DNA of 64,000 bases from assembly GCF_013283785.1 (NCBI RefSeq), contig NZ_JABCPZ010000003.1, positions 62,001 to 126,000 on the forward strand, in the 5' to 3' direction. The DNA comes from Nonomuraea antri (GTDB lineage: Bacteria > Actinomycetota > Actinomycetes > Streptosporangiales > Streptosporangiaceae). Position 1 is the first letter of the stretch. The number at the start of each line of letters is the position of its first letter. Positions 1 through 64,000 of the stretch are shown here, piece by piece. The notes beneath the pieces were generated by a model. It had not been told where the DNA came from. It did no database searches and was given only the letters and a program-made list of their open reading frames with translations. Position numbers and translations under genes: made by a program.

Positions 1-1
1 C

Positions 2-334
2 ACCCCGGACGAGGCCGCCTGCATGACCACCAAGCAGGTCAAGAACGAACCGGTCAGGCCGCTGGAAGACCCGGTGAGGATCACCAGCAGGATGAAATGG
101 GCGGCCCGGCTGCTCGGCGGCTGGAAATGGCCGTTCCGGCTGCCGGTCGACAAGGTGTTCCACCGCTACCTGTCGGAGTTCTCCGACTGGGACACCCCGC
201 CGTTCTTCAAGCAGTTCCTGCACCTGGACGTCACGCCGGACACCCTGACCCTGCGCTGCTTCGCCGCGACCGGCTGCCTGGAGCAGGAGCTGGACCCGCC
301 GCTCGAGGACGAGGTCCGTATCAGTTTGTCGTAG
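2..334 (+). CDS. C-terminal part of a possible metallophosphoesterase (gene enters from the left)
   Basis: The reading frame is open from the first bases of the window and runs 110 codons to a TAG at 332-334, so the gene starts outside. The tail contains the pattern SDWDTPPFFKQFLHLDV followed by LRCFAATGCLEQE, which I recall from the C-terminal end of actinobacterial calcineurin-like metallophosphoesterases. No metal-binding residues are in the visible part, so the family call rests on the tail only. The next gene starts 20 nt downstream on the same strand. It could equally be an unclassified actinobacterial protein. Confidence 0.5.
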   Translation, partial: TPDEAACMTTKQVKNEPVRPLEDPVRITSRMKWAARLLGGWKWPFRLPVDKVFHRYLSEFSDWDTPPFFKQFLHLDVTPDTLTLRCFAATGCLEQELDPPLEDEVRISLS

Positions 335-354
335 TCGCCTGGCACTCTGGTGAC

Positions 355-1923
355 GTGCACGTGGTGGTGGCGGGTGAGACGATCCTGCCGGTCGGCGGGT
401 CGCCACGGCGGCCCGGTGACCTGGCGGGGGCCGTCCTGGATCTGGAGCGGGCCGAGCGGCCGCGGTGGGTCTGGGCCGAGACGGGAGAGGTCTACCCGGC
501 GCTGCTGGGCGCGGGCGTGCGCGTCTCGCGCTGTCACGACCTCGCGCTCACCGAGAGCCTGCTGCTCGCCCACGAGGGCCGCTACGGCGAGCCGCGCTCG
601 GCCAGGGCCGCGCACGCCAGGCTGCACGGCCTGCCGGTGCCCGACGACGAGCCCAGCGTGCCCGGCACCCTGTTCGCGCCCGAGCCGCTGAGCGCCGAGG
701 CCGTCGCCGAGGTGCTGGCGGACCAGCTCCGGCGGGTCGAGGCGCTGCCCGCGCCCGGCAGGTTCAGGCTGCTGGTCGCGGCCGAGTCGGCGGGCGCGCT
801 GGTCGCCGCCGAGATGGGGCACGACGGCATGCCCTGGCGCGAAGACGTGCACGACGCGCTGCTGACCGACCTGCTCGGCCCGCGCCCGGTGCACGGCATG
901 CGCCCGGCCAAGCTGCAGGCGCTGGCCGACGAGGTGGCCGCGGCGTTCGGCCACCAGGTCAACCCCGACTCGGTGCAGCAGCTCGTCAAGGCGTTCAAGG
1001 GGGCCGGGGTGGCGCTGAAGTCCACCAGGTCGTGGGAGCTCAAGCGGGTCGAGCATCCCGCGGTCGCGCCGCTGCTCGCCTACAAGGAGCTGGCCAGGCT
1101 GTACAGCTTCCACGGCTGGGTGTGGGCCGACCAGTGGGTGCGCGGCGGGCGGTTCAGGCCCGAATACGTGGTGGGCGGCGTCGTGTCGGGCCGCTGGGCC
1201 ACCAGCGGCGGCGGGGCGCTGCAGATTCCCAAGGTGATGCGCAAGGTGGTGCTGGCCGACCCGGGCTCCACGCTGATCGTCGCCGACGCCGCCCAGCTGG
1301 AGCCGCGGGTGCTCGCCGCGATGGCCGGTGACGTGGGGCTGGCCAGGGCGGCAGGGGAGATCGACCTGTACTCGGCGCTGGCCCGGTCGTTCGGCGGCCA
1401 GCGCGACCACGCCAAGATCGCCATGCTGTCCGCCATGTACGGCGGCACCAGCGGCGACGCGCCCAAGCTGCTGGCCGTCATGCGCCAGCGCTTCCCCCGG
1501 GCCTACCAGTTCGTCGAAGACGCGGCCAAGGCGGGCGAGGAGGGCCGGCTGGTGCGCTCGTGGCTCGGCCGCACCAGCCCGCCGCCGTCCGCCGGCTGGA
1601 GGGAGCAGGTCTCCGGTCCCGAGGGCGGCCGGGCGGCGCGCGACAGGGGCAGGTTCACCCGCAACTTCGTGGTGCAGGCCACCGCGGCGGAGTGGGCGCT
1701 GTCGCTCCTGGCGGTGCTGCGCGGGCTGCTGCCCGACCCGGCCAGGCTGGTGTTCTTCCAGCACGACGAGGTCATGGTGCACTGCCCGCTCGACCAGGCC
1801 GAAGAGGTGATCGCGGCGGTCGGTGCGGCGGCGGCCGAGGCGACCAGGCTGCTGTTCGGTTCGACGCCGGTGCGCTTCCCGATGGAGGCCGTCGCGGTCG
1901 ACTGCTACGCCGACGCGAAGTAG
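355..1923 (+). CDS. Bifunctional 3'-5' exonuclease/DNA polymerase, family A (PolA-like)
   Basis: A 522-residue protein with a degenerate exonuclease-like N-terminal half and a family-A polymerase domain in the C-terminal half. The palm motif A appears as VADAAQLEPRVLA around residue 311 (usual form DYSQIE), and motif C as QHDEVMVHCP with its Asp near residue 471. It lacks the 5' nuclease domain of full-length Pol I and is about 60 percent of its length, as in the short PolA-like proteins common in actinomycetes. The frame is open further upstream, but GTG 355 is the first sensible start after the preceding stop at 332-334. It probably acts in repair; the divergent motif A (Ala-Gln-Leu-Glu) may change activity. 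Confidence 0.85.
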   Translation: MHVVVAGETILPVGGSPRRPGDLAGAVLDLERAERPRWVWAETGEVYPALLGAGVRVSRCHDLALTESLLLAHEGRYGEPRSARAAHARLHGLPVPDDEPSVPGTLFAPEPLSAEAVAEVLADQLRRVEALPAPGRFRLLVAAESAGALVAAEMGHDGMPWREDVHDALLTDLLGPRPVHGMRPAKLQALADEVAAAFGHQVNPDSVQQLVKAFKGAGVALKSTRSWELKRVEHPAVAPLLAYKELARLYSFHGWVWADQWVRGGRFRPEYVVGGVVSGRWATSGGGALQIPKVMRKVVLADPGSTLIVADAAQLEPRVLAAMAGDVGLARAAGEIDLYSALARSFGGQRDHAKIAMLSAMYGGTSGDAPKLLAVMRQRFPRAYQFVEDAAKAGEEGRLVRSWLGRTSPPPSAGWREQVSGPEGGRAARDRGRFTRNFVVQATAAEWALSLLAVLRGLLPDPARLVFFQHDEVMVHCPLDQAEEVIAAVGAAAAEATRLLFGSTPVRFPMEAVAVDCYADAK

Positions 1924-1969
1924 CCCCGTTTCCGGAAAGACCCTCTCGCGATCGCTTGCGCCCACTGAA

Positions 1970-1996
1970 CCGTATGTTGTACGGTACGACGTACGG
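1970..1996. promoter_or_regulatory. Overlapping CCGTA/TACGG repeats, candidate operator
   Basis: The 92-bp gap before the epoxide-hydrolase-like gene holds CCGTA-TGTTG-TACGG directly followed by TACGACGTACGG, with a GTAC-G-GTAC palindrome inside. The start TTG at 2016 lies about 20 nt downstream with a GGGAG ribosome site in between. Position and symmetry suggest binding by a dimeric repressor; no regulator gene is adjacent. Confidence 0.35.
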
Positions 1997-2015
1997 CAAC
2001 GATAGGGAGAACGAC

Positions 2016-3134
2016 TTGACCATCACCGACATCCGGCCTTTCAGCCTCGAAACCGCTCAGGCCGACCTGGACGACCTGAGCGCGCGGCTCGACCGGGTGC
2101 GCTGGCCCGACGAGGTCCCCGGGCTCGGCCGGCGGCACGGCGTCCCGCTCGCCGAGCTCAAGCGGCTGGTCGAGCACTGGCGCACCGGCTACGACTGGCG
2201 GGCCGCCGAGGCCGAGCTGAACCGGCACGACCAGTTCGTCACCGAGATCGACGGGCAGTCCGTGCACTTCCTGCACGTCCGCTCGGCGAACCCCGGCGCG
2301 CTCCCGCTGCTGATCACGCACGGCTGGCCCAGCTCCCCGGTGGAGTACCTGGACGTGATCGAGCCGCTGAGCCGTGACTTCCACCTGGTCATCCCGTCAT
2401 TGCCGGGCTACGGGCTGTCCGGGCCCACCCGCGAGATGGGCTGGGGCTCCACCCGGATCGCGCACGCCTGGCTGGAGCTCATGACCAGGCTCGGCTACGA
2501 GCGCTTCGGCGTGCAGGGCGGCGACTGGGGCACCTGGATCTCCCGCGAGGTCGGCGTGCTGGCCCCGGAGCGGGTCGCCGGCATGCACGGCAACGGCATC
2601 ATCTGCTTCCCGATCGGCGCGCCCGGCGAGTTCGACGACCTGAGCGAGGTCGAGCAGGAGCGCCTGGCCTTCCGCGAGAAGTACCTGACCGAGCAGTACG
2701 GCTACAAGCTCATCCAGTCGGCCAGGCCGCAGACCTTCGCCTACGGCATGGCCGACTCGCCGGTCGCGCTGCTGGCCTGGTTCGCGAGCGTCTTCGACGA
2801 GTGGAGCGACGCCGGCATCGCCGACGACCGGCTGCTCACCACGGTCATGCTCTACTGGCTGACCAACACCGCGGGCTCGGCCGCCCGCTCGTTCGTCGAG
2901 ACGCCCGACACCGACCAGGACACCAGCGTCGAGTGGGAGCTCAAGCCGGCCACGGTGCCCACGTCCATCTCGGTGTTCCCGAAGGACATCCTGCGGCCGA
3001 TCCGGCGCTTCGCCGAGCGTGACAACAACATCGTCGGCTGGGTCGAGCACGAGCGGGGCGGCACGTTCGCCGCGCTGGAGCGGCCGGCCGAGTTCGTCGC
3101 CGACGTGCGGGCGTTCTTCGCGTCGCTGGAATGA
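2016..3134 (+). CDS. Epoxide hydrolase-like alpha/beta hydrolase (EHN domain)
   Basis: A 372-residue soluble enzyme. The N-terminal region (about 1-110) matches the epoxide hydrolase N-terminal domain (SLETAQADLDDLSARLDRVRWPDE). The oxyanion motif HGWP is at 102-105 and the nucleophile elbow GGDWG puts the catalytic Asp at 170. In this family the base is normally the His of a C-terminal GGHFAA motif, but here the codon is ACG and the motif reads GGTFAALERP. The protein may therefore have altered or lost hydrolase chemistry, or use another His. TTG 2016 is chosen because of GGGAG 8 nt upstream and because the family domain begins directly after it. Confidence 0.8.
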   Translation: MTITDIRPFSLETAQADLDDLSARLDRVRWPDEVPGLGRRHGVPLAELKRLVEHWRTGYDWRAAEAELNRHDQFVTEIDGQSVHFLHVRSANPGALPLLITHGWPSSPVEYLDVIEPLSRDFHLVIPSLPGYGLSGPTREMGWGSTRIAHAWLELMTRLGYERFGVQGGDWGTWISREVGVLAPERVAGMHGNGIICFPIGAPGEFDDLSEVEQERLAFREKYLTEQYGYKLIQSARPQTFAYGMADSPVALLAWFASVFDEWSDAGIADDRLLTTVMLYWLTNTAGSAARSFVETPDTDQDTSVEWELKPATVPTSISVFPKDILRPIRRFAERDNNIVGWVEHERGGTFAALERPAEFVADVRAFFASLE

Positions 3135-3170
3135 GGCTCAGGCGCCTTGCTGGGGTAAGGCTCAGGCGCC
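3134..3170. repeat. 13-nt direct repeat between two convergent stop codons
   Basis: AGGCTCAGGCGCC occurs at 3134-3146 and again at 3158-3170. The first copy starts at the last base of the epoxide-hydrolase-like gene's stop codon. The second holds the stop codon of the convergent MFS gene. This looks like a small tandem duplication of 24 bp in the shared 3' region. Confidence 0.6.
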
Positions 3171-4430
3171 GCGCAGCCGCCACGCGGCGGCCAGCCAGAG
3201 CCCGGCCACCGTCACCATGACACCGACCACCAGGCCGAGCATCCCGAATCCGACGCCGCCCACGATCGCGCCCGCGACGATCGTGCCGGTGGCGCCGCAG
3301 ACGTTCATCAGCAGGTCCGACAACCCCTGGACGGCGGGCCTGCGATCGAGCGGCACCGACTCGGTGACCAGCGCCGACCCGGCCACCAGCCCGCACGACC
3401 AGCCCAGCCCGAGCAGCACGAGCGCGGTGGTGACCTGCCAGACCCGGTGACCCGCGGTGCCGGCCAGCACGGCGGCGGCCAGCAGCACGGCCATGCCGAG
3501 CAGCAGCACCGGCACCTTGCCCGCCTTGTCGGCGAGCCAGCCGACCACCGGCGACAGCATGTACATGCCGGCGATGTGCAGGCTGATCACCAGGCCGATG
3601 ACGTCCAGGTTCGAGCCGTCGTGGTGGAGTTTGACCGGGGTCATGGACATGACCGACACCATCGCGGTGTGGCTGACGGCGATCATGACGAGCGCGCGGC
3701 GGGCGGTCGGGATGGTGCGCAGGGTGTCCCAGGCCGTCCTGATCGTGCGCTTACCGCCGGATGTGGTGGCCGGGGTGCCGGTCAGCTCGCGGGCGAGCTT
3801 GAACGGGTCGGGACGCAGCCCCCCGATGACGATGACCAGCGCCGCCGCGAACGCCAGCGCGGCGAACGCGAACGGCCCGGCGGTCGGCGCCAGGCCGAAC
3901 TCCCTGCCGATCTGGTCGGCCGGCCTGGCCAGGTTCGGCCCGGCCACCGAGCCGAACGTGGAGGCCCACACGACCAGCGACAGGTGCCGGCCCGCGTGGC
4001 CCTTCGGCGACAGGTCGGTGGCCGAGTAGCGGGCCGCCAGGCTGCCCGCGCTGCCGCCGCCGACCAGGACGAGCCCGGCCAGCAGCAGCGGCCAGTTGGC
4101 CAGGCTGATCGCGAGCACGGACAGGGCGCAGCCGGCCAGCGCCGCGAGGTAGGCCACCGCCAGCCCGGCCCGCCTGCCGCTGCGGCCGGACGCCTTGGCG
4201 GTGGGCAGCGCGAGCAGGGCCGCGCCGAGCACGGTCGCCGTGCCCGCGAAGCCGCTGATCACGGTCGAGCCCGAGAGCTGGTCGACCACCACGGAGCTGA
4301 GCGCGAGACCGACGGCGACGCCCACTCCGCCCACGATCTGCGCCGCCGACAGCACGGCCAGGGTGCGGCGCTGGATGCCGCGAATCCGGTCGGTCGGCGA
4401 GACGGCGGGCTTCGTGGGGGCGCTGGTCAC
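3162..4430 (-). CDS. MFS transporter
   Basis: About 422 residues, almost entirely hydrophobic helices, with the layout of a 12-helix major facilitator. Short charged loops such as KASGRSGRRAG (between helices 2 and 3) are typical. It is probably a proton-driven exporter in the cytoplasmic membrane; the substrate is unknown. GTG 4430 is preferred over a TTG 36 nt upstream because the extra residues look non-coding and neither site has a strong ribosome site. It stands alone, convergent with the epoxide-hydrolase-like gene. Confidence 0.8.
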   Translation of the reverse strand: MTSAPTKPAVSPTDRIRGIQRRTLAVLSAAQIVGGVGVAVGLALSSVVVDQLSGSTVISGFAGTATVLGAALLALPTAKASGRSGRRAGLAVAYLAALAGCALSVLAISLANWPLLLAGLVLVGGGSAGSLAARYSATDLSPKGHAGRHLSLVVWASTFGSVAGPNLARPADQIGREFGLAPTAGPFAFAALAFAAALVIVIGGLRPDPFKLARELTGTPATTSGGKRTIRTAWDTLRTIPTARRALVMIAVSHTAMVSVMSMTPVKLHHDGSNLDVIGLVISLHIAGMYMLSPVVGWLADKAGKVPVLLLGMAVLLAAAVLAGTAGHRVWQVTTALVLLGLGWSCGLVAGSALVTESVPLDRRPAVQGLSDLLMNVCGATGTIVAGAIVGGVGFGMLGLVVGVMVTVAGLWLAAAWRLRGA

Positions 4431-4528
4431 TCGTGAAGTCTCGCATATCCCCCGAGATTGCCCCAAAGAGGACAGCCGCCCTGTTGAGTGGGGAACGCCG
4501 CGAACGGCTATAACCGCGCGAACGGCTA

Positions 4529-5344
4529 TTACAGGACGACTACCTCATCACCTCGGACGATTCGCCCCGGAGCGTCGGGAATGAGGTTGATCCCGAACCA
4601 CACCTTCCCGTCCCACTTGCGATGCTTCGACAGCGTCCTGATGGGCTCCTTGCCCTTGGCGTAGGTGGCCAGGTCGATGGTGGTCAGCACGCACCGGTCG
4701 CAGCCCTTGGTGACCCGGAAGTCGACCTCGCCGACGCGCACCCGCTTCCACTCGTCCTCGGCGAAGGGCCGGTCCGCGCCGTCGACCACCACGCTGGGCC
4801 TGAACCGGCCCATCGGCAGCGGCTCGGGCAGGTCCTCGCCGCGTTCCGCGGCCGTCTCGGCGACCCAGTCGTTCAGCCGGGCCAGCGAGGCGGTCGTGGT
4901 CAGCAGCAACGGGTAGCCGTCGGCCAGGCTCACCCGGTCCTCCGGTCTGCCGTAGGCGGGGTTGACCGGGCGCCGGGTCGGGTCGTCGAGCCACTTCAGC
5001 CGTACGGGCGTGCCGATCAGCGCCGACAGCCACGCCGCCGCCTCCTCGCCGCAGTCGGTGAGCTCGACCGGCGTCCGCCACACCTGGATCGTCGACAGGC
5101 CGCCGGTGGGGACGACGCGCAGCGGCTCGGCGTGCGGCCCGGTCAGCGTGAGCGTGTCGCCGTCGAGCCGCGGCACGCAGGACAACATCCGGGGATGCTC
5201 GCGGGCGGTCAGCAACTGGCCGGACTCGTCGGTCACGCAGTAACGCCGGTCGCCCGCCAGGCCCCACGGCTGGACCTCGGCCTCGTCGGTGGCATGCCCG
5301 GCGGTGGACTTGACGGGGTAATAGTGGATGCTCGCCAGCTTCAT
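4529..5344 (-). CDS. MOSC-domain protein (YcbX/MARC type)
   Basis: A 271-residue protein with an N-terminal beta-barrel domain (KLASIHYYPVKS at the start) and a C-terminal MOSC domain ending in NLIPDAPGRIVRGDEV. The Cys-containing motif KGCDRCVLTTID near residue 210 is where this family binds the molybdenum cofactor. Relatives reduce N-hydroxylated compounds, so a role in detoxifying N-hydroxylated bases or drugs is possible. Its ATG overlaps the stop of the upstream MFS gene (ATGA), so the two are translationally coupled. Confidence 0.88.
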   Translation of the reverse strand: MKLASIHYYPVKSTAGHATDEAEVQPWGLAGDRRYCVTDESGQLLTAREHPRMLSCVPRLDGDTLTLTGPHAEPLRVVPTGGLSTIQVWRTPVELTDCGEEAAAWLSALIGTPVRLKWLDDPTRRPVNPAYGRPEDRVSLADGYPLLLTTTASLARLNDWVAETAAERGEDLPEPLPMGRFRPSVVVDGADRPFAEDEWKRVRVGEVDFRVTKGCDRCVLTTIDLATYAKGKEPIRTLSKHRKWDGKVWFGINLIPDAPGRIVRGDEVVVL

Positions 5345-6567
5345 GGGGCAGACCGTACCTCAGCGCCCGCCGTGGACTCAGTGCCGGCCGTGGACTCAGT
5401 CCGGTCCCTTGGAGCGTTCTCGCGCCGGTGCGACAGCGCCGACAGCGCGATCGCGCCGAGCGCCGCCGCCCCGAGCGCGGCCCCGATCCAGCCCAGCGAC
5501 GGATACCCGTGCCCCGCCTCGATGGCCAGGCCGCCCAGCCACGGGCCGGCGGTGATGCCGACGTTGAACGCCGAGACGTTCACCGCGGCGGCGAGCGTCG
5601 GCGCCCGGTCGGCCAGGGCGAACACCCGGGTGTTGAGCGCCGGGTTGACGGCGAAGCCGAACGCGCCGAGCAGGAAGACCAGCGGCACCGCGACCGGCGC
5701 GGACCCGGCCGCCAGCGCCAGCCCGGCCGAGGCCGCGACCAGCCCGGACACACCCGCGACCAGGGTGGGGAACGGCCGCGCGTCGGCGGTCCTGCCGCCC
5801 AGCGTGATCCCGATCAGGGCGCCGGCCCCGTACAGCGCGAGCACGGCGGGCACCCAGCCCGCCGCCAGCCCCGTCGCGTCGGTCAGCAGCGGGCTGAGGT
5901 AGGCGAACGACACCAGCAGCGCGCCCGTGGCCAGCGCGGTCGTGGCGTAGGCGAGCCAGAGCCCCGGCCTGGCCATGGAGCGCAGCTCGTCGATCACCCG
6001 GGACCGCGCGGCGTCAGCGGGACGGCCGCCGGGGACGGTGGCGGCGACCCCGATCGCGCTCAGCGCCGACAACCCGGCCACCGCCCAGAACGCGGCCCGC
6101 CAGCCGAGGTGCTGCCCGATCACGGTGCCCGCCGACAGCCCGACGATCGTGGCCACGGTCAGCCCGCCGGCCACCACGCTCATGGCCCTGCCCCTGGCGT
6201 CGGCCGGCACGAGCCCGAGCGCGGTGATCGCCGCCACCGCCCAGAACCCGGCGTACACGAACGCGCCCGCCACCCTGGTCGCGAACAGCACCGCATAGCT
6301 GCTGGTCAACGCGCCCGCGACGTGCGTGAGAGCGAAGATCGCCAGAAACGTCAGCAGCGCCGTGCGCCGGGGCCAGCGCAGGGTCACCACGGCCAGCACC
6401 GGCGCGCCCACCAGCATGCCCAGCGCGAACGCCGAGATCAGCAGCCCCGCGTCGGGGACGGACACGCCCAGGTCGGCCGCCAGCTCGGGCAGCAGCCCGG
6501 CCAGCATCAGCTCCGACGTCCCCTGAGCGAAGATCGACAGACCGAGCACGTAGATCGCCAACGGCAC
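5341..6567 (-). CDS. MFS drug exporter (Cmx/CmrA-like, DHA1)
   Basis: A 408-residue protein with 12 predicted helices. The start PLAIYVLGLSIFAQGTSELMLAG resembles chloramphenicol and sugar-efflux DHA1 exporters. GTG 6567 has AAGGA 10 nt upstream. It heads a two-gene unit with the MOSC gene and lies just downstream of a TetR gene on the same strand. A sequence near its start matches one near the TetR gene's start, so the TetR protein is the likely regulator. The substrate cannot be told from the sequence. Confidence 0.85.
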   Translation of the reverse strand: MPLAIYVLGLSIFAQGTSELMLAGLLPELAADLGVSVPDAGLLISAFALGMLVGAPVLAVVTLRWPRRTALLTFLAIFALTHVAGALTSSYAVLFATRVAGAFVYAGFWAVAAITALGLVPADARGRAMSVVAGGLTVATIVGLSAGTVIGQHLGWRAAFWAVAGLSALSAIGVAATVPGGRPADAARSRVIDELRSMARPGLWLAYATTALATGALLVSFAYLSPLLTDATGLAAGWVPAVLALYGAGALIGITLGGRTADARPFPTLVAGVSGLVAASAGLALAAGSAPVAVPLVFLLGAFGFAVNPALNTRVFALADRAPTLAAAVNVSAFNVGITAGPWLGGLAIEAGHGYPSLGWIGAALGAAALGAIALSALSHRRENAPRDRTESTAGTESTAGAEVRSAP

Positions 6568-6581
6568 GGCGACACCATCCT

Positions 6582-6600
6582 TTTAGATCGTTCAGTACAA
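6582..6600. promoter_or_regulatory. Candidate TetR operator ahead of the MFS gene
   Basis: TTTAGATCGTTCAGTACAA lies 15 nt upstream of the MFS GTG start. It matches 15 of 19 bases of TTTGGACCGGTCAGTGCAA at 7226-7244 ahead of the tetR gene, in the same orientation. A shared motif at a regulator gene and its neighbour is the usual pattern for an autoregulated TetR repressor. Confidence 0.6.
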
Positions 6601-6632
6601 AATGAAGGCAGTGAAAATCGGGAGGCCGAGGC

Positions 6633-7205
6633 TCAGAATGCGCCGAGCGCGGTCGTCGCGATGGCTTCGAGCGCGGTGCTGTCGGCGCCGGCGCGGGCCG
6701 CGACCCGCAGGCCGCCCACGGTGGCGACGACGAAGTGCGCCAGCGCCCACGGGTCCTTGCCGCGGTCGATCTCGCCCCGGCTCTGGCCGAGCGCGATCGC
6801 CGCGCGCAGCGCGTCGAGCCGCCGCTCGCCGTCACTCCGCAACATCTCGGCGATCTCCGGGTCGCGCGGCCCCAGCTCCACCGCCGTGTTCACCACCAGG
6901 CAGCCGATCGGGTCGGCGGCGTCGGGCTCGACCGCCCGCCACAGCACCTGGCGGATCTTCTCCATGACCGGCAGGTCGGCGTCGAGCAGCGCGAACAGCT
7001 CGGCGTTGTGCACGTCCATGTAGTGCCGCAGCGACTTCCCGAACAGGTCGTGCTTGTTCTTGAACGTGTTGTAGATGCTGCTGCGCCCCAGGCCGGTGGC
7101 CTCGCACAGGTCCTGGGTCGAGGTGGCCTCGTAGCCCGCGCCCCAGAACGCGCGCATGGCCGCCTCGACCGCGGAGCCCTCGTCGAACTTGCGTGGTCGT
7201 GCCAT
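6633..7205 (-). CDS. TetR/AcrR family transcriptional repressor
   Basis: A 190-residue protein. The N-terminal helix-turn-helix (about 10-55) includes the family pattern TSTQDLCEATGLGRSSIYNTFKNKHDLF; the C-terminal region is the ligand-binding and dimer domain. ATG 7205 gives the usual MARPRKFDE start; an in-frame GTG 9 nt upstream is less likely. It lies upstream of and on the same strand as the MFS-MOSC pair, with 65 bp between. It probably represses itself and the exporter until an unknown ligand binds. Confidence 0.9.
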   Translation of the reverse strand: MARPRKFDEGSAVEAAMRAFWGAGYEATSTQDLCEATGLGRSSIYNTFKNKHDLFGKSLRHYMDVHNAELFALLDADLPVMEKIRQVLWRAVEPDAADPIGCLVVNTAVELGPRDPEIAEMLRSDGERRLDALRAAIALGQSRGEIDRGKDPWALAHFVVATVGGLRVAARAGADSTALEAIATTALGAF

Positions 7206-7225
7206 GTTCGGCACGCTACCAGCTA

Positions 7226-7244
7226 TTTGGACCGGTCAGTGCAA
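7226..7244. promoter_or_regulatory. Candidate TetR autoregulatory operator
   Basis: TTTGGACCGGTCAGTGCAA sits in the 41-bp gap between the kinase stop and the tetR start and contains the perfect palindrome GACCGGTC (7230-7237). It matches the element at 6582-6600 in 15 of 19 positions. The distance of 21 nt to the tetR ATG places it over the likely promoter. Confidence 0.6.
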
Positions 7245-7246
7245 TA

Positions 7247-9406
7247 TCAGTTGCTCTTCCGGAACGTGTCCAGGAACACCCTGCGCGTCTCGGCCTGGTC
7301 GTCCCACTTCAGCTCCGGCAGGTCGAACGTGATGCGGAACGCGGTGTTGTCGTCGACCGTGACGTACCTGGTCAGGGCGTGCATGGGCACGCCGTTGTCC
7401 AGCGTGTAGGTGTACTCCCAGTCCGCCGCCTTCCAGCCGCGGTACTTGACCTGCTGGAGCTGCACCTGGATGTAGGCCTCCACGCCGCCTTCCGACTCCT
7501 GCTTGCTCAGCTCGGCCAGCCCGCCGTCCGGCTTCGGGGCGGCCTGCTGCACCACGATCTTCATGCCCGAGTCCTTCGGGCCGGTGAACGTGGCGCCCTC
7601 GTCGGAGGTGATCAGCTTCCAGTTCGCCGGCACGGCGGCGGAGAAGCCCGGCGGGGTGTGCTGCTCGTAGCCCTCGGGGGCGGGCGAGGCGGCCGTCTTC
7701 TCCGCGGTGGCCGCGGACTCGCCGGCCGAGGCCGATGGCCCGCCCTGCGCCACCTGCGGCGTGCCGCCGCTGGTCACGATGATCACGATGGCGCCGATCA
7801 CCACGACGGCGGCCGCGAGCGCGGACAGGATCAGCAGCGGGGTCGGCCTGCCGTTACGCGTCCACGGGCTGCTCGGCTCGTCGGCGCGGCGCCTGCTGCG
7901 TCCGACGCGCCTGTCGCGCTGGCTCACGCCGGGCAGCGTGGCCAGGCGGCTGTGGCTGATCTCGTGCGACAGGTCCCTGGACTGGTCGCGCAGGTCGTCG
8001 GCGGAGGCCAGCGGCCACGGCGTGGACGTGCTCGACGCGCGGCTGTCGGTGGTCAGCGGCAGGATCGGCTGCGGCGCGGCCGGGCCGTCGAGGTCGTCGT
8101 CGAGGTCGTCGGCCAGGATCCGGTGCGGCCCGGACGGGCCGCCGAACGCCGGCGGGCCGCCGTCGATCCGGTGCGCGCCGCTCGGCCCGTCGATCGCGTG
8201 CGGGCCGCTCGCGCCGTCGACGCGCTGCGCCCCCGACGGGCTGCCGAACGCGTCGAAACCGGCCTGACGCGGCGCGTCCGCGCGGGGCAGCGGCGGCAAC
8301 TGGTCGGTCATGTGGCTGCCCGACGGGCTGGTCAGGCCGTCGTAGGGCATCGAGTACCCGCCCGACGGGCTGGTCAGCGGGTCGTACGGCACCCGTACCG
8401 GGCCTGAAGGCGTCTCCACGATCCGCGAGGGCAGCGGCCCCGACGGCGATTCGAGCGGCGGCAGCAGCCCGGCGGGCGTCGGGTTCGCCTGCGACGGCAG
8501 CGTCTCGGGGTTGCGCGGCCTGGCCGAGCCGTGCGAGCGCAGGATGTGCTCCAGCATCTCGCCGACCTGCGACGAGGTCAGCCGCTCCGCCGGGTTCTTG
8601 CGCAGCAGCCCCTCGATCACCGGGCCGAGCGCGCCGGCCCGCTGCGCCCTGATCGGCTCCTGGGTGAGCACCGCGCCGAGCACCGCGATCGCGTCGGGCC
8701 CCTCGTACGGCGGCCGCCCCTCGACCGCCGCGTACAGCGTCGCGCCGAACGACCACAGGTCGGCCGCCTGGGCCAGCGGCTGCCCGGACAGGCGCTCCGG
8801 CGGCACGTACGCGGGCGAGCCCATGAGCAGCCCGGTCTGGGTGATCGTCACGTCACCCTCGATGGCCGCGATGCCGAAGTCGGTCAGCACCACCCGGTCG
8901 GAGGTGAGCAGCACGTTGCCCGGCTTGATGTCGCGGTGCAGGATTCCGGCGGCGTGCGCGTGCCGCAGCGCGTCGAGCACCCTGATGCCGATCTCGGCCG
9001 CCTGCACCACCGGCAGCGGGCCCGACTGGCGTACCGCCTGCTCCAGCGACCAGGCGCGCACCAGCTCCATCACGATCCACGGGCGGCCGTCCTCCTCGAC
9101 CACGTCGTGGACGGTCACGATGCCCGGGTGGGTCAGCCGCGCGGCCGACCTGGCCTCGCGCAGCATGCGCCGGTGCGCGACCTGCTTGCCCGCGTGGTCG
9201 AGCCCGAACGGCAGGATCAGCTCCTTGACCGCGACGTCCCGGTCGAGCAGGACGTCGTGCGCGTGCCACACCATGCCCATGCCGCCCCTGCCGACGGGCG
9301 ACATCAATCGATAACGCCGGCCTACCAGGCGGCCCTGGCTCTGGGGCGCTCCCCCCGGTGCGCCTCCCTCTGGGCCGGGCCCGCTGAGCAAGCGGTCGGC
9401 TGCCAT
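7247..9406 (-). CDS. Membrane-anchored Ser/Thr protein kinase (PknB-type)
   Basis: A 719-residue receptor-like kinase. The kinase domain (about 30-290) has the glycine loop GRGGMG (39-44), catalytic Lys61 in VAVKEL, HRDIKPGN with Asp159, a DFG motif, and SPAYVPPE in the activation region. A long linker (about 295-520) is rich in Pro, Gly and Ser with many SPSG or GPSG units. One transmembrane helix (about 520-545) follows, then an extracellular domain of about 175 residues with no PASTA repeats. The extracellular part is probably a sensor of unknown type. GGGAG is close to ATG 9406. The upstream 150 bp hold its promoter and no gene. Confidence 0.93.
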   Translation of the reverse strand: MAADRLLSGPGPEGGAPGGAPQSQGRLVGRRYRLMSPVGRGGMGMVWHAHDVLLDRDVAVKELILPFGLDHAGKQVAHRRMLREARSAARLTHPGIVTVHDVVEEDGRPWIVMELVRAWSLEQAVRQSGPLPVVQAAEIGIRVLDALRHAHAAGILHRDIKPGNVLLTSDRVVLTDFGIAAIEGDVTITQTGLLMGSPAYVPPERLSGQPLAQAADLWSFGATLYAAVEGRPPYEGPDAIAVLGAVLTQEPIRAQRAGALGPVIEGLLRKNPAERLTSSQVGEMLEHILRSHGSARPRNPETLPSQANPTPAGLLPPLESPSGPLPSRIVETPSGPVRVPYDPLTSPSGGYSMPYDGLTSPSGSHMTDQLPPLPRADAPRQAGFDAFGSPSGAQRVDGASGPHAIDGPSGAHRIDGGPPAFGGPSGPHRILADDLDDDLDGPAAPQPILPLTTDSRASSTSTPWPLASADDLRDQSRDLSHEISHSRLATLPGVSQRDRRVGRSRRRADEPSSPWTRNGRPTPLLILSALAAAVVVIGAIVIIVTSGGTPQVAQGGPSASAGESAATAEKTAASPAPEGYEQHTPPGFSAAVPANWKLITSDEGATFTGPKDSGMKIVVQQAAPKPDGGLAELSKQESEGGVEAYIQVQLQQVKYRGWKAADWEYTYTLDNGVPMHALTRYVTVDDNTAFRITFDLPELKWDDQAETRRVFLDTFRKSN

Positions 9407-9560
9407 ACTCCCGCCCCCATCTACGCCTCATCCGTCACGTGCGTTGCCCGCTACTTGCAGATTATGAGGTTGGCAACGATATAGGCAGGTCAATCCGGAA
9501 TGGAAGCTGACCATCGCTTACATCCCACCTGACGTGCCGATATGAGGGTATTCAAATGGA

Positions 9561-10937
9561 TCACTTATCCGAATTGGCGAGGGCCAGCAATGCGTTCGTG
9601 AACGCTTCCACCGGCGGCCTGACCAGGCCCGCACCGACTTGTCCCGTTCCAGCGATCCGGCCCGCGATGCCGGTGTTGACCACCGGCAGCAGCCCGGTTC
9701 TGGCCACCAGAGTGACATCGATCCCGATCGGCGTGCCGCGGAAGCCGAGTGCCGGGATCTGGTAGGCGGGATGCTCGGCGAGCGTGATCTCGTACATGGA
9801 GCGGGTGGCCGCCATCGCGTCCGGCACCTCGCCGCCGACGAACCTGACGATGGCCGGGGCCGCCGCCATCGCGAACCCGCCGAGCCCGGACGTCTCGGTG
9901 ATCGTGGAGTCGCCGATGTCCGGGTTCGCGTCGTCCGGGCCGTACGCGCCGAGATACAGGCCGTCCGGCACGCCCGCCGGGCCGGTGAACCAGCGGTCGC
10001 CTAGCCCCGACACCTGCACGCCGAAGTCGGTGCCGTTGCGCGCCATGGCCACCACCAGCGACGAGCCCGGCACGTCCCTGGCCGCGTCGGTGCTCACCTT
10101 GCCCGCGGCCATGCCCGCGTTGAGGAAGAAGTGGTCGTTGCCGTTGATGAAGCGCAGCACCTCGGCCGCCTGCCCCGGCGCGGACTCCACCACCGCCGGG
10201 GCCAGCTCGCGCAGCAGCAGCGAGGTGGCCGCCCGGTTGCGGTTGTGCAGCTCGTCGCCCATCTGCAGGGCCTGCGCCATCATCGAGCGCAGATCGATCG
10301 GCCCGGTACGCGCCAGCGTCGCCGCCAGCACCGGACCCAGCACCTCGTCCATCCAGCGCAGCCGGTCGAGCACCTCCGGGCCGTAGGCGCCGTAGCGCAG
10401 CACCTTGCCCAGGCCCTCGTTCAGCGAGCAGTACGCGGTGCCGCCGTGCTCCTCGTCACGCACCTCCAGCAGCCACATCGACGGGCTCACCACGCCCGCC
10501 ATCGGCCCCACCGCCGCGTGCGCGTGGCACGGCGCCAGCGCGATCTCCCCGCCGGCCAGCCTGGACGCCGCCTCGTGCTCGTCGGCCGCGTGCCCTTCGA
10601 GCAACATCGCGCCGATCAGCGCGCCGCGCATCGGCCCGGACGCCCGCTCCCAGGTGATGGGCGGGCCCGCGTGCAGGAACGTGCGCGCGGGCAGCACCTC
10701 GGCGGCCCGCCGCACCCCCACCAGGTACGGCCGCGCCGACACCAGCCGGCCCACCGCCCGCTCGTTGGCGGCCTGCCTGCGCGGATCGGCCAGCACCTCG
10801 GCCAGCGCCTCGGCGGTGCCCGGCAGCGGCGGACGCCAGTCCACCGGGGTGGTCGCGGCGGCCTGGGCGCGGAGCGCGTCGTCGAGCAGACGCGCCCCGA
10901 CGGTGATCACGTGGGGCGGGGCGGAGAGCAGCGTCAT
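9561..10937 (-). CDS. allG: DUF1116 protein, AllG/YlbE-like subunit of oxamate carbamoyltransferase
   Basis: A 458-residue protein of the DUF1116 family, recognised from segments such as GALIGAMLLEGHA and NGNDHFFLNAGMAAGK. In E. coli the homologue YlbE (AllG) works with FdrA (AllF) and YlbF (AllH) to split oxalurate with phosphate into oxamate and carbamoyl phosphate. It is the third gene of the operon allH-fdrA-allG; its ATG overlaps the fdrA stop (ATGA). No carbamate kinase gene lies beside it, unlike in enterobacteria, so the carbamoyl phosphate may go elsewhere or the substrate may be another ureido acid. Confidence 0.85.
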   Translation of the reverse strand: MTLLSAPPHVITVGARLLDDALRAQAAATTPVDWRPPLPGTAEALAEVLADPRRQAANERAVGRLVSARPYLVGVRRAAEVLPARTFLHAGPPITWERASGPMRGALIGAMLLEGHAADEHEAASRLAGGEIALAPCHAHAAVGPMAGVVSPSMWLLEVRDEEHGGTAYCSLNEGLGKVLRYGAYGPEVLDRLRWMDEVLGPVLAATLARTGPIDLRSMMAQALQMGDELHNRNRAATSLLLRELAPAVVESAPGQAAEVLRFINGNDHFFLNAGMAAGKVSTDAARDVPGSSLVVAMARNGTDFGVQVSGLGDRWFTGPAGVPDGLYLGAYGPDDANPDIGDSTITETSGLGGFAMAAAPAIVRFVGGEVPDAMAATRSMYEITLAEHPAYQIPALGFRGTPIGIDVTLVARTGLLPVVNTGIAGRIAGTGQVGAGLVRPPVEAFTNALLALANSDK

Positions 10938-12427
10938 AGGAGAGTCCTGGCGTACCTGGCGGCTTGGGCGTTGGAGACGAACACGGCCGCGCCGGCGCGG
11001 CTGAAGGCGGCCGCCTGGCGGTCCGGGTCCTGCGGGTCGCCGGCCGCGCCGATCAGCGCGATCACCACGGTGGCCGGCGTGCGGGCCACGGCCGGGGCGA
11101 GCGCGGCGGCCGGGTCGGGGTCGGCGCCGTGGCCCAGCACGACGTCCATCAGCACGACGTCGCCTTCCCGCGCCTTGGCCAGGGCCTCGACGCGCAGGGT
11201 CGGGTCGATCATCGGGTGGGCGCGGCCCCTGGTGAAGGCGTCGTCGCCGTAGTCGACGAAGTCGCCGCCGCCGGCGATCAGCTCGGCTTCCGACTTGAGC
11301 GTGCCGCCGGAGTAAACGCCTCTGAGCGTCCCCATCGGTGCGGCAGCCGGTGGCGGAGCGGGGAGACCCGGCCAGTACGGCCACTCGGGCACCGGGCGGC
11401 CGAGCCGGCGCAGCGCCTCCTCGGCGGCCCACGTCAGGTCACCGCCGAACCCGCCCGGCTCCGCGGGTTCTTCTGTGGGCTCGCCGAGCAGGGCGAGGAC
11501 GACCGGGGTGCGGAGCCCGGACACCGCCGTCCGCACCCTGCTCGCCACGTCCGGCGCGGGCGGCTTGGAGACGAGCACGATCAGCTCGGTGGCCGGGTCG
11601 TCGTCCAGCAGCCGCAGGGCACGCAGCGTGGACAGGCCGCCCACCTCGGACGACAGGTCGCGACCGCCGACCCCGAGCACGTGGCTGACCCCGACGCCGG
11701 CCCGGTCGAGCAGGCAGGTCACCTGCTGGGCGCCGGTGCCCGAGGCGGCGACCAGGCCGACGGGGCCCGGGCTGAGCACGTTCGAGAAGCCGAGCCCGAC
11801 GCCGGCGATCGCCGCGGTGCCGCAGTCCGGGCCCATGACGAGCACGTCACGCTGGTCCGCCAGCTCCTTGAGCCGCCGTTCCTGGGCGAGCGGCACGCCG
11901 TCGCTGAAGATCATGACGGGCAGCCCGGCCTCGACGGCGTCCAGTGCCTCGCCGAAGGCGTGTTCGCCGGGCACCGACACCAGGACCAGGTCCGCCGGAC
12001 GCCTGGCGGCCGAGCGGGTGGTCAGCGGCGGCCGGTCAGGCTCGCCCGCTTGCCCCGCGCCCGGGTACGGCCGCTGTGACAGCGCGGCGAGCTGCCTGTC
12101 GAGCTCCTGGGCGGCGAAGTCCGGGTCGCCGCCGCGCAGCGCGACCAGCAGGTCGCCAGGCTCGGCCGCGGGCACCGCGAAACCGAGGTCGCGGGCCAGC
12201 GACAGGTTCAGCTCAGTGGCCATCGCGACCACCGCCACCGTCATCCCCGGCAGCTCGCCCAGCGCCCGGCTGACCCGCATCAGGCTGACCGAGTCGTGGT
12301 AGACGCCCTTGCGCAGCCACACCAGATCCCGCACCGGCTCGCCCACGCCGCTGACGGGACCGCTGACCGGATCGCCGACCGGACCACTGATGGGGCCGCT
12401 GACCGGACCGCTGACGGGGCTGCTCAT
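10934..12427 (-). CDS. fdrA: FdrA/AllF-like subunit, acyl-CoA-synthetase fold
   Basis: A 497-residue FdrA-family protein related to succinyl-CoA synthetase subunits, with a CoA-binding-like N-terminal half (GPDCGTAAIAGVGLGF, VAASGTGAQQVTCLLDRAGVG) and a ligase-like C-terminal half (GVYSGGTLKSEAELI). It is the likely main catalytic subunit of the carbamoyl-transferring complex with the two neighbouring gene products. It overlaps allH upstream and allG downstream by 4 nt each. The first 27 residues are a low-complexity SGPV repeat not expected in the family. A start at the GTG encoding Val27 would remove it, but neither start has a good ribosome site. Confidence 0.85.
   Translation of the reverse strand: MSSPVSGPVSGPISGPVGDPVSGPVSGVGEPVRDLVWLRKGVYHDSVSLMRVSRALGELPGMTVAVVAMATELNLSLARDLGFAVPAAEPGDLLVALRGGDPDFAAQELDRQLAALSQRPYPGAGQAGEPDRPPLTTRSAARRPADLVLVSVPGEHAFGEALDAVEAGLPVMIFSDGVPLAQERRLKELADQRDVLVMGPDCGTAAIAGVGLGFSNVLSPGPVGLVAASGTGAQQVTCLLDRAGVGVSHVLGVGGRDLSSEVGGLSTLRALRLLDDDPATELIVLVSKPPAPDVASRVRTAVSGLRTPVVLALLGEPTEEPAEPGGFGGDLTWAAEEALRRLGRPVPEWPYWPGLPAPPPAAAPMGTLRGVYSGGTLKSEAELIAGGGDFVDYGDDAFTRGRAHPMIDPTLRVEALAKAREGDVVLMDVVLGHGADPDPAAALAPAVARTPATVVIALIGAAGDPQDPDRQAAAFSRAGAAVFVSNAQAARYARTLL
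12350..12424. repeat. 12-bp tandem repeat at the 5' end of fdrA
   Basis: On the minus strand the units are variants of AGCGGTCCGGTC, each coding Ser-Gly-Pro-Val, about five and a half times (variants include SGPI and GDPV). It begins directly after the fdrA ATG and the allH stop. It either adds a flexible N-terminal tail to FdrA or is untranslated leader if a downstream GTG is used. Confidence 0.7.
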
Positions 12428-13275
12428 TGGGGGCCGCCGAGCGCCAGCACCGCCATGAGCCCGATCGCCACGCCCTGGGCCAGGTCGGCCCCCGAGGTGT
12501 GGCCGAGCGCGTGCAGCCGGCGCACCGCCGGTTCGAGCGGCTGCCGCCCGGCCAGGCCGCGCAGCACCGCGATCACCTCCGGGCTGGCCTCGCCCCTGGC
12601 CGCGCAGTGCAGCAGCGTCGCCGAGATCGGCGTCGTACGGGTGCGCGCGTCGAACGTGACGGTCGCCGCCAGCCAGTCGGCCAGCCACACCGCCCGCCCG
12701 GTGGCGGTGGCCGAGCCCAGGTGCCTGAGCGTCACCAGCAGCCCGGCCAGCACGTCGTCGCCGCTGGGCGTGAGCCCGGGACCGAGACCGACGAGCCGCT
12801 CGGCCGCCGTCACCGCGCCGAGCAGCCACCCGGACGCGCAACTGGCCGCGAGCAGCTCCACGGCCGGGTTCCCGGCCAGCCCGGGCGGGCCGCCGTCGAG
12901 CCGGGACGCGCCGCCCGCGAGCACGCTCCTGTCGATCGGGCCGAGCGGGGGAGCGGGGTCCCACCAGCGGCGGGCGCGCAGGCTCAGCCGGCCCAGCTCG
13001 ACCGTGCCGTCGCCGACCGACGCGTCGTCACCCACCGTGACGTGCGGGAGCGGCGCGGCCAGCAGCACCGAGTTGGGCAGCCTGGTCGCCGCCCCGGTGA
13101 TCATGGCGATGACCGACGGTTCGAGATCGGTCCTGACCTCCAGATAGACGCCGGCCGGGAACGCCGCGAGCACCCGGGCCGGCCGGCGCGGCCCGTCGAG
13201 CACGGCGCGGATCGCGGTGCTGGCCGCGCCCGTCACATGGGTGCGTGCCCGCCTCGCGTGAATACCGACGGTCAC
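12424..13275 (-). CDS. allH: DUF2877 protein, AllH/YlbF-like subunit of oxamate carbamoyltransferase
   Basis: A 283-residue DUF2877 protein, identified by the conserved LVGLGPGLTPSGDDVLAG segment near residue 165. The E. coli homologue YlbF (AllH) is the third subunit of oxamate carbamoyltransferase. It is the first gene of the three-gene operon. The start is GTG 13275 with GGGAGG 6 nt upstream. It is transcribed away from pucR, with 130 bp of shared upstream DNA carrying a perfect 14-bp palindrome. Confidence 0.85.
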   Translation of the reverse strand: MTVGIHARRARTHVTGAASTAIRAVLDGPRRPARVLAAFPAGVYLEVRTDLEPSVIAMITGAATRLPNSVLLAAPLPHVTVGDDASVGDGTVELGRLSLRARRWWDPAPPLGPIDRSVLAGGASRLDGGPPGLAGNPAVELLAASCASGWLLGAVTAAERLVGLGPGLTPSGDDVLAGLLVTLRHLGSATATGRAVWLADWLAATVTFDARTRTTPISATLLHCAARGEASPEVIAVLRGLAGRQPLEPAVRRLHALGHTSGADLAQGVAIGLMAVLALGGPQ

Positions 13276-13323
13276 CGGACCTCCCTACCGACCATGGGTC
13301 TGACCGTAGAACGGGCCGGGAAC

Positions 13324-13337
13324 CCTCCGTACGGAGG
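13324..13337. promoter_or_regulatory. Perfect 14-bp palindrome between allH and pucR
   Basis: CCTCCGTACGGAGG lies near the middle of the 130-bp divergent intergenic region, about 50 nt from the allH start and 69 nt from the pucR start. Its placement is right for a PucR binding site controlling both directions. The half-site CTCCG/CGGAG recurs, with wider spacing, in the inverted repeat ahead of the first NCS2 permease gene. Confidence 0.55.
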
Positions 13338-13405
13338 AATTTGCCAAGAGTCAGCGGGAAGGTTGTGTCTTCCTGACAGACCGCTTCTCGGGTCACAATC
13401 ACCAC

Positions 13406-15073
13406 ATGGAGCCCCCCGTCCGTCTCGCCAGCACGGGAACGATCATTCACGGTGTGTCGGTCGGAGAGGTGCTCGGCGTCTCCTCGCTGGCCGAGGCCAG
13501 GCTGATCGCGGGGGAGAGCGGGCTCGGCCGGATCGTGCAGCGGCTGAACGTCATGGAGGTGCCGGACATCCTGGCCTGGGTGAAGCCGCACGAGCTGCTG
13601 CTCACCACCGGCTACCCGCTGCGCAACACGCCGCAGTCGCTCGGCCGCCTGGTGGCCGACCTGGACGAACGCGGCCTGGCCGCGCTGGCCATCAAGCTCG
13701 GCCGCTACGTCGACGAGCTGCCCGGCGAGATGATCGAGCAGGCCGACCGCCTGGGCTTCCCGCTCATCCTGCTGCCCAACGACGTGGGCTTCGACGACAT
13801 CCTCAACCAGGTGCTGACCGACATTCTCAACCGCCAGGCCGCCGTGCTCGCCCGCGCCGAGGAGGCGCACCGGGCGCTGGTGCAGGTGGTGCTGGCCGGC
13901 GGCGGGCTCGACGAGGTCACCGCCGAGGTGGCCCAGCTGCTCGACGTGGCGGTGGCGGCGGTCGACGGCGGCGGCCGGATCCTGGCCGCCGCAGGACCGC
14001 CCGACCACATCACGGCGCTGCGCGAGTCCATCACCCGCGAGGGCCCGCCGGTCCAGACCTCCCGCACGTCCGGCGGAGGCGGCCGGGCGAGCGCCGGCAC
14101 GAGCACGGGAACCACCGGCGCGGGCACCGGAACCGGCGGGCGCGCGTTCGCCTCGGTGCCCGTGGTCGCCGGCGGGCACCACCACGGCAGGATCGTCGCC
14201 TGCAGCCCGTCCGGCGCGATCAGGGACAGCGACGTCGGCATCCTGGAACGTGCCGCCACGGTCGCCGCCCTGGTCGTCACCCGCCAGGAGGCGGTCAACG
14301 CGGTCGAGAGCAAGTACCGCGCCGACTTCCTGCGCGACGTGCTCACCGGCCGGGCCGGCACCGCCGAGCGGGTGATGGCCAGGGCCAGAGCGTTCGGCTG
14401 GGACCTGGAGCGGCCGGTGACCGTCCTGGTGGCCGAGCTCGACCCCGAAGGCGACGAGCGCAGCGCGCAGGACCGGCTGGTCACCTGCTGGACGGCGGCC
14501 ATGCGCAGGCACGATCCGCGCGGCGCGGTGGCGGGCTTCTCGCACGAGGTGGTGGCCGTGGTGGGCGCCGCGATCGACGCCGCCAGAGTGGCCAAGGACG
14601 CCGCCTCGGCGTTCGCCGACGTGCCGCCGGCCACGTTCTCGACCGGCACCTCCCGGCCGAGCCCGGGAGCCGAGCTGCTGCCCGAGGCGTACTCGCAGGC
14701 GTTGAAGGCGGCCAGGGTCGGCCGCCAGCTGCACGGCCCGGGGGCGGTGGCGCACTTCGACCAGCTCGGCGTCTACCGGCTGCTGTCGCTGGTCAACGAC
14801 ACCGGCGAGCTGCACGCGTTCGTCCGCGAGACGCTCGGCCCGCTCGCCTCCGACGACGACGCCGAGAACGGCGACCTGCGGCGCACCCTGCAGGTGCTGC
14901 TGGAGACCAACCTCAACGTGGCCGAGACGGCCAGGCGGCTGCACTTCCACTACAACACGCTGCGTTACCGCATCGGCAAGCTCGAACGCCTGCTCGGCAA
15001 CTTCACCGACGACCCGCACCTGCGGCTCAACCTGACGCTGGCCCTGCACGTGCTGCGGATGCGCGGCATCTAG
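13406..15073 (+). CDS. PucR-family transcriptional regulator of purine/ureide catabolism
   Basis: A 555-residue PucR/CdaR-type regulator. Residues about 20-140 form the PucR N-terminal domain (PDILAWVKPHELLLTTGYPL), the middle is a GGDEF-like fold, and the C-terminal end carries the helix-turn-helix LNVAETARRLHFHYNTLRYR. Family members sense purine breakdown products and control the degradation genes. It diverges from the allH-fdrA-allG operon and precedes the permease and Mo-hydroxylase genes, so it is the obvious local regulator. ATG 13406 is the first start; a GTG 48 nt downstream is possible. Confidence 0.9.
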   Translation: MEPPVRLASTGTIIHGVSVGEVLGVSSLAEARLIAGESGLGRIVQRLNVMEVPDILAWVKPHELLLTTGYPLRNTPQSLGRLVADLDERGLAALAIKLGRYVDELPGEMIEQADRLGFPLILLPNDVGFDDILNQVLTDILNRQAAVLARAEEAHRALVQVVLAGGGLDEVTAEVAQLLDVAVAAVDGGGRILAAAGPPDHITALRESITREGPPVQTSRTSGGGGRASAGTSTGTTGAGTGTGGRAFASVPVVAGGHHHGRIVACSPSGAIRDSDVGILERAATVAALVVTRQEAVNAVESKYRADFLRDVLTGRAGTAERVMARARAFGWDLERPVTVLVAELDPEGDERSAQDRLVTCWTAAMRRHDPRGAVAGFSHEVVAVVGAAIDAARVAKDAASAFADVPPATFSTGTSRPSPGAELLPEAYSQALKAARVGRQLHGPGAVAHFDQLGVYRLLSLVNDTGELHAFVRETLGPLASDDDAENGDLRRTLQVLLETNLNVAETARRLHFHYNTLRYRIGKLERLLGNFTDDPHLRLNLTLALHVLRMRGI

Positions 15074-15076
15074 GCT
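15071..15076 (+). promoter_or_regulatory. -10 box formed by the pucR stop codon
   Basis: TAGGCT starts with the TAG stop of pucR and ends 6 nt before the GTG start of the S4 protein gene. This matches the TAGNNT plus 6-8 nt spacing seen at other probable leaderless genes in the window. No ribosome site is present. Confidence 0.45.
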
Positions 15077-15082
15077 TACCCC

Positions 15083-15286
15083 GTGGAATTCGAACTGCGC
15101 TCCGAGTACATCCCGCTGTGTGATCTCCTGAAGTACTGCGGCATCACGGAGACGGGCGGCATGGCCAAGCACCTGATCGCCGAGGGCATGGTGCTGGTCG
15201 ACGGCGAGGTGGAGCTCAGGAAGACCGCCAAGATCCGTTCCGGCCAGGTGGTCAGCGGCGAGGGCTTCTCGATCGACGTGCGCTGA
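15083..15286 (+). CDS. Small S4-domain RNA-binding protein (YbcJ-like)
   Basis: A 67-residue protein consisting only of an S4 RNA-binding fold: LCDLLKYCGITETGGMAKHLIAEGMVLVDGE is the typical alphaL motif, followed by RSGQVVSGEG. Free-standing S4 proteins of this size bind structured RNA, probably rRNA. GTG 15083 lies 9 nt after the pucR stop. It has no obvious link to base catabolism. Confidence 0.88.
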   Translation: MEFELRSEYIPLCDLLKYCGITETGGMAKHLIAEGMVLVDGEVELRKTAKIRSGQVVSGEGFSIDVR

Positions 15287-15352
15287 CTCGCCGCGCGACA
15301 CGCCAGGTGAACGGGCCGCCACCCCCTGTGCGAAGTACTCGCGGCCACCGTC

Positions 15353-15385
15353 TATTGTGCTCTCCGACACAACGTCGGAGAGCAC
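15353..15385. promoter_or_regulatory. Perfect 12-bp inverted repeat over the promoter of the first NCS2 permease gene
   Basis: GTGCTCTCCGAC (15357-15368) and GTCGGAGAGCAC (15374-15385) form a perfect inverted repeat around ACAAC. A possible -10 box TATTGT (15353-15358) overlaps its left arm, so a protein bound there would block initiation. Alternatively the RNA could fold into a 12-bp hairpin. The permease start is 38 nt downstream. Confidence 0.6.
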
Positions 15386-15423
15386 GGCCGCTGGTCGGGT
15401 CATGGATATAGGGGTTGGCGGGC

Positions 15424-16746
15424 GTGGCGCTCGGATGGAAGCTGCACGGAGACGGCAAGCGGCTGGCGGCCGGCGAGGTGGTCAAGCCGGAAGAACGGCT
15501 CACCTGGCCGCGCATGGTGGGGTTCGGTGCGCAGCACGTCATCGCGATGTTCGGCGCGACGTTCGTGTTCCCGCTGGTCATGGGGCTCGACGCGAACCTG
15601 GCCGTGATGATGTCGGGCGTCGCGACCATCCTGTTCCTGCTGATCGTCAAGGGGAAGATCCCCAGCTACGTCGGCTCCAGCGCGTCGTTCGTCGGCGCGG
15701 TGACGGCGATCAGGCTGGGCGGCGGTGACAGCGCGACCGTGACGGGCGCGCTGCTGGCCGTCGGCGTCGTGCTGGCGCTGTGCGGGCTGGTGATCCACAA
15801 GCTGGGCGTGCAGATCATCCACCGGGTCTTCCCGCCGATCGTCACCGGCGGCGTGGTCATGCTGATCGGGTTCGGCATGGCGTACGTGGCCGCCGACGTG
15901 TACTGGCCGCAGGACCCCTGGGTGGCGCTGCTCACCATGGCGGCCACGTTCGTGTTCATCGGCGTTCTGCGCGGCTTCCTCGGCCGGATCGGGGTGCTGC
16001 TCGGGCTGGTGTTCGGCTTCCTGCTGTCGTGGGGCTGGGACCAGATCGACGGCAAGATCCTTTCCGCTGACGGCAGCGGCAAGGTGACCGAGCACTTCCG
16101 CGTCAACCTCGACGCCGTCGCCGCCGCCGACTGGATCGGGCTGCCGAAGCTGCATGGCCCGGTCTTCGAGGTATCGGCGATCGTGCTGGTGCTGCCCGTG
16201 GTGATCGCGCTGATCGCGGAGAACGTCGGCCACGTCAAGGCCGTGGGCGAGATGACCGGCACCGACGTCGACGCCTACATGGGCCGGGCGGTCCTGGCCG
16301 ACGGCGTCGGCACGGTCGTGGCCACGTCCGTCGGCGGCTCGGCCACCACCACCTACGCGGAGAACATCGGCGTCATGGCCGCCACCCGCGTCTACTCCAC
16401 GGCCGCCTACTACGTCGCCGCCGTCATCGCCATCCTGTTCGGGCTGTGCCCCAAGTTCGGCGCGCTCATCGCCGCCACGCCCGGCGGCGTGCTCGGCGGC
16501 GTCACCACCATCCTGTACGGCATGATCGGCCTGCTCGGCGCCAAGATCTGGATCGAGAACCGGGTCAACCTGTCCGACCCGGTCAACCTGGTGCCGGTGG
16601 GCGCGGGCATCATCTGCGCCATCGGCCCGGTGGCGTTCCCGCTGACCGACACGTTCGCGCTCAGCGGCATCGCGCTGGGCACGATCGTCCTGCTGCTCGG
16701 CTACCACCTGCTGCGCGTGACCCGCAAGGAGGAGGTCACCGCGTAG
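15424..16746 (+). CDS. Uracil/xanthine permease, NCS2 family (copy 1)
   Basis: A 440-residue nucleobase:cation symporter with about 14 hydrophobic segments. Diagnostic features are GFGAQHVIAMFGATFVFP at the start of the transport core and the AENVGHVKAVGEMTG signature near residue 265, whose Glu contacts the base in UraA-like proteins. The start GTG 15424 is chosen because ALGWKLHGDGK aligns with AWGWTKHGDGK at the start of the paralogue 2 kb downstream. It probably imports uracil or xanthine for the nearby Mo-hydroxylase pathway. The 3' end overlaps a convergent gene by 11 nt. Confidence 0.93.
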   Translation: MALGWKLHGDGKRLAAGEVVKPEERLTWPRMVGFGAQHVIAMFGATFVFPLVMGLDANLAVMMSGVATILFLLIVKGKIPSYVGSSASFVGAVTAIRLGGGDSATVTGALLAVGVVLALCGLVIHKLGVQIIHRVFPPIVTGGVVMLIGFGMAYVAADVYWPQDPWVALLTMAATFVFIGVLRGFLGRIGVLLGLVFGFLLSWGWDQIDGKILSADGSGKVTEHFRVNLDAVAAADWIGLPKLHGPVFEVSAIVLVLPVVIALIAENVGHVKAVGEMTGTDVDAYMGRAVLADGVGTVVATSVGGSATTTYAENIGVMAATRVYSTAAYYVAAVIAILFGLCPKFGALIAATPGGVLGGVTTILYGMIGLLGAKIWIENRVNLSDPVNLVPVGAGIICAIGPVAFPLTDTFALSGIALGTIVLLLGYHLLRVTRKEEVTA

Positions 16747-17215
16747 GGCGGTCGTAGTAGCCGGGCCCGGCGATCAGGACGTGCCCGAAGCGGGCGCGGT
16801 CCTCGTCGTCGGGGACGACCATGCCGCCCAGGCCGACGGAGAGTTCGGGGACGGTGCCGCCGAAGCCGTCCTCGATCTCGACCTCGAACCGCTCGCCCAG
16901 CGTGGCGAGCACGTCCTCGGCGGGGGTGGCGAACACGTCCATGCCCAGCAGCAGCACCCGCGCGGCCGGGTGCGTGTCGTCGTCGTCGCGGAAGATCTCG
17001 ATCGTCTGGACCACCCCGGTCGAGCCGCAGTGCACGTGGACGTCCACGCCGCCGCCCGTCAGCCGCCAGTCCAGCGGCAGCGCCCCCGGGTACGGCGCGT
17101 GCTCCCGGGGCTCGCCCCACGCGCGCAGCGCGGCGCCCGCCCGCTCCCGCGTGGCGCCCAGGAGGACCGGGCCCGCGCCGCGGAGCGGGTCCAGTTCGAT
17201 GGTCAATGAACTCAT
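16736..17215 (-). CDS. Hypothetical protein
   Basis: A 159-residue acidic soluble protein that I do not recognise. It has no signal peptide, membrane segment or clear motif. The C-terminal part (PELSVGLGGMVVPDDEDRARFGHVLIAGPGYYD) suggests a compact globular domain. ATG 17215 has GAGGGG 8 nt upstream; an upstream in-frame TTG is less likely. It is inserted in the opposite direction between two paralogous permease genes and diverges from the second. Confidence 0.7.
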   Translation of the reverse strand: MSSLTIELDPLRGAGPVLLGATRERAGAALRAWGEPREHAPYPGALPLDWRLTGGGVDVHVHCGSTGVVQTIEIFRDDDDTHPAARVLLLGMDVFATPAEDVLATLGERFEVEIEDGFGGTVPELSVGLGGMVVPDDEDRARFGHVLIAGPGYYDRPTR

Positions 17216-17340
17216 GACATAACCCCTCAATCCCCGATATGTCGGGCGACCATGATTCCGCAGGATCAGGGATCGCCTGGTCCCGCGCCGAGATTTGGCA
17301 GATCATGCCCGTGTAGGAGCGGGGCTCTGGACTTAATGTG

Positions 17341-17367
17341 CCCGGCAACAGCACTGTCCGCGCCGGG
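17341..17367 (+). promoter_or_regulatory. Possible leader hairpin before the second NCS2 permease gene
   Basis: CCCGGC (17341-17346) and GCCGGG (17362-17367) can pair around a 15-nt loop between a TAATGT -10-like box (17334-17339) and the GGGGC ribosome site of the permease gene. It could be a leader stem affecting translation. It does not resemble the inverted repeat of the first permease gene. Confidence 0.3.
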
Positions 17368-17383
17368 CCGAAATGGGGCTCAC

Positions 17384-18808
17384 ATGGCATGGGGATGGAC
17401 CAAACACGGTGACGGCAAGAGCCTGGCCCCCGACGAGGTGGTCAGGCCCGAGGAACGGTTGTCCTGGCCGCGCATGGTGGGGTTCGGGGCCCAGCATGTG
17501 ATCGCGATGTTCGGCGCGACGTTCGTCTTCCCCCTGGTCATGGGGCTCGACCCGAACGTGGCCGTGATGATGTCCGGCGTCGCGACCATCCTGTTCCTGC
17601 TGATCGTCAAGGGGAAGGTGCCCAGCTACCTGGGCACCAGCGCGTCGTTCGTCGGCGGCGTGTTCGCCATCAGGGCCGCCGCCGGCGGCGACACCGCAGG
17701 CGCCGACGCGATCGTGACCGGCGCCATCCTGGTCGCCGGGCTGGTGCTGGCGCTGGCCGGGCTGGCGGTCCACTGGCTCGGGGTGCAGATCATCCACCGG
17801 GTCTTCCCGCCGGTGGTGACCGGCGCGGTGGTGATGCTGATCGGGTTCGGGCTGGCGTTCGTGGTGGCCGACGTCTACTGGCCGCAGGACCAGTGGGTCG
17901 CCTTCCTCACCATGCTGGTGACGTTCCTGGTCATCGTCGGCTTCAAGGGTTTCATCGGGCGGATCGGGGTGCTGGTCGGGCTGGTCGTCGGTTTTGTCCT
18001 GTCGTGGGGGCTGGACAAGACCGCCGGCCCGATCACCGCCAAGCTGCCCGGCCAGAACCTGCGTGACGCGGCCGGGGCGAGCTGCCCGGTCGAGGGGACG
18101 TACTGCGTGGCCACGCCGTTCGCGCACGACCGGGTGAGCTTCGCCGCCTTCGAGCAGGCCCCCTGGTTCGGGCTGCCCGACTTCCACGTGCCCGACTTCA
18201 AGACCTCGGCCGTGCTGCTGGTGCTGCCCGCGGTCATCGCGCTGATCGCGGAGAACGTCGGGCACGTCAAGGCCGTGGGTGAGATGACCGGCACCGACGT
18301 CGACCCGTACGTGGGCCGGGCCATCGCCGCCGACGGCGCGGCCACCGTGCTCACCAGCGCCGTGGGCGGCTCGCCGACCACCACCTACGCCGAGAACATC
18401 GGCGTCATGGCGGCCACCAAGGTCTACTCGACGGCCGCCTACTACATCGCCGGCGCGATCGCGATCCTGTTCGGGCTCTCGCCCAAGTTCGGCGCGCTGG
18501 TGGCCGCCACGCCGGGTGGCGTGCTCGGCGGCGTCACCGTCATCCTGTACGGCATGATCGGACTTCTCGGCGCGAAGATCTGGATCGAGAACCGGGTGAA
18601 CTTCGCGGACCCGGTCAACATGGTCCCGATCGGCGCCGGCGTCATCCTGGCGATCGGACCGGTGAAGCACGTGATCGGTGGCGACTTCACGCTCGAAGGC
18701 ATCGCGCTCGGCACCGTCGTGGTGGTGGGCGGGTACCACCTGCTGCGCGTCATCGCGGGCCGGCGCGCGGCCGAACCGGCTCGGCCGGCCGGGAGCGACG
18801 CCGGGTGA
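17384..18808 (+). CDS. Uracil/xanthine permease, NCS2 family (copy 2)
   Basis: A 474-residue paralogue of the permease at 15424-16746, nearly identical over long stretches such as WPRMVGFGAQHVIAMFGATF and AENVGHVKAVGEMTGTDVD. It carries an extra segment of about 30 residues in the middle (KLPGQNLRDAAGASCPVEG and following, with two Cys) that copy 1 lacks. ATG 17384 has GGGGC at a suitable distance. Its last codons overlap the GTG of the FAD-subunit gene (GTGA), linking transport directly to the Mo hydroxylase. The loop difference suggests a different substrate preference. Confidence 0.93.
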   Translation: MAWGWTKHGDGKSLAPDEVVRPEERLSWPRMVGFGAQHVIAMFGATFVFPLVMGLDPNVAVMMSGVATILFLLIVKGKVPSYLGTSASFVGGVFAIRAAAGGDTAGADAIVTGAILVAGLVLALAGLAVHWLGVQIIHRVFPPVVTGAVVMLIGFGLAFVVADVYWPQDQWVAFLTMLVTFLVIVGFKGFIGRIGVLVGLVVGFVLSWGLDKTAGPITAKLPGQNLRDAAGASCPVEGTYCVATPFAHDRVSFAAFEQAPWFGLPDFHVPDFKTSAVLLVLPAVIALIAENVGHVKAVGEMTGTDVDPYVGRAIAADGAATVLTSAVGGSPTTTYAENIGVMAATKVYSTAAYYIAGAIAILFGLSPKFGALVAATPGGVLGGVTVILYGMIGLLGAKIWIENRVNFADPVNMVPIGAGVILAIGPVKHVIGGDFTLEGIALGTVVVVGGYHLLRVIAGRRAAEPARPAGSDAG

Positions 18809-19761
18809 AGCCGCCGCCGTTCGAGTACCACGCGCCCCGCGACCTCGGCGACGCGCTGCGCGTACTGGCCGAGGTGCGGGGGAAGGTGCTGGCCGGCGGG
18901 CAGAGCCTGATCCCGATGCTGAACATGCGGCTGGCCGCGCCCGCGCACCTGGTGGACGTCAACCGGCTGGGCGTGCTGGCCGCCATGGACGCGAGCGCCG
19001 CCGGGGTACGGGTGGGCGCGCTGGTCCGGCACGCCCAGGCCGAGCGGTCCTGGGCGCACCCGCTGCTGTCGCGGGCGCTGCGGCTGGTCGCGCACCCGGT
19101 GATCCGTAACCGGGGGACCGTGGTGGGCAGCCTGGTGCACGCCGACCCGGCGGCCGAACTGCCGGCCGTGCTGGCGCTCCTGGACGGCTCGGTGACGGTG
19201 GCCCGCTGGGGTGGGCCAGGCGGGCCGACGCAAGGCGGCGGGCCGGCGCCGGTGACCGCGGGCGCCGGCGGGCCGGGCGGCGACGGCCTCGTGGCGGTCC
19301 CCGCTGGCGCGACCCTGCGTGAGATCCCGGCGCACGCGTTCTTCACCGGCCCGATGGAGTCGGCCGTCGAGCCGGGGGAGCTGGCCGTCTCGGCGTTCTT
19401 CCCCGCGCTGGGCGCGCGTACCGGATCGGCCTTCCACGAGGTGGCCAGGCGGCACGGCGACTACGCGCTGGCCGGCGTGTGCGCCGTGGCGAGCCTCGAC
19501 GGCGACGGCGCCGTCGCCACCGCCCGGGTGGCCTGCGTCGGTGTCGGCCCGGTCCCCGTCGTCGTGGACGTGACCGCCGAATGCGCCGGTCGCCCGCCGT
19601 CCGAGACGCGGTGGGCGCGGGCGGCGCGGGCCGTCCAGGAACGCATCGAGCCGGAAGCGGACATCCACGCCACGGCCGCCTACCGGCGGCACCTCGTCGG
19701 CGTGCTCACCGAACGGGCGCTGCGCGAGGCGGCGGAAGGAGGCGCGGCGGGTGGAGCATGA
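18805..19761 (+). CDS. Molybdenum hydroxylase, FAD-binding subunit (CoxM/XdhB type)
   Basis: A 318-residue FAD subunit of the xanthine dehydrogenase family. The FAD-binding motif is VLAGGQSLIPMLNMRL near residue 30, followed by HPVIRNRGTVVGSLVHADPAAELP around residue 98-120; a CO-dehydrogenase flavoprotein C-terminal domain ends the protein. It passes electrons from the 2Fe-2S subunit to its acceptor. GTG 18805 overlaps the permease stop by 4 nt. Its own stop (19759-19761) lies in the first copy of a 33-bp repeat that duplicates the junction with the next gene. Confidence 0.92.
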   Translation: MKPPPFEYHAPRDLGDALRVLAEVRGKVLAGGQSLIPMLNMRLAAPAHLVDVNRLGVLAAMDASAAGVRVGALVRHAQAERSWAHPLLSRALRLVAHPVIRNRGTVVGSLVHADPAAELPAVLALLDGSVTVARWGGPGGPTQGGGPAPVTAGAGGPGGDGLVAVPAGATLREIPAHAFFTGPMESAVEPGELAVSAFFPALGARTGSAFHEVARRHGDYALAGVCAVASLDGDGAVATARVACVGVGPVPVVVDVTAECAGRPPSETRWARAARAVQERIEPEADIHATAAYRRHLVGVLTERALREAAEGGAAGGA

Positions 19762-19809
19762 GATCACGCCGGTGGGAGGAGGCGCGGCGGGTGGAGCATG
19801 AGATCACGC
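19737..19809. repeat. 33-bp direct repeat (40-bp tandem duplication) at the FAD/2Fe-2S gene junction
   Basis: AGGAGGCGCGGCGGGTGGAG and the 13 bases after it occur at 19737-19769 and 19777-19809 without mismatch. Each copy carries a ribosome site AGGAGG, a GTG 8 nt later and an ATGAG. Copy 1 holds the FAD-subunit stop; copy 2 supplies the likely start of the 2Fe-2S gene (GTG 19791). The GTG of copy 1 (19751) opens only a 16-codon reading frame that stops at 19799-19801. Confidence 0.95.
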
Positions 19810-20267
19810 TGACCGTCAACGGCACGGCCCGCCGGGTGCGGGTGCCCGCGCGGCGGCTGCTGTCGGACTGCCTGCGCCACGATCTCGGCCTCACCGGCAC
19901 CCACGTGGGCTGCGAGCACGGCGTCTGCGGCTGCTGCACGGTGCTGCTCGACGGCGAGCCGGTGCGCTCGTGCCTGACGTTCGCGGTGAGCGTGGACGAA
20001 TGCGAGATCACCACCGTCGAGGGCCTGGCCGGGCCCGGCGGGCTGTCCGCGGTGCAACGGGCGTTCGCCGAGTGCCACGGGCTGCAGTGCGGCTTCTGCA
20101 CCCCGGGCTTCCTGTGCACGGTGACCGCGCTGCTGCGGGCCAACCCGGCGCCGACCGACGACGAGGTGGTGGAGGGCATCTCGGGCAACCTGTGCCGGTG
20201 CACCGGCTACCAGAACATCGTCAAGGCCGTGCACCGGGCCGCCGAGCTGCTGGCCGAGGAGGCGTGA
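19791..20267 (+). CDS. Molybdenum hydroxylase, 2Fe-2S subunit (CoxS/XdhC type)
   Basis: A 158-residue ferredoxin-like subunit. It has the plant-type 2Fe-2S motif GCEHGVCGCCTVLLDG near residue 42 and the second cluster motif QCGFCTPGF with NLCRCTGYQNIV, all eight cysteines present. It wires the Mo site to FAD. GTG 19791 has AGGAGG 8 nt upstream. An ATG at 19758 would add 11 residues (RSRRWEEARRV), overlap the FAD stop as ATGA, and exists only because of the 40-bp duplication, so it is probably not the ancestral start. Confidence 0.92.
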   Translation: MEHEITLTVNGTARRVRVPARRLLSDCLRHDLGLTGTHVGCEHGVCGCCTVLLDGEPVRSCLTFAVSVDECEITTVEGLAGPGGLSAVQRAFAECHGLQCGFCTPGFLCTVTALLRANPAPTDDEVVEGISGNLCRCTGYQNIVKAVHRAAELLAEEA

Positions 20268-20271
20268 CGGG

Positions 20272-22644
20272 GTGACCACCAGACTGTTCGGCGAGCCGGT
20301 GCCGCGCCGCGAGGACCCCAGGCTGCTCACCGGGCAGGGCGCCTACCTCGACGACCTCGGCCCCGGCGCGCTGGCCGCCGCGTTCGTCAGGTCGCCGCAC
20401 GCGCACGCCCGCATCCGCGACATCGACGTCGGCCCGGCGCTCGACGTCGAGGGCCTGATCGCCGTCTACACCTGGGAGGACCTGCCGGAACGCGTCGGCA
20501 GGCCGCTGCCGCTGCTGATCCCGCACCCCGCGCTCACCCACGGACGCACCGCCTACCCGCTGGCCAGGGACATCGTCAGGCACGTCGGCGAGCCGGTGGT
20601 CATGGTGGTGGCCACCGACCGCTACGCCGCCGAGGACGCCTGCGCGCTCATCGAGGTCGACTACGAGCCGCTCAAGCCCGTCGTCGGCCTGGAGGAGGCC
20701 GCCCAGGGCGGCACGCTCGTGCACGACGACGTGCCCGGCAACGTCGGCGCGCACCTGGTGCAGGAGGTCGGCGCGGCCGACGGCCGGGGCGCCAGGGAGA
20801 CGATCGAGACCGCGCCGCACACGCTCGCCTTCCGGCTCGACATCGAGCGCAGCGCGAGCATGCCGCTCGAAGGCCGCGGCGTGTACGCCCGCTGGGACGG
20901 CCGCGACCTGCGCGTGTACTCCAGCACCCAGACCTCGACCAGCGTGCGCATGGCGCTGTCGGCCGCGCTCGGGCTGCCGCTGCCGCAGGTCGAGGTGATC
21001 GCGCCGGACGTCGGCGGCGGCTTCGGAGTGAAGATCGTGCATCCCTGGCCGGAGGAGGTGCTGATCCCGTGGGCGGCCATGACGCTGAACCGCGAGATCA
21101 AGTGGGCCGAGGACCGCAGGGAGCACTTCATCTCATCCGCGCACGAACGCGGGCAGGTCCAGTACGTCCGGGTCGGCTTCGACGACGACGGCCGGGTGCT
21201 CGGGCTCGACGTGACGATCCTGCACGACCACGGCGCCTACACCCCGTACGGGATCATCATCCCGATCGTCACCTCCACCCAGCTGCTCGGCCCGTACAAG
21301 ATCGGGTCGTACCGGGTGGAGTTCAGCGCCGTCTACACCAACACCGTGCAGGTCACGCCGTACCGGGGGGCCGGGCGTCCGCAGGCCGTGTTCTGCATGG
21401 AGCGGACCATGGACAAGATCGCCCGCCATCTCGGCAAGGATCGCGCGGAGGTGCGCCGGGCCAACTTCATCGGCCCCGACGAGTTCCCCTACGACCAGCG
21501 CATGACCTTCCAGGACGGCCGCCCGCTCATCTACGACAGCGGGAACTACCCGGAGATGCTGCGCATGCTCAAGGAGCTGATCGGCTGGGACACCCACGTC
21601 CGGCGGCCGGGCGTGGGCATCGGCCTGGGCTGCTACGTCGAGGGCACCGGCGTCGGCCCGTACGAGGGCGGCCACGTGATGGTCACCTCCGACGGCCGGG
21701 TGCACGTCTCCACCGGGCTCACCTCGCAGGGCCAGGGGCACGAGACCGTGTTCGCCCAGATCGCCGCCACCGAGCTGGGCGTGCCGATCGAGCGGGTCTC
21801 GGTGGTCACCGGCGACACGCGCAGGTTCGGTTACGCGGTCGGCACGTTCGCCTCGCGCGCGGCCGTGGTCAGCGGCAACGCCATCGCGCTGGCGTGCAGG
21901 AAGGTGCGCGAGAAGGCGCTGCGCATCGCCGCGGACGCGCTGGAGGCCGACCCGGCCGACCTGACCGTCAGCGACGGGATCGTGCACGTGGCGGGCACGC
22001 CGTCGGCGGCGATCCCGCTGTCGACGGTGGCGGTGCTGGCCAACCCGCTGCGTTACGCCTTCGACGAGGAGACCGCCAAGGCCACCCAGTTCGCCGGCGC
22101 CGCCGCGCCCGACCGTCCGCCGGTGGCCGAGGGGGACGAGCCAGGGCTGGAGGGCCGAGACTACTACTCGCCGATCAGGTCCACGTTCGCGGCGGGCATG
22201 CACGCGGCGATCGTCGAGACCGACCCGGACACCGCCGAGATCCGGGTGCTGCGGTACGCGGTCGTGCACGACTGCGGCAGGCTGATCAACCCGATGATCG
22301 TCGAGGGGCAGATCCACGGCGGCGTCGCGCAGGGCATCGGCGGCGCGCTGTACGAGCGCATGGCCTACGACGCGCACGGCCAGCTCGTCAACGCCTCGTT
22401 CATGGACTTCCTCATGCCGTACGCCACCGAGATCCCGCGCGTCGAGACCGCGCACCTGGAGACGCCGTCGCCGCTGAACCCGCTGGGCGTCAAGGGCGCG
22501 GGCGAGGCCGGGGTCATCCCGGTCTCGGCGGTGATCGCCTCGGCCGTCGAGGACGCCGAGGGCATCGAGATCGACCGCATGCCCATCTCGCCCTCCGACC
22601 TGTACGAGCTCCGCGAGCTGCGCGAGTCACGCCGTATGCCATGA
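20272..22644 (+). CDS. Molybdenum hydroxylase, large molybdopterin-binding subunit (XdhA/CoxL-like)
   Basis: A 790-residue catalytic subunit binding molybdenum-cytosine-dinucleotide-type cofactor. Recognisable parts are VPRREDPRLLTGQGAYLDD at the start, GGGFGVK near residue 245, PYRGAGRPQA near 365, GQGHETVFAQ near 487, and GVKGAGEAG near 743 with the catalytic Glu. The active-site loop is the YRGAGR type, not the AYXCSFR of true CO dehydrogenase. Together with the FAD and 2Fe-2S genes and the permease in one overlapping unit, it most likely hydroxylates a purine or pyrimidine. Xanthine dehydrogenase and uracil/thymine dehydrogenase are both possible. Confidence 0.92.
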   Translation: MTTRLFGEPVPRREDPRLLTGQGAYLDDLGPGALAAAFVRSPHAHARIRDIDVGPALDVEGLIAVYTWEDLPERVGRPLPLLIPHPALTHGRTAYPLARDIVRHVGEPVVMVVATDRYAAEDACALIEVDYEPLKPVVGLEEAAQGGTLVHDDVPGNVGAHLVQEVGAADGRGARETIETAPHTLAFRLDIERSASMPLEGRGVYARWDGRDLRVYSSTQTSTSVRMALSAALGLPLPQVEVIAPDVGGGFGVKIVHPWPEEVLIPWAAMTLNREIKWAEDRREHFISSAHERGQVQYVRVGFDDDGRVLGLDVTILHDHGAYTPYGIIIPIVTSTQLLGPYKIGSYRVEFSAVYTNTVQVTPYRGAGRPQAVFCMERTMDKIARHLGKDRAEVRRANFIGPDEFPYDQRMTFQDGRPLIYDSGNYPEMLRMLKELIGWDTHVRRPGVGIGLGCYVEGTGVGPYEGGHVMVTSDGRVHVSTGLTSQGQGHETVFAQIAATELGVPIERVSVVTGDTRRFGYAVGTFASRAAVVSGNAIALACRKVREKALRIAADALEADPADLTVSDGIVHVAGTPSAAIPLSTVAVLANPLRYAFDEETAKATQFAGAAAPDRPPVAEGDEPGLEGRDYYSPIRSTFAAGMHAAIVETDPDTAEIRVLRYAVVHDCGRLINPMIVEGQIHGGVAQGIGGALYERMAYDAHGQLVNASFMDFLMPYATEIPRVETAHLETPSPLNPLGVKGAGEAGVIPVSAVIASAVEDAEGIEIDRMPISPSDLYELRELRESRRMP

Positions 22645-22651
22645 TCCCCGG

Positions 22652-23683
22652 ATGGAACTGCGCCTGCCCGCCGCCGGGCTGACCGAGCCGCCCGTCGTGC
22701 CGTCCAGGGTGCGGCTGATCGACCTGGCCTGGAACGCGCTCACCGAGCCGCCCGCCCACCTGGGCGAACTCGGCGCGCTGGAGGAGCTCAGGCTCGACGG
22801 CAACCGGCTGCGCGCGCTGCCCGACCTGTCGGGGCTCACCCGCCTGCGCGCGCTGCACCTCGACGGGAACGAGCTGACCGAGGTGCCGTCCTGCCCGCCG
22901 TCCCTGGAGACGCTCTTCCTGTACGGCAACGCGATCACGACGCTCCCCGACCGCCTCCCCGGGCGCCTGCGCCACCTGGCGGCCGGCGGCAACCGGCTGA
23001 CCGGCGTGCCCGGCGCGCTCTGGAAGCTGGACACGCTCGAATCGCTCAACCTGGCCGAGAACGAGCTGACCGACGTCCCCGCGGCGATCGGCGGGCTGAC
23101 CCGGCTGCGCATGCTCGACCTCGGGCACAACCGGCTCACCACGATCCCGGCCGAGCTGGGCGACCTGCCGCTGACCGACTACCTCTACCTGAGCGACAAC
23201 CGGTTCACGCGGGTGCCGGAAGCGCTCGGCCGGCTGGACCGGCTCGCCTATCTCAACCTCACCGACAACCTGCTGGAGCTGCTGCCGGACTCGATCGGCT
23301 CGATGGCGGCGCTGGTGGAGCTGCGGCTGTACAACAACCGGCTGCGCGAGCTGCCGGAGACGATCGGCAGGCTGGGCCGGCTGCGCGAGCTGCACCTGCG
23401 CGGCAACCGGCTGACCGGGCTGCCGTCCGGCGGCCTGGCCGGGCTGGGCGAGCTGCGGCTGCTCGACCTGCGTGACAACCTGCTCGGCGAGGTGCCGGCC
23501 GCGATCGGCCTGCTGAGCGGGCTCACCCACCTCGACCTGCGCAACAACCGCCTCAGGACCCTGCCGGACACGCTGGCCGAGCTGCCCGCGCTGGAGAAGC
23601 TCGACCTGCGCTGGAACAAGCTCGACGGCGAGCCCGACGCGCTGCGCCGGCTGCGCGAGCGGGGATGTGTCATTTTGCGCTGA
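22652..23683 (+). CDS. Leucine-rich-repeat protein
   Basis: A 343-residue protein made almost entirely of about 14 leucine-rich repeats of 20-24 residues with consensus LxxLxLxxNxLxxLPxxIGxL (bacterial or plant-like spacing). It has no signal peptide, transmembrane segment or additional catalytic domain, so it is probably a cytoplasmic binding protein. ATG 22652 lies 7 nt after the Mo-hydroxylase stop, without a clear ribosome site but with a possible -10 box CATGAT 6 nt upstream. Its partner is unknown; a role in the Mo enzyme cannot be inferred from proximity alone. Confidence 0.9.
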   Translation: MELRLPAAGLTEPPVVPSRVRLIDLAWNALTEPPAHLGELGALEELRLDGNRLRALPDLSGLTRLRALHLDGNELTEVPSCPPSLETLFLYGNAITTLPDRLPGRLRHLAAGGNRLTGVPGALWKLDTLESLNLAENELTDVPAAIGGLTRLRMLDLGHNRLTTIPAELGDLPLTDYLYLSDNRFTRVPEALGRLDRLAYLNLTDNLLELLPDSIGSMAALVELRLYNNRLRELPETIGRLGRLRELHLRGNRLTGLPSGGLAGLGELRLLDLRDNLLGEVPAAIGLLSGLTHLDLRNNRLRTLPDTLAELPALEKLDLRWNKLDGEPDALRRLRERGCVILR

Positions 23684-23715
23684 ACCCGGGTCCCCGGCCC
23701 TGCGTATCTCGGCAC

Positions 23716-24141
23716 ATGACGACATTTCCACGTCTGGCCGCCGTCGCGCTGCTGGCCGGGCTCGTCACCGCCTGCGCCCCCGGCTACGGGAGCGGCGGTA
23801 ACGTCGCCGCCGGCGGGAACCCGGGCCGGGCGGCCAAGCCCCTGACCGTCGAGCAGTTGTCCGCCAAGGTCGGCTGCGAGCCGCGCATGCAGGTCGACGC
23901 GGCCGAGCTGCGCACCGGCTACTGCAAGACCCCCGACGGCGAGTTCTTCGTGACCACGTTCGCCAGCCAGGCCGGCAAGGACGCCTGGATGGACGCGGCC
24001 CCCGAGTACAACCCGCACCTGGTCGGCCCGCTGTGGACGGTCCTGTCCAGCCGCGAGGTGCTCGACCTGCTCAAGGAGCGGCTGGGCGGCGACCTGCACC
24101 TGAAGGACCACCGCACCAACCGGATGCGGACCGTCGACTAG
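23716..24141 (+). CDS. Small secreted lipoprotein, unknown function
   Basis: A 141-residue protein with an N-terminal signal peptide ending in a lipobox (LVTAC, Cys at about residue 21), so it is likely exported and lipid-anchored. The mature part has two Cys (VGCEPRM and GYCKTPDGEFF) that may form a disulfide. I do not recognise the domain. ATG 23716 gives the proper signal peptide; an earlier in-frame ATG would disrupt it. The stop overlaps the convergent cydB stop by 3 nt. Confidence 0.75.
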   Translation: MTTFPRLAAVALLAGLVTACAPGYGSGGNVAAGGNPGRAAKPLTVEQLSAKVGCEPRMQVDAAELRTGYCKTPDGEFFVTTFASQAGKDAWMDAAPEYNPHLVGPLWTVLSSREVLDLLKERLGGDLHLKDHRTNRMRTVD

Positions 24142-25025
24142 GCGGCCGCGGCGCTCACGGTGACGCGCTTGCGGAACACCCAGTACGTCCAGCCCTGGTA
24201 GACCAGGATGAACGGCAGGGTGATCAGCCCGATCCAGCTCAGCACCCGCAGCGTGTACGGCCCCGAGGCCGCCTCGGCCAGCGTCAGCCCGGGCAGCGGC
24301 GACACCCGCAGCTCCATGAACACCGCCAGCGTGGCCAGCACGATCGCGCCCGCCGTGGTGGCGAAGGCCCAGCCCTCCCTGCGCCGCCAGATCAGCGCCG
24401 CACCCGCGGCGAGCGCGGCCACCGAGGTCAGGGCCGGGATCGAGCCGAGGTTCGACAGCGTCACCACGGCCAGCGCCAGCGCGGGCACGGCGGCGGCCAG
24501 CGCCACCACGCGGGCGCGCTCACGCACCCGTCCGGCGGTCTTCAGCGCCAGGAAGACCGCGCCGTGCAGGGCGCAGACCGCCAGCGTGAACGCCCCGCCC
24601 AGCACGGCCGCCAGGGCGCTGCCGAACAGCAGGTCGGCGAAGACCGCGCCCCACAGGAAGGCCGGCAGCGCGCTGCCGACGACGATGCCCAGGTCGCACC
24701 AGAGCGGATTGCGCACCTTGCCGCGCCACTCAAGTCCCACGCCGCGCACGATCAGGCCCACCAGGATCAGCGTGACCTGCAGGTAGAAGGTGCTGAACAC
24801 GCCCGCGTACCAGGCGGGGAACGCGGCGAACATGGCGCCGACGGCGGTGATGAGCCACACCTCGTTGCCGTCCCACACCGGGCCGATGGTCTGCAGGCTC
24901 TGCCGGTGCTCGGCGGAGTTCCTGCTGACGAGCGGGGCCAGCAGCCCGACCCCGAAGTCGAAGCCCTCCAGGACGAAGTAGCCGGTCCACAGGAAGGCGA
25001 TGATGATGAACCACAGGTCGATCAT
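24138..25025 (-). CDS. cydB: Cytochrome bd oxidase subunit II
   Basis: A 295-residue integral membrane protein starting MIDLWFIIIAFLWTGYFVLE, with the conserved GFDFGVG and IGPVWDGNEVWLI motifs of CydB. Together with CydA it forms the bd-type quinol oxidase for respiration at low oxygen or under inhibition. It is slightly shorter than most CydB proteins (330-380 residues) but has a complete start and the usual C-terminal YQGWTYWVFRKRV. It lies 13 nt after cydA. The cydDC export genes are not in the window. Confidence 0.95.
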   Translation of the reverse strand: MIDLWFIIIAFLWTGYFVLEGFDFGVGLLAPLVSRNSAEHRQSLQTIGPVWDGNEVWLITAVGAMFAAFPAWYAGVFSTFYLQVTLILVGLIVRGVGLEWRGKVRNPLWCDLGIVVGSALPAFLWGAVFADLLFGSALAAVLGGAFTLAVCALHGAVFLALKTAGRVRERARVVALAAAVPALALAVVTLSNLGSIPALTSVAALAAGAALIWRRREGWAFATTAGAIVLATLAVFMELRVSPLPGLTLAEAASGPYTLRVLSWIGLITLPFILVYQGWTYWVFRKRVTVSAAAA

Positions 25026-25038
25026 GGGTGTCAGTCCC

Positions 25039-26385
25039 TCAGTACATCAGCGACGGTTCGAGCTTCTCGGCCTGCGGCAGCGCGGGCGCCGGGTCGTCCA
25101 GGCCCTTGCGCACGTGCCTGGTCAGCAGCACCACCTCGGCCACGGCGAGCGCGCCGTACAGCAGCGTGAAGATCGCCAGGGACGTGGCCACCTCGGCCAG
25201 CGACACGCCGGGCGAGACGCTGGCGGCGGTGAGCAGCTCGCCGGCGACCGTCCACGGCTGGCGGCCGATCTCGCTGAGCAGCCAGCCGGCGGTCACCGCG
25301 AGCAGCGGCAGCGGGAGCGCCAGGATCAGCACCCGCGAGAACCAGGCGGGGAACTCGCGCCGGCGGCGGGTCAGCCAGAGGCCGAGCACCGACAGCCCGA
25401 CCGTGGCCAGGCCGAAGACGATCATCACGCGGAACGACCAGAACACCACCGGCTGGTTCGGCCGGTAGTCGCCGGGGCCGAACTGCTGCTCGAAGCGGCG
25501 CTGCAGGTCCTCGGTGCCCTGGACGGTGGCGTCGAAGTCGTTGGTCGACAGGAAGCTCAGCACCTTGGGGATCTCGATGCCCGGCGCCAGCGAGAACGCG
25601 GCCCCCGCCGTGTCGCGCTCCAGGCCCTCGGCCGAGGCCAGCTTCATCGGCTGCTGCTCGTACATCAGCTTGGCCGACAGGTCGCCGGTGCCGGCCACCA
25701 CGGCGCCCGCGATCGCGGTCATCACCAGGGCGGCCCTGGCGGCGCTGCGCCACATGCCGGCGCGCGTCTTCAGCAGCCAGTAGCCGCTCACCGCGAGCAC
25801 GAACCCGCCGGCCACCACGAACGCCGCGCCGATCACGTGCGGGACCTGGGCCAGCGCGGTGGAGTTGGTCAGCACCGCCCAGATGTCGGTCATCCTGGCC
25901 TTGCCGTCGACGACCTCGTAGCCGACCGGGTGCTTCATCCAGGCGTTGGCGGCCAGGATGAAGTACGCCGACAGGTTCGAGCCGATGGCCGCGGCCCAGA
26001 TGGTCGCCAGGTGCACCTTCTTCGGCAGCCGGTCCCAGCCGAAGATCCACAGCCCGAGGAACGTGGACTCCATGAAGAAGGCCAGCAGGGCCTCCATCGC
26101 CAGCGGCGCGCCGAACACGTCGCCGACGAACGTTGAGTACTCGCTCCAGTTCATCCCGAACTGGAACTCCTGCACGATGCCGGTGACCACGCCCATGGCG
26201 AAGTTGATCAGGAAGAGCTTCCCGAAGAACTTCGTCAGCCTGAGGTAGCTCTCCTTCCCCGTGCGGTGCCAGGCCGTCTGCAGGCCCGCCACGAAGATCC
26301 CCAGTCCAATGGTCAACGGCACGAACAGAAAGTGGTACACGGTGGTGATTCCGAACTGCCACCGTGCGAGATCAAGTGCGTCCAT
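25039..26385 (-). CDS. cydA: Cytochrome bd oxidase subunit I
   Basis: A 448-residue protein with the CydA hallmarks: LARWQFGITTVYHFLFVPLT with the heme ligand His near residue 18, MEALLAFFMESTFLGLW with the conserved Glu residues, a second ligand His in QVPHVIGAA, and GRQPW late in the protein. The quinol-binding Q loop is of the short type usual in actinobacteria. It heads the cydAB operon. Upstream, within 24-69 nt of the ATG, are three tandem 13-bp palindromes that are probably regulatory; no Rex-type site is visible there. Confidence 0.96.
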   Translation of the reverse strand: MDALDLARWQFGITTVYHFLFVPLTIGLGIFVAGLQTAWHRTGKESYLRLTKFFGKLFLINFAMGVVTGIVQEFQFGMNWSEYSTFVGDVFGAPLAMEALLAFFMESTFLGLWIFGWDRLPKKVHLATIWAAAIGSNLSAYFILAANAWMKHPVGYEVVDGKARMTDIWAVLTNSTALAQVPHVIGAAFVVAGGFVLAVSGYWLLKTRAGMWRSAARAALVMTAIAGAVVAGTGDLSAKLMYEQQPMKLASAEGLERDTAGAAFSLAPGIEIPKVLSFLSTNDFDATVQGTEDLQRRFEQQFGPGDYRPNQPVVFWSFRVMIVFGLATVGLSVLGLWLTRRRREFPAWFSRVLILALPLPLLAVTAGWLLSEIGRQPWTVAGELLTAASVSPGVSLAEVATSLAIFTLLYGALAVAEVVLLTRHVRKGLDDPAPALPQAEKLEPSLMY

Positions 26386-26408
26386 CTACCCCGCCCGACA
26401 TCTGAGCT

Positions 26409-26454
26409 CTACAAGCTGTAGTACATCTACTTGAAGTAGTACTACAAGCTGTAG
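26409..26454. promoter_or_regulatory. Three tandem 13-bp palindromes upstream of cydA
   Basis: CTACAAGCTGTAG (26409-26421), CTACTTGAAGTAG (26427-26439) and CTACAAGCTGTAG again (26442-26454) each have the form CTAC-N5-GTAG. The centres are 18 and 15 bp apart. The whole block is itself nearly symmetrical from GCTCTACA to TGTAGAGC. The TACA...TGTA arms recall BlaI/MecI/CopY-type operators, though the spacing differs. The arrangement suggests cooperative binding at the cydAB promoter. Confidence 0.7.
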
Positions 26455-26598
26455 AGCAACGCGATGCGACCTTCGTCACATCCCCCCAGTGATTCAGGGT
26501 TAAAGCATCCCGTGCAGGTCATGCCGGACGCGTCACCCGCCGGGCTGATTCGGGCCTACCCCGCGCGGCGGACCCTCTGTGGAGCGGCTACGTGTCGC

Positions 26599-27480
26599 CT
26601 ATTGGGCGCCGGCCCGGGCCGCCTTCAGGTACGCCTCCAGGTTCCCGAGCTCGAACCCGCGCCGCTTGATCTTGTTCACCAGGATGCGGAAGTCCCTGGC
26701 CAGGTTCGGGCGGAAGTGCAGCAGCAGGATGTCGCCGGGACGCAGCTTCTTGTCGGGCACCTGATAGGCGATCTTGCCGCCGGGCTGGACGGTCGCCGTC
26801 CAGAGCAGCACCGCCGACAGGCCGCACGCCTTGGCCGCGCGCAGCGTGTCCGTGTTGTAGTTGCCGAACGGCGGCCTGAACAGCGTGGGCCTGCTCCCGA
26901 GCCGCTGCTTGACCAGCCTGGACGCGCCGCAGATCTCCGCGCGCTGGGCCTCGTGGCCGAGCAGGCGCAGGTTCGGGTGGGTGAGCGTGTGGTTCTCGAC
27001 GGGCACCCCGGCCGCCTGCAGCTTCCGGAAATATGACCACTTGCCGGCGCCGACGTAGCGGGCCGGGCCGCCGGACTGGTCGGGCGTGCCCTTGGCCTCC
27101 ACCGCGTCGCGCATCACGAACGCGGTGATGGGGATGCGCTGGTCGCGTACCTGCTGGACGAACCCGGGGTCCTGCTCCCAGCCGTCGTCGATGGTCAGGA
27201 AGACGACCTTGCGCTTGGTCGGGATCGAGCTGATGACCGGCGGCAGCCCGCCAGTCGAGGAGATCGCGCCCACCTCGCCGGGGCGCGGCAGCACGCCCGG
27301 AGGCGGCAGCGGCGCGGGGGACGCCGAGGACGACGGCGCCGCCGACCTCGCGGGGGACGACGGGCGCGAACCGGCCGTCCCGTCGGCCGCGCAGGCCGTG
27401 ATCAGCACTGCCGCACACCCCGCCACCAGCCGCGACGCCACCACGCCCGCCCGCCGGCGGCCGATCCCCCTCGTGCACAT
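26599..27480 (-). CDS. Polysaccharide deacetylase (NodB/CE4) lipoprotein
   Basis: A 293-residue exported protein. The signal peptide ends in LITAC (Cys near residue 30), followed by a Pro/Ser-rich linker to about residue 85, then a NodB deacetylase domain. The metal-binding and catalytic motifs are TIDDGWEQ (catalytic Asp pair), HTLTHP, RPPFGNYN and LLHFRP. It probably removes acetyl groups from peptidoglycan or another surface glycan outside the cell. It is upstream of cydA on the same strand, but the 213-bp gap with the palindrome cluster argues for separate transcription. Confidence 0.9.
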   Translation of the reverse strand: MCTRGIGRRRAGVVASRLVAGCAAVLITACAADGTAGSRPSSPARSAAPSSSASPAPLPPPGVLPRPGEVGAISSTGGLPPVISSIPTKRKVVFLTIDDGWEQDPGFVQQVRDQRIPITAFVMRDAVEAKGTPDQSGGPARYVGAGKWSYFRKLQAAGVPVENHTLTHPNLRLLGHEAQRAEICGASRLVKQRLGSRPTLFRPPFGNYNTDTLRAAKACGLSAVLLWTATVQPGGKIAYQVPDKKLRPGDILLLHFRPNLARDFRILVNKIKRRGFELGNLEAYLKAARAGAQ

Positions 27481-27576
27481 GGCGCCCTATCTTGCCAGTT
27501 CTCCATGGGACGACGGGTGTCCCGGCTGGCAGGTGTTGCCCTATGTCCGCGGACCCGCGCTGCCTACAGTGGCGAT

Positions 27577-28218
27577 GTGAACATCGTGGGCAGCGCCGTG
27601 ATCGGCGTCGACAGGCAACGGTTGTGGGCGGCGCTGCGCGACCCGGCGGTGCTGGTGCGCACCCTGCCCGGGTGCGAGCGGCTGGAGGAGACCGGGCCCG
27701 ACACGTACAGGATGACGATCAGCGCGGGCGTCGCCTCCATCAAGGGCGTCTACCAGGGCGAGGTGGCGCTGAGCGAGCCGTCCGAGCCCGAGCGCTTCGT
27801 GCTCGAGGCCCGCGGGCAGGGCGCGCCGGGGACGGTCGCGGCCACCGTCCAGGTGCGGCTGGCCGAGAGCGACGGCGGCACCCGCGTCGACTACGACGCC
27901 GACGCGGTGATCGGCGGGATGATCGGCGGGGTCGGGCAGCGGCTGCTCGCCTCGGTGGCCAAGCGCACCGCCGCCGAGTTCTTCACCGCCGTCGAGCAGC
28001 ACCTGCGCGCCCCGGCCGCCCTGGCCGTCGTTCCCGACACCGCGGAGCCGGCCGTGCACGAGCGTCCGGCCGTCGTACACGAGCGTCCGGCGGCCGAGCG
28101 GCACACCGAGACGCGGCCCTGGGTGATGCTCGCCTCCTTCGGCATGGGCGCGGGCATCGCCCTGACCGGGGTGGCCGTCGGGTGGCTGCTGGGCCGCGCC
28201 GGGCGACGCCGTTCCTGA
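27577..28218 (+). CDS. CoxG-like SRPBCC protein with C-terminal membrane anchor
   Basis: A 213-residue protein. Residues 1-145 form a CO dehydrogenase subunit G (CoxG) type SRPBCC domain (GSAVIGVDRQRLWAALRDPAVLVRTLPGCE, then GVYQGEV). A linker with repeated VHERPA units leads to one transmembrane helix near residues 180-205 with a basic end. In CO oxidisers CoxG tethers the Mo enzyme to the membrane, so this protein may anchor the Mo hydroxylase encoded 5 kb upstream. GTG 27577 lies 6 nt after a TACAGT -10 box, indicating a leaderless mRNA. Confidence 0.85.
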   Translation: MNIVGSAVIGVDRQRLWAALRDPAVLVRTLPGCERLEETGPDTYRMTISAGVASIKGVYQGEVALSEPSEPERFVLEARGQGAPGTVAATVQVRLAESDGGTRVDYDADAVIGGMIGGVGQRLLASVAKRTAAEFFTAVEQHLRAPAALAVVPDTAEPAVHERPAVVHERPAAERHTETRPWVMLASFGMGAGIALTGVAVGWLLGRAGRRRS

Positions 28219-28282
28219 TCAGATGCGCGGCATGGCGGTACGGGCTCTCGCGGAAAAGGATCTCCAGGCGTAGCGTGGCGGT

Positions 28283-29179
28283 ATGCGGCAGGCACATGCT
28301 GAAGACGCAAGGACCGAGGCCAAGCGAGTCGTACGAAACCTGTTGGGGGAGGAGCGCCCGACCGCCGAGTCCTTGATCGGCGACGTGCGCCCGGTGCTCG
28401 GCGACGAGCGCACCGACCGGAGCCTCGGGCTGGCGCTGGGCGCCTCGCTCACCCGGCGGTCGGCCGAGCTGGCCGCCATCGCCGCCCTGCTCGTCGGCAC
28501 CCGCGAGCTGGGCCTGGAATGGTGGACGCGGCCCAGGGGCGGCAAACTGCCCGCGCCCGACGAGGTGCTGCGCACGGCCGTCGCGATCGAGCCGTGGACC
28601 GACCTGACCGCGCTGGAGATGCTCGCCGCCTGGATCTCCGACGACGCCGCAGACCAGCTCTGGGGCCAGCCCGTCGCCCAGGTCGACCTCAACTCCTGGC
28701 AGGCCGAAGACCGCTTCGACCTGCCGCCAGGGGTCAAGCCCGGCCAGCGGCTGGTGGTGCACTTCGACGCCGGCGGCCGGCTCGACGCGGTCGTCACCCG
28801 CCGGCCCGACGAGGACCTCGGCTCGAACCTGGACTTCCACTCGCTGCGCTACTCGCGTCCCGCCGAGGCGCAGTGGAGCTGGGGCGTCGCCGCCGGGCTC
28901 GGGCCGCACCGGCTGCCCGGCGAGGTGCCCGACCCGTACGTGCGCCGCGTCGACCCGGCCGCGGTCGGCATCCTGCGCGACTGGGCCACCAGGCACGGCG
29001 CCACCCGCGACCAGCTCGGCGAGCGGTGGGAGACGGTGGGCGACGTGGTGGCCGCGATCGAACGCGTCGACTGGATGTGGCGCAGCGGCGAGTGGTTCGG
29101 CTGGTGGCGCGGCGCCTCCGCGCTGGTCGACGACTCGGCCTACCTGCCCTACCGGCTGGAGGAACTGGCCGCGGGCTGA
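28283..29179 (+). CDS. Hypothetical protein, 298 residues
   Basis: I do not recognise this soluble protein. The N-terminal third is helical (AEDARTEAKRVVRNLLGEE and a long Ala-rich helix around 60-80); the rest is rich in Trp, with EWW, WSWG and DWMWRSGEWFGWW. ATG 28283 lies 6 nt after a TAGCGT -10 box, so the mRNA is probably leaderless and the gene has its own promoter. Neighbours give no functional hint. Confidence 0.75.
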   Translation: MRQAHAEDARTEAKRVVRNLLGEERPTAESLIGDVRPVLGDERTDRSLGLALGASLTRRSAELAAIAALLVGTRELGLEWWTRPRGGKLPAPDEVLRTAVAIEPWTDLTALEMLAAWISDDAADQLWGQPVAQVDLNSWQAEDRFDLPPGVKPGQRLVVHFDAGGRLDAVVTRRPDEDLGSNLDFHSLRYSRPAEAQWSWGVAAGLGPHRLPGEVPDPYVRRVDPAAVGILRDWATRHGATRDQLGERWETVGDVVAAIERVDWMWRSGEWFGWWRGASALVDDSAYLPYRLEELAAG

Positions 29180-29218
29180 GCAGGAATGACCGGGTGACCG
29201 GCGTGGTTGACGTCAGAT

Positions 29219-29890
29219 GTGAAAGTCGAGATCTTTTCCGACGTCGTCTGCCCCTGGTGCTACATCGGCCACGTCCGGTTCGCCAGGGCCGCCGACCGGT
29301 TCCGCGCCAAGGGCGGCACCCTTGAGGTGACGATGCGCCCGTACCAGCTCAACCCCGACGCCCCGGCCGAGGGCGAGCCGCTGCTGCCCGCCCTGGAGCG
29401 CAAGTTCGGCCCGAACGCCACGCAGATGGTCGAGCGGGTCGCCTCGGTGGGCAGCGAGGAGGGCCTGGTCATCGACCACGCCAGGGCCGTCAGCGCCAAC
29501 ACGTTCGAGGCGCACCGGCTCATCGAGATCGCCGCGGGCCAGGGCCTGGGCGAGGAGATGGCCGAGCGGCTGTTCCGCGCGTACTTCAGCGAGGGGCTGA
29601 ACGTCGCCGACGCCGACGTGCTGGGCAAGCTGGCCGCGGAGACCGGCGTCACCGACACCGGCGAGGGCGCCGAGCAGGTGCGCGAACACCTGGCCAGGGC
29701 CGGCCGGCTCGGCATCACCGGCGTGCCGCTGTTCCTGTTCGAAGGCCAGTACGCGGTCTCGGGCGCGCAGCCGGAAGAGGTCTTCACGGCCGCCATCGAC
29801 GAGGTCGCGGAGAAGACCGGGCAGACCCCGATCACCCAGCTCGCCGCGCCCGCCGACGGCTGCGACGACGACGGCGTCTGCGCGGTCTGA
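29219..29890 (+). CDS. DsbA-family oxidoreductase (FrnE/2-hydroxychromene-2-carboxylate isomerase type)
   Basis: A 223-residue thioredoxin-fold protein with the redox motif CPWCYIG at residues 12-18 and the cis-Pro loop TGVPLFLFEGQYAVSG. It has no signal peptide, so it acts in the cytoplasm. The C-terminus ends CDDDGVCAV, giving a second Cys pair. FrnE of Deinococcus also has a second C-terminal Cys pair that works with the CXXC, so a thiol-switch role is plausible. GTG 29219 is chosen because the family begins MKVEIFSDVVCPWC; a TTG 12 nt upstream is also in frame. Confidence 0.88.
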   Translation: MKVEIFSDVVCPWCYIGHVRFARAADRFRAKGGTLEVTMRPYQLNPDAPAEGEPLLPALERKFGPNATQMVERVASVGSEEGLVIDHARAVSANTFEAHRLIEIAAGQGLGEEMAERLFRAYFSEGLNVADADVLGKLAAETGVTDTGEGAEQVREHLARAGRLGITGVPLFLFEGQYAVSGAQPEEVFTAAIDEVAEKTGQTPITQLAAPADGCDDDGVCAV

Positions 29891-29892
29891 GC

Positions 29893-30576
29893 TCAGCAGG
29901 TCCCTTCGCCGAGCTGCCCCGTGCGGTGGTGGCGGCGGCAGAGCACCTGGTAGCGCACGGGCGAGGCATCGGTGTCACCGATCACCACCTGCTCGCCGGT
30001 GCGCACCATCCTGCCGCCCACCACCCGGGCGTTCAGCAGGCCGGGGCGTCCGCACCAGCACAGCACCTCGACCTGCAGCCGGCACACCTCGTCGGCCAGC
30101 TCGAACAGCCGCTGCGCGGCCGGGAACATGACGGACCTGAAGTCCGAGGCGAGACCGAACGCGTAGACGTCGACGCCGTGCTCGTCCACCAGCACGGCCA
30201 GTTGCTCGATCTGCTCGACCGTGTAGAAACAGGCTTCGTCGCAGATCAGGTAGTCGATTCTGTCGTGCCCGGTGACCAGTGTCACCAGATCGAGAGAATC
30301 CTCGACCTCGATCGCCTCCAGTCCGAGCCCTATCCTGCTGGTGATCTTCGGACCGCCGGACCGGTCGTGCTTGGTCAGCACCAGACCACGCCTGCCCTGG
30401 CGTCCGTGGTTGTAGTTCATCTGGAGCGCCAACGTGGACTTCCCGCAGTCCATCGGGCCGAAGTAGAACTTCAGTACGGCATCGCGGGCGCCGGCCGGCA
30501 CGGCAGACAAGGCAGACAGTTCGGTCACGGGGGGCCAGCTTAGCGGCTTGGCTTGTTCCACAAGCTCGTGGGACAT
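29893..30576 (-). CDS. tdk: Thymidine kinase, type II
   Basis: A 227-residue protein that phosphorylates thymidine (and deoxyuridine) in the salvage pathway. The ATP loop is GPMDCGKST near residue 40-48, the Asp-Glu motif is YLICDEACFY, and the lasso domain carries the zinc ligands CWCGRPG and the late CRRHH. It has an N-terminal extension of about 30 residues before the nucleotide-binding core; GGGGAG stands 3 nt before ATG 30576 in support of that start. It ends 3 nt from the convergent FrnE-like gene. Confidence 0.93.
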   Translation of the reverse strand: MSHELVEQAKPLSWPPVTELSALSAVPAGARDAVLKFYFGPMDCGKSTLALQMNYNHGRQGRRGLVLTKHDRSGGPKITSRIGLGLEAIEVEDSLDLVTLVTGHDRIDYLICDEACFYTVEQIEQLAVLVDEHGVDVYAFGLASDFRSVMFPAAQRLFELADEVCRLQVEVLCWCGRPGLLNARVVGGRMVRTGEQVVIGDTDASPVRYQVLCRRHHRTGQLGEGTC

Positions 30577-30602
30577 TTCTCCCCTGAGTATCAGGAGGAT
30601 CT

Positions 30603-30974
30603 GTGGTCACGGACAAACCCCCAGCGCTCGACGCGATGATGACGCCGGACGACGTCACCGCCGCCCAGGCCGACGCCGCGCGATGGCGCTACGGTTTCCT
30701 GGTCGTGGTGACAGGCATCATCGCGGTCCTGGTCGCCTTCGGCGCCGCCGTGTTCGCCACCCGGGAATTCGCCGCGCTGTTCGCCGGCGTGGCCGGGGTG
30801 GTCGGCACGATCATCGGCGCCTACTTCGGGGTGCAGGCCGGCCAGTCGGGGAAGGCCAAGGTCGAGGCCGAGCTGGCCAAGTCCCAGGAGATGGTGGTGC
30901 GGCTGGCCGCCTACGTGGGGACACAGAACGCGCCCCGCGTCATCGACGAAGTGCTCGGCCGACGCAGAAGCTGA
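30603..30974 (+). CDS. Small two-helix membrane protein, unknown
   Basis: A 123-residue protein with two transmembrane helices (about residues 31-50 and 58-77, GFLVVVTGIIAVLVAFGAAVF and FAGVAGVVGTIIGAYFGVQ) and a cytoplasmic helical tail. I do not recognise a family. GTG 30603 has a strong AGGAGG 4-5 nt upstream. It lies 6 nt before hyuA and probably belongs to the same transcript, so it might help place or couple the hydantoinase at the membrane; that is a guess from position. Confidence 0.75.
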   Translation: MVTDKPPALDAMMTPDDVTAAQADAARWRYGFLVVVTGIIAVLVAFGAAVFATREFAALFAGVAGVVGTIIGAYFGVQAGQSGKAKVEAELAKSQEMVVRLAAYVGTQNAPRVIDEVLGRRRS

Positions 30975-30980
30975 GGAGCC

Positions 30981-32984
30981 ATGCGCAGCGTCCGAATCGG
31001 AGTCGACACCGGCGGCACGTTCACCGACGTGGTGGCCGTGGACGAGCAGACCGGTGAGATCGTCACCACCAAGACCCCCTCGACCCCGGCGAACCCCGCC
31101 GACGGGTTCATCACCGGCATCGGCAAACTGGGCGAGCTGGACGTCGGCTCCATCGTGCACGGCACCACCGTGGCCACGAACCAGCTGCTCGAAGACCGGA
31201 TGGCGAACCTCGGGCTCGTCACCACCGAGGGCTTCGAGTTCATCCTGGAGATCGCCAGGCAGAGCGTGCCCGACGGGTACGGCAACTCCTACTTCTGGGT
31301 CAAGCCGCCACGCATCGTCCCCGTGCACCTGGTCAGGACCGTCGGGGGGCGGCTGGACCACCTGGGCGCCGAGGTGCGCCCGTTCAACGAGGAGCAGGCC
31401 GCCGAGGTGGCGCGCTGGTTCAGGTCGAAAGGCGTCACCGCGATCGGCGTCTGCTTCCTGCACTCCTACGCCAACCCCGAGCACGAGCGCCGCATGCGCG
31501 AGGTGATCTGGCGCGAGCACCCGGAGGCGACCGTCTCGATCTCCAGCGACGTGCTGCGCGAGTACCGCGAGTACGAGCGCTCGGTCACCACGCTGGTCGA
31601 CGCCGCGGTCAAGCCCACCATGCGCCGCTACATCGCCAGCCTGTCCACCAGGCTGGGCATGCCGTTCTCGGTGATGAAGTCCAACGGCGGCGTGCTGTCG
31701 GCGCGCGAGGTGGTCAACCAGCCGATCACCACGGTCCTGTCGGGACCTGCGGCCGGCGCGCTCGGCGCGGCGCTCATCGCCGCCACCGCGGGCCACCCGT
31801 CGGTGATCACCCTCGACGGCGGCGGCACCTCCACCGACGTGGCCGTGGTGATCGACGGCGAGCCGTCCGTCACCACCGAGGGCGCCATCGGCCGCTACCC
31901 GGTGAAGATCCCGATGATCGACATCGTCACGGTGGGCGCGGGCGGCGGCTCGATCGCCTGGATCTCGCCCGAGGGCACGCTCAAGGTCGGCCCGCGCTCG
32001 GCCGGCGCCGACCCGGGGCCGCTCTGCTACGGCCGCGGCGGCACCGAGGTGACCGTCACCGACGCGCACGTCTTCCTCGGCCGCATCCCGCCGCACCTGC
32101 TCGGCGGCGAGATCCCGCTCAACGCCGAGGCCGCGCGCGCCGGCATCCAGGCCCTGGCCGACAAGCTCGGCCTCACCCCGGAACGCACCGCGACCGGCAT
32201 CCTGGAGATCAGCGCGTTCAACCAGAGCAACGCGATCAGGCAGCTCACCGTCAAGCGCGGGCTCGACGTGCGCGACTTCCCGCTGGTGACGTTCGGCGGC
32301 TCGGGGCCGCTGCTGGCCTGCCGGCTGATCGACATCCTCGGCCTGCCCGCCGTGGTCATCCCGCCCGACCCGGGCAACGTGTCCGCGTTCGGGCTGCTCA
32401 CCGTGGACGTCAAGAACGACTACGTGCGCACGTACGTCACCCGCGACCTGGCCCTGGAGCGGGCCGGCGAGATCTACCGCGAGCTCGAACATCAGGCGGC
32501 CGAGGCGCTCGACCGCGAGGGCTTCGACGATCCGGTCTACGCCCGCAGCGCCGACCTGCGCTACTACGGCCAGGCCTACGAGGTGCGCGTGCCCGCCCCC
32601 GCGGGGGAGATCGACGACGACTGGAAGCGGCAGGTGATCGACGCCTTCCACCAGGCGCACGAGAAGCTGTACGGCTACGCCTACCGCGACGACCCCCGGC
32701 ACGGCGTCGAATGGGTCAACCTGCGCGTCTCCGGCATCGGGCCCATCACCCGCCCGACCATCCGGCGCAGGCAGTCCGGGGCGGCCAAGCCCACCCCCGC
32801 CACCAGGCCGGTGCACTTCGACCACGTCGCGCAGACCCCGATCTTCCAGCGGGCCGACCTCGGACCCGGCATGAAGGTGGCCGGGCCCGCGGTGATCGAG
32901 GAGTACGGCTCGACCATCCCGATCCACCCGGGCTTCATCGCCCGCGTGGACGAGTACGGCAACGTGGAGGTTCGCCGTGACTGA
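30981..32984 (+). CDS. hyuA: Hydantoinase/oxoprolinase family, subunit A
   Basis: A 667-residue protein with the actin-like ATPase start RIGVDTGGTFTDVVA, HGTTVATNQLLEDR near residue 54, and the second phosphate region LDGGGTSTDVAV near 275. With HyuB it forms ATP-dependent hydrolases or carboxylases (N-methylhydantoin hydrolase, 5-oxoprolinase, acetone carboxylase); the exact substrate cannot be read from sequence. Given the heterocycle-degrading genes nearby, a cyclic ureide such as a hydantoin is a fair guess. ATG 30981 follows GAGGAG. It overlaps hyuB by 8 nt. Confidence 0.92.
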   Translation: MRSVRIGVDTGGTFTDVVAVDEQTGEIVTTKTPSTPANPADGFITGIGKLGELDVGSIVHGTTVATNQLLEDRMANLGLVTTEGFEFILEIARQSVPDGYGNSYFWVKPPRIVPVHLVRTVGGRLDHLGAEVRPFNEEQAAEVARWFRSKGVTAIGVCFLHSYANPEHERRMREVIWREHPEATVSISSDVLREYREYERSVTTLVDAAVKPTMRRYIASLSTRLGMPFSVMKSNGGVLSAREVVNQPITTVLSGPAAGALGAALIAATAGHPSVITLDGGGTSTDVAVVIDGEPSVTTEGAIGRYPVKIPMIDIVTVGAGGGSIAWISPEGTLKVGPRSAGADPGPLCYGRGGTEVTVTDAHVFLGRIPPHLLGGEIPLNAEAARAGIQALADKLGLTPERTATGILEISAFNQSNAIRQLTVKRGLDVRDFPLVTFGGSGPLLACRLIDILGLPAVVIPPDPGNVSAFGLLTVDVKNDYVRTYVTRDLALERAGEIYRELEHQAAEALDREGFDDPVYARSADLRYYGQAYEVRVPAPAGEIDDDWKRQVIDAFHQAHEKLYGYAYRDDPRHGVEWVNLRVSGIGPITRPTIRRRQSGAAKPTPATRPVHFDHVAQTPIFQRADLGPGMKVAGPAVIEEYGSTIPIHPGFIARVDEYGNVEVRRD

Positions 32985-34785
32985 CCCGATTCTCGTGGAG
33001 ATCGTCGAGGGCACGCTGGCCTCGGTCGAGCAGGAGGTCGAGACGGCGATCGCGCGCACCGCCCGCTCGCCGATGATCCGCGACGCGCACGACTTCCGGG
33101 CCGGCATCCACGACGCGCGGCTGCGCAAGCTCACCGGACGCTCCTACAGCGCGCTCGTGCAGCCCATCGTCCGCGACTTCCCGATCGAGACGATGAAGCC
33201 CGGCGACGTCTACTTCCACAACGACGTCTACCTGTCGGAAGGCGGCATCGGGCACCTGCCCGACCTGTGCGTCACCGTCCCGGTCTTCCACGAGGGGGAG
33301 GTGGTGGCGTTCGTGCAGGCGTTCGGCCACCACGACGACATCGGCGGCGCCGTGCCCGGCTCCATGCCCTCCCACGCGCGGTCGGTCTACGAAGAGGGCC
33401 TGATGGTCCCGCCGATCAAGCTCTGGGACGAGGGCGTGCCCAACGAGACCGCGCTGCGCATCATGACCCGCAACTCGCGCATGCCCGACTCGCTGGCCGG
33501 CGACCTGGACGCCGAGTGCTCGGCCTGCCTGATGGGCGCCAGGCGGCTGGGCGAGCTGTTCGACCGCTACGGCAAGGACGCCGTCGTCGAGTGCTTCGAC
33601 GCGATCATCGCCAAGACGACGGAGACGTTCCGCCGCGAACTGCTCGCCAAGATCCCGGAGGGCAGCTACGTCTGGGAGGACTACGCCGAGCACGACGGCG
33701 TGGACGAGCCCAGGCTGCACACCCAGCGCATCACCCTGACCGTCGACCACGCGGCCGAATCGCCGCTCACGATCGACTTCACCGGGACGTCCCCGCAGGC
33801 CAAGGGCCCGATCAACCACGCGGGCGACTACGCCGACGGCGTCTTCCTGAAGAAGTGGCTGGCCCCGGTGCTGCGCAACCTGGCCGACACGCCGGAGCGC
33901 ATGGCCGAGCTGGACGTCAACGAGGGCGTCGTCCCGCTGATCAAGATGATCTTCCCGGAGAAGGGCACGCTGCTCACCCCGGTCTTCCCCGCGCCCACCA
34001 ACGCCCGCACGTTCGTCATCCTGCGCCTGCTCGGGGTGCTGGCCGGCGTCCTGGCCAAGGCCACCGGCGGCCGCATGCCCGCCGACCAGGAGACGATCCG
34101 CTACACCGGCGTGTACGGCACCGACGCCGACGGGCTGCCGTACCTGATGCGCGAGGTGCTGGGCGGCGGCTCGGGCGGCCGCTGGTACGCCGACGGCGAG
34201 GACACCATCCACATCGTGCCCGACTCGCGCAACATCCCCGTCGAGTTCGCCGAGGCCCGCTGGCCGTTCCGGGTCGAACGCCTGGCCCTGGCCTGCGACT
34301 CCGGCGGACCCGGCATGTTCAGGGGCGGGCTCGGCTACGACAAGCACATCAGGATGCTGCGCGACGCCTCGTACATGTCGATCGCCGACCGCTCCATCCT
34401 GTCCTGCTGGGGCGTCAACGGCGGCCTGGCCGGCCGCCCGTTCCGCGTGGAGATCGGCGGCAAGGAGATGGACGGCCTGGTGGACGACCACCCGGTACAG
34501 GCCGGCGACCTGATCCGCATCCGCACCACGGGCGGGGGCGGCTGGGGCTCCCCGTACGACCGTGACCCCCGCGCGGTCGCCGCCGACGTCCGCGACGGCA
34601 AGGTCTCGATCGCGGGCGCCCTGGGCGACTACGGCGTGGTGCTGGACGGGGACCGCATCGACGAACGCGGCACCGCCGAACTCCGCGCCCGCCTCCGCCC
34701 CCCGGCCGACCGCTTCTTCGACCGCGGCCCTGGCTACCCGAAACTCTCGGGCGGCAGAACCTTCGCCGAGGTGGACGAACTGTAA
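32977..34785 (+). CDS. hyuB: Hydantoinase/oxoprolinase family, subunit B
   Basis: A 602-residue HyuB subunit, recognised by PGDVYFHNDVYLSEGGIGHLPD and FGHHDDIGGAVPGSMPSHA in the N-terminal third and IDFTGTSPQAKGPINH in the middle. HyuB carries the hydrolytic or carboxylating site, with metal ligands in the HNDVY and HHDD region. GTG 32977 overlaps the hyuA stop by 8 nt, so the subunits are coupled in translation. The C-terminal extension after TTGGGGWGSP is typical for the family. Confidence 0.92.
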   Translation: MTDPILVEIVEGTLASVEQEVETAIARTARSPMIRDAHDFRAGIHDARLRKLTGRSYSALVQPIVRDFPIETMKPGDVYFHNDVYLSEGGIGHLPDLCVTVPVFHEGEVVAFVQAFGHHDDIGGAVPGSMPSHARSVYEEGLMVPPIKLWDEGVPNETALRIMTRNSRMPDSLAGDLDAECSACLMGARRLGELFDRYGKDAVVECFDAIIAKTTETFRRELLAKIPEGSYVWEDYAEHDGVDEPRLHTQRITLTVDHAAESPLTIDFTGTSPQAKGPINHAGDYADGVFLKKWLAPVLRNLADTPERMAELDVNEGVVPLIKMIFPEKGTLLTPVFPAPTNARTFVILRLLGVLAGVLAKATGGRMPADQETIRYTGVYGTDADGLPYLMREVLGGGSGGRWYADGEDTIHIVPDSRNIPVEFAEARWPFRVERLALACDSGGPGMFRGGLGYDKHIRMLRDASYMSIADRSILSCWGVNGGLAGRPFRVEIGGKEMDGLVDDHPVQAGDLIRIRTTGGGGWGSPYDRDPRAVAADVRDGKVSIAGALGDYGVVLDGDRIDERGTAELRARLRPPADRFFDRGPGYPKLSGGRTFAEVDEL

Positions 34786-34793
34786 GGATCCCA

Positions 34794-34822
34794 TCACTTA
34801 ACGTAAGTGACGGGGCTAGCAT
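34794..34822 (+). promoter_or_regulatory. Promoter with 7-bp inverted repeat, DUF3800-like copy 1
   Basis: TCACTTA-ACG-TAAGTGA (34794-34810) is followed by a -10 box TAGCAT (34817-34822), 8 nt before GTG 34831. The inverted repeat covers the -35 region and is a candidate operator. There is no ribosome site, in keeping with a leaderless mRNA. Confidence 0.5.
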
Positions 34823-34830
34823 GATCCCCC

Positions 34831-35400
34831 GTGAACCCCCCGTTCTCGGCCTACGTCGATGAATCCATGCGCATCCAGCAGGGCCTTTACCTGATGGCCG
34901 CGGTTCTGGTCGCACCCGCTCGGGCGGAGGCGCACCGGGCCGCGCTCAGGTCGCTGCTGCTGCGCCGGCAACCCCGCCTGCACTGGCGCGACGAGAACGA
35001 CAAACGCCGGGCGCAGTTGGTGGAGGCGCTGGCGGCCTTGGGGCTGAGAGGTCTCGTCATCGTGGGCGCCGGGCTCGCCCGCCGGACGCAGGAGCGCGCC
35101 CGGCGCAAGTGCATGGAGCGCCTGCTCTGGGAACTGGGCCACCGCCATGTCACCGACGTGATCTTCGAACGGCGGGAACCGACGCTCGACGCCCGCGACC
35201 GCGACATGATCGAGGCGCTCAAGGGCCGCCACGCCATGGCCCCACGCCTGCTCGCGGTGTGGCGCTCGCCTTTCGACGAGCCGCTGCTCTGGCTCCCCGA
35301 CGTCGTGGCCGGCGCCCGAGCGGCCGCCGAAGCGGGAGACACCAGGTTCTGGGCCGAACTGGGCGAGGGGATGACACTGGAGTACGTGGACGCACGCTGA
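34831..35400 (+). CDS. DUF3800-like protein, intact copy
   Basis: A 189-residue protein with the DUF3800-like N-terminus FSAYVDESM (Asp10-Glu11) followed by GLYLMAAVLVAP, a central RARRKCMERLLWELG helix with Asp residues after it (ARDRDMIEALKG), and a C-terminal LLWLPDVVAGAR segment like the Asp-containing end of the family. DUF3800 proteins are thought to have an RNase H-like nuclease fold and often occur in mobile or defence regions; activity here is not shown. GTG 34831 is leaderless by its promoter. It is the complete member of a tandem pair. Confidence 0.7.
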   Translation: MNPPFSAYVDESMRIQQGLYLMAAVLVAPARAEAHRAALRSLLLRRQPRLHWRDENDKRRAQLVEALAALGLRGLVIVGAGLARRTQERARRKCMERLLWELGHRHVTDVIFERREPTLDARDRDMIEALKGRHAMAPRLLAVWRSPFDEPLLWLPDVVAGARAAAEAGDTRFWAELGEGMTLEYVDAR

Positions 35401-35598
35401 GGCCGATGGGCGCGCTGGTTCCGGACAGCGCGAAGCCCGGGCTCCTGTCAATTCCGGCAGTACACCCGGGCCCACTTCCGGCCCCCCCAGCAGGAGGGCG
35501 GCGTGCTCTCACTGTACCCGGCCGAGCACGAATAGTCACCTGAAATCCTCAAGCCCGAAGCCCCTGGTGGCCTATGTCAACGAAGTGTGAGAATTTCA

Positions 35599-35627
35599 TC
35601 ACTTAGCGTAATGATCGAGGCTAGCAT
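35599..35627 (+). promoter_or_regulatory. Promoter of the second DUF3800-like copy, operator decayed
   Basis: TCACTTA-GCG-TAATGA (35599-35614) is the counterpart of the inverted repeat at copy 1 but lacks one base in the right arm and is no longer fully symmetrical. The -10 box TAGCAT (35622-35627) and its 8-nt distance to GTG 35636 are unchanged. Confidence 0.45.
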
Positions 35628-35635
35628 GATCCCCC

Positions 35636-36238
35636 GTGAACCCCCCGTTCTCGGCCTACGTTGATGAATCCATGCGCATCCAGCAGGGCCTTTACCTGAT
35701 GGCCGCGGTTCTGGTCGCACCCGCCCGCGCGGAGGCGCACCGGGCCGCGCTCAGGTCGCTGCTGCTGCGCCGGCAACCCAGACTGCATTGGCGCGACGAG
35801 AACGACAAACGCCGGGCGCAGCTCGTCGAGGCGCTGGCGGGCCTGAGGCTGCGGGGGATCGTTCTAGTGGGTACGGGCCTTGATCGTAAGAGGCAGGAGC
35901 GCGCTCGGCGGAAGGTCATGGAGTGCCTGCTCTGGGAGCTGGGGAATCGCCACGTGCGCGAGGTGGTCTTCGAGCAGCGCGACCGCAGGCTGGACGCGCA
36001 GGATCACGACATGATCGTCACGCTCAAGGGTCGGCATGCGATCACGTCGCGACTGCAGGTGGCGTGGCGTTCGCCCTGCGCTGAGTGCGGACAGCGCGAA
36101 GCCCGGGTTCCTGTCAATTCCGGCAGTACACCCGGGCTCACTTCCATCCCCCCCCGCAGGAGGGCGGCGTGGTCCTACTGTACCCGTTCAGCCACGGATA
36201 GTCACCCCGCTTCTGGTTGGTCGAAGCTGGCGAAGTAG
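35636..36238 (+). pseudogene. Truncated second copy of the DUF3800-like gene
   Basis: The first 68 residues equal those of the upstream copy, then similarity falls, and after the codons for WRSP (about 36075) the homologous 3' end is missing. A deletion of about 139 bp, not a multiple of three, joins the gene to the repeated downstream flank. The frame then reads through unrelated sequence to 36238, overlapping the convergent dehydrogenase gene by 37 nt. The C-terminal segment with the conserved Asp (LPDVVAGA) is gone, so it is probably inactive, though a shortened protein of about 147 native residues could still be made. Confidence 0.7.
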
Positions 36239-37080
36239 GTGGCCGACATGTCCTCGTCCCCGTGGCCGGCGGCCTCGGCGCGGCGGAAGCGGTCGCCGGC
36301 GGCGGCGACCAGGTCGAGCCGGACGCCTGCCGCCGCCCCCGCCTCCGTGATCAGCCGGGTGTCCTTCTCCGCGTTGTGCACGGTGAAGCTGGGCGTGAAG
36401 TCGCCGCCCAGGATGGACGCGGACTTGGCCTGGAAGTAGACGCTGTCCATCGGGCCGCCGGTGACGACCTGACGGACCAGGTCGGGGTCGACGCCCAGGC
36501 CCTTGGCCAGTGCCAGGGATTCGGCGACGACGGCGGTCATGGAGATGCCGTAGCTGACCGTGGCCATCTTGAGCTTGGTGCCCGCGCCGGAGGCGGCGTC
36601 GTCGTCCAGCCAGAGGGTGCGCCGGCCGACGGCGGCGAAGACCGGGTCGAGCGCCTGCCTGGCGGCCTGCGGTCCGGCCGCGAGGACGATGAGCGCGCCC
36701 TGCTCGGCGGGCTGCCTGGTGCCCTGGACGGGCGCGTCGGCGAGGACGAGCCCGTGGCGGCCGGCGAGTTCGGCCAGGCGGCTCACGGCGGCCACGCCGA
36801 CGGTGCTCATCTGGGCCCAGACCTGGCCGGTGCGCAGCCCCGGCGCGGCGGAGGTGATCGCGTCGTGGACCGCGTCGCCGTCGCTCAGCATCGTGATGAT
36901 CACATCGGCGCCCTCGACCGCCTCGGCGGGGGAGCCGGCGACGACGGCGCCGTCGGACTCCAGCGGCAGGGCCTTGGCCTGGGTACGGTTCCACACCCGT
37001 ACCGTCATGCCGGACTTGAGCAGGTTGCGGGCCATGGGTGCGCCCATGAGCCCCGTGCCGAGCACCGCTACGACGGACAT
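36202..37080 (-). CDS. NAD(P)-dependent beta-hydroxyacid dehydrogenase-like oxidoreductase
   Basis: A 292-residue protein of the 3-hydroxyisobutyrate/6-phosphogluconate dehydrogenase family. The Rossmann motif is VLGTGLMGAPMARNLL (residues 5-20); a substrate-binding DAPVQGTRQPAEQG segment lies near 120; the catalytic Lys is probably in GAGTKLKMATVSY near 175. ATG 37080 has GGGGGAAGG upstream. A palindromic GAACCGATCGTTAC lies 16-29 nt before the start. Imine reductases share this fold, so the reaction is uncertain. Confidence 0.88.
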   Translation of the reverse strand: MSVVAVLGTGLMGAPMARNLLKSGMTVRVWNRTQAKALPLESDGAVVAGSPAEAVEGADVIITMLSDGDAVHDAITSAAPGLRTGQVWAQMSTVGVAAVSRLAELAGRHGLVLADAPVQGTRQPAEQGALIVLAAGPQAARQALDPVFAAVGRRTLWLDDDAASGAGTKLKMATVSYGISMTAVVAESLALAKGLGVDPDLVRQVVTGGPMDSVYFQAKSASILGGDFTPSFTVHNAEKDTRLITEAGAAAGVRLDLVAAAGDRFRRAEAAGHGDEDMSATYFASFDQPEAG

Positions 37081-37174
37081 GCCTTCCCCCTTTTTGAACC
37101 GATCGTTACAACAGAAGACCTTACTCCTTCCCTGGGCGATCATCGTGACCCGGCCGCGTGACAGGATGGCGGTC

Positions 37175-37861
37175 ATGGGACCGTTGCGGATCATCGCGGT
37201 GCGGCACGGCGAGAGCGAGGCGAACCTCGCCTACCAGCGGGCGGGCGACACCCCGCTGGTCTACGAGCGCGGCGACGACGAGGTGACGCTGACCGGGCGG
37301 GGCGTGCGGCAGGCGGCGGCGCTCGGACGGCTGCTGGCCGGCCTGCCCGCCGACGAGGCGCCGGAGGTGGTGTGGTGCTCGCCGTACCTGCGGGCGCTGG
37401 ACACCTGGAAGATCGCGCAGGAGGCGTGGGGCATCGCCGCACCGCTGCCGGTCGCCGTCGACGAGCGGCTGTGCGACCGGAGGTGGGGCGAGCTCGCGCC
37501 GTACAACGAGGCGGCCATCGCGCAGCAGTTCCCCGAGGAGCTGGCACGCTGGCGGGACGAGGGCGACTACGTCTACCGGCCGCCGGGCGGCGAGTCGTTC
37601 GGCGACGTGGCGGTGCGGCTGCGGGACTTCCTCGGCGACCTGCGCGAGGAGGCCGACGGCCGGCGGGTGCTGATCGTCGCGCACGACGCGGTGGTGCTGA
37701 TACTCCGGCACGTCATCGACGAGACGCCCGACGCCGACCTGGCCGCGGTGGCGCGGTACGCGCCGATCATGAACGCCTCGGTCTCGATCTGGCACGCGCC
37801 CGAGGGTGCGCTGAGCCTGCTCAGCTTCAACGACACCGCCCACTTGACGCCGCCCGGCTGA
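37175..37861 (+). CDS. Histidine phosphatase family protein (phosphoglycerate mutase-like)
   Basis: A 228-residue protein with the catalytic RHGESEAN motif at residues 10-17 and the second His in LIVAHDAVVLILRH near residue 170. The long insert with RRWGELAPYNEAAIAQQFPEE is seen in phosphatase rather than mutase members. The substrate is unknown. ATG 37175 is preferred; ATG 37166 would add three residues. It diverges from the dehydrogenase gene. Confidence 0.88.
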   Translation: MGPLRIIAVRHGESEANLAYQRAGDTPLVYERGDDEVTLTGRGVRQAAALGRLLAGLPADEAPEVVWCSPYLRALDTWKIAQEAWGIAAPLPVAVDERLCDRRWGELAPYNEAAIAQQFPEELARWRDEGDYVYRPPGGESFGDVAVRLRDFLGDLREEADGRRVLIVAHDAVVLILRHVIDETPDADLAAVARYAPIMNASVSIWHAPEGALSLLSFNDTAHLTPPG

Positions 37862-37895
37862 CCCCGCCCACCAGCCTGATCCCACCCGGTGGGGG

Positions 37896-38426
37896 TCACG
37901 TTTGGATGATCAGGTCGGCTCGGGTGCGGGTGTCGTCGTCGGCGAACCAGGTCTTCTCCGCCTCGAACCACGCGTGCCAGCGCGGCTCCAGTTCGGCCCC
38001 GTCACGCTCCAGCACCCGCCGCATCCTGACCGGCTCGGACGCCTCCACCCACACCGTGAACGCCAGCAGCCGGGCCGCCGACCGGCGGGCGGTGCCCACG
38101 CCCTCGACGACGAGCGCCGGCGCCGGCGGCACCTCGACGTGCTCGGCGTAAACGCCCCGCACCCAGTCGTACCTGCGGAAACCGCCGGGCTCGCCGCGTT
38201 CGAGCGGTGCCAGGACCTGGTCGTGCAGCGCGTGGAACCAGGTGGCGGGACCCTCCTCCCACGGCACGGGGAAGTCGTCGCTGTGGATCACCTGGCACCC
38301 CAGTGCCCGGCCCAGCCGTCCGGCGAAGGTGGTCTTGCCGGAACCCGCGGGCCCGTCGACGGCGACCAGCCGGACGGGACCGCACGACGGCGGCAGGTTT
38401 CCGATGCGCTGGGCCAGCGAATTCAC
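37896..38426 (-). CDS. Uridine kinase-like P-loop kinase
   Basis: A 176-residue protein with a Walker A motif VDGPAGSGKTTFAGRL near residue 17-32, then a DDFPVPWEEG segment resembling the substrate-binding DDFY of uridine kinase-type enzymes, and PALVVEGVGTARR. It probably phosphorylates a small molecule, perhaps a nucleoside. GTG 38426 is chosen because the frame upstream has no family similarity; the ribosome site is weak. It converges on the histidine phosphatase gene. Confidence 0.8.
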   Translation of the reverse strand: MNSLAQRIGNLPPSCGPVRLVAVDGPAGSGKTTFAGRLGRALGCQVIHSDDFPVPWEEGPATWFHALHDQVLAPLERGEPGGFRRYDWVRGVYAEHVEVPPAPALVVEGVGTARRSAARLLAFTVWVEASEPVRMRRVLERDGAELEPRWHAWFEAEKTWFADDDTRTRADLIIQT

Positions 38427-38503
38427 GGGACCCAGGGTAGGTGGAACAGGGCGGGAGCCTGAGAGAATATTCTTTCGCCCCGGACGCACGCTGGAGGTTG
38501 ATC

Positions 38504-39691
38504 TTGCTCGGACCCCTCGGTGACATCGTGGTGCTCGACTTGTCCAGGGCCCTGGCCGGGCCGCACGCGGCGCAGATGCTCGGCGACCTGGGCGCCCGGG
38601 TGATCAAAGTGGAGCATCCGGACGGGGGCGACGAATCGCGGGGCTGGGGTCCGCCCTTCGTCGGGCCGGATCACGACATCTCCACGTATTTTCTCGCGGC
38701 CAACCGCAACAAGCAGTCCATCGCCGTCGACCTGAAGTCCGAGGACGGCAGGCGGCTGGTCGAACGGCTCGTCCGGCAGAGCGACGTGCTCATCGAGAAC
38801 TTCCGCACCGGCGTCCTCGACCGCCTGGGCTTCCCGATGGCGCGGCTGCACGAGCTCAACCCGCGCCTGGTCGTGCTGTCGATCACCGGGTTCGGGCACG
38901 ACGGCCCCGAGGGTGGCCGGCCGGGATACGACCAGATCGCCCAGGGCGAGGCCGGGCTGATGTCGCTGACCGGCCCGTCGCCGGAGGAGCCGTACCGGGT
39001 GGGGGCGTCCATCGCCGACCTGCTGGCCGGCATGCACGGCGCCTACGGCGTCGTCAGCGCCCTGTACGAGCGCGAGCGCACCGGCCGCGGCCGGGTGGTG
39101 CGCACGTCCCTGCTGGCCGCCGTCACCAGCGTGCACGCCTACCACGGCACGGCCTGGACGGTCGGCGGCGAGGTGCCCGGCGCCAACGGCAACCACCACG
39201 TCTCCATCGCCCCGTACGGCGCCTTCCGCTGCGCCGACGGCCTGCTGCAGATCGCCGTCGCGAACGAGGGCCAGTGGAAGAAAGTGGCCGCGCTACTCGA
39301 CATCGACCCTCATGAGGCGAAATATGCGACGAACAGGGAAAGATTCGCGCATCGGGAAGAGCTGATCGCCGACATGGAGAAGGCGCTGGCCGTCCACGAC
39401 CGCGCCCACTGGCTGGCCAGGCTGGGCGAGGCAGGCGTGCCGGCGGGCGCGATCAGGTCCATCGACGAGGTCTACGCGTGGGAGCAGACCCGCTCGCAGG
39501 GGCTGCTCATCCAGGTCGACCACCCGGTGCTCGGCCCGATCGAGCTCCCCGGCCCGCCGCTGCGCTTCGAAGCGACGGGACTCGGGGAGACGGAGGCCGA
39601 CGAGACGGCGGGCGCGCGGCACACCGCGCCGCCCGCGCTCGGCCAGGACGACGACGCCGTCCTGGCCTGGCTGGAGGAGCGTGAGCGGTGA
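38504..39691 (+). CDS. CaiB/BaiF family III CoA transferase
   Basis: A 395-residue enzyme beginning LGDIVVLDLSRALAGPHAAQMLGDLGARVIKVE, the standard start of family III CoA transferases, with the AANRNKQSIAVDLKSEDGRRL and LIENFRTGVLDRLG motifs. The catalytic Asp is expected in the GASIADLLAGMHG region near residue 170. TTG 38504 is chosen because GGAGG stands 6 nt upstream. It moves CoA between carboxylic acids; the acid is unknown. The following carboxyltransferase gene on the same strand may act on the same CoA ester. Confidence 0.9.
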   Translation: MLGPLGDIVVLDLSRALAGPHAAQMLGDLGARVIKVEHPDGGDESRGWGPPFVGPDHDISTYFLAANRNKQSIAVDLKSEDGRRLVERLVRQSDVLIENFRTGVLDRLGFPMARLHELNPRLVVLSITGFGHDGPEGGRPGYDQIAQGEAGLMSLTGPSPEEPYRVGASIADLLAGMHGAYGVVSALYERERTGRGRVVRTSLLAAVTSVHAYHGTAWTVGGEVPGANGNHHVSIAPYGAFRCADGLLQIAVANEGQWKKVAALLDIDPHEAKYATNRERFAHREELIADMEKALAVHDRAHWLARLGEAGVPAGAIRSIDEVYAWEQTRSQGLLIQVDHPVLGPIELPGPPLRFEATGLGETEADETAGARHTAPPALGQDDDAVLAWLEERER

Positions 39692-39768
39692 AAGAAGGCC
39701 GGTGAGAAGGAGCCGGTGAAGGAAGGCCAGTGAAAGGAGCCGGCGCAAGAAGGCCGGTGGAGATCCGG
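39688..39768. repeat. Degenerate 14-bp tandem repeat after the CoA transferase gene
   Basis: Units GTGAAAGAAGGCCG, GTGAGAAGGAGCCG, GTGAAGGAAGGCCA and GTGAAAGGAGCCGG follow one another at exactly 14 bp, then a 13-bp variant and a partial unit. The first unit includes the TGA stop of the CoA transferase gene. It makes up more than half of the gap to the next gene. Confidence 0.85.
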
Positions 39769-39836
39769 CATACCAGGCACCGGGCGGCGCCGTCGTGCGT
39801 CACCATGACATCGTTGATTGACATGAGGGAGCGAGA

Positions 39837-41321
39837 GTGAGCCGTCCGGACGCGCGCACACTGATCGACACGGTCCTCGACGGGGGATCGTGGAAATCGT
39901 GGGACGCGCCGCCCGCCGACCCGGCCGAGCCCGGCTCACCCTACGCGGAAGAGCTGGCCGCGGCCCGCGTCAAGTCCGGTTACGACGAAGCAGTCGTCAC
40001 CGGCGAAGGGCTGCTCGACGGCCGCAGAGTGGCCATCGTGGCCTGCGAGTTCTCGTTCATGGCCGGTTCCATCGGGGTCGCGGCGGCCGAGCGGTTCGTG
40101 GCCGCGGTCGAGCGGGCCACCAGGGAGCGCCTGCCGCTGCTCGCCGCGCCCGCCTCGGGCGGCACCAGGATGCAGGAGGGCGCGCTGGCGTTCGTCCAGA
40201 TGGTGAAGGTCACCGCCGCGCTGCAGGTGCACCGCGCCGCCGGGCTGCCGTACGTGGTGTACCTGCGCCACCCGACGACCGGCGGCGTGTTCGCGTCCTG
40301 GGGGTCGCTCGGGCACGTGACGGCCGCCGAGCCGGGGGCGCTGATCGGGTTTCTCGGGCCGCGCGTGTTCGAGTCGCTGCACGGCTACGCGTTTCCCGAG
40401 GGCGTCCAGGTGGCGGAGAACCTGCACGTCCACGGGCTGGTCGACGCGGTGGTGTCGGCCGGCGAGGCGCGCGCGGTGGCGATCAAGGCGCTGGCCGTGC
40501 TGTGCGCCGACACGGCGGGGGTCGAGGCGGGCGTACCGCCCGAGGAGGACCTGCGGCCGGTGGAGGCTTGGGAGGCGATCACCCGCTCCCGCCGCGACGA
40601 CCGGCCGGGCGTGCGCACCCTGCTCAAGCTGGCCGCCGCCGACGTGACACCGCTCAGCGGCACCGGCGAGGGCGAGAACGAGCCCGGGCTGCTGCTGGCG
40701 CTGGCCAGGTTCGGCAGCGCCCCCGCCGTCGTGCTCGGCCAGGACCGGCGCAGGCAGCGCGCCAACTCGCCGCTCGGCCCGGCCGGGCTGCGCGTGGCCA
40801 GGCGCGGCATGCGGCTGGCCGCCGAGCTGGGGCTGCCGCTGGTCACCGTCGTCGACACGGCCGGGGCCGACCTGTCCAAGACGGCCGAGGAGGGCGGGCT
40901 GGCCGCGGAGATCGCCCGCTGCCTGGCCGAGCTGGTCATGCTCGACGCGCCCACCGTCTGCCTGCTGCTCGGCGAGGGCGCGGGCGGCGCCGCGCTGGCG
41001 CTGCTGCCCGCCGACCGGGTGCTGTGCGCCCAGCACGCCTGGCTGTCGCCGCTGCCGCCGGAAGGCGCCTCGGCGATCCTGTACCGCTCGGTCGACTTCG
41101 CCCCCGAGATCGCCCAGGCCCAGCGCATCCGCGCCACCGACCTGCGCCGCGACGGCATCGTGGACCGGGTCGTGCCCGAACTGCCCGACGCCGCCTACGA
41201 GCCGCGGCAGTTCTGCGAGCGGGTGGGCCGGGCGCTGGAGTACGAGATCGCCGGGCTGCTGCGGCAGGGCCCGGCCGACCGCTTCGCCGCCCGCCAGGCC
41301 CGCTACCGCAACCTCGGCTAG
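39837..41321 (+). CDS. Acyl-CoA carboxyltransferase-like protein, fused beta and alpha halves
   Basis: A 494-residue protein with two crotonase-like halves: an AccD-like N-terminal half (EFSFMAGSIGVAAAERF, APASGGTRMQEG, HPTTGGVFASWGSLGH) and an AccA-like C-terminal half (VDTAGADLSKTAEEGGLAAEIA, LLGEGAGGAALALL). The start GTG 39837 is near GGGAGCGAGA. No biotin carboxylase or biotin carrier gene is nearby, and the zinc-ribbon of AccD is absent. It could work with carrier proteins encoded elsewhere, or act as a decarboxylase like the malonate decarboxylase beta/gamma subunits. It ends in a 4-nt overlap with the convergent gene. Confidence 0.85.
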   Translation: MSRPDARTLIDTVLDGGSWKSWDAPPADPAEPGSPYAEELAAARVKSGYDEAVVTGEGLLDGRRVAIVACEFSFMAGSIGVAAAERFVAAVERATRERLPLLAAPASGGTRMQEGALAFVQMVKVTAALQVHRAAGLPYVVYLRHPTTGGVFASWGSLGHVTAAEPGALIGFLGPRVFESLHGYAFPEGVQVAENLHVHGLVDAVVSAGEARAVAIKALAVLCADTAGVEAGVPPEEDLRPVEAWEAITRSRRDDRPGVRTLLKLAAADVTPLSGTGEGENEPGLLLALARFGSAPAVVLGQDRRRQRANSPLGPAGLRVARRGMRLAAELGLPLVTVVDTAGADLSKTAEEGGLAAEIARCLAELVMLDAPTVCLLLGEGAGGAALALLPADRVLCAQHAWLSPLPPEGASAILYRSVDFAPEIAQAQRIRATDLRRDGIVDRVVPELPDAAYEPRQFCERVGRALEYEIAGLLRQGPADRFAARQARYRNLG

Positions 41322-43315
41322 CTGTAGCCCTCCGGCTCGTACGTCCACTTCACCGCGCCGTCGGGGCCGTAGCCGGTGAACGTCATGCCGGGCACGAACG
41401 TGTCCCCATCGGACCTCGATCCGGAGAACAACGCCACGCCCTGCCCCCACGGGTCGGGAACGGTGACGGCCGTGCCGGTGCCGCCGCCCGGCAGGGTGAT
41501 CTCGATCCTGGCCGTGCCGGCCAGCGTGAAGCCGTACCAGAGGTCGCCGTCCGAGCTCCACCTGATCGGCCGCTCGTCGGCGATCGTGTCGGCCAGCCGC
41601 CCGCCGGGGATCGTCTCGAACGAGTTGGGCAGCGACCTGCCGTCCTTCCAGAACGTGGCGCAGTTGCCCTCCTGCAGCACCGCGGTGACGCCGCTGTCCA
41701 GGGCGTGCGCCTGGCCGTCCGCCCGGCCGTCCGCCTGCTTGGCCGGCCGGCAGCGAGGCTCGGTGAAGTGGACGTCCTCGAGCCGCCTGCCCTTCTGCTC
41801 GATGGCGTACGCGGCGATCTCGGCGGTCAGCGGGTGCCGCACGTACCAGACGCGGGCCGGGCCGCCGGGGACGGTCAGAAACCGTGCGGGAATGCGCCGG
41901 CCGTCGGGCAGCACCGCGTCCACGCCCCGCCAGCCGGGCCCGGCCATTCCGTAGACGAGCTTGACGCCCGGTTCGGGCAGGTAGGTGATCGTCCAGCCCA
42001 GGCTGAAGGAGTCGGGGCCGCCGACGTTCATGCCGCAGCTGCTGTGCCGCTCGCCGATCGGGGTCACGCCGCCGGAGGAGCAGAGCACGTTCTCGCCGGC
42101 CTCCTCGGTGAACCAGAGGCGGACCGGGCCGTGGGTGAAGTCCGCGGTGCCGGGAACGGCGACGATCTCGCTCACGCGTCGTTCAGGGCCGGGGTCCTCG
42201 GGCGGGCTCCAGTCGTCGTGCCACAGTTCCCGGCCCGCCGCGTCGTAGGCGGTGGTGCGGTGGCTTTCGTCCCAGCCGTCCGGCTTCTGCCCGGCGAACA
42301 GCACCAGGCCCAGGTTCCACGGGTCGGGGACGGCCCGCGCGCTGGTGCTCTGACCGGTGCCGCCGGTGAAGGTGAGCCTGGCGACGTCCGCGCGGGCCAC
42401 GCCGAAGACCGTGCTCTGGTGGTGGCGTACCTGGACGGGAGCCTCCTTCAGCAGGTACTGCGGCTGCAGCGAGGACTGGCCGACCGGCGCGCCGCGGCGG
42501 GTCCACCGCAGGGCCCGGCCGTCCACCACCTGGCGGGGCTGGACGACCAGCCCCTCAGGCAGCTCCAGCGGGTCGCCCGCGGGCCGGTCCGCGGTCCGCT
42601 CGGCGGCGCGCGCCGCGGGCAGGATCATTCTGGACAGCTCGTCCAGGACCTTGCCGTCGGAGCCGGACAGCCGCACCGAGGACACCTTCTCGCCGCTCGG
42701 GTAGCTGACCGCCCAGATCACGTACGGCGCCCCGGCCGGGCGCAGCAGCGTGCCGGGGACGCCGCGGCCGTTCGCGCCGACGCCGGTGACGGCGGTGACC
42801 TCGGGCAGCGCCACCCCATAGTCCATGGTCACGGCGGCGCCCCCGGTCTGGGTGGTGCCCTCGTACCAGCCGGGGACGGACCGGGAGAGCAGCCGCAGCC
42901 CGCCGCAGTCGCCGAACGCCGGGCCTTCGGACCGCTCGACGACGTAGCACAGCTCCGGGTAGCCCAGCCTCGCCTTGGCGAACCACAGGTGCAGCGGCCG
43001 GCCCTCGGCCGGGTTGTCCAGCGTCACCCGCTCGCCCATGGCCGTCCTGTCCCGCATCAGCCGCTGGTGGATCGCGTTGACGTCGTTCGCGGTGATCTCG
43101 CCCCGGCCCCCGCCGAGCAGGGCGGGCACGAACGACGCCAGCAACGCGACCGGCAACGCGGCCAGCGCCCAGCGCAGCCGGCGGTGGCGCGGCGCGCGCC
43201 GCTCCAGCCGCGCCCAGGCGTCGGGCGCGGCGTCGAAGGTCTGGGCGCGGGCGTCCAGCGCGGCGCGCAGCCGCGCCTCCAGGCCCTCGCCGCGCTCCTG
43301 ATCCGGCTCGTTCAC
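41318..43315 (-). CDS. Large single-pass membrane protein, probable anti-sigma-like partner
   Basis: A 665-residue protein: an acidic cytoplasmic N-terminus (about 1-45), one transmembrane helix (about 48-68), and a long extracellular beta-rich region with repeated Ser/Trp/Gly-rich units such as VPDPWNLGLVLFAG and VPDPWGQGVALFSG. I do not recognise a named domain. Its ATG overlaps the ECF sigma gene stop (ATGA), which is the usual position of an anti-sigma factor, but the N-terminus lacks a clear zinc anti-sigma motif. It may sense the cell envelope. Confidence 0.65.
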   Translation of the reverse strand: MNEPDQERGEGLEARLRAALDARAQTFDAAPDAWARLERRAPRHRRLRWALAALPVALLASFVPALLGGGRGEITANDVNAIHQRLMRDRTAMGERVTLDNPAEGRPLHLWFAKARLGYPELCYVVERSEGPAFGDCGGLRLLSRSVPGWYEGTTQTGGAAVTMDYGVALPEVTAVTGVGANGRGVPGTLLRPAGAPYVIWAVSYPSGEKVSSVRLSGSDGKVLDELSRMILPAARAAERTADRPAGDPLELPEGLVVQPRQVVDGRALRWTRRGAPVGQSSLQPQYLLKEAPVQVRHHQSTVFGVARADVARLTFTGGTGQSTSARAVPDPWNLGLVLFAGQKPDGWDESHRTTAYDAAGRELWHDDWSPPEDPGPERRVSEIVAVPGTADFTHGPVRLWFTEEAGENVLCSSGGVTPIGERHSSCGMNVGGPDSFSLGWTITYLPEPGVKLVYGMAGPGWRGVDAVLPDGRRIPARFLTVPGGPARVWYVRHPLTAEIAAYAIEQKGRRLEDVHFTEPRCRPAKQADGRADGQAHALDSGVTAVLQEGNCATFWKDGRSLPNSFETIPGGRLADTIADERPIRWSSDGDLWYGFTLAGTARIEITLPGGGTGTAVTVPDPWGQGVALFSGSRSDGDTFVPGMTFTGYGPDGAVKWTYEPEGYS

Positions 43316-43788
43316 GCGTCCTCCTGAAGGGCCTTGCCCAGGGCGGCCAGCGCCCGGCTTGCGTGGGTCTTCACCGAGCCCGGCGACACGCCCATGGCCC
43401 CGGCGATCTCGCGTTCCGACAGGTCCAGCCAGTAACGCAGGACGATGGCCTCGCGCTGGCGGCGCGGCAGCCGGTCGAGCGCGGCCAGCAGTGCCCGGTG
43501 CTCCTCGGCGACGAGCACGCTGTGCTCGCTGCTGCGCACCGGCTCAGGAGGTTCGGGACGCCGCAGCCTGATCAGCCGCAGATGCCGCAGCCGGTTACGG
43601 GTCAGGTTGCACACGGTCGCACGCAGATACGCCACCGCGGCCCCGTCGTCGCGCAACCGCCTGGAGTGCAGCCGGGCGAACGCCTCCTGCGCGATGTCCT
43701 CGGGATCGTCGGCGCCGAGCAGCCCCGCCAGCCGCACCAGCGACCGGTACTGGGCGGCGAACAGCTCGGCGAACCACGGCTGCGCCAT
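43312..43788 (-). CDS. ECF RNA polymerase sigma factor (SigE-like)
   Basis: A 158-residue sigma factor with region 2 (FAAQYRSLVRLAGLLGADDPEDIAQEAFARLH) and region 4 (RLPRRQREAIVLRYWLDLSEREIAGAMGVSPGSVKTHASRAL). ATG 43788 gives a natural start; a GTG at 43806 would add six residues. TAGCGT (43810-43805 on the minus strand) may be a -10 box. Translation is coupled to the downstream membrane protein, which may hold the sigma factor inactive until a signal arrives. Confidence 0.9.
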   Translation of the reverse strand: MAQPWFAELFAAQYRSLVRLAGLLGADDPEDIAQEAFARLHSRRLRDDGAAVAYLRATVCNLTRNRLRHLRLIRLRRPEPPEPVRSSEHSVLVAEEHRALLAALDRLPRRQREAIVLRYWLDLSEREIAGAMGVSPGSVKTHASRALAALGKALQEDA

Positions 43789-43839
43789 GGTGGGTGAATC
43801 GATCACGCTACCAAGACACGCGAATCGGGCCCCGGTTGA

Positions 43840-44235
43840 CTACGGGACGGGAATCCGTTCGACGCGGATGGAGAAGACCTCCTCGCGCGGCACGACCACC
43901 TCGTACGCGCCGTGGTCGACCATCCAGTAACCCAGCGCCTCGGCCTTCTGGCCGCTGTGCCCGGTGTAGGCGATGTGCAGGCCGTCCTCGTCCTCGTCGA
44001 GGACGATGCACGCCTCGCCGCCGAACGCGCCGACCGTGCGGATCAGCACCAGCCACTCCAGGTCGGCCCGCGTCACCGTACGACGCCAGTAGCCGGCGGC
44101 CGACTCGAATCCGTCGAGCTCCTCCTCGCTGAACAGCACCACCTGGTCGCTGTCGGGCCCGAGCGCGGCGGGCAGCGTGCGGCCTTCGTAACGCGCGACG
44201 AAGCCGGAGGCCACCGGCGTGATCTCCGCGCTCAT
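43840..44235 (-). CDS. Hypothetical protein, 131 residues
   Basis: An acidic soluble protein that I do not recognise. It contains the stretch LFSEEELDGFESAAGYWRR and an alternating beta-type C-terminus (DHGAYEVVVPREEVFSIRVERI). Its ATG overlaps the stop of the upstream unknown gene (ATGA), so both belong to the same minus-strand operon. No membrane segment or signal is visible. Confidence 0.7.
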   Translation of the reverse strand: MSAEITPVASGFVARYEGRTLPAALGPDSDQVVLFSEEELDGFESAAGYWRRTVTRADLEWLVLIRTVGAFGGEACIVLDEDEDGLHIAYTGHSGQKAEALGYWMVDHGAYEVVVPREEVFSIRVERIPVP

Positions 44236-44678
44236 GCGCAGGGCCGCCAGGTCAGCCCGTCGTACTCGGCGAAGCGGCGCTCGCCCGCGCCGGCGAGGTG
44301 CACGATCTCCGCGCCCGCCGGGATCGGCATCGGCAGCGTGTGGAACTGGGGGACCACGTGGTCGCGCGAGGTGGTGAACCCGTTGCCGGCGAACGGCGGC
44401 GCGTCGCTCCAGTCGCCGCCCATGTGCGGCCCGTACGGCACCGCGTAGGTGTCGACGTCGCGGGCGTACCAGCGCATGACGTAGAGCTCGGGCACCTCGG
44501 CACTCAGCTCGGAGCCGTCGAACGACAGGTCGAGCCCGTGGAAGAGCGCCGCCGGCGTGGTCAGCCTGGCGCAGTCCTGCACCCGGTAGACGTAGCCGGA
44601 GATGACCGTGCGCTTGCCCGACAAGTACGGCACGAGCAGACGCGGCGGGACAACCTTCTGCATCTGCGTTCCGCTCAC
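44232..44678 (-). CDS. Hypothetical protein, 148 residues
   Basis: An unrecognised soluble protein rich in aromatic residues (LYVMRWYARDVDTYAVPYGPHMGGDW). The start GTG 44678 leaves 9 nt to the nitrilase-family gene upstream; an in-frame ATG 15 nt further in is possible. It is translationally coupled to the next unknown gene. The pair looks like a conserved unit, but nothing in the sequence tells its function. Confidence 0.68.
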   Translation of the reverse strand: MSGTQMQKVVPPRLLVPYLSGKRTVISGYVYRVQDCARLTTPAALFHGLDLSFDGSELSAEVPELYVMRWYARDVDTYAVPYGPHMGGDWSDAPPFAGNGFTTSRDHVVPQFHTLPMPIPAGAEIVHLAGAGERRFAEYDGLTWRPCA

Positions 44679-44687
44679 ACTTCTACT

Positions 44688-45479
44688 TTACGATCGGTTG
44701 ACCCGCAGCACCCGATGTTCAAGGCAGGGCAAGGTCGTCCGGGCCGAGATCGTGACCTCGGGATCGGCCTCGACGACCTGCACGGCCGGGCCGGTGCCGA
44801 GATCGGCGCGCACCACGCCCAGCGGGTCGACCAGCATGCTGCGGCCGACGCCGTAGCCGTCGCTCGCCTCGGCCGGGTTGGGGGCCTGGCCGACGGCGGC
44901 CGTCCACATGGTGTTCTCCAGCGCCCGCGCGCGCACCAGCGTGACCCAGTGGTCTTCCTTGAGCGGGCCGGAACCCCAGGCGGCGATCACCGCGAACAGC
45001 TCGGCGCCCTGGTCGACCAGGGCCCTGGCCAGCTCGGGGAAGCGGACGTCGTAACAGGTGATCAGCCCCACCCTGACCCCGGCCAGCTCCACCACCGTCG
45101 GCTCGCCGCCGGGCGCGACCAGCTCGGACTCCTTCGCGCCGAACGAGTCGAACAGGTGGATCTTCCGGTACGCCGCCTTGATCGCGCCGGACGCGTCGAT
45201 GGCCACGGCCGTGTTGTGCACCCGGTCGCCGCCGGGCTCGAACACGCCCGCGATGACCGACAGGCCGTGTTCGCGTGCGGACTCGGCGAGACCCGTCACG
45301 AACGGGCCGTCCAGCGGCTCGGCGAGGTCGGAGATGCGCCGGCCGTAACGGGTGAGCGTGGCCTCGGGGAAGATCGCGAGCTCGGCCCCTTCGGCCTTGG
45401 CCAGCGCCTCTCTGGCCCTCTTGAGGTTCGTGGACGGGTCAGGGGACACCGGGATCTGGCAGAGGGCGATTCTGGTCAC
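44688..45479 (-). CDS. Carbon-nitrogen hydrolase (nitrilase superfamily amidase)
   Basis: A 263-residue enzyme with the full Glu-Lys-Cys triad: Glu in LAIFPEATLTRYG, Lys in YRKIHLFDSFGAKES and the nucleophile Cys in GLITCYDVRFPELAR. Members hydrolyse amides, carbamoyl groups or omega-amides; the YRKIHLFD pattern is close to Nit-type omega-amidases and N-carbamoyl amidases. It sits in a run with a DUF418 membrane protein and overlaps it by 41 nt. A role in the ureide pathway is possible but not shown. Confidence 0.9.
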   Translation of the reverse strand: MTRIALCQIPVSPDPSTNLKRAREALAKAEGAELAIFPEATLTRYGRRISDLAEPLDGPFVTGLAESAREHGLSVIAGVFEPGGDRVHNTAVAIDASGAIKAAYRKIHLFDSFGAKESELVAPGGEPTVVELAGVRVGLITCYDVRFPELARALVDQGAELFAVIAAWGSGPLKEDHWVTLVRARALENTMWTAAVGQAPNPAEASDGYGVGRSMLVDPLGVVRADLGTGPAVQVVEADPEVTISARTTLPCLEHRVLRVNRS

Positions 45480-46407
45480 GGCCAGACTCTAGCCGGTTGG
45501 GCACCCGCCGAAACCAGGTCAGGCAGCGCCAAATCCATTCCAGCGGGCCATACCTGAACCGCGCCAGCCACCACCTGCTGAACAGCACCTGCGCGATCAC
45601 CGTCACCGCCGCCACCCCGATCACGGACCACCGCGTCGGGTCGGTCTTGATGAGCGGACTGGCCAGGACGACGACCGCGGTGCCGGTGAGATAGTTCGTC
45701 AGCGCCAGGCGGCCCAGCGGTTCGAGCACGGCGGACAGCCAGGGCCGCAGCACCAGCGGCAGGCCCGTGGTGTAGGCGGCGGCGCCGGTCAGGGCGGCCA
45801 GCGAGTAGAGGGTCCAGTTGTGCTCGGCGAACCAGGGCGTGGCGCAGTCGCCGGGCGGGCAGTCCTTCGACACGAACCAGGCCAGGGTGAGCAGCGTGGA
45901 CGCCAGCGCGCTGACCGCGAACACCGGCAGCAGCAGGGTCCTGGGCGGGCTCAGGTCCATCAGGGCCATGCCGATCAGGAACAGGCCGGGGATGAGCACC
46001 GGCCCGCCGCCCGCGATCACCCCCCACGCGGTCACGCCCGCCCCGAGCAGCAGCACCGGCAGCCCGCGGGCCAGGAACGAGACGGGCAGCAGCACCAGCG
46101 CGCCGTAGAAGGCGTAGTCGGTGAGCACCTCGCCCGGGTAGAAGACGTGCTGGGCCAGGCCCAGGCAGAACAGCCAGAACAACCGGCTGAGCAGCACCCA
46201 GCGGCCGGCCCGGCGCAGGAACAGCACGAAGCCGATGCCGAACAGCAGCGAGAAGATCGGGTAGAACCGGCTCTGGAACAGGGCCTCGACCACCCAGTCG
46301 ACGCCCGTGGACGGCTGCTTGCCCCGGGTGTGCTGCCAGGTGTTGACCAGCATGATGCCGCCCACCGCGAAACCGCGTAGGGCGTCGAGTTCACGGATGC
46401 GCGTCAC
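45439..46407 (-). CDS. DUF418-domain membrane protein
   Basis: A 322-residue membrane protein with about eight helices. The N-terminus RIRELDALRGFAVGGIMLVN and the C-terminal block FSRWWLARFRYGPLEWIWRCLTW are the signature of DUF418/YeiB-type proteins. The function of this family is unknown. GTG 46407 overlaps the peptidase stop by 4 nt (GTGA). The 3' end runs 41 nt into the nitrilase-family gene in another frame. Confidence 0.88.
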   Translation of the reverse strand: MTRIRELDALRGFAVGGIMLVNTWQHTRGKQPSTGVDWVVEALFQSRFYPIFSLLFGIGFVLFLRRAGRWVLLSRLFWLFCLGLAQHVFYPGEVLTDYAFYGALVLLPVSFLARGLPVLLLGAGVTAWGVIAGGGPVLIPGLFLIGMALMDLSPPRTLLLPVFAVSALASTLLTLAWFVSKDCPPGDCATPWFAEHNWTLYSLAALTGAAAYTTGLPLVLRPWLSAVLEPLGRLALTNYLTGTAVVVLASPLIKTDPTRWSVIGVAAVTVIAQVLFSRWWLARFRYGPLEWIWRCLTWFRRVPNRLESGRDQNRPLPDPGVP

Positions 46408-48161
46408 AGGAACCAGGTGAACCACCATACGCAGAATCCGGCGCTGACGAGGGTTGCCACGATCTGTGGCCATCTGCGGCGTTGCAGGAGGGACGCGGCC
46501 GTCAGCGCGGCCGAGACGGGCGCAAGCCAGCCGTACAGGGTGACGGTGGACGGGACCCCCACGGCCAGGGCGACCGCGTTCGACGCGGCCAGCGCGTGGA
46601 CCGACTGGGCGATCAGCCCGGCGCAGGCGAGCCCGGCCAGGCCCGCGGTGGCCGGCAGCGACCTGCCCTTGAGCGCGCCGGTGACGAACTGGAGCAGCGA
46701 GATCAGCGCGAACAGCGCGAAGGGCGCGGCCTGCCAGGGGGCGCGGGAGATCAGGTAGGGGGCGGCGGTGACGTGCAGGTCGGGGGCTCTGGCGGGCCTG
46801 ACGTCCTGACACGGGCCGCCGGTCGCGGTCCCGTCGGCGACGGCGGTGGTCCCGGCAGTGGTCCAGGCCGTGGTGCCCGGGGTGTCGAGGAAGTGGGCGA
46901 TCTGGGCGCGGGCGCAGGCGTCGGACAGGAAGACGGCGTGCGCGGCGGCGGGGAACTCCGCGAAGCGGGCGTTGGGCAGGGCGGCCGCGGCCGGGCGGCT
47001 GGTGCGCGGCGGGGTGGTCGGGTCGTGCTGCCCGCCGAGCACCAGCGCCGGCGCCTTCGTGGTGGACCGGGTGAGCGGAGATTTGGGCAGCTTCCAGGCG
47101 TCACACACCGCTTTATCAGCATTTATGGTGAAAAGTCGTGATCTAGACGCGAATCGGTTGTACGGCACCTCGTCCTGGCACTGCACCGCGTGATACAGCC
47201 CGAACTCGTGGCTCAGCAGCCCGTCCGCCACCCCGTCGACCAGCGGCGCGAGCGGCGCGTCGCGCCCCGCCGCCAGCGCGCCCACCAGCGCGGGCGCCAC
47301 CGCCGCGACGTCGCTCTCGTGCAGCGCCTCGGCCAGGATCGCCGCGACGTCGTCGCCGGTCACCTCCGCGGTGAAACGGGTGCCGAGCAGCGGGTCGGTC
47401 GTGGGCAGCCGGGCGGGCGCGCGGTTCAGCCGGCGCACCGCCCGCTCGAACGCCGCGCCGGTGCCCGCGCCCAGCCCGGCCAGCGTGCCCGCCAGGTTCG
47501 CCTCGGCGTCGTCGTACCAGGCGACGCCCGCGGGCAGGAACGAGTCGAGCACCACCGAGCGCACGCCGGCCGGGTCGGCGGCGGCCACGTCCAGCATCAC
47601 CCGGGTGGAGTAGCTGACCCCGAACAGGTTCCACGAGGCGTAGCCGAGCGCCTGGCGCAGCGCCACCACGTCGGCGGCGATCTCGCCGGTGGTATAGCCG
47701 CGCAGGTCCACCCCCTGCTCGCCGAGCCGCGCGCGGCAGCGCACGGCGGCCGTGGCCACGTCGGGACGGGGCCGCTTCACCTGGCCGAGCAGCGCCTCGG
47801 CGGTCTCCGGGCAGCTCAGCACGGGCGCGGAGTAACGGCTGCCGCGCTGCTCCACGGTCACCACGTCGCGGTCCGGGAACATGGCCGCGAGGAAGCCGGT
47901 GAGCTGCATCGACGCCGATCCCGGCCCGCCGCTCATGTACACCACGGGATCCGGCTTGCGGCCGGGGGCCGTGGAGACGCGGACGGTGTAACCGACCTTG
48001 ATCGTCCGGGCCGGGGCGTCCCGGCGTTCCGGCACGACGAGGAAGCCGCACCGGGTCCGCGCCGGTACGGCGACCGGGCACAGGCGCGACTCCAGCGGCG
48101 CGGGAGAACTCATGACGGGGGGTGCGGTCAGGGCGAGCGCCAACGCGATCCGAATGATCAC
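46404..48161 (-). CDS. Secreted alpha/beta-hydrolase peptidase (TAP-like) with C-terminal membrane domain
   Basis: A 585-residue protein. A short signal sequence (about 1-18) precedes a prolyl-aminopeptidase/tripeptidyl-aminopeptidase-like hydrolase with VYMSGGPGSAS, the nucleophile elbow GVSYS, and LVLGGQHDPTTPP for the Asp; the His is probably in AAAHAVF. The last 120 residues form about four transmembrane helices, which is unusual for secreted TAP enzymes and suggests a membrane-tethered peptidase. GTG 48161 lies 6 nt from a TAGTGT -10 box on the minus strand. Confidence 0.85.
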   Translation of the reverse strand: MIIRIALALALTAPPVMSSPAPLESRLCPVAVPARTRCGFLVVPERRDAPARTIKVGYTVRVSTAPGRKPDPVVYMSGGPGSASMQLTGFLAAMFPDRDVVTVEQRGSRYSAPVLSCPETAEALLGQVKRPRPDVATAAVRCRARLGEQGVDLRGYTTGEIAADVVALRQALGYASWNLFGVSYSTRVMLDVAAADPAGVRSVVLDSFLPAGVAWYDDAEANLAGTLAGLGAGTGAAFERAVRRLNRAPARLPTTDPLLGTRFTAEVTGDDVAAILAEALHESDVAAVAPALVGALAAGRDAPLAPLVDGVADGLLSHEFGLYHAVQCQDEVPYNRFASRSRLFTINADKAVCDAWKLPKSPLTRSTTKAPALVLGGQHDPTTPPRTSRPAAAALPNARFAEFPAAAHAVFLSDACARAQIAHFLDTPGTTAWTTAGTTAVADGTATGGPCQDVRPARAPDLHVTAAPYLISRAPWQAAPFALFALISLLQFVTGALKGRSLPATAGLAGLACAGLIAQSVHALAASNAVALAVGVPSTVTLYGWLAPVSAALTAASLLQRRRWPQIVATLVSAGFCVWWFTWFL

Positions 48162-48167
48162 AGCACG

Positions 48168-48180
48168 ACACTAATAGTGT
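48168..48180. promoter_or_regulatory. Symmetrical bidirectional -10 element
   Basis: ACACTAATAGTGT is a 13-bp palindrome that presents TAGTGT on both strands. Each TAGTGT ends exactly 6 nt before a GTG start: 48187 on the plus strand (aminotransferase) and 48161 on the minus strand (peptidase). Both starts are 13 nt from the palindrome centre. Both mRNAs would be leaderless, and only one polymerase could bind at a time. Confidence 0.65.
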
Positions 48181-48186
48181 GGGCAC

Positions 48187-49353
48187 GTGACGGAACCACT
48201 TGTAGCCAGGATGCGCGCCTTCGGCACGACGATTTTCGCCGAAATGAGCGCGCTTGCCGTGCAGACCGGGTCCATCAACCTCGGCCAGGGCTTCCCCGAC
48301 ACCGACGGGCCCGCCGCGATGCTCGACCGCGCGGTGCACGCGATCAACGCCGGGGCCAACCAGTACCCGCCGGGCCCCGGCGTGCTCGAACTGCGCCAGG
48401 CCGTGGCCGAGCACCGCAGGGAGCACTACGGGCTCGACTACGACCCGGCCGGCGAGATCCTCGTCACCGTCGGCGCCACCGAGGCCGTCGCGGCGAGCGT
48501 GCTGGCGCTGTGCGAGCCGGGCGACGAGGTGATCGCCTTCGAGCCGTACTACGACTCCTACGCCGCCTCCATCGCGCTGGCCCAGGCCAGGCTGGTGGCC
48601 GTGACGCTGCGCCCGGTCGAGGGCCGTTTCACCTTCGACCCGGACGAACTGCGCGCCGCCATCACCCCCAGGACCCGCGTGATCCTGGTCAACTCGCCGC
48701 ACAACCCGACCGGCACCGTGTTCACCCGGGCCGAGCTGACCGTCATCGCCGAGCTGTGCCAGGAGTTCGGGCTGACCGCGGTCACCGACGAGGTGTACGA
48801 GCACCTGACGTTCGACGGGGTCGAGCACGTCCCGCTGGCCACGCTGCCCGGCATGCGCGGGCGTACCGTCATGATCTCCTCGGCGGGCAAGACGTTCTCG
48901 GTCACCGGCTGGAAGACCGGCTGGGTGTGCGCGCCGTCCGAGCTGGTCACGGCCGTCCAGACGGTCAAGCAGTTCCTCACGTTCACCGCGAGCGCGCCGT
49001 GGCAGCTCGCGGTGGCGTACGGGCTGCGCAACGAGCTCGAATGGGTGGCCGCCCTGCGCGCCGGGCTCCAGGACAAACGCGACAGGCTCATGGAGGGGCT
49101 GGCCGCGGCCGGGTTCGAGGTGTTCGGCCCGGCGGGCACGTACTTCGTCCAGACCGACATCCGCCCGCTCGGCTTCACCGACGGGCTGGAGCTGACACGC
49201 CGGCTGCCGGAGCTCGCCGGGGTGGTCGCGATCCCGACGCAGGTCTTCTACGACCACGCCGAGCGCGGCAGGCACTTCGTCAGGTTCGCCTTCTGCAAGA
49301 AGGACGAGGTCATCGACGAGGCCGTCACCCGGCTCAAGCGCCTGTCGACCTAG
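48187..49353 (+). CDS. PLP-dependent aminotransferase, class I/II (DapC/kynurenine aminotransferase-like)
   Basis: A 388-residue fold-type I aminotransferase. It has INLGQGFPDTDGP at the N-terminus, the NSPHNPTGTVF motif near residue 165 and the PLP Lys in SSAGKTFSVTGWKTGW near residue 236. These features fit N-succinyldiaminopimelate aminotransferase DapC or kynurenine/methionine aminotransferases; which of them cannot be decided here. GTG 48187 has no ribosome site but a -10 box 6 nt upstream. Transcription diverges from the peptidase operon. Confidence 0.92.
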   Translation: MTEPLVARMRAFGTTIFAEMSALAVQTGSINLGQGFPDTDGPAAMLDRAVHAINAGANQYPPGPGVLELRQAVAEHRREHYGLDYDPAGEILVTVGATEAVAASVLALCEPGDEVIAFEPYYDSYAASIALAQARLVAVTLRPVEGRFTFDPDELRAAITPRTRVILVNSPHNPTGTVFTRAELTVIAELCQEFGLTAVTDEVYEHLTFDGVEHVPLATLPGMRGRTVMISSAGKTFSVTGWKTGWVCAPSELVTAVQTVKQFLTFTASAPWQLAVAYGLRNELEWVAALRAGLQDKRDRLMEGLAAAGFEVFGPAGTYFVQTDIRPLGFTDGLELTRRLPELAGVVAIPTQVFYDHAERGRHFVRFAFCKKDEVIDEAVTRLKRLST

Positions 49354-49363
49354 CGTCGCGTCC

Positions 49364-49390
49364 GAGGTGGTATCACCGCGATACCACCTC
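49364..49390. promoter_or_regulatory. Perfect 11-bp inverted repeat, operator of the CopG-Doc module
   Basis: GAGGTGGTATC (49364-49374) and GATACCACCTC (49380-49390) flank ACCGC. It lies just upstream of a TACGAT -10 box (49395-49400), which is 7 nt from the antitoxin ATG 49408. This is the expected place for autorepression by a ribbon-helix-helix antitoxin. It starts 11 nt after the aminotransferase stop. Confidence 0.75.
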
Positions 49391-49407
49391 GCACTACGAT
49401 GGCGGGC

Positions 49408-49611
49408 ATGGCCATGACCCTTCGCCTGAGCGACCAGCAGACCGAGGCACTCCGCAAGCGCGCGGAGGAGGAAGGGCGGAGCATGCAGCAGGTCGTGCTC
49501 GCCGCGCTGGATGAGTACCTGACCAGGCACAGCGCCGACGAGGAGGTCCGCCGCCTCGGCGCCGCGTCCAGGGAACGCTGGCGCGACGTGCTCGATCGGC
49601 TGGGCGAATGA
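49408..49611 (+). CDS. Ribbon-helix-helix (CopG-type) antitoxin
   Basis: A 67-residue protein with the ribbon-helix-helix sequence TLRLSDQQTEALRKRAEEEGRSMQQVVLAALDEYL at residues 3-37 and a charged C-terminal tail that probably wraps the toxin. ATG 49408 is preferred because a -10 box ends 7 nt before it; the ATG at 49399 is part of that box. The stop overlaps the toxin ATG (ATGA). The protein should bind the inverted repeat upstream. Confidence 0.88.
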   Translation: MAMTLRLSDQQTEALRKRAEEEGRSMQQVVLAALDEYLTRHSADEEVRRLGAASRERWRDVLDRLGE

Positions 49612-50006
49612 ACCGGCCGGGCGAAATGATGCGGTATCTCACGCTGGAGCAGGTGCTGGAGCTCGCGGAGGCCGAACTCGGCGAGATCCTCGCCGTACGC
49701 GACCTCGGCCTGGTCGACTCCGCCGTGCACCGGCCGCGGGCCTCGATGTTCGGCCAGGACGCCTACCCCGACCTGCTGACCAAGGCCGCGGCGCTGCTGC
49801 AGTCGCTGGCGATCAACCACCCGCTGGTCGACGGCAACAAGCGGCTGTGCTGGCTGACCACCGACGTGTACCTCCGCTACAACGGCGTCGAGCTCGACAC
49901 CGACGACGACTCCGCCTACGACCTGGTCATCGCCGTGGCGTCCGGGAAGCTGGACGAGGTCGGCGAGATCGCCGGGGTGCTGCGGGCGTTCACGACACGA
50001 CCTTGA
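49608..50006 (+). CDS. doc: Doc-family (Fic fold) toxin
   Basis: A 132-residue Doc protein. The Fic motif reads HPLVDGNKRLCW near residue 72, the Doc variant with Lys instead of the second Gly/Arg pattern, which in phage P1 Doc phosphorylates elongation factor Tu. The N-terminal LTLEQVLELAE and the DAYPDLLTKAAALLQSLA helix are typical. It is paired with a CopG-type antitoxin rather than the usual Phd. The 3' end overlaps the convergent oxyR gene by 17 nt. Confidence 0.92.
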   Translation: MNRPGEMMRYLTLEQVLELAEAELGEILAVRDLGLVDSAVHRPRASMFGQDAYPDLLTKAAALLQSLAINHPLVDGNKRLCWLTTDVYLRYNGVELDTDDDSAYDLVIAVASGKLDEVGEIAGVLRAFTTRP

Positions 50007-50913
50007 CCGGGAGCCGGCGCTGCCGGATCGCGCCGCGCACCGCCTTGGCGAGCTGGGCGTACTCGGTGGCGCGGGCCGACGAGGCGCGATAGGCGAGGCC
50101 GATCGTGCGGCCCGGCGCCGGGTCGGCGAAGCGGCGCAGCGCCAGGCGTACCCGCTTGCCCGTCTCCACGGGCACCGCCGACTCGGGCAGCAGCGTCACG
50201 CCCAGGCCGCCCGCGACGAGCTGCACCAGCGTGGGCAGGCTGGTGGCGTACGTGGTGGCGGTGGCCCGGGCGCCCACCTCGCGGCAGACGTCGATGGCCT
50301 GCTCGCGCAGGCAGTGCCCCTGGTTGAGCAGGACGATGTCCAGCCCCTTGAGCGCCTCGCGGCCGAGCGGCGCGGGGTCGGCGGCCAGCGGGTGCCCGTG
50401 CGGGAGCGCCAGCAGGAACTCCTCGTCGTACAGCGGCTCCTCCACCAGCCCGCCGATCTCGGTGGGCAGCGCGAGCAGCACCAGGTCGAGCCGGCCCTCG
50501 CGCACCTCCTCCAGGATCGTCTCGGTCTTGGCCTCGTGCACGGTCAGCTTCAGCCGCGGGAACCGCCGGGCGAACATGGGCAGCAGCGCGGGCAGCACGT
50601 ACGGCGCCACGGTCGGGATCACGCCCAGGTGGGCCGGGCCGTTGAACGGCTCGCGGTTCTGGGCCACCTCGCCCATCAGGTCGTCCACCGCGGCCAGCAC
50701 CCGCCAGGCGTGCTCGGCGACGCGTTCGCCCGACGGGGTGAGCAGCACCTTCCTGGTGGTCCTCTCGAGCAGCTGGGTGTCGAGGATCTCCTCCAGCGCG
50801 GAGACGTTGCCCGACAGCGTGGGCTGGCTCATCCGCAGCGCCGCGGCCGCTTCCCTGAAGTGGAGATGCTCGGCCACGGCGAGGAAAGAGCGCAGCTGAG
50901 CGAGGGTGGGCAT
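49990..50913 (-). CDS. oxyR: LysR-type peroxide sensor OxyR
   Basis: A 307-residue LysR regulator: helix-turn-helix at 1-60 (FREAAAALRMSQPTLSGNVSALEE), then the regulatory domain with QGHCLREQAIDVC. Two Cys eight residues apart near positions 200 and 209 match the OxyR disulfide pair, so it should respond to hydrogen peroxide. It diverges from ahpC-ahpD, its classical target, with 112 bp between starts. A GATT-TCTCG-AATC inverted repeat (50958-50970) lies in that region. ATG 50913 is chosen over a GTG 21 nt upstream. Confidence 0.93.
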   Translation of the reverse strand: MPTLAQLRSFLAVAEHLHFREAAAALRMSQPTLSGNVSALEEILDTQLLERTTRKVLLTPSGERVAEHAWRVLAAVDDLMGEVAQNREPFNGPAHLGVIPTVAPYVLPALLPMFARRFPRLKLTVHEAKTETILEEVREGRLDLVLLALPTEIGGLVEEPLYDEEFLLALPHGHPLAADPAPLGREALKGLDIVLLNQGHCLREQAIDVCREVGARATATTYATSLPTLVQLVAGGLGVTLLPESAVPVETGKRVRLALRRFADPAPGRTIGLAYRASSARATEYAQLAKAVRGAIRQRRLPVKVVS

Positions 50914-51025
50914 CGGCTCACTGATAGGAATCACCTCTCACATTGGTGCGACTGCTCGATTTCTCGAATCAATGCTACGTGCGGCAACCTAGGGCCACCG
51001 CACAACACATCAAAGGAGATGGACG

Positions 51026-51577
51026 TTGCTCACCGTCGGTGACCACTTCCCCGCGTACGAACTCACCGCCTGCGTCGACCTCGACCCCGACAAGGCGTTC
51101 GCTGAGATCAACCACAAGACCTACGAGGGCAAGTGGCGTGTCGTGTTCTTCTGGCCGAAGGACTTCACGTTCGTCTGCCCGACGGAGATCGCCGAGTTCG
51201 GCCGGCTCAACGGTGAGTTCGCCGACCGCGACGCCCAGGTGCTGGGTGTCTCGATCGACTCGGAGTTCGTGCACCACGCCTGGCGCAAGAACCACGAGGA
51301 CCTGCGCGACCTGCCCTTCCCGATGCTCAGCGACATCAAGCGCGAGCTGTCGGAGGCCTGCGGCGTGCTCGGCAAGGACGGCGTCGCCCAGCGCGCCACC
51401 TTCATCGTCGACCAGAACAACGAGATCCAGTTCTCGATGGTGACCGCCGGTTCGGTCGGCCGCAACGTCAAGGAGGTCCTGCGGGTCCTCGACGCCCTGC
51501 AGTCCGACGAGCTGTGCCCGTGCAACTGGAACAAGGGCGAGGCCGGCCTCGACGCCCAGAAGCTGCTGGCCCAGTAA
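51026..51577 (+). CDS. ahpC: Alkyl hydroperoxide reductase, peroxiredoxin AhpC
   Basis: A 183-residue 2-Cys peroxiredoxin. The peroxidatic Cys51 is in [14 protein letters not shown], and the C-terminal [10 protein letters not shown] carries resolving Cys residues, the arrangement of the AhpD-dependent mycobacterial type. TTG 51026 follows AAAGGAG. It removes peroxides and is reduced by AhpD encoded 43 nt downstream. Expression is probably controlled by the divergent OxyR. Confidence 0.96.
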
Positions 51578-51620
51578 TCCGGCTCTCAGAATTCGGCTCG
51601 ACGACACGGGGGAGAAGCGC

Positions 51621-52157
51621 ATGAGCGTCGACAACCTGAAGGCCCTGCTGCCTGACTACGCCAAGGACACCCGGCTCAACCTGGGCTCGGTCACGACCAC
51701 GTCGGCGCTGACCGACCAGCAGCTCTGGGGCACAGCCCTGGCCTGCGCGCTGGCCACCCGGTCGGCGAAGGTCATCGCGGAGATCTCCGCGGACGCCGCC
51801 GACCACCTGTCGGCCGAGGCGTTCACGGCCGCCAAGGCCGCCGCGTCGATCATGGCGATGAACAACGTGTACTACCGGGCCACGCACCTCATCGGCGACG
51901 AGACGTACGCGACGCTGCCGGCCAGGCTGCGGATGACCGTGATCGGCAACCCGGGCGTGGACAAGGCGGACTTCGAGCTGTGGTGCCTGGCCGTCTCCGC
52001 GATCAACGGCTGCGGCCGCTGCCTGGAGTCGCACGAGCAGGTGCTGCGCGGCGCGGGGCTGTCCAAGGAACTGGTGCAGGAGGCGCTGCGGGTGGCCGCG
52101 GTCATCAACGCCACCGCCGCCACCCTGGAGGCCGAGGCCGCCCTGGTGACGGTCTGA
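51621..52157 (+). CDS. ahpD: Alkyl hydroperoxide reductase AhpD
   Basis: A 178-residue AhpD. The active site [16 protein letters not shown] near residue 130 has the CXXC and the His of the thiol relay. It passes electrons from a dihydrolipoamide-type donor to AhpC. The N-terminal [21 protein letters not shown] matches the actinobacterial family start. ATG 51621 has GGGGGAGAAG upstream. It is followed by a strong hairpin. Confidence 0.96.
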
Positions 52158-52246
52158 CCGTCCGGCGGCCGTGCCGTTGGTACGGCCTGACCGCCCGGCC
52201 GGGTCCTGCCCCCGGTCGTGCCGGCGGTCGCGCCTGACCAACCAGC

Positions 52247-52280
52247 GAAGGCGGGCGTCCCCTTGCGGGCGCCCGCCTTC
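52247..52280. terminator. Hairpin terminator between ahpD and the FUSC gene
   Basis: GAAGGCGGGCG (52247-52257) pairs perfectly with CGCCCGCCTTC (52270-52280) around a 12-nt loop that can itself add CCC/GGG pairs. It has no T-tract, as is common in GC-rich actinomycetes. It sits between convergent genes and may serve both. Confidence 0.75.
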
Positions 52281-52281
52281 G

Positions 52282-53373
52282 TCATGCCTGCCGCTGCTCC
52301 GAGGCGTCCAGCGGGACGAGGGCGGCGGTGGCGTCGCCGTGCTCCAGGCCCGTCGCCTGGAGCAGGTCCACCACGATGGACCTGAGCTGCGCGTTGATGA
52401 CGTGCGCGGAGAACCCGAGCCGTTCCGGCCGTTCCTTGGCCGCGACCGCGAGCAGCGCCTGCCGCGACAGGGTGGGCTCGCGTCCCGCGCCGAGTTCGAG
52501 CTGGAGCAGCAGCGCCGCCTCGGAGACCTCGCGCAGCGACTCGGCCAGCTCGGCCGGGGGCGGCGACGACTCGCCGAGCGCCGCCAGCGTCCGCCTGACC
52601 AGCACCCGCGCGTTGCGCAGCGCCAGGTCCACGGGCACGGCGGCGGTCTCGTACCTGGCCAGCCTGGCCCGGCGGTGCCAGTGCAGCGGCGAGATCATGA
52701 TGATCTCCTTGCTGGTCTCCAGCGCCTGCTCGAACTCCTCCACCGCCGCCTGCGTGCTGCGGGCCTCCTCCAGCGCCTCGGCGGCCAGTTCCACGTCGCG
52801 TTTCTCGATGGACACCGCCGCCTGCTCCAGGACGGTGGACAGCGCGTCCAGCACGCCCGATAGGTGCTTGGCCGCGATCGTGAACGGGCTGGCGGGCAGC
52901 AGCGCCACCGCCGCGATGCCGATCACGCTGCCGGTGAGCGCGTCGGCCATGCGGTCGAGCCCGCCGTCGCCGTCGCCGGGCACGACCGTGGCGACCAGCA
53001 CCGCGGACGAGCCCACCTGCGCCACGAACAGCGACCCGCTGTCCAGCAGCACCGCGGTGCCCATGGCCAGCGCCACGACGAGCGCGATCTGCCACCAGCC
53101 CGAGCCGATCCAGGACACCAGCAGGTCGCCCAGGCCCACGCCCAGGCTGACCCCGATGACCAACTCGGCCACCCGGCGCAGCCGCTGCCCGAGCCCGACG
53201 CCGACGCAGATCAGCACGGAGATCGGGGCGAAGAACGGCTGCGGGTGCCCGAGCACCTGCACCGCGATCGCCCAGGCCAGCGCCGCGCCCACCGCGCACT
53301 GCGCGATGGAGGGTGCCGCGAGGCCGAACGTGCTCAGCCGTTCCTTCAGATGATCGCCGAGCCTCGTTCGCAC
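52282..53373 (-). CDS. FUSC/aromatic acid exporter family membrane protein
   Basis: A 363-residue protein: six hydrophobic helices in the first 185 residues (GAALAWAIAVQVLGHPQPFFAPISVLICVGVGLGQR is characteristic), then a cytoplasmic helical domain of about 180 residues with coiled-coil tendency. The family exports aromatic acids or similar compounds. GTG 53373 has GGTGGA upstream; an earlier in-frame start would run through a 13-bp inverted repeat that is better read as the operator of this gene. Confidence 0.88.
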   Translation of the reverse strand: MRTRLGDHLKERLSTFGLAAPSIAQCAVGAALAWAIAVQVLGHPQPFFAPISVLICVGVGLGQRLRRVAELVIGVSLGVGLGDLLVSWIGSGWWQIALVVALAMGTAVLLDSGSLFVAQVGSSAVLVATVVPGDGDGGLDRMADALTGSVIGIAAVALLPASPFTIAAKHLSGVLDALSTVLEQAAVSIEKRDVELAAEALEEARSTQAAVEEFEQALETSKEIIMISPLHWHRRARLARYETAAVPVDLALRNARVLVRRTLAALGESSPPPAELAESLREVSEAALLLQLELGAGREPTLSRQALLAVAAKERPERLGFSAHVINAQLRSIVVDLLQATGLEHGDATAALVPLDASEQRQA

Positions 53374-53387
53374 GCTTCCACCTTGGC

Positions 53388-53419
53388 GGATCTTTGTGAC
53401 ATTACGGTCACAAAGATCC
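53388..53419. promoter_or_regulatory. Perfect 13-bp inverted repeat upstream of the FUSC exporter gene
   Basis: GGATCTTTGTGAC (53388-53400) and GTCACAAAGATCC (53407-53419) flank ATTACG. The inner TTGTGAC...GTCACAA recalls Crp- or Rex-like half-sites, but the spacing between TGTGA and TCACA is 8, not 6. It begins 15 nt before the GTG start, so bound protein would block the promoter. Confidence 0.7.
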
Positions 53420-53438
53420 ATACAGTTTAAAGAGGCCG

Positions 53439-54107
53439 TTACGCATCGAGGAAGGCGTCGACCACCCGCAGGAACTCGGCCCGCGCCGACATGTGGATCA
53501 GGTGCCCCGCGTCGATGGTGACGAACTCGGCGCCCGGGATGCGGGCCGCCGTCTCGTCCAGCGTGAACTGGCTTCGCGGGCCGCCGGACAGCACGAGCGT
53601 CGGCGCGGTGATCCCGCCGAGCGCGTCGGCCCAGGCCGGGTCGGGGTCGATGAACTGCCGTTCGGTCTCGTGCATCATGCGCCAGTCGAACCCGGTCGAG
53701 TCGTCCTCCATCAGCGGCGGGCGCCCGGTCACCGGGTACGGGGGCACCGGGTCCTCCAGCACCAGCCGCTCGATCCGGCCGGGATGCGCCATGGCCGCGT
53801 GGTAGGCGACCAGCCCGCCCAGCGAGTGCCCGATCAGCGTGGCCCGGTCGTGGCCGAGCGCGTCCAGGAAGGCGATCACGTCCTGGGCCATCACGGAGAA
53901 GCGGTAGTCGCCCGGGAAGTCGCTGGCGCCGTGACCGCGCAGGTCGAGCGCGTGGACGTGGTAGCGGGCGGCGAAGTGCTGGGTGATGCCGTTCCAGTCG
54001 TTGTGGTCGGCGGTACGCCCGTGCAACAGCACCAGCGGGGGAGCGCCGGGCGACCCCTCTTCGCGATATGTGAGCTTTATCCCGTTCGCCACTAATGCGC
54101 GTATCAC
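53439..54107 (-). CDS. Alpha/beta hydrolase
   Basis: A 222-residue hydrolase with the oxyanion segment LVLLHGRTADHNDW, nucleophile Ser in IGHSLGGLVAYHAA, Asp probably in PTLVLSGGPRSQF, and His in IDAGHLIHM. The substrate is unknown; esters and lactones are typical. GTG 54107 is chosen; a GTG at 54092 (ANGIKLTYREEG) is equally possible. It stands between the FUSC exporter and the divergent barbiturase-family gene, so it may act on a related compound. Confidence 0.82.
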   Translation of the reverse strand: MIRALVANGIKLTYREEGSPGAPPLVLLHGRTADHNDWNGITQHFAARYHVHALDLRGHGASDFPGDYRFSVMAQDVIAFLDALGHDRATLIGHSLGGLVAYHAAMAHPGRIERLVLEDPVPPYPVTGRPPLMEDDSTGFDWRMMHETERQFIDPDPAWADALGGITAPTLVLSGGPRSQFTLDETAARIPGAEFVTIDAGHLIHMSARAEFLRVVDAFLDA

Positions 54108-54235
54108 GGCGTTCAGCCTACGCACCTCGACAACCGGAGAGCCGTTCCTGGGCAGACATTGCCCATGAAGCGCCACCGGAGCGCTGACTAGCGTCGTCGG
54201 CGTGGGGGTAAGGCTGGCCAGGGAAAGGGGTTGCG

Positions 54236-55333
54236 ATGCCGGATCCGGTTGAAGTGCGCAAGGTGCCCATCGAGAGCGTGACCGACGCCTCCGGGCTCGA
54301 ACGGCTCATCGACGACGGCGTGATCGAGGCCGGCCGGGTGCTGGCGGTGATCGGCAAGACCGAGGGCAACGGCGGCGTGAACGACTACACCCGCATCCTG
54401 GCGGACCGGGCGTTCCGCGACGTGCTGTCGAGCCGGGGCCACCCGGCGGCGGAACGGGTGCCGCTGGTGTGGTCCGGCGGCACCGACGGCGTCCTCAGCC
54501 CGCACGCCACGATCTTCGCCACCGTCGAGCCGGCACGCGCCCCCGCCTCCGACGAGCCGCGCGTGTCGGTCGGGGTGGCGATGAGCGAGGTCATCCTGCC
54601 CGAGGACATCGGCCGCCCGGCCATGGTGGAGAAGGTCGCGGCCGGCGTGCGCGAGGCCATGAAGATCGCCGGCATCGACGACCCGCGCGACGTGCACTAC
54701 GTCCAGACCAAGACGCCGCTGCTCACGCTGGCCACCATCACCGACGCCAAGAGCCGCGGCCAGAGCACCGCCATCGAGGAGACCGGCCCGTCCATGGACC
54801 TGTCGAACTCCACCACCGCGCTCGGCATCGCGGTCGCGCTGGGCGAGATCGACATGCCGCGAGCCGACCAGATTCACAAGGACCTGTCGCTGTACTCGTC
54901 GGTCGCCTCCTGCTCCTCCGGCGTGGAGCTGGACCGGGCGCAGATCGTGCTGGTCGGCAACGTGCGCGGCATCGGCGGACGCTACCGGATCGGGCACGGC
55001 GTGATGCGCGACGCGCTCGACGCCGACGGCATCTGGGCCGCCATCAGGGACTCGGGGCTGCCGCTGCCCGACCGTCCGCACCCGTCCGACCTCGGCGACC
55101 GGCTGGTGAACGTCTTCATGAAGTGCGAGGCCGACCCGTCCGGCCGGGTCAGGGGCCGGCGCAACATCATGCTGGACGACTCCGACGTGCACTGGCACCG
55201 CCAGATCAAGGCGACGGTGGGCGGGGTCGCGGCGGCGGTGACGGGAGATCCGGCGGTGTTCGTGTCGGTGGCCGCCGTGCACCAGGGTCCGTCGGGCGGC
55301 GGTCCGGTGGCCGCCATCGCCGACCTGGGATAG
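54236..55333 (+). CDS. Ring-opening amidohydrolase of the barbiturase/cyanuric acid hydrolase (AtzD) family
   Basis: A 365-residue enzyme with the three repeated domains of this rare fold. Each supplies a Ser-Lys pair: Lys41 in [16 protein letters not shown] with Ser in [19 protein letters not shown] with SSGVELD; and QIKATVGG with [11 protein letters not shown] near the end. Members open cyanuric acid (AtzD, TrzD) or barbituric acid (barbiturase of oxidative pyrimidine degradation). Which one cannot be decided by eye. ATG 54236 follows AAAGGGG. Its 3' end is overlapped for 128 nt by the convergent MMPL gene. Confidence 0.92.
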
Positions 55334-57482
55334 GCATCCACCAGTTGCGGTGGCCGAGCAGCCGCATGAGCGCGGGTACCAGGACGAGCCTGACCAGCGT
55401 CGCGTCGATCGCGATCGCCGCGGCCACGGTGAAGCCGATCTGCCTGACCTCCTGCCGGTGCCCGGCCATCAGGCTGGCGAAGCCGACCGTCATCACCGCG
55501 GCGGCCAGCGTGATCGTCCTGGTGGTGTTGCGCATGCCGTGCGCCACGGCGGCGGCGTTGTCGCCGGTCGCCCGGTAGTGCTCGGCGATGCGGTGCACCA
55601 GGAACACCTCGTAGTCCAGCGACAGGCCGAACACGATCGTGCAGCACAGCAGCGGCAGCAGCGCCACCACCGGCCCGTCGAAGGCCAGCGCGAGCAGCCC
55701 GAACGCGGCCGCCACCGCCAGCAGGTTCATCACCACGGCCTTGACCGGGATGAGCACGCTGCGGAACACCACCAGCAGGAACAGCAGCGTGCAGACCAGC
55801 ACCAGCACGACCACCTGACGCAGCGGGGCCAGGCCCTCGGCCAGCAGGTCGGCGGCCACGGCCGCGGCCCCGCCCAGGTGGACCGGCCGATCCGGGACGA
55901 GCGCGGCCAGCCGGGTGCGCAGCCGGTCCAGCAGGACGGCCGACTCCGGCGCGTCGGCGGGCACCCGCCCGAACGCGGCCACCATCGTGAGCCCCCGGCC
56001 GTTGGACAGCGCGGAGGCGCCGGACACGCCGGGTTCCGCCCTGACCACCCGGGTCAGCAGGGCCGTCTCCGCCGGGGTGGCGCCGGGGACCACGACGGTG
56101 ATCAGGCTGCCCAGGCCGTCGGCCTCCATCCTGGCCAGGCCCTGGCCCGCGCTCGTGCCGGCGATGGCCGGACGGTCGTAGTCGACGCCCAGCCGCATCC
56201 CGGTGGCCGGGAGCGCGCACAGCAGCAGCAGCGCGGCGACGCCCAGGGCGTACGGCCACGGCCGCCTGGTCAGATGCCGCGCCCACCGCCCGCCCACCCT
56301 CTCCCGCTCCCGGACGGGCGGGGTCTTCTCGCTGACGAAGGGCAGGCGGCGCGGAAGCGGGATCCGGCCGCGTTCCAGCCAGCGGTCCGCCGCGACCAGC
56401 ACGGCGGGCAGCAGGGTCAGCGCGGCCGCGACCGCGACGACCGCGGCCACGGCGGCCGGCGCGATGAGCGTCCTGGCCAGTTGTGAGCGCACCACCGCCA
56501 GCCCGCACCCGGAGATCATCACCACCGCGAGCCCGCACCAGGCCACGGTCGTCCCCGCGGTGCCCACCGCCGTCGCCGCCGCCTGCTCGCGCCCGGCGCC
56601 GTCCTGCCTGGCCTGGCGATAACGCAGCAGGACGAGCAGCGCGTAGTCCAGGCCGAGCCCCAGCCCGACGGTGGCGACCACGGTCAGCGTGAGCGTGTTG
56701 GCCCCCATCCAGCCGCCCGTCACCGCCAGCACCGCCGTGCCGCCCAGGATGGTGACCCCGGCGATCAGCAGCGGGACCAGCGCCGCGCCCAGCGTCCCGA
56801 GCCCAACCACGAGCACGGCCAGCGTGAGCGGCACCGCGATCGTCTCCGCCCGGCGCAGGTCGGCCAGGTCGGCCCGCCTGATCTCGGCGAACACCGGCGT
56901 CACGCCGACCAGCCCGGCCGTCACCCGTCCGCCGGAGATCTGGCGCAGCGCGTCGTCCAGGGCCGCCTGCTGGGCCGGGAGCCGGTGCTGGCGTTCGGTG
57001 TCGTCGCCGGTCAGGCCCGCCAGCGCGTACGCGTGCCGCGGGTCCTGGCCGTCGACCGGGGGCATCGGGCGTACCGAGGAGATGCCGGGCGCGCGGGCCA
57101 GCGCGGCCAGCCCCGCGGACATCGCCCGGCGGTAGGCCGGCCGCCGCGCCCGCAGTTCCCCGGCCGCGAACGCGACCACCACCTGCTCGTCGCCCCACGC
57201 GGGAAAGCCGGTCGCGGCGAGCTCGGCCGCCCGCGCGGACGGCGAGCCCGCCACCGTCTGGGACGGCGCGGCCAGCCCGCGCAGCAGCCCGGGCAGCAGC
57301 GCCAGCGCGACCAGGGCCAGCACGGCCCAGGCCAGCAGCACCCGCCCGCGTTGCCGCGCGCAGGCGGCGCCGATCGTCCAGGCCAGGCCGGGGTGGCGCG
57401 CCGGGAGCGGCGGACGGGCACGTCCCGTACGGCTCAGAGTCACCGCGCCCACGTTACCCGTTGTAGTCGTGCTGGTGCTCAC
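55206..57482 (-). CDS. MMPL-family RND transporter
   Basis: A 758-residue protein with two halves, each with one helix, a large outer domain and a five-helix block. Typical pieces are [20 protein letters not shown] and its counterpart [18 protein letters not shown], with the proton-relay Asp-Tyr pairs. It probably exports lipids or drugs. The C-terminus after [11 protein letters not shown] is a Pro/Arg-rich tail of about 45 residues encoded antisense to the barbiturase-family gene. GTG 57482 is used. A PadR gene diverges from it. Confidence 0.9.
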
Positions 57483-57505
57483 AGTGATGTATCCGTGTGG
57501 CAAGC

Positions 57506-57521
57506 CTCTACCTATGTAGAG
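57506..57521. promoter_or_regulatory. Candidate PadR operator between padR-like and MMPL genes
   Basis: CTCTAC-CTAT-GTAGAG is a perfect 6-bp inverted repeat lying 8 nt before the PadR-type ATG and 23 nt from the MMPL GTG. It overlaps the TAGAGT -10 box (57517-57522) of the regulator gene. Its arms equal the outer arms (CTCTAC/GTAGAG) of the cydA palindrome block. Confidence 0.55.
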
Positions 57522-57529
57522 TTCGAGTT

Positions 57530-57874
57530 ATGCAGCACGCCGGACCCCGGATGACCATGACGACGCAGGCCGTCCTGCGCGTTCTCCTGACCGACCCCGA
57601 CCGCGCACGCTACGGGCTCGAACTGTGCGACCTGGCCGGCATGCCCAGCGGCACGGTCTACCCCATCCTGGCCAGGCTGGAGCAGGTCGGCTGGGTGGAG
57701 AGCCGGTGGGAGGACCCGGAGACGCACGTCGACGCCAAACGCCCGCGCCGCCGCTACTACCGCGTCACCAGCGACGGCGCGGAACGGGGCAGGGAGGCGA
57801 TCGCCCAGGCCTACCGCGCACGCAGGCAGCAGGTGCCCGCCTGGCTGCCGGGTCCCGCCGGGGGCACGCCATGA
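57530..57874 (+). CDS. PadR-family transcriptional regulator
   Basis: A 114-residue PadR protein of the short subfamily: TTQAVLRVLLTDPDRARYGLELCDLAGMPSGTVYPILARLEQVGWVESRWED is the winged helix, followed by RRRYYRVTSDGAERGREAI. It likely represses the divergent MMPL exporter gene and itself through the inverted repeat between them. ATG 57530 is 7 nt after a TAGAGT box. The stop overlaps the ATG of the HD protein (ATGA). Confidence 0.9.
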   Translation: MQHAGPRMTMTTQAVLRVLLTDPDRARYGLELCDLAGMPSGTVYPILARLEQVGWVESRWEDPETHVDAKRPRRRYYRVTSDGAERGREAIAQAYRARRQQVPAWLPGPAGGTP

Positions 57875-58716
57875 AACCGCTGCTCGACGCGATCGGCGAC
57901 ACCCTCACCGACGAGCAGTTACAACAGGTGCACCGGGCCTACATCGTGGCCGCCTACTGGCACCGCGACCAGCTCAGGCACAGCGGCGACCCGTACATCA
58001 CCCACCCGGTGGCCGTCGCCGCGATCCTGGCCGAGCTGGGCATGAACCACGAGCTGATCTGCGCGGCCCTGCTGCACGACGTGCCGGGCAAGACCGGCTG
58101 CACCGACGCCGAACTGGCCGCCGAGTTCGACGAGCCGATCATGGAGCTGATCCGCGGCTTCCGCGTGCTCGACCGCGACCGCAGGCCGGACGACTGGCAG
58201 ACCTCCACCGACGAACGCGTCCTCACGCTCAAGCTGATCGACCGCCTGCACAACATGCGCATCATGCAGTTCCTGCCCGAGCACCGCCGGCGCCGGGTCT
58301 GCCAGGAGGGCAGGGAGGTCTTCGCCCCGGTCGCCGCCCGGCTGGGCATGGAGCGGATCAAGCGCGAGTTCGAGCAGCTGTCCGGGCGCGACGGGGTGCG
58401 GATGTCCTACCGGGTGATCGCGGCGGGGGCGATCATCCTGCCGGCCGGGACCAGGCAGCGCTGGCTGGAGGACTGGCTGGGCGAGCTCTACTGGCTGCCG
58501 AACCCGCGGGCGCGCATGCGGTTCGCGGTCGACCTGCTCAAGGGCATGCCCAGGATGGCCGCCACGCTGTGGTGGCCCAGGGGCGCGGACGCACTCCGCC
58601 GCGCCGCCCGCGCCGCCCGCGCCGTCCGCGCCCGGCTCGGCTCCGGTCCTGGCCCTGGCTCCGGTCCTGGCCCTGGCTCCGGTCCTGGCCCTGGCTCCGG
58701 GCGCGAGGGTGGGTGA
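57871..58716 (+). CDS. RelA/SpoT-type HD-domain protein lacking the catalytic ED pair
   Basis: A 281-residue protein whose first 180 residues follow the ppGpp hydrolase HD domain: SGDPYITHPVAVAAILAELG, then AALLHDVPGKTG and LKLIDRLHNMRIM. In active hydrolases the central motif is HDxxED; here it is HDVPGKT, so the Glu-Asp pair is replaced by Gly-Lys. No synthetase domain follows. The metal-binding His and Asp remain. The C-terminus ends in a Gly/Pro/Ser repeat. ATG 57871 overlaps the PadR stop, so it is co-expressed with that regulator. It may be a sensor or a hydrolase of another nucleotide. Confidence 0.82.
   Translation: MKPLLDAIGDTLTDEQLQQVHRAYIVAAYWHRDQLRHSGDPYITHPVAVAAILAELGMNHELICAALLHDVPGKTGCTDAELAAEFDEPIMELIRGFRVLDRDRRPDDWQTSTDERVLTLKLIDRLHNMRIMQFLPEHRRRRVCQEGREVFAPVAARLGMERIKREFEQLSGRDGVRMSYRVIAAGAIILPAGTRQRWLEDWLGELYWLPNPRARMRFAVDLLKGMPRMAATLWWPRGADALRRAARAARAVRARLGSGPGPGSGPGPGSGPGPGSGREGG
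58639..58700. repeat. 18-bp tandem repeat inside the HD-protein gene
   Basis: GGCTCCGGTCCTGGCCCT is repeated three times without mismatch (58639-58692), followed by GGCTCCGG. It encodes GSGPGP units at the C-terminus. As the unit is a multiple of three, copy-number changes would keep the frame. Confidence 0.9.
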
Positions 58717-58761
58717 CGCCGCGCTCGGGACCGTGCGCGGGCGCGGGTAGTCTCGGACGCT

Positions 58762-59325
58762 GTGCCCAGCATCCCGCAACCGCTAGACCCGCACGACGAC
58801 GGCGCCGCCGCCCCCGCCGTGGCCGCCGCCCTGGCCTCCTACCAGGCGGGCGACGCCGACGCGGGCGACGTCCTGACCGCGCTGGCCGGGGCCAGGCTCC
58901 TGGTGCCCGTGGTCGCCCTGCTCACCTCGTCCGAGGTGGGGGAGCACGGGCTGCGTCAGGAGAAGGAGAGCGAGATGGCGCTGCCCAAGCTCGTCGGACA
59001 GGACGGCAGGGAGGCGGTGCTCGCCTTCACCGGCACCGCGTCGCTGACCGCCTGGCGGCCCGACGCCCGGCCCATCCAGGCCACCGCGCTGCAGGTGTGC
59101 CAGGCGGCGGTGGGGGAGCGGGCGGCGGCCGTGGTGATCGACGTGGCGGGGCCGGTGCCGTTCGTGATCGAGGGCACGGTGCTGGAGACGCTGGCCGCCA
59201 TCGAGTCGGGGACGGTGGACCGCGTGGCGGGCGTCACGGTGGCCCGCGTCGAACCGGCCCCCGAGGCGTCACCCGAGGCGTCGGCACGTAAACGCCGCCG
59301 CTGGTTCTCCCGCCGCGAACCCTAG
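58762..59325 (+). CDS. SseB-domain protein
   Basis: A 187-residue protein whose central part (LPKLVGQDGREAVLAFTGTASLTAWRPDARP) is the SseB N-terminal domain found in many actinobacterial proteins of unknown role. The C-terminus is basic (KRRRWFSRREP). GTG 58762 lies 8 nt after a TAGTCT -10 box, so translation is probably leaderless. The gene is followed by a minisatellite. Confidence 0.85.
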   Translation: MPSIPQPLDPHDDGAAAPAVAAALASYQAGDADAGDVLTALAGARLLVPVVALLTSSEVGEHGLRQEKESEMALPKLVGQDGREAVLAFTGTASLTAWRPDARPIQATALQVCQAAVGERAAAVVIDVAGPVPFVIEGTVLETLAAIESGTVDRVAGVTVARVEPAPEASPEASARKRRRWFSRREP

Positions 59326-59353
59326 CCACTCGCCCTCGCCTCGTCCTGCGACT

Positions 59354-59470
59354 CGGAAGGGCCCACGCCCCGGAAGGGCCCACGCCCCGGAAGGGCCCGC
59401 GCCCCGGAAGGGGCCCGCACCTCAGAAGGACCCGCACTCCGGAAGGGGCCCGCGCTCGTTCGGAAAGGGC
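59354..59470. repeat. Degenerate 17-18-bp tandem repeat
   Basis: Units such as CGGAAGGGCCCACGCCC begin at 59354, 59371, 59388, 59405, 59423 and 59440, with a partial unit at 59461. The first two are identical; later ones drift. The block fills most of the gap between the SseB and prepilin peptidase genes. Each unit contains GGGCCC or a variant, so RNA from it could fold in several ways. Confidence 0.88.
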
Positions 59471-59515
59471 GGGAACCGGGCGCGTGTCGCCGTCCCCGCC
59501 GCTAGTGTCACGACC

Positions 59516-60151
59516 GTGGACGTGGACCCGGACGTCGTAACGGTAGGCGCGGTCACGCTGCTCGGCCTCGTCGCCGGTCGCTACGTCCGCGCGCTCGCCG
59601 ACGCCTTCCACCAGGGCGTCCCCCCGGTCAGGGCGCTGCGCGGCACGCCGCCGGTCCCGTCGTGGCCGCCGTCCGTCGACGTGCTGACCGCCGTCGTGGC
59701 CGGGCTGGTGGTGTGGCGGGCGGGCCTGCCGTACCTGTACTTCGCGCTCGCCGGAACCGCCCTGGCCGTCATCGACTGGCGCACCACCAGGCTCCCCGAC
59801 GTGATCACGCTCCCGTCGTACCCGATCCTGGCCCTGACGCTGCTGCCCACCGGCGAGTTGCCGCGCGCGCTGCTCGGCGCGGCGGCGCTGGCGGTGCTGT
59901 ACGGCGTGCTCTGGTTCGCGCGTCCGGACGCGATGGGACTCGGCGACGTCAAGCTGGCCGGGCTGATCGGGATGGCCGCGGCGGCGCTGAGCTGGCAATC
60001 CTGGGTGGTGGCCGCGCTGGGCGGGCAGCTGTTAGGCGCGCTGTACGCCGTCGGCCTGCTGGTCACCGGCAGGGGCACGCGGGAGACCCAGTTCCCGTTC
60101 GGCCCGTTCATGCTGCTCGGCGCGCTCGCCGCGCTCTGCCTCGCCCGCTGA
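59516..60151 (+). CDS. Prepilin peptidase (A24 family)
   Basis: A 211-residue membrane aspartyl protease with about six helices. The two catalytic Asp are in AVIDWRTTRLPDVITLPSYP and MGLGDVKLAGLIG (the GxGD motif). It has no N-methyltransferase domain, as is usual in actinobacteria. It would process type IV or Flp/Tad prepilins, whose genes are not in this window. GTG 59516 lies 7 nt after a TAGTGT -10 box. It precedes the aro cluster. Confidence 0.9.
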   Translation: MDVDPDVVTVGAVTLLGLVAGRYVRALADAFHQGVPPVRALRGTPPVPSWPPSVDVLTAVVAGLVVWRAGLPYLYFALAGTALAVIDWRTTRLPDVITLPSYPILALTLLPTGELPRALLGAAALAVLYGVLWFARPDAMGLGDVKLAGLIGMAAAALSWQSWVVAALGGQLLGALYAVGLLVTGRGTRETQFPFGPFMLLGALAALCLAR

Positions 60152-60256
60152 ACGCCTCGCCGGCAGAACGTCTCGCCGGCTGAACCTCTCACCGGCCTGA
60201 ACGTCTCGCCGGTCGGACGTCTCACACATCGAACGTCTCGCCAGTTGAACGTTCGG
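60149..60256. repeat. Degenerate 16-17-bp tandem repeat before aroC
   Basis: Units of the form GAACGTCTCGCCGGCT start at about 60150, 60166, 60182, 60199, 60215 and 60231, with a partial unit at 60247. The first includes the TGA stop of the prepilin peptidase gene. The block fills most of the 141-bp gap to aroC. Confidence 0.88.
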
Positions 60257-60292
60257 CTATCTCAGTGGGCGACACGTGGAAGACTTGTACAC

Positions 60293-61474
60293 ATGTTGCG
60301 CTGGTTGACTGCCGGAGAGTCCCACGGCCCGGAGCTTGTTGCGATCATGGAAGGCCTCCCCGCCGGGGTCGAAGTGACCACGGCCGACATCGACGAGGCC
60401 CTGCGCCGCCGCCGCCTGGGTTATGGCCGCGGCGCCCGGATGAAGTTCGAGCAGGACCAGGTGACGATCGTGGGCGGCGTGCGGCACGGCCGCACGATGG
60501 GCAGCCCGGTCGCCATCAGGATCGGCAACACCGAGTGGCCGAAATGGGAGAAGGTCATGTCGGCCGATCCCGTCGACCCGGCCGAACTGGAGGGCCTGGC
60601 GCGCAACGCGCCCAGGTCGCGCCCCCGTCCCGGCCACGCCGACCTGGCGGGCATGCAGAAGTACGGCTTCGACGACGCCAGGCAGGTCCTCGACCGGGCC
60701 AGCGCCCGCGAGACCGCGGCCAGGGTCGCGCTCGGCGAGGTCGCCAGGCGCTTCCTGAAGCAGTCGCTCGGCGTCGACGTCGTCAGCCACGTCACCTCCA
60801 TCGGCGGCGCCCAGACCCCGTCGGAGATCCTGCCCGGCGCCGGTGACCTGGCACGCATCGACGACGACCCGGTGCGCTGCTTCGACCCCGCGGGCAGCGC
60901 CGCGATGATCGAGGTGATCGACCGGGCGCACAAGGACGGCGACACGCTGGGCGGCGTCGTCGAGGTCCTCGCCTACGGCCTGCCGCCCGGCCTGGGCAGC
61001 TACACGCACTGGGACCGGCGCCTCGACTCGCGCCTGGCCGGCGCGCTCATGGGCATCCAGGCGATCAAGGGCGTCGCGGTCGGCGACGGTTTCGAGACCG
61101 CCAGGCGTCCCGGCTCCCAGGCGCACGACGAGATCGAGTACACCACCGACGACGGCGTTCGCCGCATCACCAACCGCGCCGGCGGCGTCGAAGGCGGCAT
61201 GACGAACGGCGAGATCCTGCGGGTCAGCGCCGCCATGAAGCCGATCTCCACCGTGCCCAGGGCGCTGGCCACCATCGACGTCAAGACCGGCGAGGCGGCC
61301 AAGGCCCACCACGAGCGCTCCGACGTGTGCGCGGTGCCCGCGGCGGGCATCGTCGCTGAGGCGATGGTCGCGCTGGTGCTGGCCGACGCGGCGCTCGAGA
61401 AGTTCGGCGGCGACTCCGTCCAGGAGGTCGCGCGCAACCTGTCCGGCTACCTCTCGTCAATGGTGATCAAATGA
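60293..61474 (+). CDS. aroC: Chorismate synthase
   Basis: A 393-residue enzyme that converts 5-enolpyruvylshikimate-3-phosphate to chorismate with reduced FMN. Signature blocks are [21 protein letters not shown] at the start, [22 protein letters not shown] and [15 protein letters not shown] 60293 has GGAAG about 10 nt upstream and gives the canonical start [12 protein letters not shown]. It is the first of four overlapping shikimate genes. Confidence 0.97.
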
Positions 61475-61971
61475 CCAAGGCCGTGCTGATCGGCCCGCCC
61501 GGGTCCGGTAAGACCACACTCGGCCGCCTGCTCGCCGAGCGCTACGGCGTCGGCTTCCGCGACACCGACGCCGACGTCGAGGCCGTCGCGGGCAAGCCCG
61601 TCGCCGACATCTTCGTCGAGGACGGCGAAGAACGGTTCCGCGAGCTCGAACGCGAGGCCGTGCGCAGGGCCCTGGCCGAGCACGACGGCGTGCTGTCGCT
61701 GGGCGGCGGCGCCGTCCTGAGCGAGGAGACGCAGGCGCTGCTCAGCGGCCAGCCGGTCGTCTACCTGCAGGTGGGCCTGGCCGACGCGGTGCAGCGGGTG
61801 GGGCTCGGCGCGGCCAGGCCGCTGCTCGTGCTCAACCCGCGCAGCCAGCTCAAGCGGCTCATGGAGGAGCGGCGGCCGATCTACGAGCGGCTGGCCGTGC
61901 TGACCGTCGCCACCGACAAGCGCGACCCGGAAGAACTGGCCGACGAGATCGTCAAGGGGCTGCCGGCATGA
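61471..61971 (+). CDS. aroK: Shikimate kinase
   Basis: A 166-residue kinase with Walker [18 protein letters not shown] (residues 8-24), the shikimate-binding DTDADVE, and the GGGAV loop near residue 78. The lid has RPLL. It forms shikimate-3-phosphate. ATG overlaps the aroC stop (ATGA) and its stop overlaps aroB, so the four aro genes are translated as a chain. Confidence 0.97.
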
Positions 61972-63038
61972 CCGCCACCAGGATCGCCGTACGCGGCGCC
62001 GACCCGTACGACGTGGTGGTCGGCACCGGCGTGCTCAGCGAGCTGCCCGGGCTGCTCAAGCCCGGCGTGCGCACGGTGGCCGTGATCCACCCGGCCACGC
62101 TGCCGGAGATCTCCCGCCCGGTCTGCTCGGCGCTGTCCGACGCCGGCTTCGACGTGGTCGCGCTGCCCGTCCCCGACGGCGAGCAGGCCAAGACGGTCGA
62201 GGTGGCCGCGCAGCTGTGGTCGGCGTTCGGCCGCTACGGCGTCACCCGCTCCGACGCCGTCGTCGGCGTGGGCGGCGGCGCCACCACCGACCTGGCCGGC
62301 TTCGTGGCCGGCACCTGGCTGCGCGGCGTGCAGGTGGTGCTGGTGCCCACGACGCTGCTGGCCATGGTCGACGCGGCCGTCGGCGGCAAGAACGGCATCG
62401 ACACGCCGGAGGGCAAGAACCTGGTCGGCACGTTCCTGCCGCCCGCCGGGGTGCTCTGCGACCTGGCCACGCTGCCCAGTATGCCCAAGTCCGACTACGT
62501 GGCCGGCCTCGCCGAGATCATCAAGGGCGGCTTCATCGCCGACCCGGCCATCCTCACGCTCGTCGAGGACGACCCGGAGGGCGCGACCCGTCCCGAGGGG
62601 GAGCACACCCGCGAGCTGATCGAGCGCAAGATCCGGGTCAAGGCCGACGTCGTCGGCGCCGACCTGCGCGAGGCCGGGCTGCGCGAGATACTCAACTACG
62701 GCCACACGCTCGCGCACGCCGTCGAACGCCACGAGAACTACCACATCCGCCACGGCGAGGCGGTCGCCATCGGCATGGTCTACGCGGCCGAGCTGTCGCG
62801 GCTCTCCGGCCGCGCCGACCTGGTCGAGCGCACCCGGTCCATCCTCACCTCGGTCGGGCTGCCCACCGCCTACCGCGCCGACGCCTGGACCCAGCTGCGC
62901 GACCACATGCGCCTGGACAAGAAGAACCGCGGCGCCAAGCAGCGTTTCGTGGTCCTCGACGCCCTGGCCGAGCCGAGCCGCCTCGAAGACCCGGCCGAGG
63001 AGCTGCTCGAGGCCGCCTACAAGGAGATCTCCCGATGA
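61968..63038 (+). CDS. aroB: 3-dehydroquinate synthase
   Basis: A 356-residue NAD- and metal-dependent enzyme making 3-dehydroquinate from DAHP. Motifs include [21 protein letters not shown] (NAD binding), [19 protein letters not shown], and the metal ligands in [13 protein letters not shown] and [12 protein letters not shown] 61968 overlaps the aroK stop. Confidence 0.97.
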
Positions 63039-63469
63039 TCCTGGTGCTCAACGGGCCCAACCTGCGCCGCCTCGGCACCCGCGAGCCCGACGTGTACGGC
63101 GCGGAGACGTTCGACGACCTGGCCGAGCTGTGCCGCACCACCGGCGAGAAGCTGGGCGAGCAGGTCGAGGTCCGCCAGACCGACGACGAGGCCGAACTGG
63201 TCGGCTGGCTGCACGAGGCCGCCGACCGGCGCCTGCCCGTCGTGCTCAACCCGGCCGCCTTCACCCACTACTCCTACGCCGTCCGCGACGCCATCGCCCA
63301 GCGCACCGCCCCGCTGGTCGAGGTGCACATCTCGAACCCGGCCGCGCGCGAGGAGTTCAGGCACACGTCCGTGGTGGCCGCCGTCGCCACCGGGACGATC
63401 GCCGGGTTCGGGCTCCAGTCGTACGTGCTGGCCCTGCACGCGATCGCGGAGATGAACAGCGAGAAATGA
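63035..63469 (+). CDS. aroQ: 3-dehydroquinate dehydratase, type II
   Basis: A 144-residue type II dehydroquinase: [20 protein letters not shown] with the catalytic Arg and Tyr, [16 protein letters not shown], and [18 protein letters not shown] with the catalytic His. It converts 3-dehydroquinate to 3-dehydroshikimate. ATG 63035 overlaps the aroB stop by 4 nt. The shorter length than the reading frame upstream reflects this start. Confidence 0.97.
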
Positions 63470-64000
63470 CGCACTACCGCTCCTTCGTCGCACTCGGCGA
63501 CAGCTTCACCGAAGGACTGAACGACCCCGGCGCGAACGGCCACTTCCGCGGCTGGGCCGACCGGGTGGCCGAGCGCCTGGCCGAGGACGAGCCCGAGTTC
63601 CGCTACGCCAACCTCGCCGTCCGCGGCAGGCTGCTGGAACAGATCGTCACCGACCAGGTGCCGCTCGCCATGGAGATGGCCCCCGACCTGGTCAGCCTGT
63701 GCGCGGGCGGCAACGACCTGATGCGCCCCGGCAGCGACCCGGACGTGATGGCCAAGCAACTCGCGCACGCCGTCCGCCGCCTGCGCGCCACCGGCGCCGA
63801 GGTGCTGCTGTTCACCGGCGTCGACCCGCGCGACATGCCGCTCCTGCGCCGCATGCGCGGCCGCTTCGCCACGTTCTACCTGCACGTACGCTCCATCGCC
63901 GACCTGAACGGCTGCCACCTGGTCGACCAGTGGTCGATGCAGGGCCTGCGCGACTGGCGCGCCTGGGCCGGCGACAGGATCCACATGAACGAACACGGCC
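63466..64000 (+). CDS. SGNH/GDSL-family hydrolase (3' end outside the window)
   Basis: An open frame of 178 codons with no stop before the window ends. It starts at ATG 63466, overlapping the aroQ stop (ATGA). The GDSL block is [11 protein letters not shown] (Ser near residue 13), followed by the GGND block LCAGGNDLM near residue 84. The C-terminal catalytic Asp-His pair is probably in [11 protein letters not shown] at the window edge. It is probably a lipase or esterase; there is no signal peptide. Confidence 0.88.

Follow-up and report, generated by a model that had tools for sequence, protein, structure and literature searches.

Which N-carbamoyl acid is cleaved by a carbamoyltransferase trio of the AllFGH type that stands beside base permeases and a molybdenum (Mo) hydroxylase? 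The question is raised by a 64,000-nt stretch of DNA from the soil actinobacterium Nonomuraea antri (NZ_JABCPZ010000003.1), hereafter the window. The initial annotation described an allH-fdrA-allG operon diverging from pucR, followed by two NCS2 permeases and FAD, 2Fe-2S, and Mo subunits with overlaps, and all of these were present. It also called the island compact and framed it as purine degradation, and neither description was retained. The genes it covered (9561..22644) occupy no more than the left-hand third of an island of approximately 46 kb that ends at 55333, with an amidase and a carbamate kinase gene outside. The linked genes point to pyrimidine, and a barbiturase 32 kb downstream had been missed. 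The island likely encodes oxidative pyrimidine degradation, in which the trio would split ureidomalonate and the Mo complex would make barbiturate.

The trio is encoded on the minus strand. The allG gene (DUF1116, carbamoyltransferase trio subunit) was located at 9561..10937 (PF06545, 324 bits), allF (fdrA, CoA-ligase-like subunit) at 10934..12427 (PF00549, Ligase_CoA), and allH (DUF2877, third subunit) at 12424..13275 (PF11392, 100 bits). The AllH/AllF and AllF/AllG pairs overlap by four bases. The operon thus encodes one subunit each of the FdrA, DUF1116, and DUF2877 families, which is the composition of the AllFGH transcarbamylase (OXTCase) family. AllF scored 334 bits against the FdrA subfamily profile, below the cut-off of 433, and its best PDB match was FdrA (3dmy). 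AllG, a single copy in the genome, matched 3clq best (389 bits). Motifs common with the E. coli trio were kept, e.g., MGPDCGT in AllF, and NEG and MGDE in AllG. No carbamate kinase was found at the trio operon in the window.

On the plus strand, a pucR-type regulator gene (13406..15073; PF07905, PF17853, and PF13556, i.e., PucR, GGDEF_2, and HTH_30) diverges from the trio. The NCS2 permeases a (15415..16746; PF00860, 238 bits) and b (17384..18808; PF00860, 241 bits) are 69% identical. RutG was the best NCBIfam profile for both (348 and 360 bits), yet its cut-off was not reached. Permease a, uracil-type by its nearest profile, was also below cut-off for uracil permease (245 bits) and xanthine permease pbuX (154 bits). 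The Mo hydroxylase is encoded by FAD (18805..19761; PF00941, PF03450), 2Fe-2S (approximately 19758..20267, start 19758 or 19791; PF01799, PF00111), and large subunit (20272..22644) genes, the FAD gene overlapping permease b by four bases. The genes that follow are, in order, a coxG-like accessory gene (27505..28218; PF06240), hyuA-like (30981..32984; PF01968) and hyuB-like (32977..34785; PF02538, 466 bits) genes, a CoA-transferase family III gene (38441..39691; PF02515, 392 bits), an AccD-AccA-type carboxyltransferase gene (39837..41321; PF01039, PF03255), and the barbiturase gene (54236..55333; PF09663, 487 bits), the sole copy of its family in the genome. The hyuA-like product is caprolactamase-alpha-like, i.e., 491 bits against that profile and under its cut-off of 1000. 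The plus-strand genes are interrupted by a small minus-strand ORF and by a 67-aa ORF (15083..15286, plus strand). The latter, S4-like by eye, appears peripheral and was present in 19 of the 59 named loci of at least 20 kb.

The product of 54236..55333 is, by its sequence relationships, a barbiturase. Its best PDB match was barbiturase 5hwe (578 bits), whereas other solved family members scored 321-200 bits and cyanuric acid hydrolase structures 321 bits at most. Its specificity residues, N-H-K-V-A, are the published signature of the barbiturase group (group VI, AtzD/Bar), given as Asn195, His321, Lys325, Val345, and Ser or Ala346 in AtzD numbering (PMC3758960). The cyanuric acid hydrolase motif S-G-G-X-E-X-Q-G-P (PMC9118981) was not found in the window protein, which reads S-V-A-A-V-H-Q-G-P. 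The protein nonetheless passes the cyanuric acid amidohydrolase profile NF052395 (468 bits, cut-off 360). Identity as a cyanuric acid hydrolase is disfavoured by the 5hwe score and by all five specificity residues.

The large subunit of the Mo hydroxylase scored 1449 bits against NF040766, 'CODH_aero_grp5' (cut-off 950). The NCBI name for this subunit is CO dehydrogenase. Xanthine dehydrogenase was rejected, as the scores against XdhA-type profiles (391, 371, and 281 bits) were below their cut-offs (780, 916, and 784). CO-oxidising form I enzymes carry an AYXCSFR loop (PMC13203968); the window subunit reads TPYRGAGR there and is not a form I aerobic CO dehydrogenase by this loop. PYRGAGR was found in the large subunits of all 48 genomes read over the loop and CSFR in none, a further 28 rows being pieces of 64-347 aa without the active-site loop. 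The closest solved relatives were quinoline 2-oxidoreductase (429 bits), 6-hydroxypseudooxynicotine dehydrogenase (428), and CoxL (424). PF09663 was present in 75 of the 76 genomes over the NF040766 cut-off. Uracil/thymine dehydrogenase is the enzyme class that oxidises uracil to barbiturate. Because of the co-occurrence with barbiturase, the Mo complex is a candidate uracil dehydrogenase, and the NF040766-family enzyme probably hydroxylates uracil, not CO.

The sample for co-occurrence was 394 genomes of the class of the window. AllG was found in 88 of them, PF09663 in 82, and both in 75 (OR 246), and PF09663 occurred with the Mo family in 75 (OR 3332), in counts that ignore shared ancestry. 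Five PF09663 genomes that have neither AllG nor the Mo family (G031, G093, G100, G122, and G347) fail the barbiturase signature, so that 77 barbiturase genomes remain. The signature was read in 45 of these, 44 with N-H-K-V-A/S and one (G020) with N-Y-K-V-S. AllG was present in 75 of the 77 (34 of 36 by genus), and the Mo family likewise in 75 of the 77. Barbiturase and the Mo subunit occurred without AllG in G206 and G014 (72% complete), and barbiturase and AllG without a Mo family member over cut-off in G020 and G119, the last with an 881-bit piece. A carbamate kinase gene was within 400 bp of barbiturase in at least 62 of the 77 genomes and in none of the three of the window's genus.

A neighbourhood comparison showed that the trio/PucR/NCS2/Mo set recurs in relatives. 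Among 68 relatives' loci from the AllG clade of the window, some ended by contig edges, all 68 had AllF, 60 had PucR, 58 had AllH, 56 had an NCS2 gene, and 54 had the Mo large subunit, and this association is not chance. PucR was opposite in strand to AllG in all 60 loci having it. The 59 named loci of at least 20 kb gave AllF in 59, the Mo large subunit in 54, NCS2 in 52, AllH in 51, and PucR in 49. Further along, in 21 stretches from relatives, coxG followed the Mo subunit in 20, hyuA and hyuB were each found in 18, the CoA-transferase in nine, the amidase in eight (one at 31% identity), and the carboxyltransferase in six. Eleven of these stretches reach barbiturase, all ordered Mo-coxG-(amidase)-hyuA-hyuB-arcC-bar as far as shown. 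The window keeps this order minus amidase and arcC; its genome does encode, on another contig, an amidase that shares 55% identity with the one in the cluster. The amidase gene of Ornithinimicrobium pekingense follows allG, with barbiturase, CoA-transferase, and carboxyltransferase genes nearby, and in Embleya the whole gene set lies within 36 kb.

The AllG proteins of barbiturase genomes formed one clade (69 rows, support 100/96), with the window AllG inside. W155, R235, T303, and G426 were found in 69 of 69 rows, and the AllG of Embleya, a genome with barbiturase, reads W, R, T, and G. In the AllG of E. coli and in five others linked to carbamate kinase, the first of these positions is P, the second is a residue other than R, the third is V or N, and the fourth is His. 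Where plasmid operons carry a cyanuric-type (R-T-R-G-G) ring opener, the four AllG positions are P, then Q or A, then V, then H, and this contrast slightly raises confidence in the pathway proposed here.

The core evident from sequence, i.e., barbiturase, AllFGH, a three-subunit Mo hydroxylase, NCS2, and PucR, has a gene order found in many class relatives, and a pathway can be proposed from it. An NCS2 permease would import uracil, and the Mo hydroxylase would hydroxylate C6 with water to give barbiturate, which barbiturase would open to ureidomalonate. By likeness to the oxalurate to oxamate reaction of the E. coli relative, AllFGH would phosphorolyse ureidomalonate to malonamate and carbamoyl phosphate, replacing the hydrolytic ureidomalonase. 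Carbamate kinase, here encoded in arginine deiminase clusters, would convert carbamoyl phosphate to ATP, CO2, and ammonia. The amidase-signature enzyme encoded on the other contig may cut malonamate to malonate and ammonia. Malonate would be disposed of by the candidate malonate CoA-transferase and by the carboxyltransferase, a candidate for malonyl-CoA handling. HyuAB is outside the proposed scheme.

The initial annotation had offered two alternatives, a trio acting on another N-carbamoyl acid or a pathway split over the genome. The bolder one, the former, is now favoured, because a barbiturase, whose product is ureidomalonate, lies in the window and its genomes almost always have AllG. An ordinary split allantoin pathway, with the trio as an oxalurate carbamoyltransferase fed from elsewhere in the genome, is very unlikely. 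The allantoin and carbamate kinase genes reported as absent were indeed not recognized in the window, but a whole-genome search, as had been suggested, found both elsewhere. Allantoinase (TIGR03178, 542 bits), allantoicase, and glyoxylate carboligase genes adjoin on contig C91, which fits a split pathway, as do the likeness of AllG to E. coli YlbE (48% identity) and the AllD-family gene in 19 of the 75 AllG-plus-PF09663 genomes. However, the same search gave no match to the AllD family (PF02615) in the window genome, with the E. coli control detected, and both strong carbamate kinases lie in arginine deiminase clusters; the split pathway is disfavoured for these reasons. AllD was over cut-off in 21 of the 88 AllG genomes, i.e., no association across the 394 (OR 1.5, p 0.17), the clade-fixed AllG residues differ from those of E. 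coli, and allantoicase with glyoxylate carboligase implies that allantoin goes through glyoxylate.

It is even more doubtful that the ring is opened by a cyanuric acid hydrolase, with the trio then releasing carbamoyl phosphate and allophanate from 1-carboxybiuret. The NF052395 match would agree with it, and Citrobacter, Klebsiella, and Aminobacter plasmids join a cyanuric-type ring opener, allFGH, and carbamate kinase, so such a route may well exist elsewhere. An allophanate hydrolase gene was near a plasmid operon once, and the nitrifier allFGHK adjoins biuret/triuret genes (PMC12625717). In the window, by contrast, the ring opener matches solved barbiturase far better than any other solved relative, the five specificity residues are barbiturase-type, AllG has the barbiturase-associated residues and not the plasmid ones, and the Mo hydroxylase would be left unexplained. 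A different role for the Mo hydroxylase, in CO oxidation or on another N-heterocycle, with barbiturase and AllFGH alone forming a pathway fed by imported barbiturate, is unlikely. The NF040766 name, the nearly equal scores of the three solved relatives, and G266, which has the Mo set and HyuAB with neither PF09663 nor AllG, speak for it, whereas the uniform PYRGAGR loop and the presence of PF09663 in nearly all genomes of the family speak against it. On the trio, this explanation overlaps with the preferred one. Neutral linkage, i.e., unrelated genes together through shared ancestry, is the least probable. It would suit counts that ignore phylogeny and the occurrence of AllG and PF09663 on one contig in 47 of the 71 genomes with both places listed, but joint presence survives separation (over 100 kb in G134, G154, G174, G192, and G235, and 1.7 Mb in G059), extends over nearly all barbiturase genera, and is paralleled by the Pseudomonadota plasmids joining ring opener, trio, and carbamate kinase.

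The preferred reading, uracil oxidation followed by ureidomalonate cleavage, supplies candidate genes for both steps in 73 of the 394 class genomes. Both ureidomalonate as a substrate of the trio and the candidate genes for uracil dehydrogenase would be new. If true, the AllFGH family gains a second substrate, and the presence of the trio can no longer be taken to mean oxalurate degradation. The supposed CO dehydrogenase family would also drop out of counts of CO oxidisers. Two database annotations are put in doubt, and genes would be suggested for little-known pathway steps.

Work of the 1950s on few bacteria described an oxidative pyrimidine pathway, which ends with a hydrolytic ureidomalonase (PMC3758960). 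A limited literature search found genes for barbiturase only. The island shares barbiturase as ring opener with the pathway of Soong et al. (as cited in PMC3758960 and PMC4051656) and adds a candidate gene set for uracil oxidation. That pathway hydrolyses ureidomalonate to urea and malonate, whereas the window version would phosphorolyse it and keep the bond energy. Like Form II 'CoxL' of NF040766 group 5, the Mo subunit is over the cut-off, has the GAGR loop, and is followed by coxG; a difference is that it almost always occurs with barbiturase.

The E. coli AllFGH oxamic transcarbamylase converts oxalurate to oxamate and carbamoyl phosphate (PMC11326118). The window trio resembles it in having three subunits of the same families, and carbamate kinase is likewise linked in most relatives of the window. 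It differs at AllG positions 155, 235, 303, and 426, in its tie to barbiturase and the Mo hydroxylase, and in a divergent pucR where E. coli has allantoin genes, in a genome without the AllD family. The nitrifier allFGHK also lacks upstream allantoin genes and was interpreted as oxalurate degradation; unlike in the window, barbiturase or Mo hydroxylase is not mentioned beside it in the portion of the source drawn on here (PMC12625717). The plasmid operons, like the island, have adjoining genes for an AtzD-family ring opener, AllF, and AllG, with carbamate kinase there too. The Citrobacter operon also has DUF2877 and an NCS2 gene, and in Aminobacter DUF2877 is several genes away. They differ in the R-T-R-G-G ring opener, in AllG without the W/R/T/G set, and in the stretches seen, which have no Mo hydroxylase. 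It seems fairly likely that a widespread actinobacterial uracil pathway conserves energy, with the supposed CO dehydrogenase family as uracil dehydrogenase and this AllFGH clade as a ureidomalonate carbamoyltransferase whose carbamoyl phosphate provides ATP. In a wider sense, AllFGH would then serve behind AtzD-family ring openers as a general module for carbamoyl salvage, its plasmid versions acting on 1-carboxybiuret derived from cyanuric acid.

The trio genes are placed on the reverse strand, i.e., allG (9561-10937), allF (10934-12427), and allH (12424-13275), and neighboring genes overlap by 4 bases. The genes for PucR, two NCS2 permeases, and the FAD, 2Fe-2S, and Mo subunits of a hydroxylase run in the opposite direction, on the forward strand. 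Gene and family searches of the window bore out the ORFs and families of the initial annotation. The compact island that it described stood in its genes but not in its extent: the order continues, stretched to 46 kb, to a barbiturase-type ring opener of the family PF09663 (54236-55333, forward strand), which is the sole PF09663 copy in the whole genome (11.67 Mb in 580 contigs). The window itself corresponds to bases 62001-126000 of contig C333. Between the Mo subunit and the barbiturase, the forward strand encodes coxG (27505-28218), hyuA and hyuB (30981-34785), a family III CoA-transferase (38441-39691), and an AccD-AccA-type carboxyltransferase (39837-41321). A promoter and terminator scan of the divergent region between allH and pucR gave nothing.

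The two NCS2 permeases (15415-18808) are 69% identical to each other. Paired copies were also found in genome G315 and some Nonomuraea loci, and most other relatives show one copy. The pair suggests a duplication within the genus Nonomuraea. Where the FAD gene meets the 2Fe-2S gene, a 40-base tandem duplication (19730-19809, 95% identical) copies the region in which the 2Fe-2S gene begins, so the true start of this gene is uncertain. The Mo subunit is directly followed by a gene for a leucine-rich repeat protein (22652-23683), and 3 of 59 named loci likewise show such a gene.

The best solved-structure match of the window PF09663 protein was barbiturase 5hwe (578 bits, full length), against at most 321 bits for cyanuric acid hydrolase structures. 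In the available text of PMC3758960, five residues distinguish barbiturase from cyanuric acid hydrolase, and the window protein has Asn, His, Lys, Val, and Ala at these positions, i.e., the barbiturase set. Cyanuric acid hydrolase was rejected for the window ring opener on the scores against solved structures and the specificity residues, and the substrate of the barbiturase is predicted from the signature. Direct reading of the signature covered 45 of the 77 barbiturase genomes of the class, of which 44 fit and one (G020) has Tyr for His; the others were assigned by family score, and the proteins of G209 and G023 are broken or cut pieces. The PF09663 proteins of G031, G093, G100, G122, and G347, all genomes without AllG, have no barbiturase signature. 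At five loci (L224, L225, L226, L227, and L228), PF09663 proteins carry N-H-K-G-G, A-V-M-G-G, or N-H-K-E-Q, which match neither published set, and some copies at L226 and L228 adjoin an amidase.

AllG, PF09663, the Mo family NF040766, carbamate kinase, and the AllD family were searched in 394 genomes of the class. AllG was present in 88 genomes and PF09663 in 82, while NF040766 and the AllD family were above cut-off in 76 and 74, respectively. AllG and PF09663 occurred jointly in 75 genomes (odds ratio 246), as did PF09663 and the Mo family (odds ratio 3332), with genomes counted as independent, though they are related. All three were found in 73 genomes of 14 families. Once the five signature-less genomes were dropped, AllG was found in 75 of the 77 barbiturase genomes and in 34 of 36 genera with barbiturase. 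Together with the barbiturase of the window, this favors the bolder reading of the initial annotation, i.e., that the trio acts on an N-carbamoyl acid other than oxalurate. The joint presence does not need linkage, because 1.7 Mb separate AllG from PF09663 in G059 and more than 100 kb do so in five other genomes. Only G206 and G014 had barbiturase without AllG, and G014 is 72% complete. G206 (L214, L196, and L230), listed as 100% complete, has the barbiturase and the Mo set, and a ureidomalonase might be sought there.

Gene order was compared in relatives, as the initial annotation had proposed, and many of the AllG-clade loci share the neighbors of the window trio. The nearest AllG proteins among 80 named loci belong to Nonomuraea (83-89% identity across nine rows). 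Of 68 loci whose AllG belongs to the clade of the window, some truncated at contig ends, all have AllF, 60 have PucR, 58 AllH, 56 NCS2, and 54 the Mo large subunit, and PucR lies on the strand opposite to AllG in all 60 loci having it. For the 59 named loci of at least 20 kb, the counts were AllF 59, Mo subunit 54, NCS2 52, AllH 51, and PucR 49. Downstream of the Mo subunit, 21 chosen relatives showed coxG (20), hyuA and hyuB (18), arcC and barbiturase (11), CoA-transferase (9), amidase (8, one at just 31% identity), and carboxyltransferase (6), counts for which the 20-kb stretch may stop short of arcC-bar. Wherever barbiturase was reached, the order was Mo-coxG-(amidase)-hyuA-hyuB-arcC-bar, within the part that each stretch covers. 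The CoA-transferase/carboxyltransferase position is ahead of arcC in 6 genomes and past barbiturase in 3. At least 62 of the 77 genomes have a carbamate kinase gene no more than 400 bases away from barbiturase. In Ornithinimicrobium pekingense, allG is followed by the amidase, with barbiturase, CoA-transferase, and carboxyltransferase close by; Embleya sp. NBC_00888 holds the complete set from hyuA to allG inside 36 kb, and 42 kb separate AllG and barbiturase in Nonomuraea gerenzanensis. The window keeps the order of its relatives but spreads it out, without arcC and amidase.

The AllG tree (81 of 82 rows, midpoint root, with a long-branch warning; E. coli was left out by the length filter) placed 69 AllG rows of barbiturase genomes in one clade (support 100/96). 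The clade is separate from the carbamate-kinase-adjoining AllG of barbiturase-less genomes and from distant copies; a second, distant copy in G068 was the sole row of a barbiturase genome outside it. Residues were compared over 69 AllG, 64-69 AllF, and 61 AllH clade rows. W155, R235, T303, and G426 occur in 69 of 69 AllG rows, where E. coli AllG has P, I, N, and H, and the other five AllG linked to carbamate kinase show P, A/V/L, V, and H. In AllF and AllG, the clade shares long motifs with E. coli. The trio may be read as keeping a conserved carbamoyl-transfer chemistry with an altered acceptor site. In L160, L165, L164, L168, and L169, AllF and AllG adjoin carbamate kinase in genomes without PF09663 or an over-cut-off AllD-family gene, and an isochorismatase-family gene precedes the trio of L160. 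L170-L176 encode more distant members of the AllG family (40-42% identical), next to which AllF was not recognized.

The Mo large subunit scored 1449 bits to NF040766, a model named CO dehydrogenase, but reached only 456 bits, against a cut-off of 991, with the main model for CO dehydrogenase. A xanthine or purine hydroxylase was rejected on the sub-cut-off xanthine dehydrogenase score (391 of 780 bits). The active-site loop PYRGAGR was found in the large subunits of the 48 genomes read across the loop, 28 further rows being pieces without it, and CSFR was in none of the large-subunit rows above 50% identity. The available text of PMC13203968 gives AYXCSFR for the CO-oxidizing form I and calls the role of form II unclear. 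Among solved structures, quinoline 2-oxidoreductase, 6-hydroxypseudooxynicotine dehydrogenase, and CoxL are the nearest. The usual chemistry of the superfamily is water-based hydroxylation of a carbon adjoining a ring nitrogen, which is what the conversion of uracil to barbiturate needs. In G266 (L215 and L216), a genome without PF09663 and AllG, the genes for XdhC, PucR, NCS2, FAD, 2Fe-2S, Mo, CoxG, HyuA, and HyuB are consecutive. This cluster is proposed to represent an alternative fate of the Mo product, and suggests that HyuAB may act by itself in ring opening or amide cleavage.

The other reading of the initial annotation was an ordinary allantoin-to-oxalurate pathway split over the genome. 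The whole-genome search did find allantoinase and carbamate kinases, but no AllD-family gene. Contig C91 carries allantoinase, allantoicase, glyoxylate carboligase, and a hydroxypyruvate-isomerase-like gene side by side, a set that reads as the glyoxylate route, in which oxalurate is not required. An amidohydrolase on contig C73, considered as an allantoinase, is a dihydroorotase. Both strong carbamate kinases of the genome sit in arginine deiminase clusters, on which ground carbamate kinase was also rejected as a member of the window locus. In the class, the AllD family, used as a control, was not associated with AllG (odds ratio 1.5, p 0.17; present in 21 of 88 AllG genomes), though 19 of the 75 genomes that have both AllG and PF09663 carry a member. 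The split pathway is thus disfavored, and oxalurate was rejected as the substrate of the trio.

The genes present, the barbiturase signature, the co-occurrence, and the gene order point instead to the island as a probable, indeed quite likely, oxidative uracil pathway with a phosphorolytic step, every substrate being inferred. Uracil would be imported via NCS2 and oxidized to barbiturate by the Mo hydroxylase, and the barbiturase would open barbiturate to ureidomalonate. AllFGH, with phosphate, would convert ureidomalonate to malonamate and carbamoyl phosphate, from which carbamate kinase would form ATP. An amidase would form malonate from malonamate, and the CoA-transferase and carboxyltransferase would handle the malonate. 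HyuAB has no step in this scheme. The best genome match of the cluster amidase (55% identity, 473 bits vs. 172 for the next) is located at one end of contig C278.

A parallel was found on plasmids, where four regions were read among 132 and 193 matching records, and two of the three Pseudomonadota regions, sharing identical FdrA, DUF1116, and ring-opener accessions, were counted as one. The Citrobacter freundii plasmid (L315, 11992-19633) encodes consecutively a ring-opening amidohydrolase, an NCS2 symporter, DUF2877, FdrA, DUF1116, and carbamate kinase. Plasmids of Klebsiella quasipneumoniae (L316), with allophanate hydrolase close by, and Aminobacter sp. SR38 (L317) have FdrA, DUF1116, ring opener, and carbamate kinase consecutively. 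The ring openers of all three are of the cyanuric type (R-T-R-G-G), and the plasmid AllG have P, Q or A, V, and H at the four clade positions. The Embleya island has N-H-K-V-A with W, R, T, and G, the same as the window. Across these four regions, therefore, the trio comes behind an AtzD-family ring opener in two phyla, and its AllG residues vary with the type of opener; these residues slightly raised the confidence in the uracil pathway. The plasmid operons are a possible route by which cyanuric acid, via 1-carboxybiuret, would yield carbamoyl phosphate and allophanate.

In the literature searched, which had most subscription journals outside its scope and in which absence is weak evidence, barbiturase was found neither together with FdrA nor with both molybd- and uracil. 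Searches there for a gene for uracil oxidation and for malonamate gave nothing relevant or useful, the word ureidomalonate had 0 occurrences among the papers listed on the topic, and no description was found of a plasmid operon of a cyanuric-type ring opener with FdrA, DUF1116, and carbamate kinase. The available text of PMC11326118, with no word starting malon or barbit, describes AllFGH as oxamic transcarbamylase. In nitrifiers, according to the accessible part of PMC12625717, allFGHK was taken as oxalurate degradation despite missing upstream allantoin genes.
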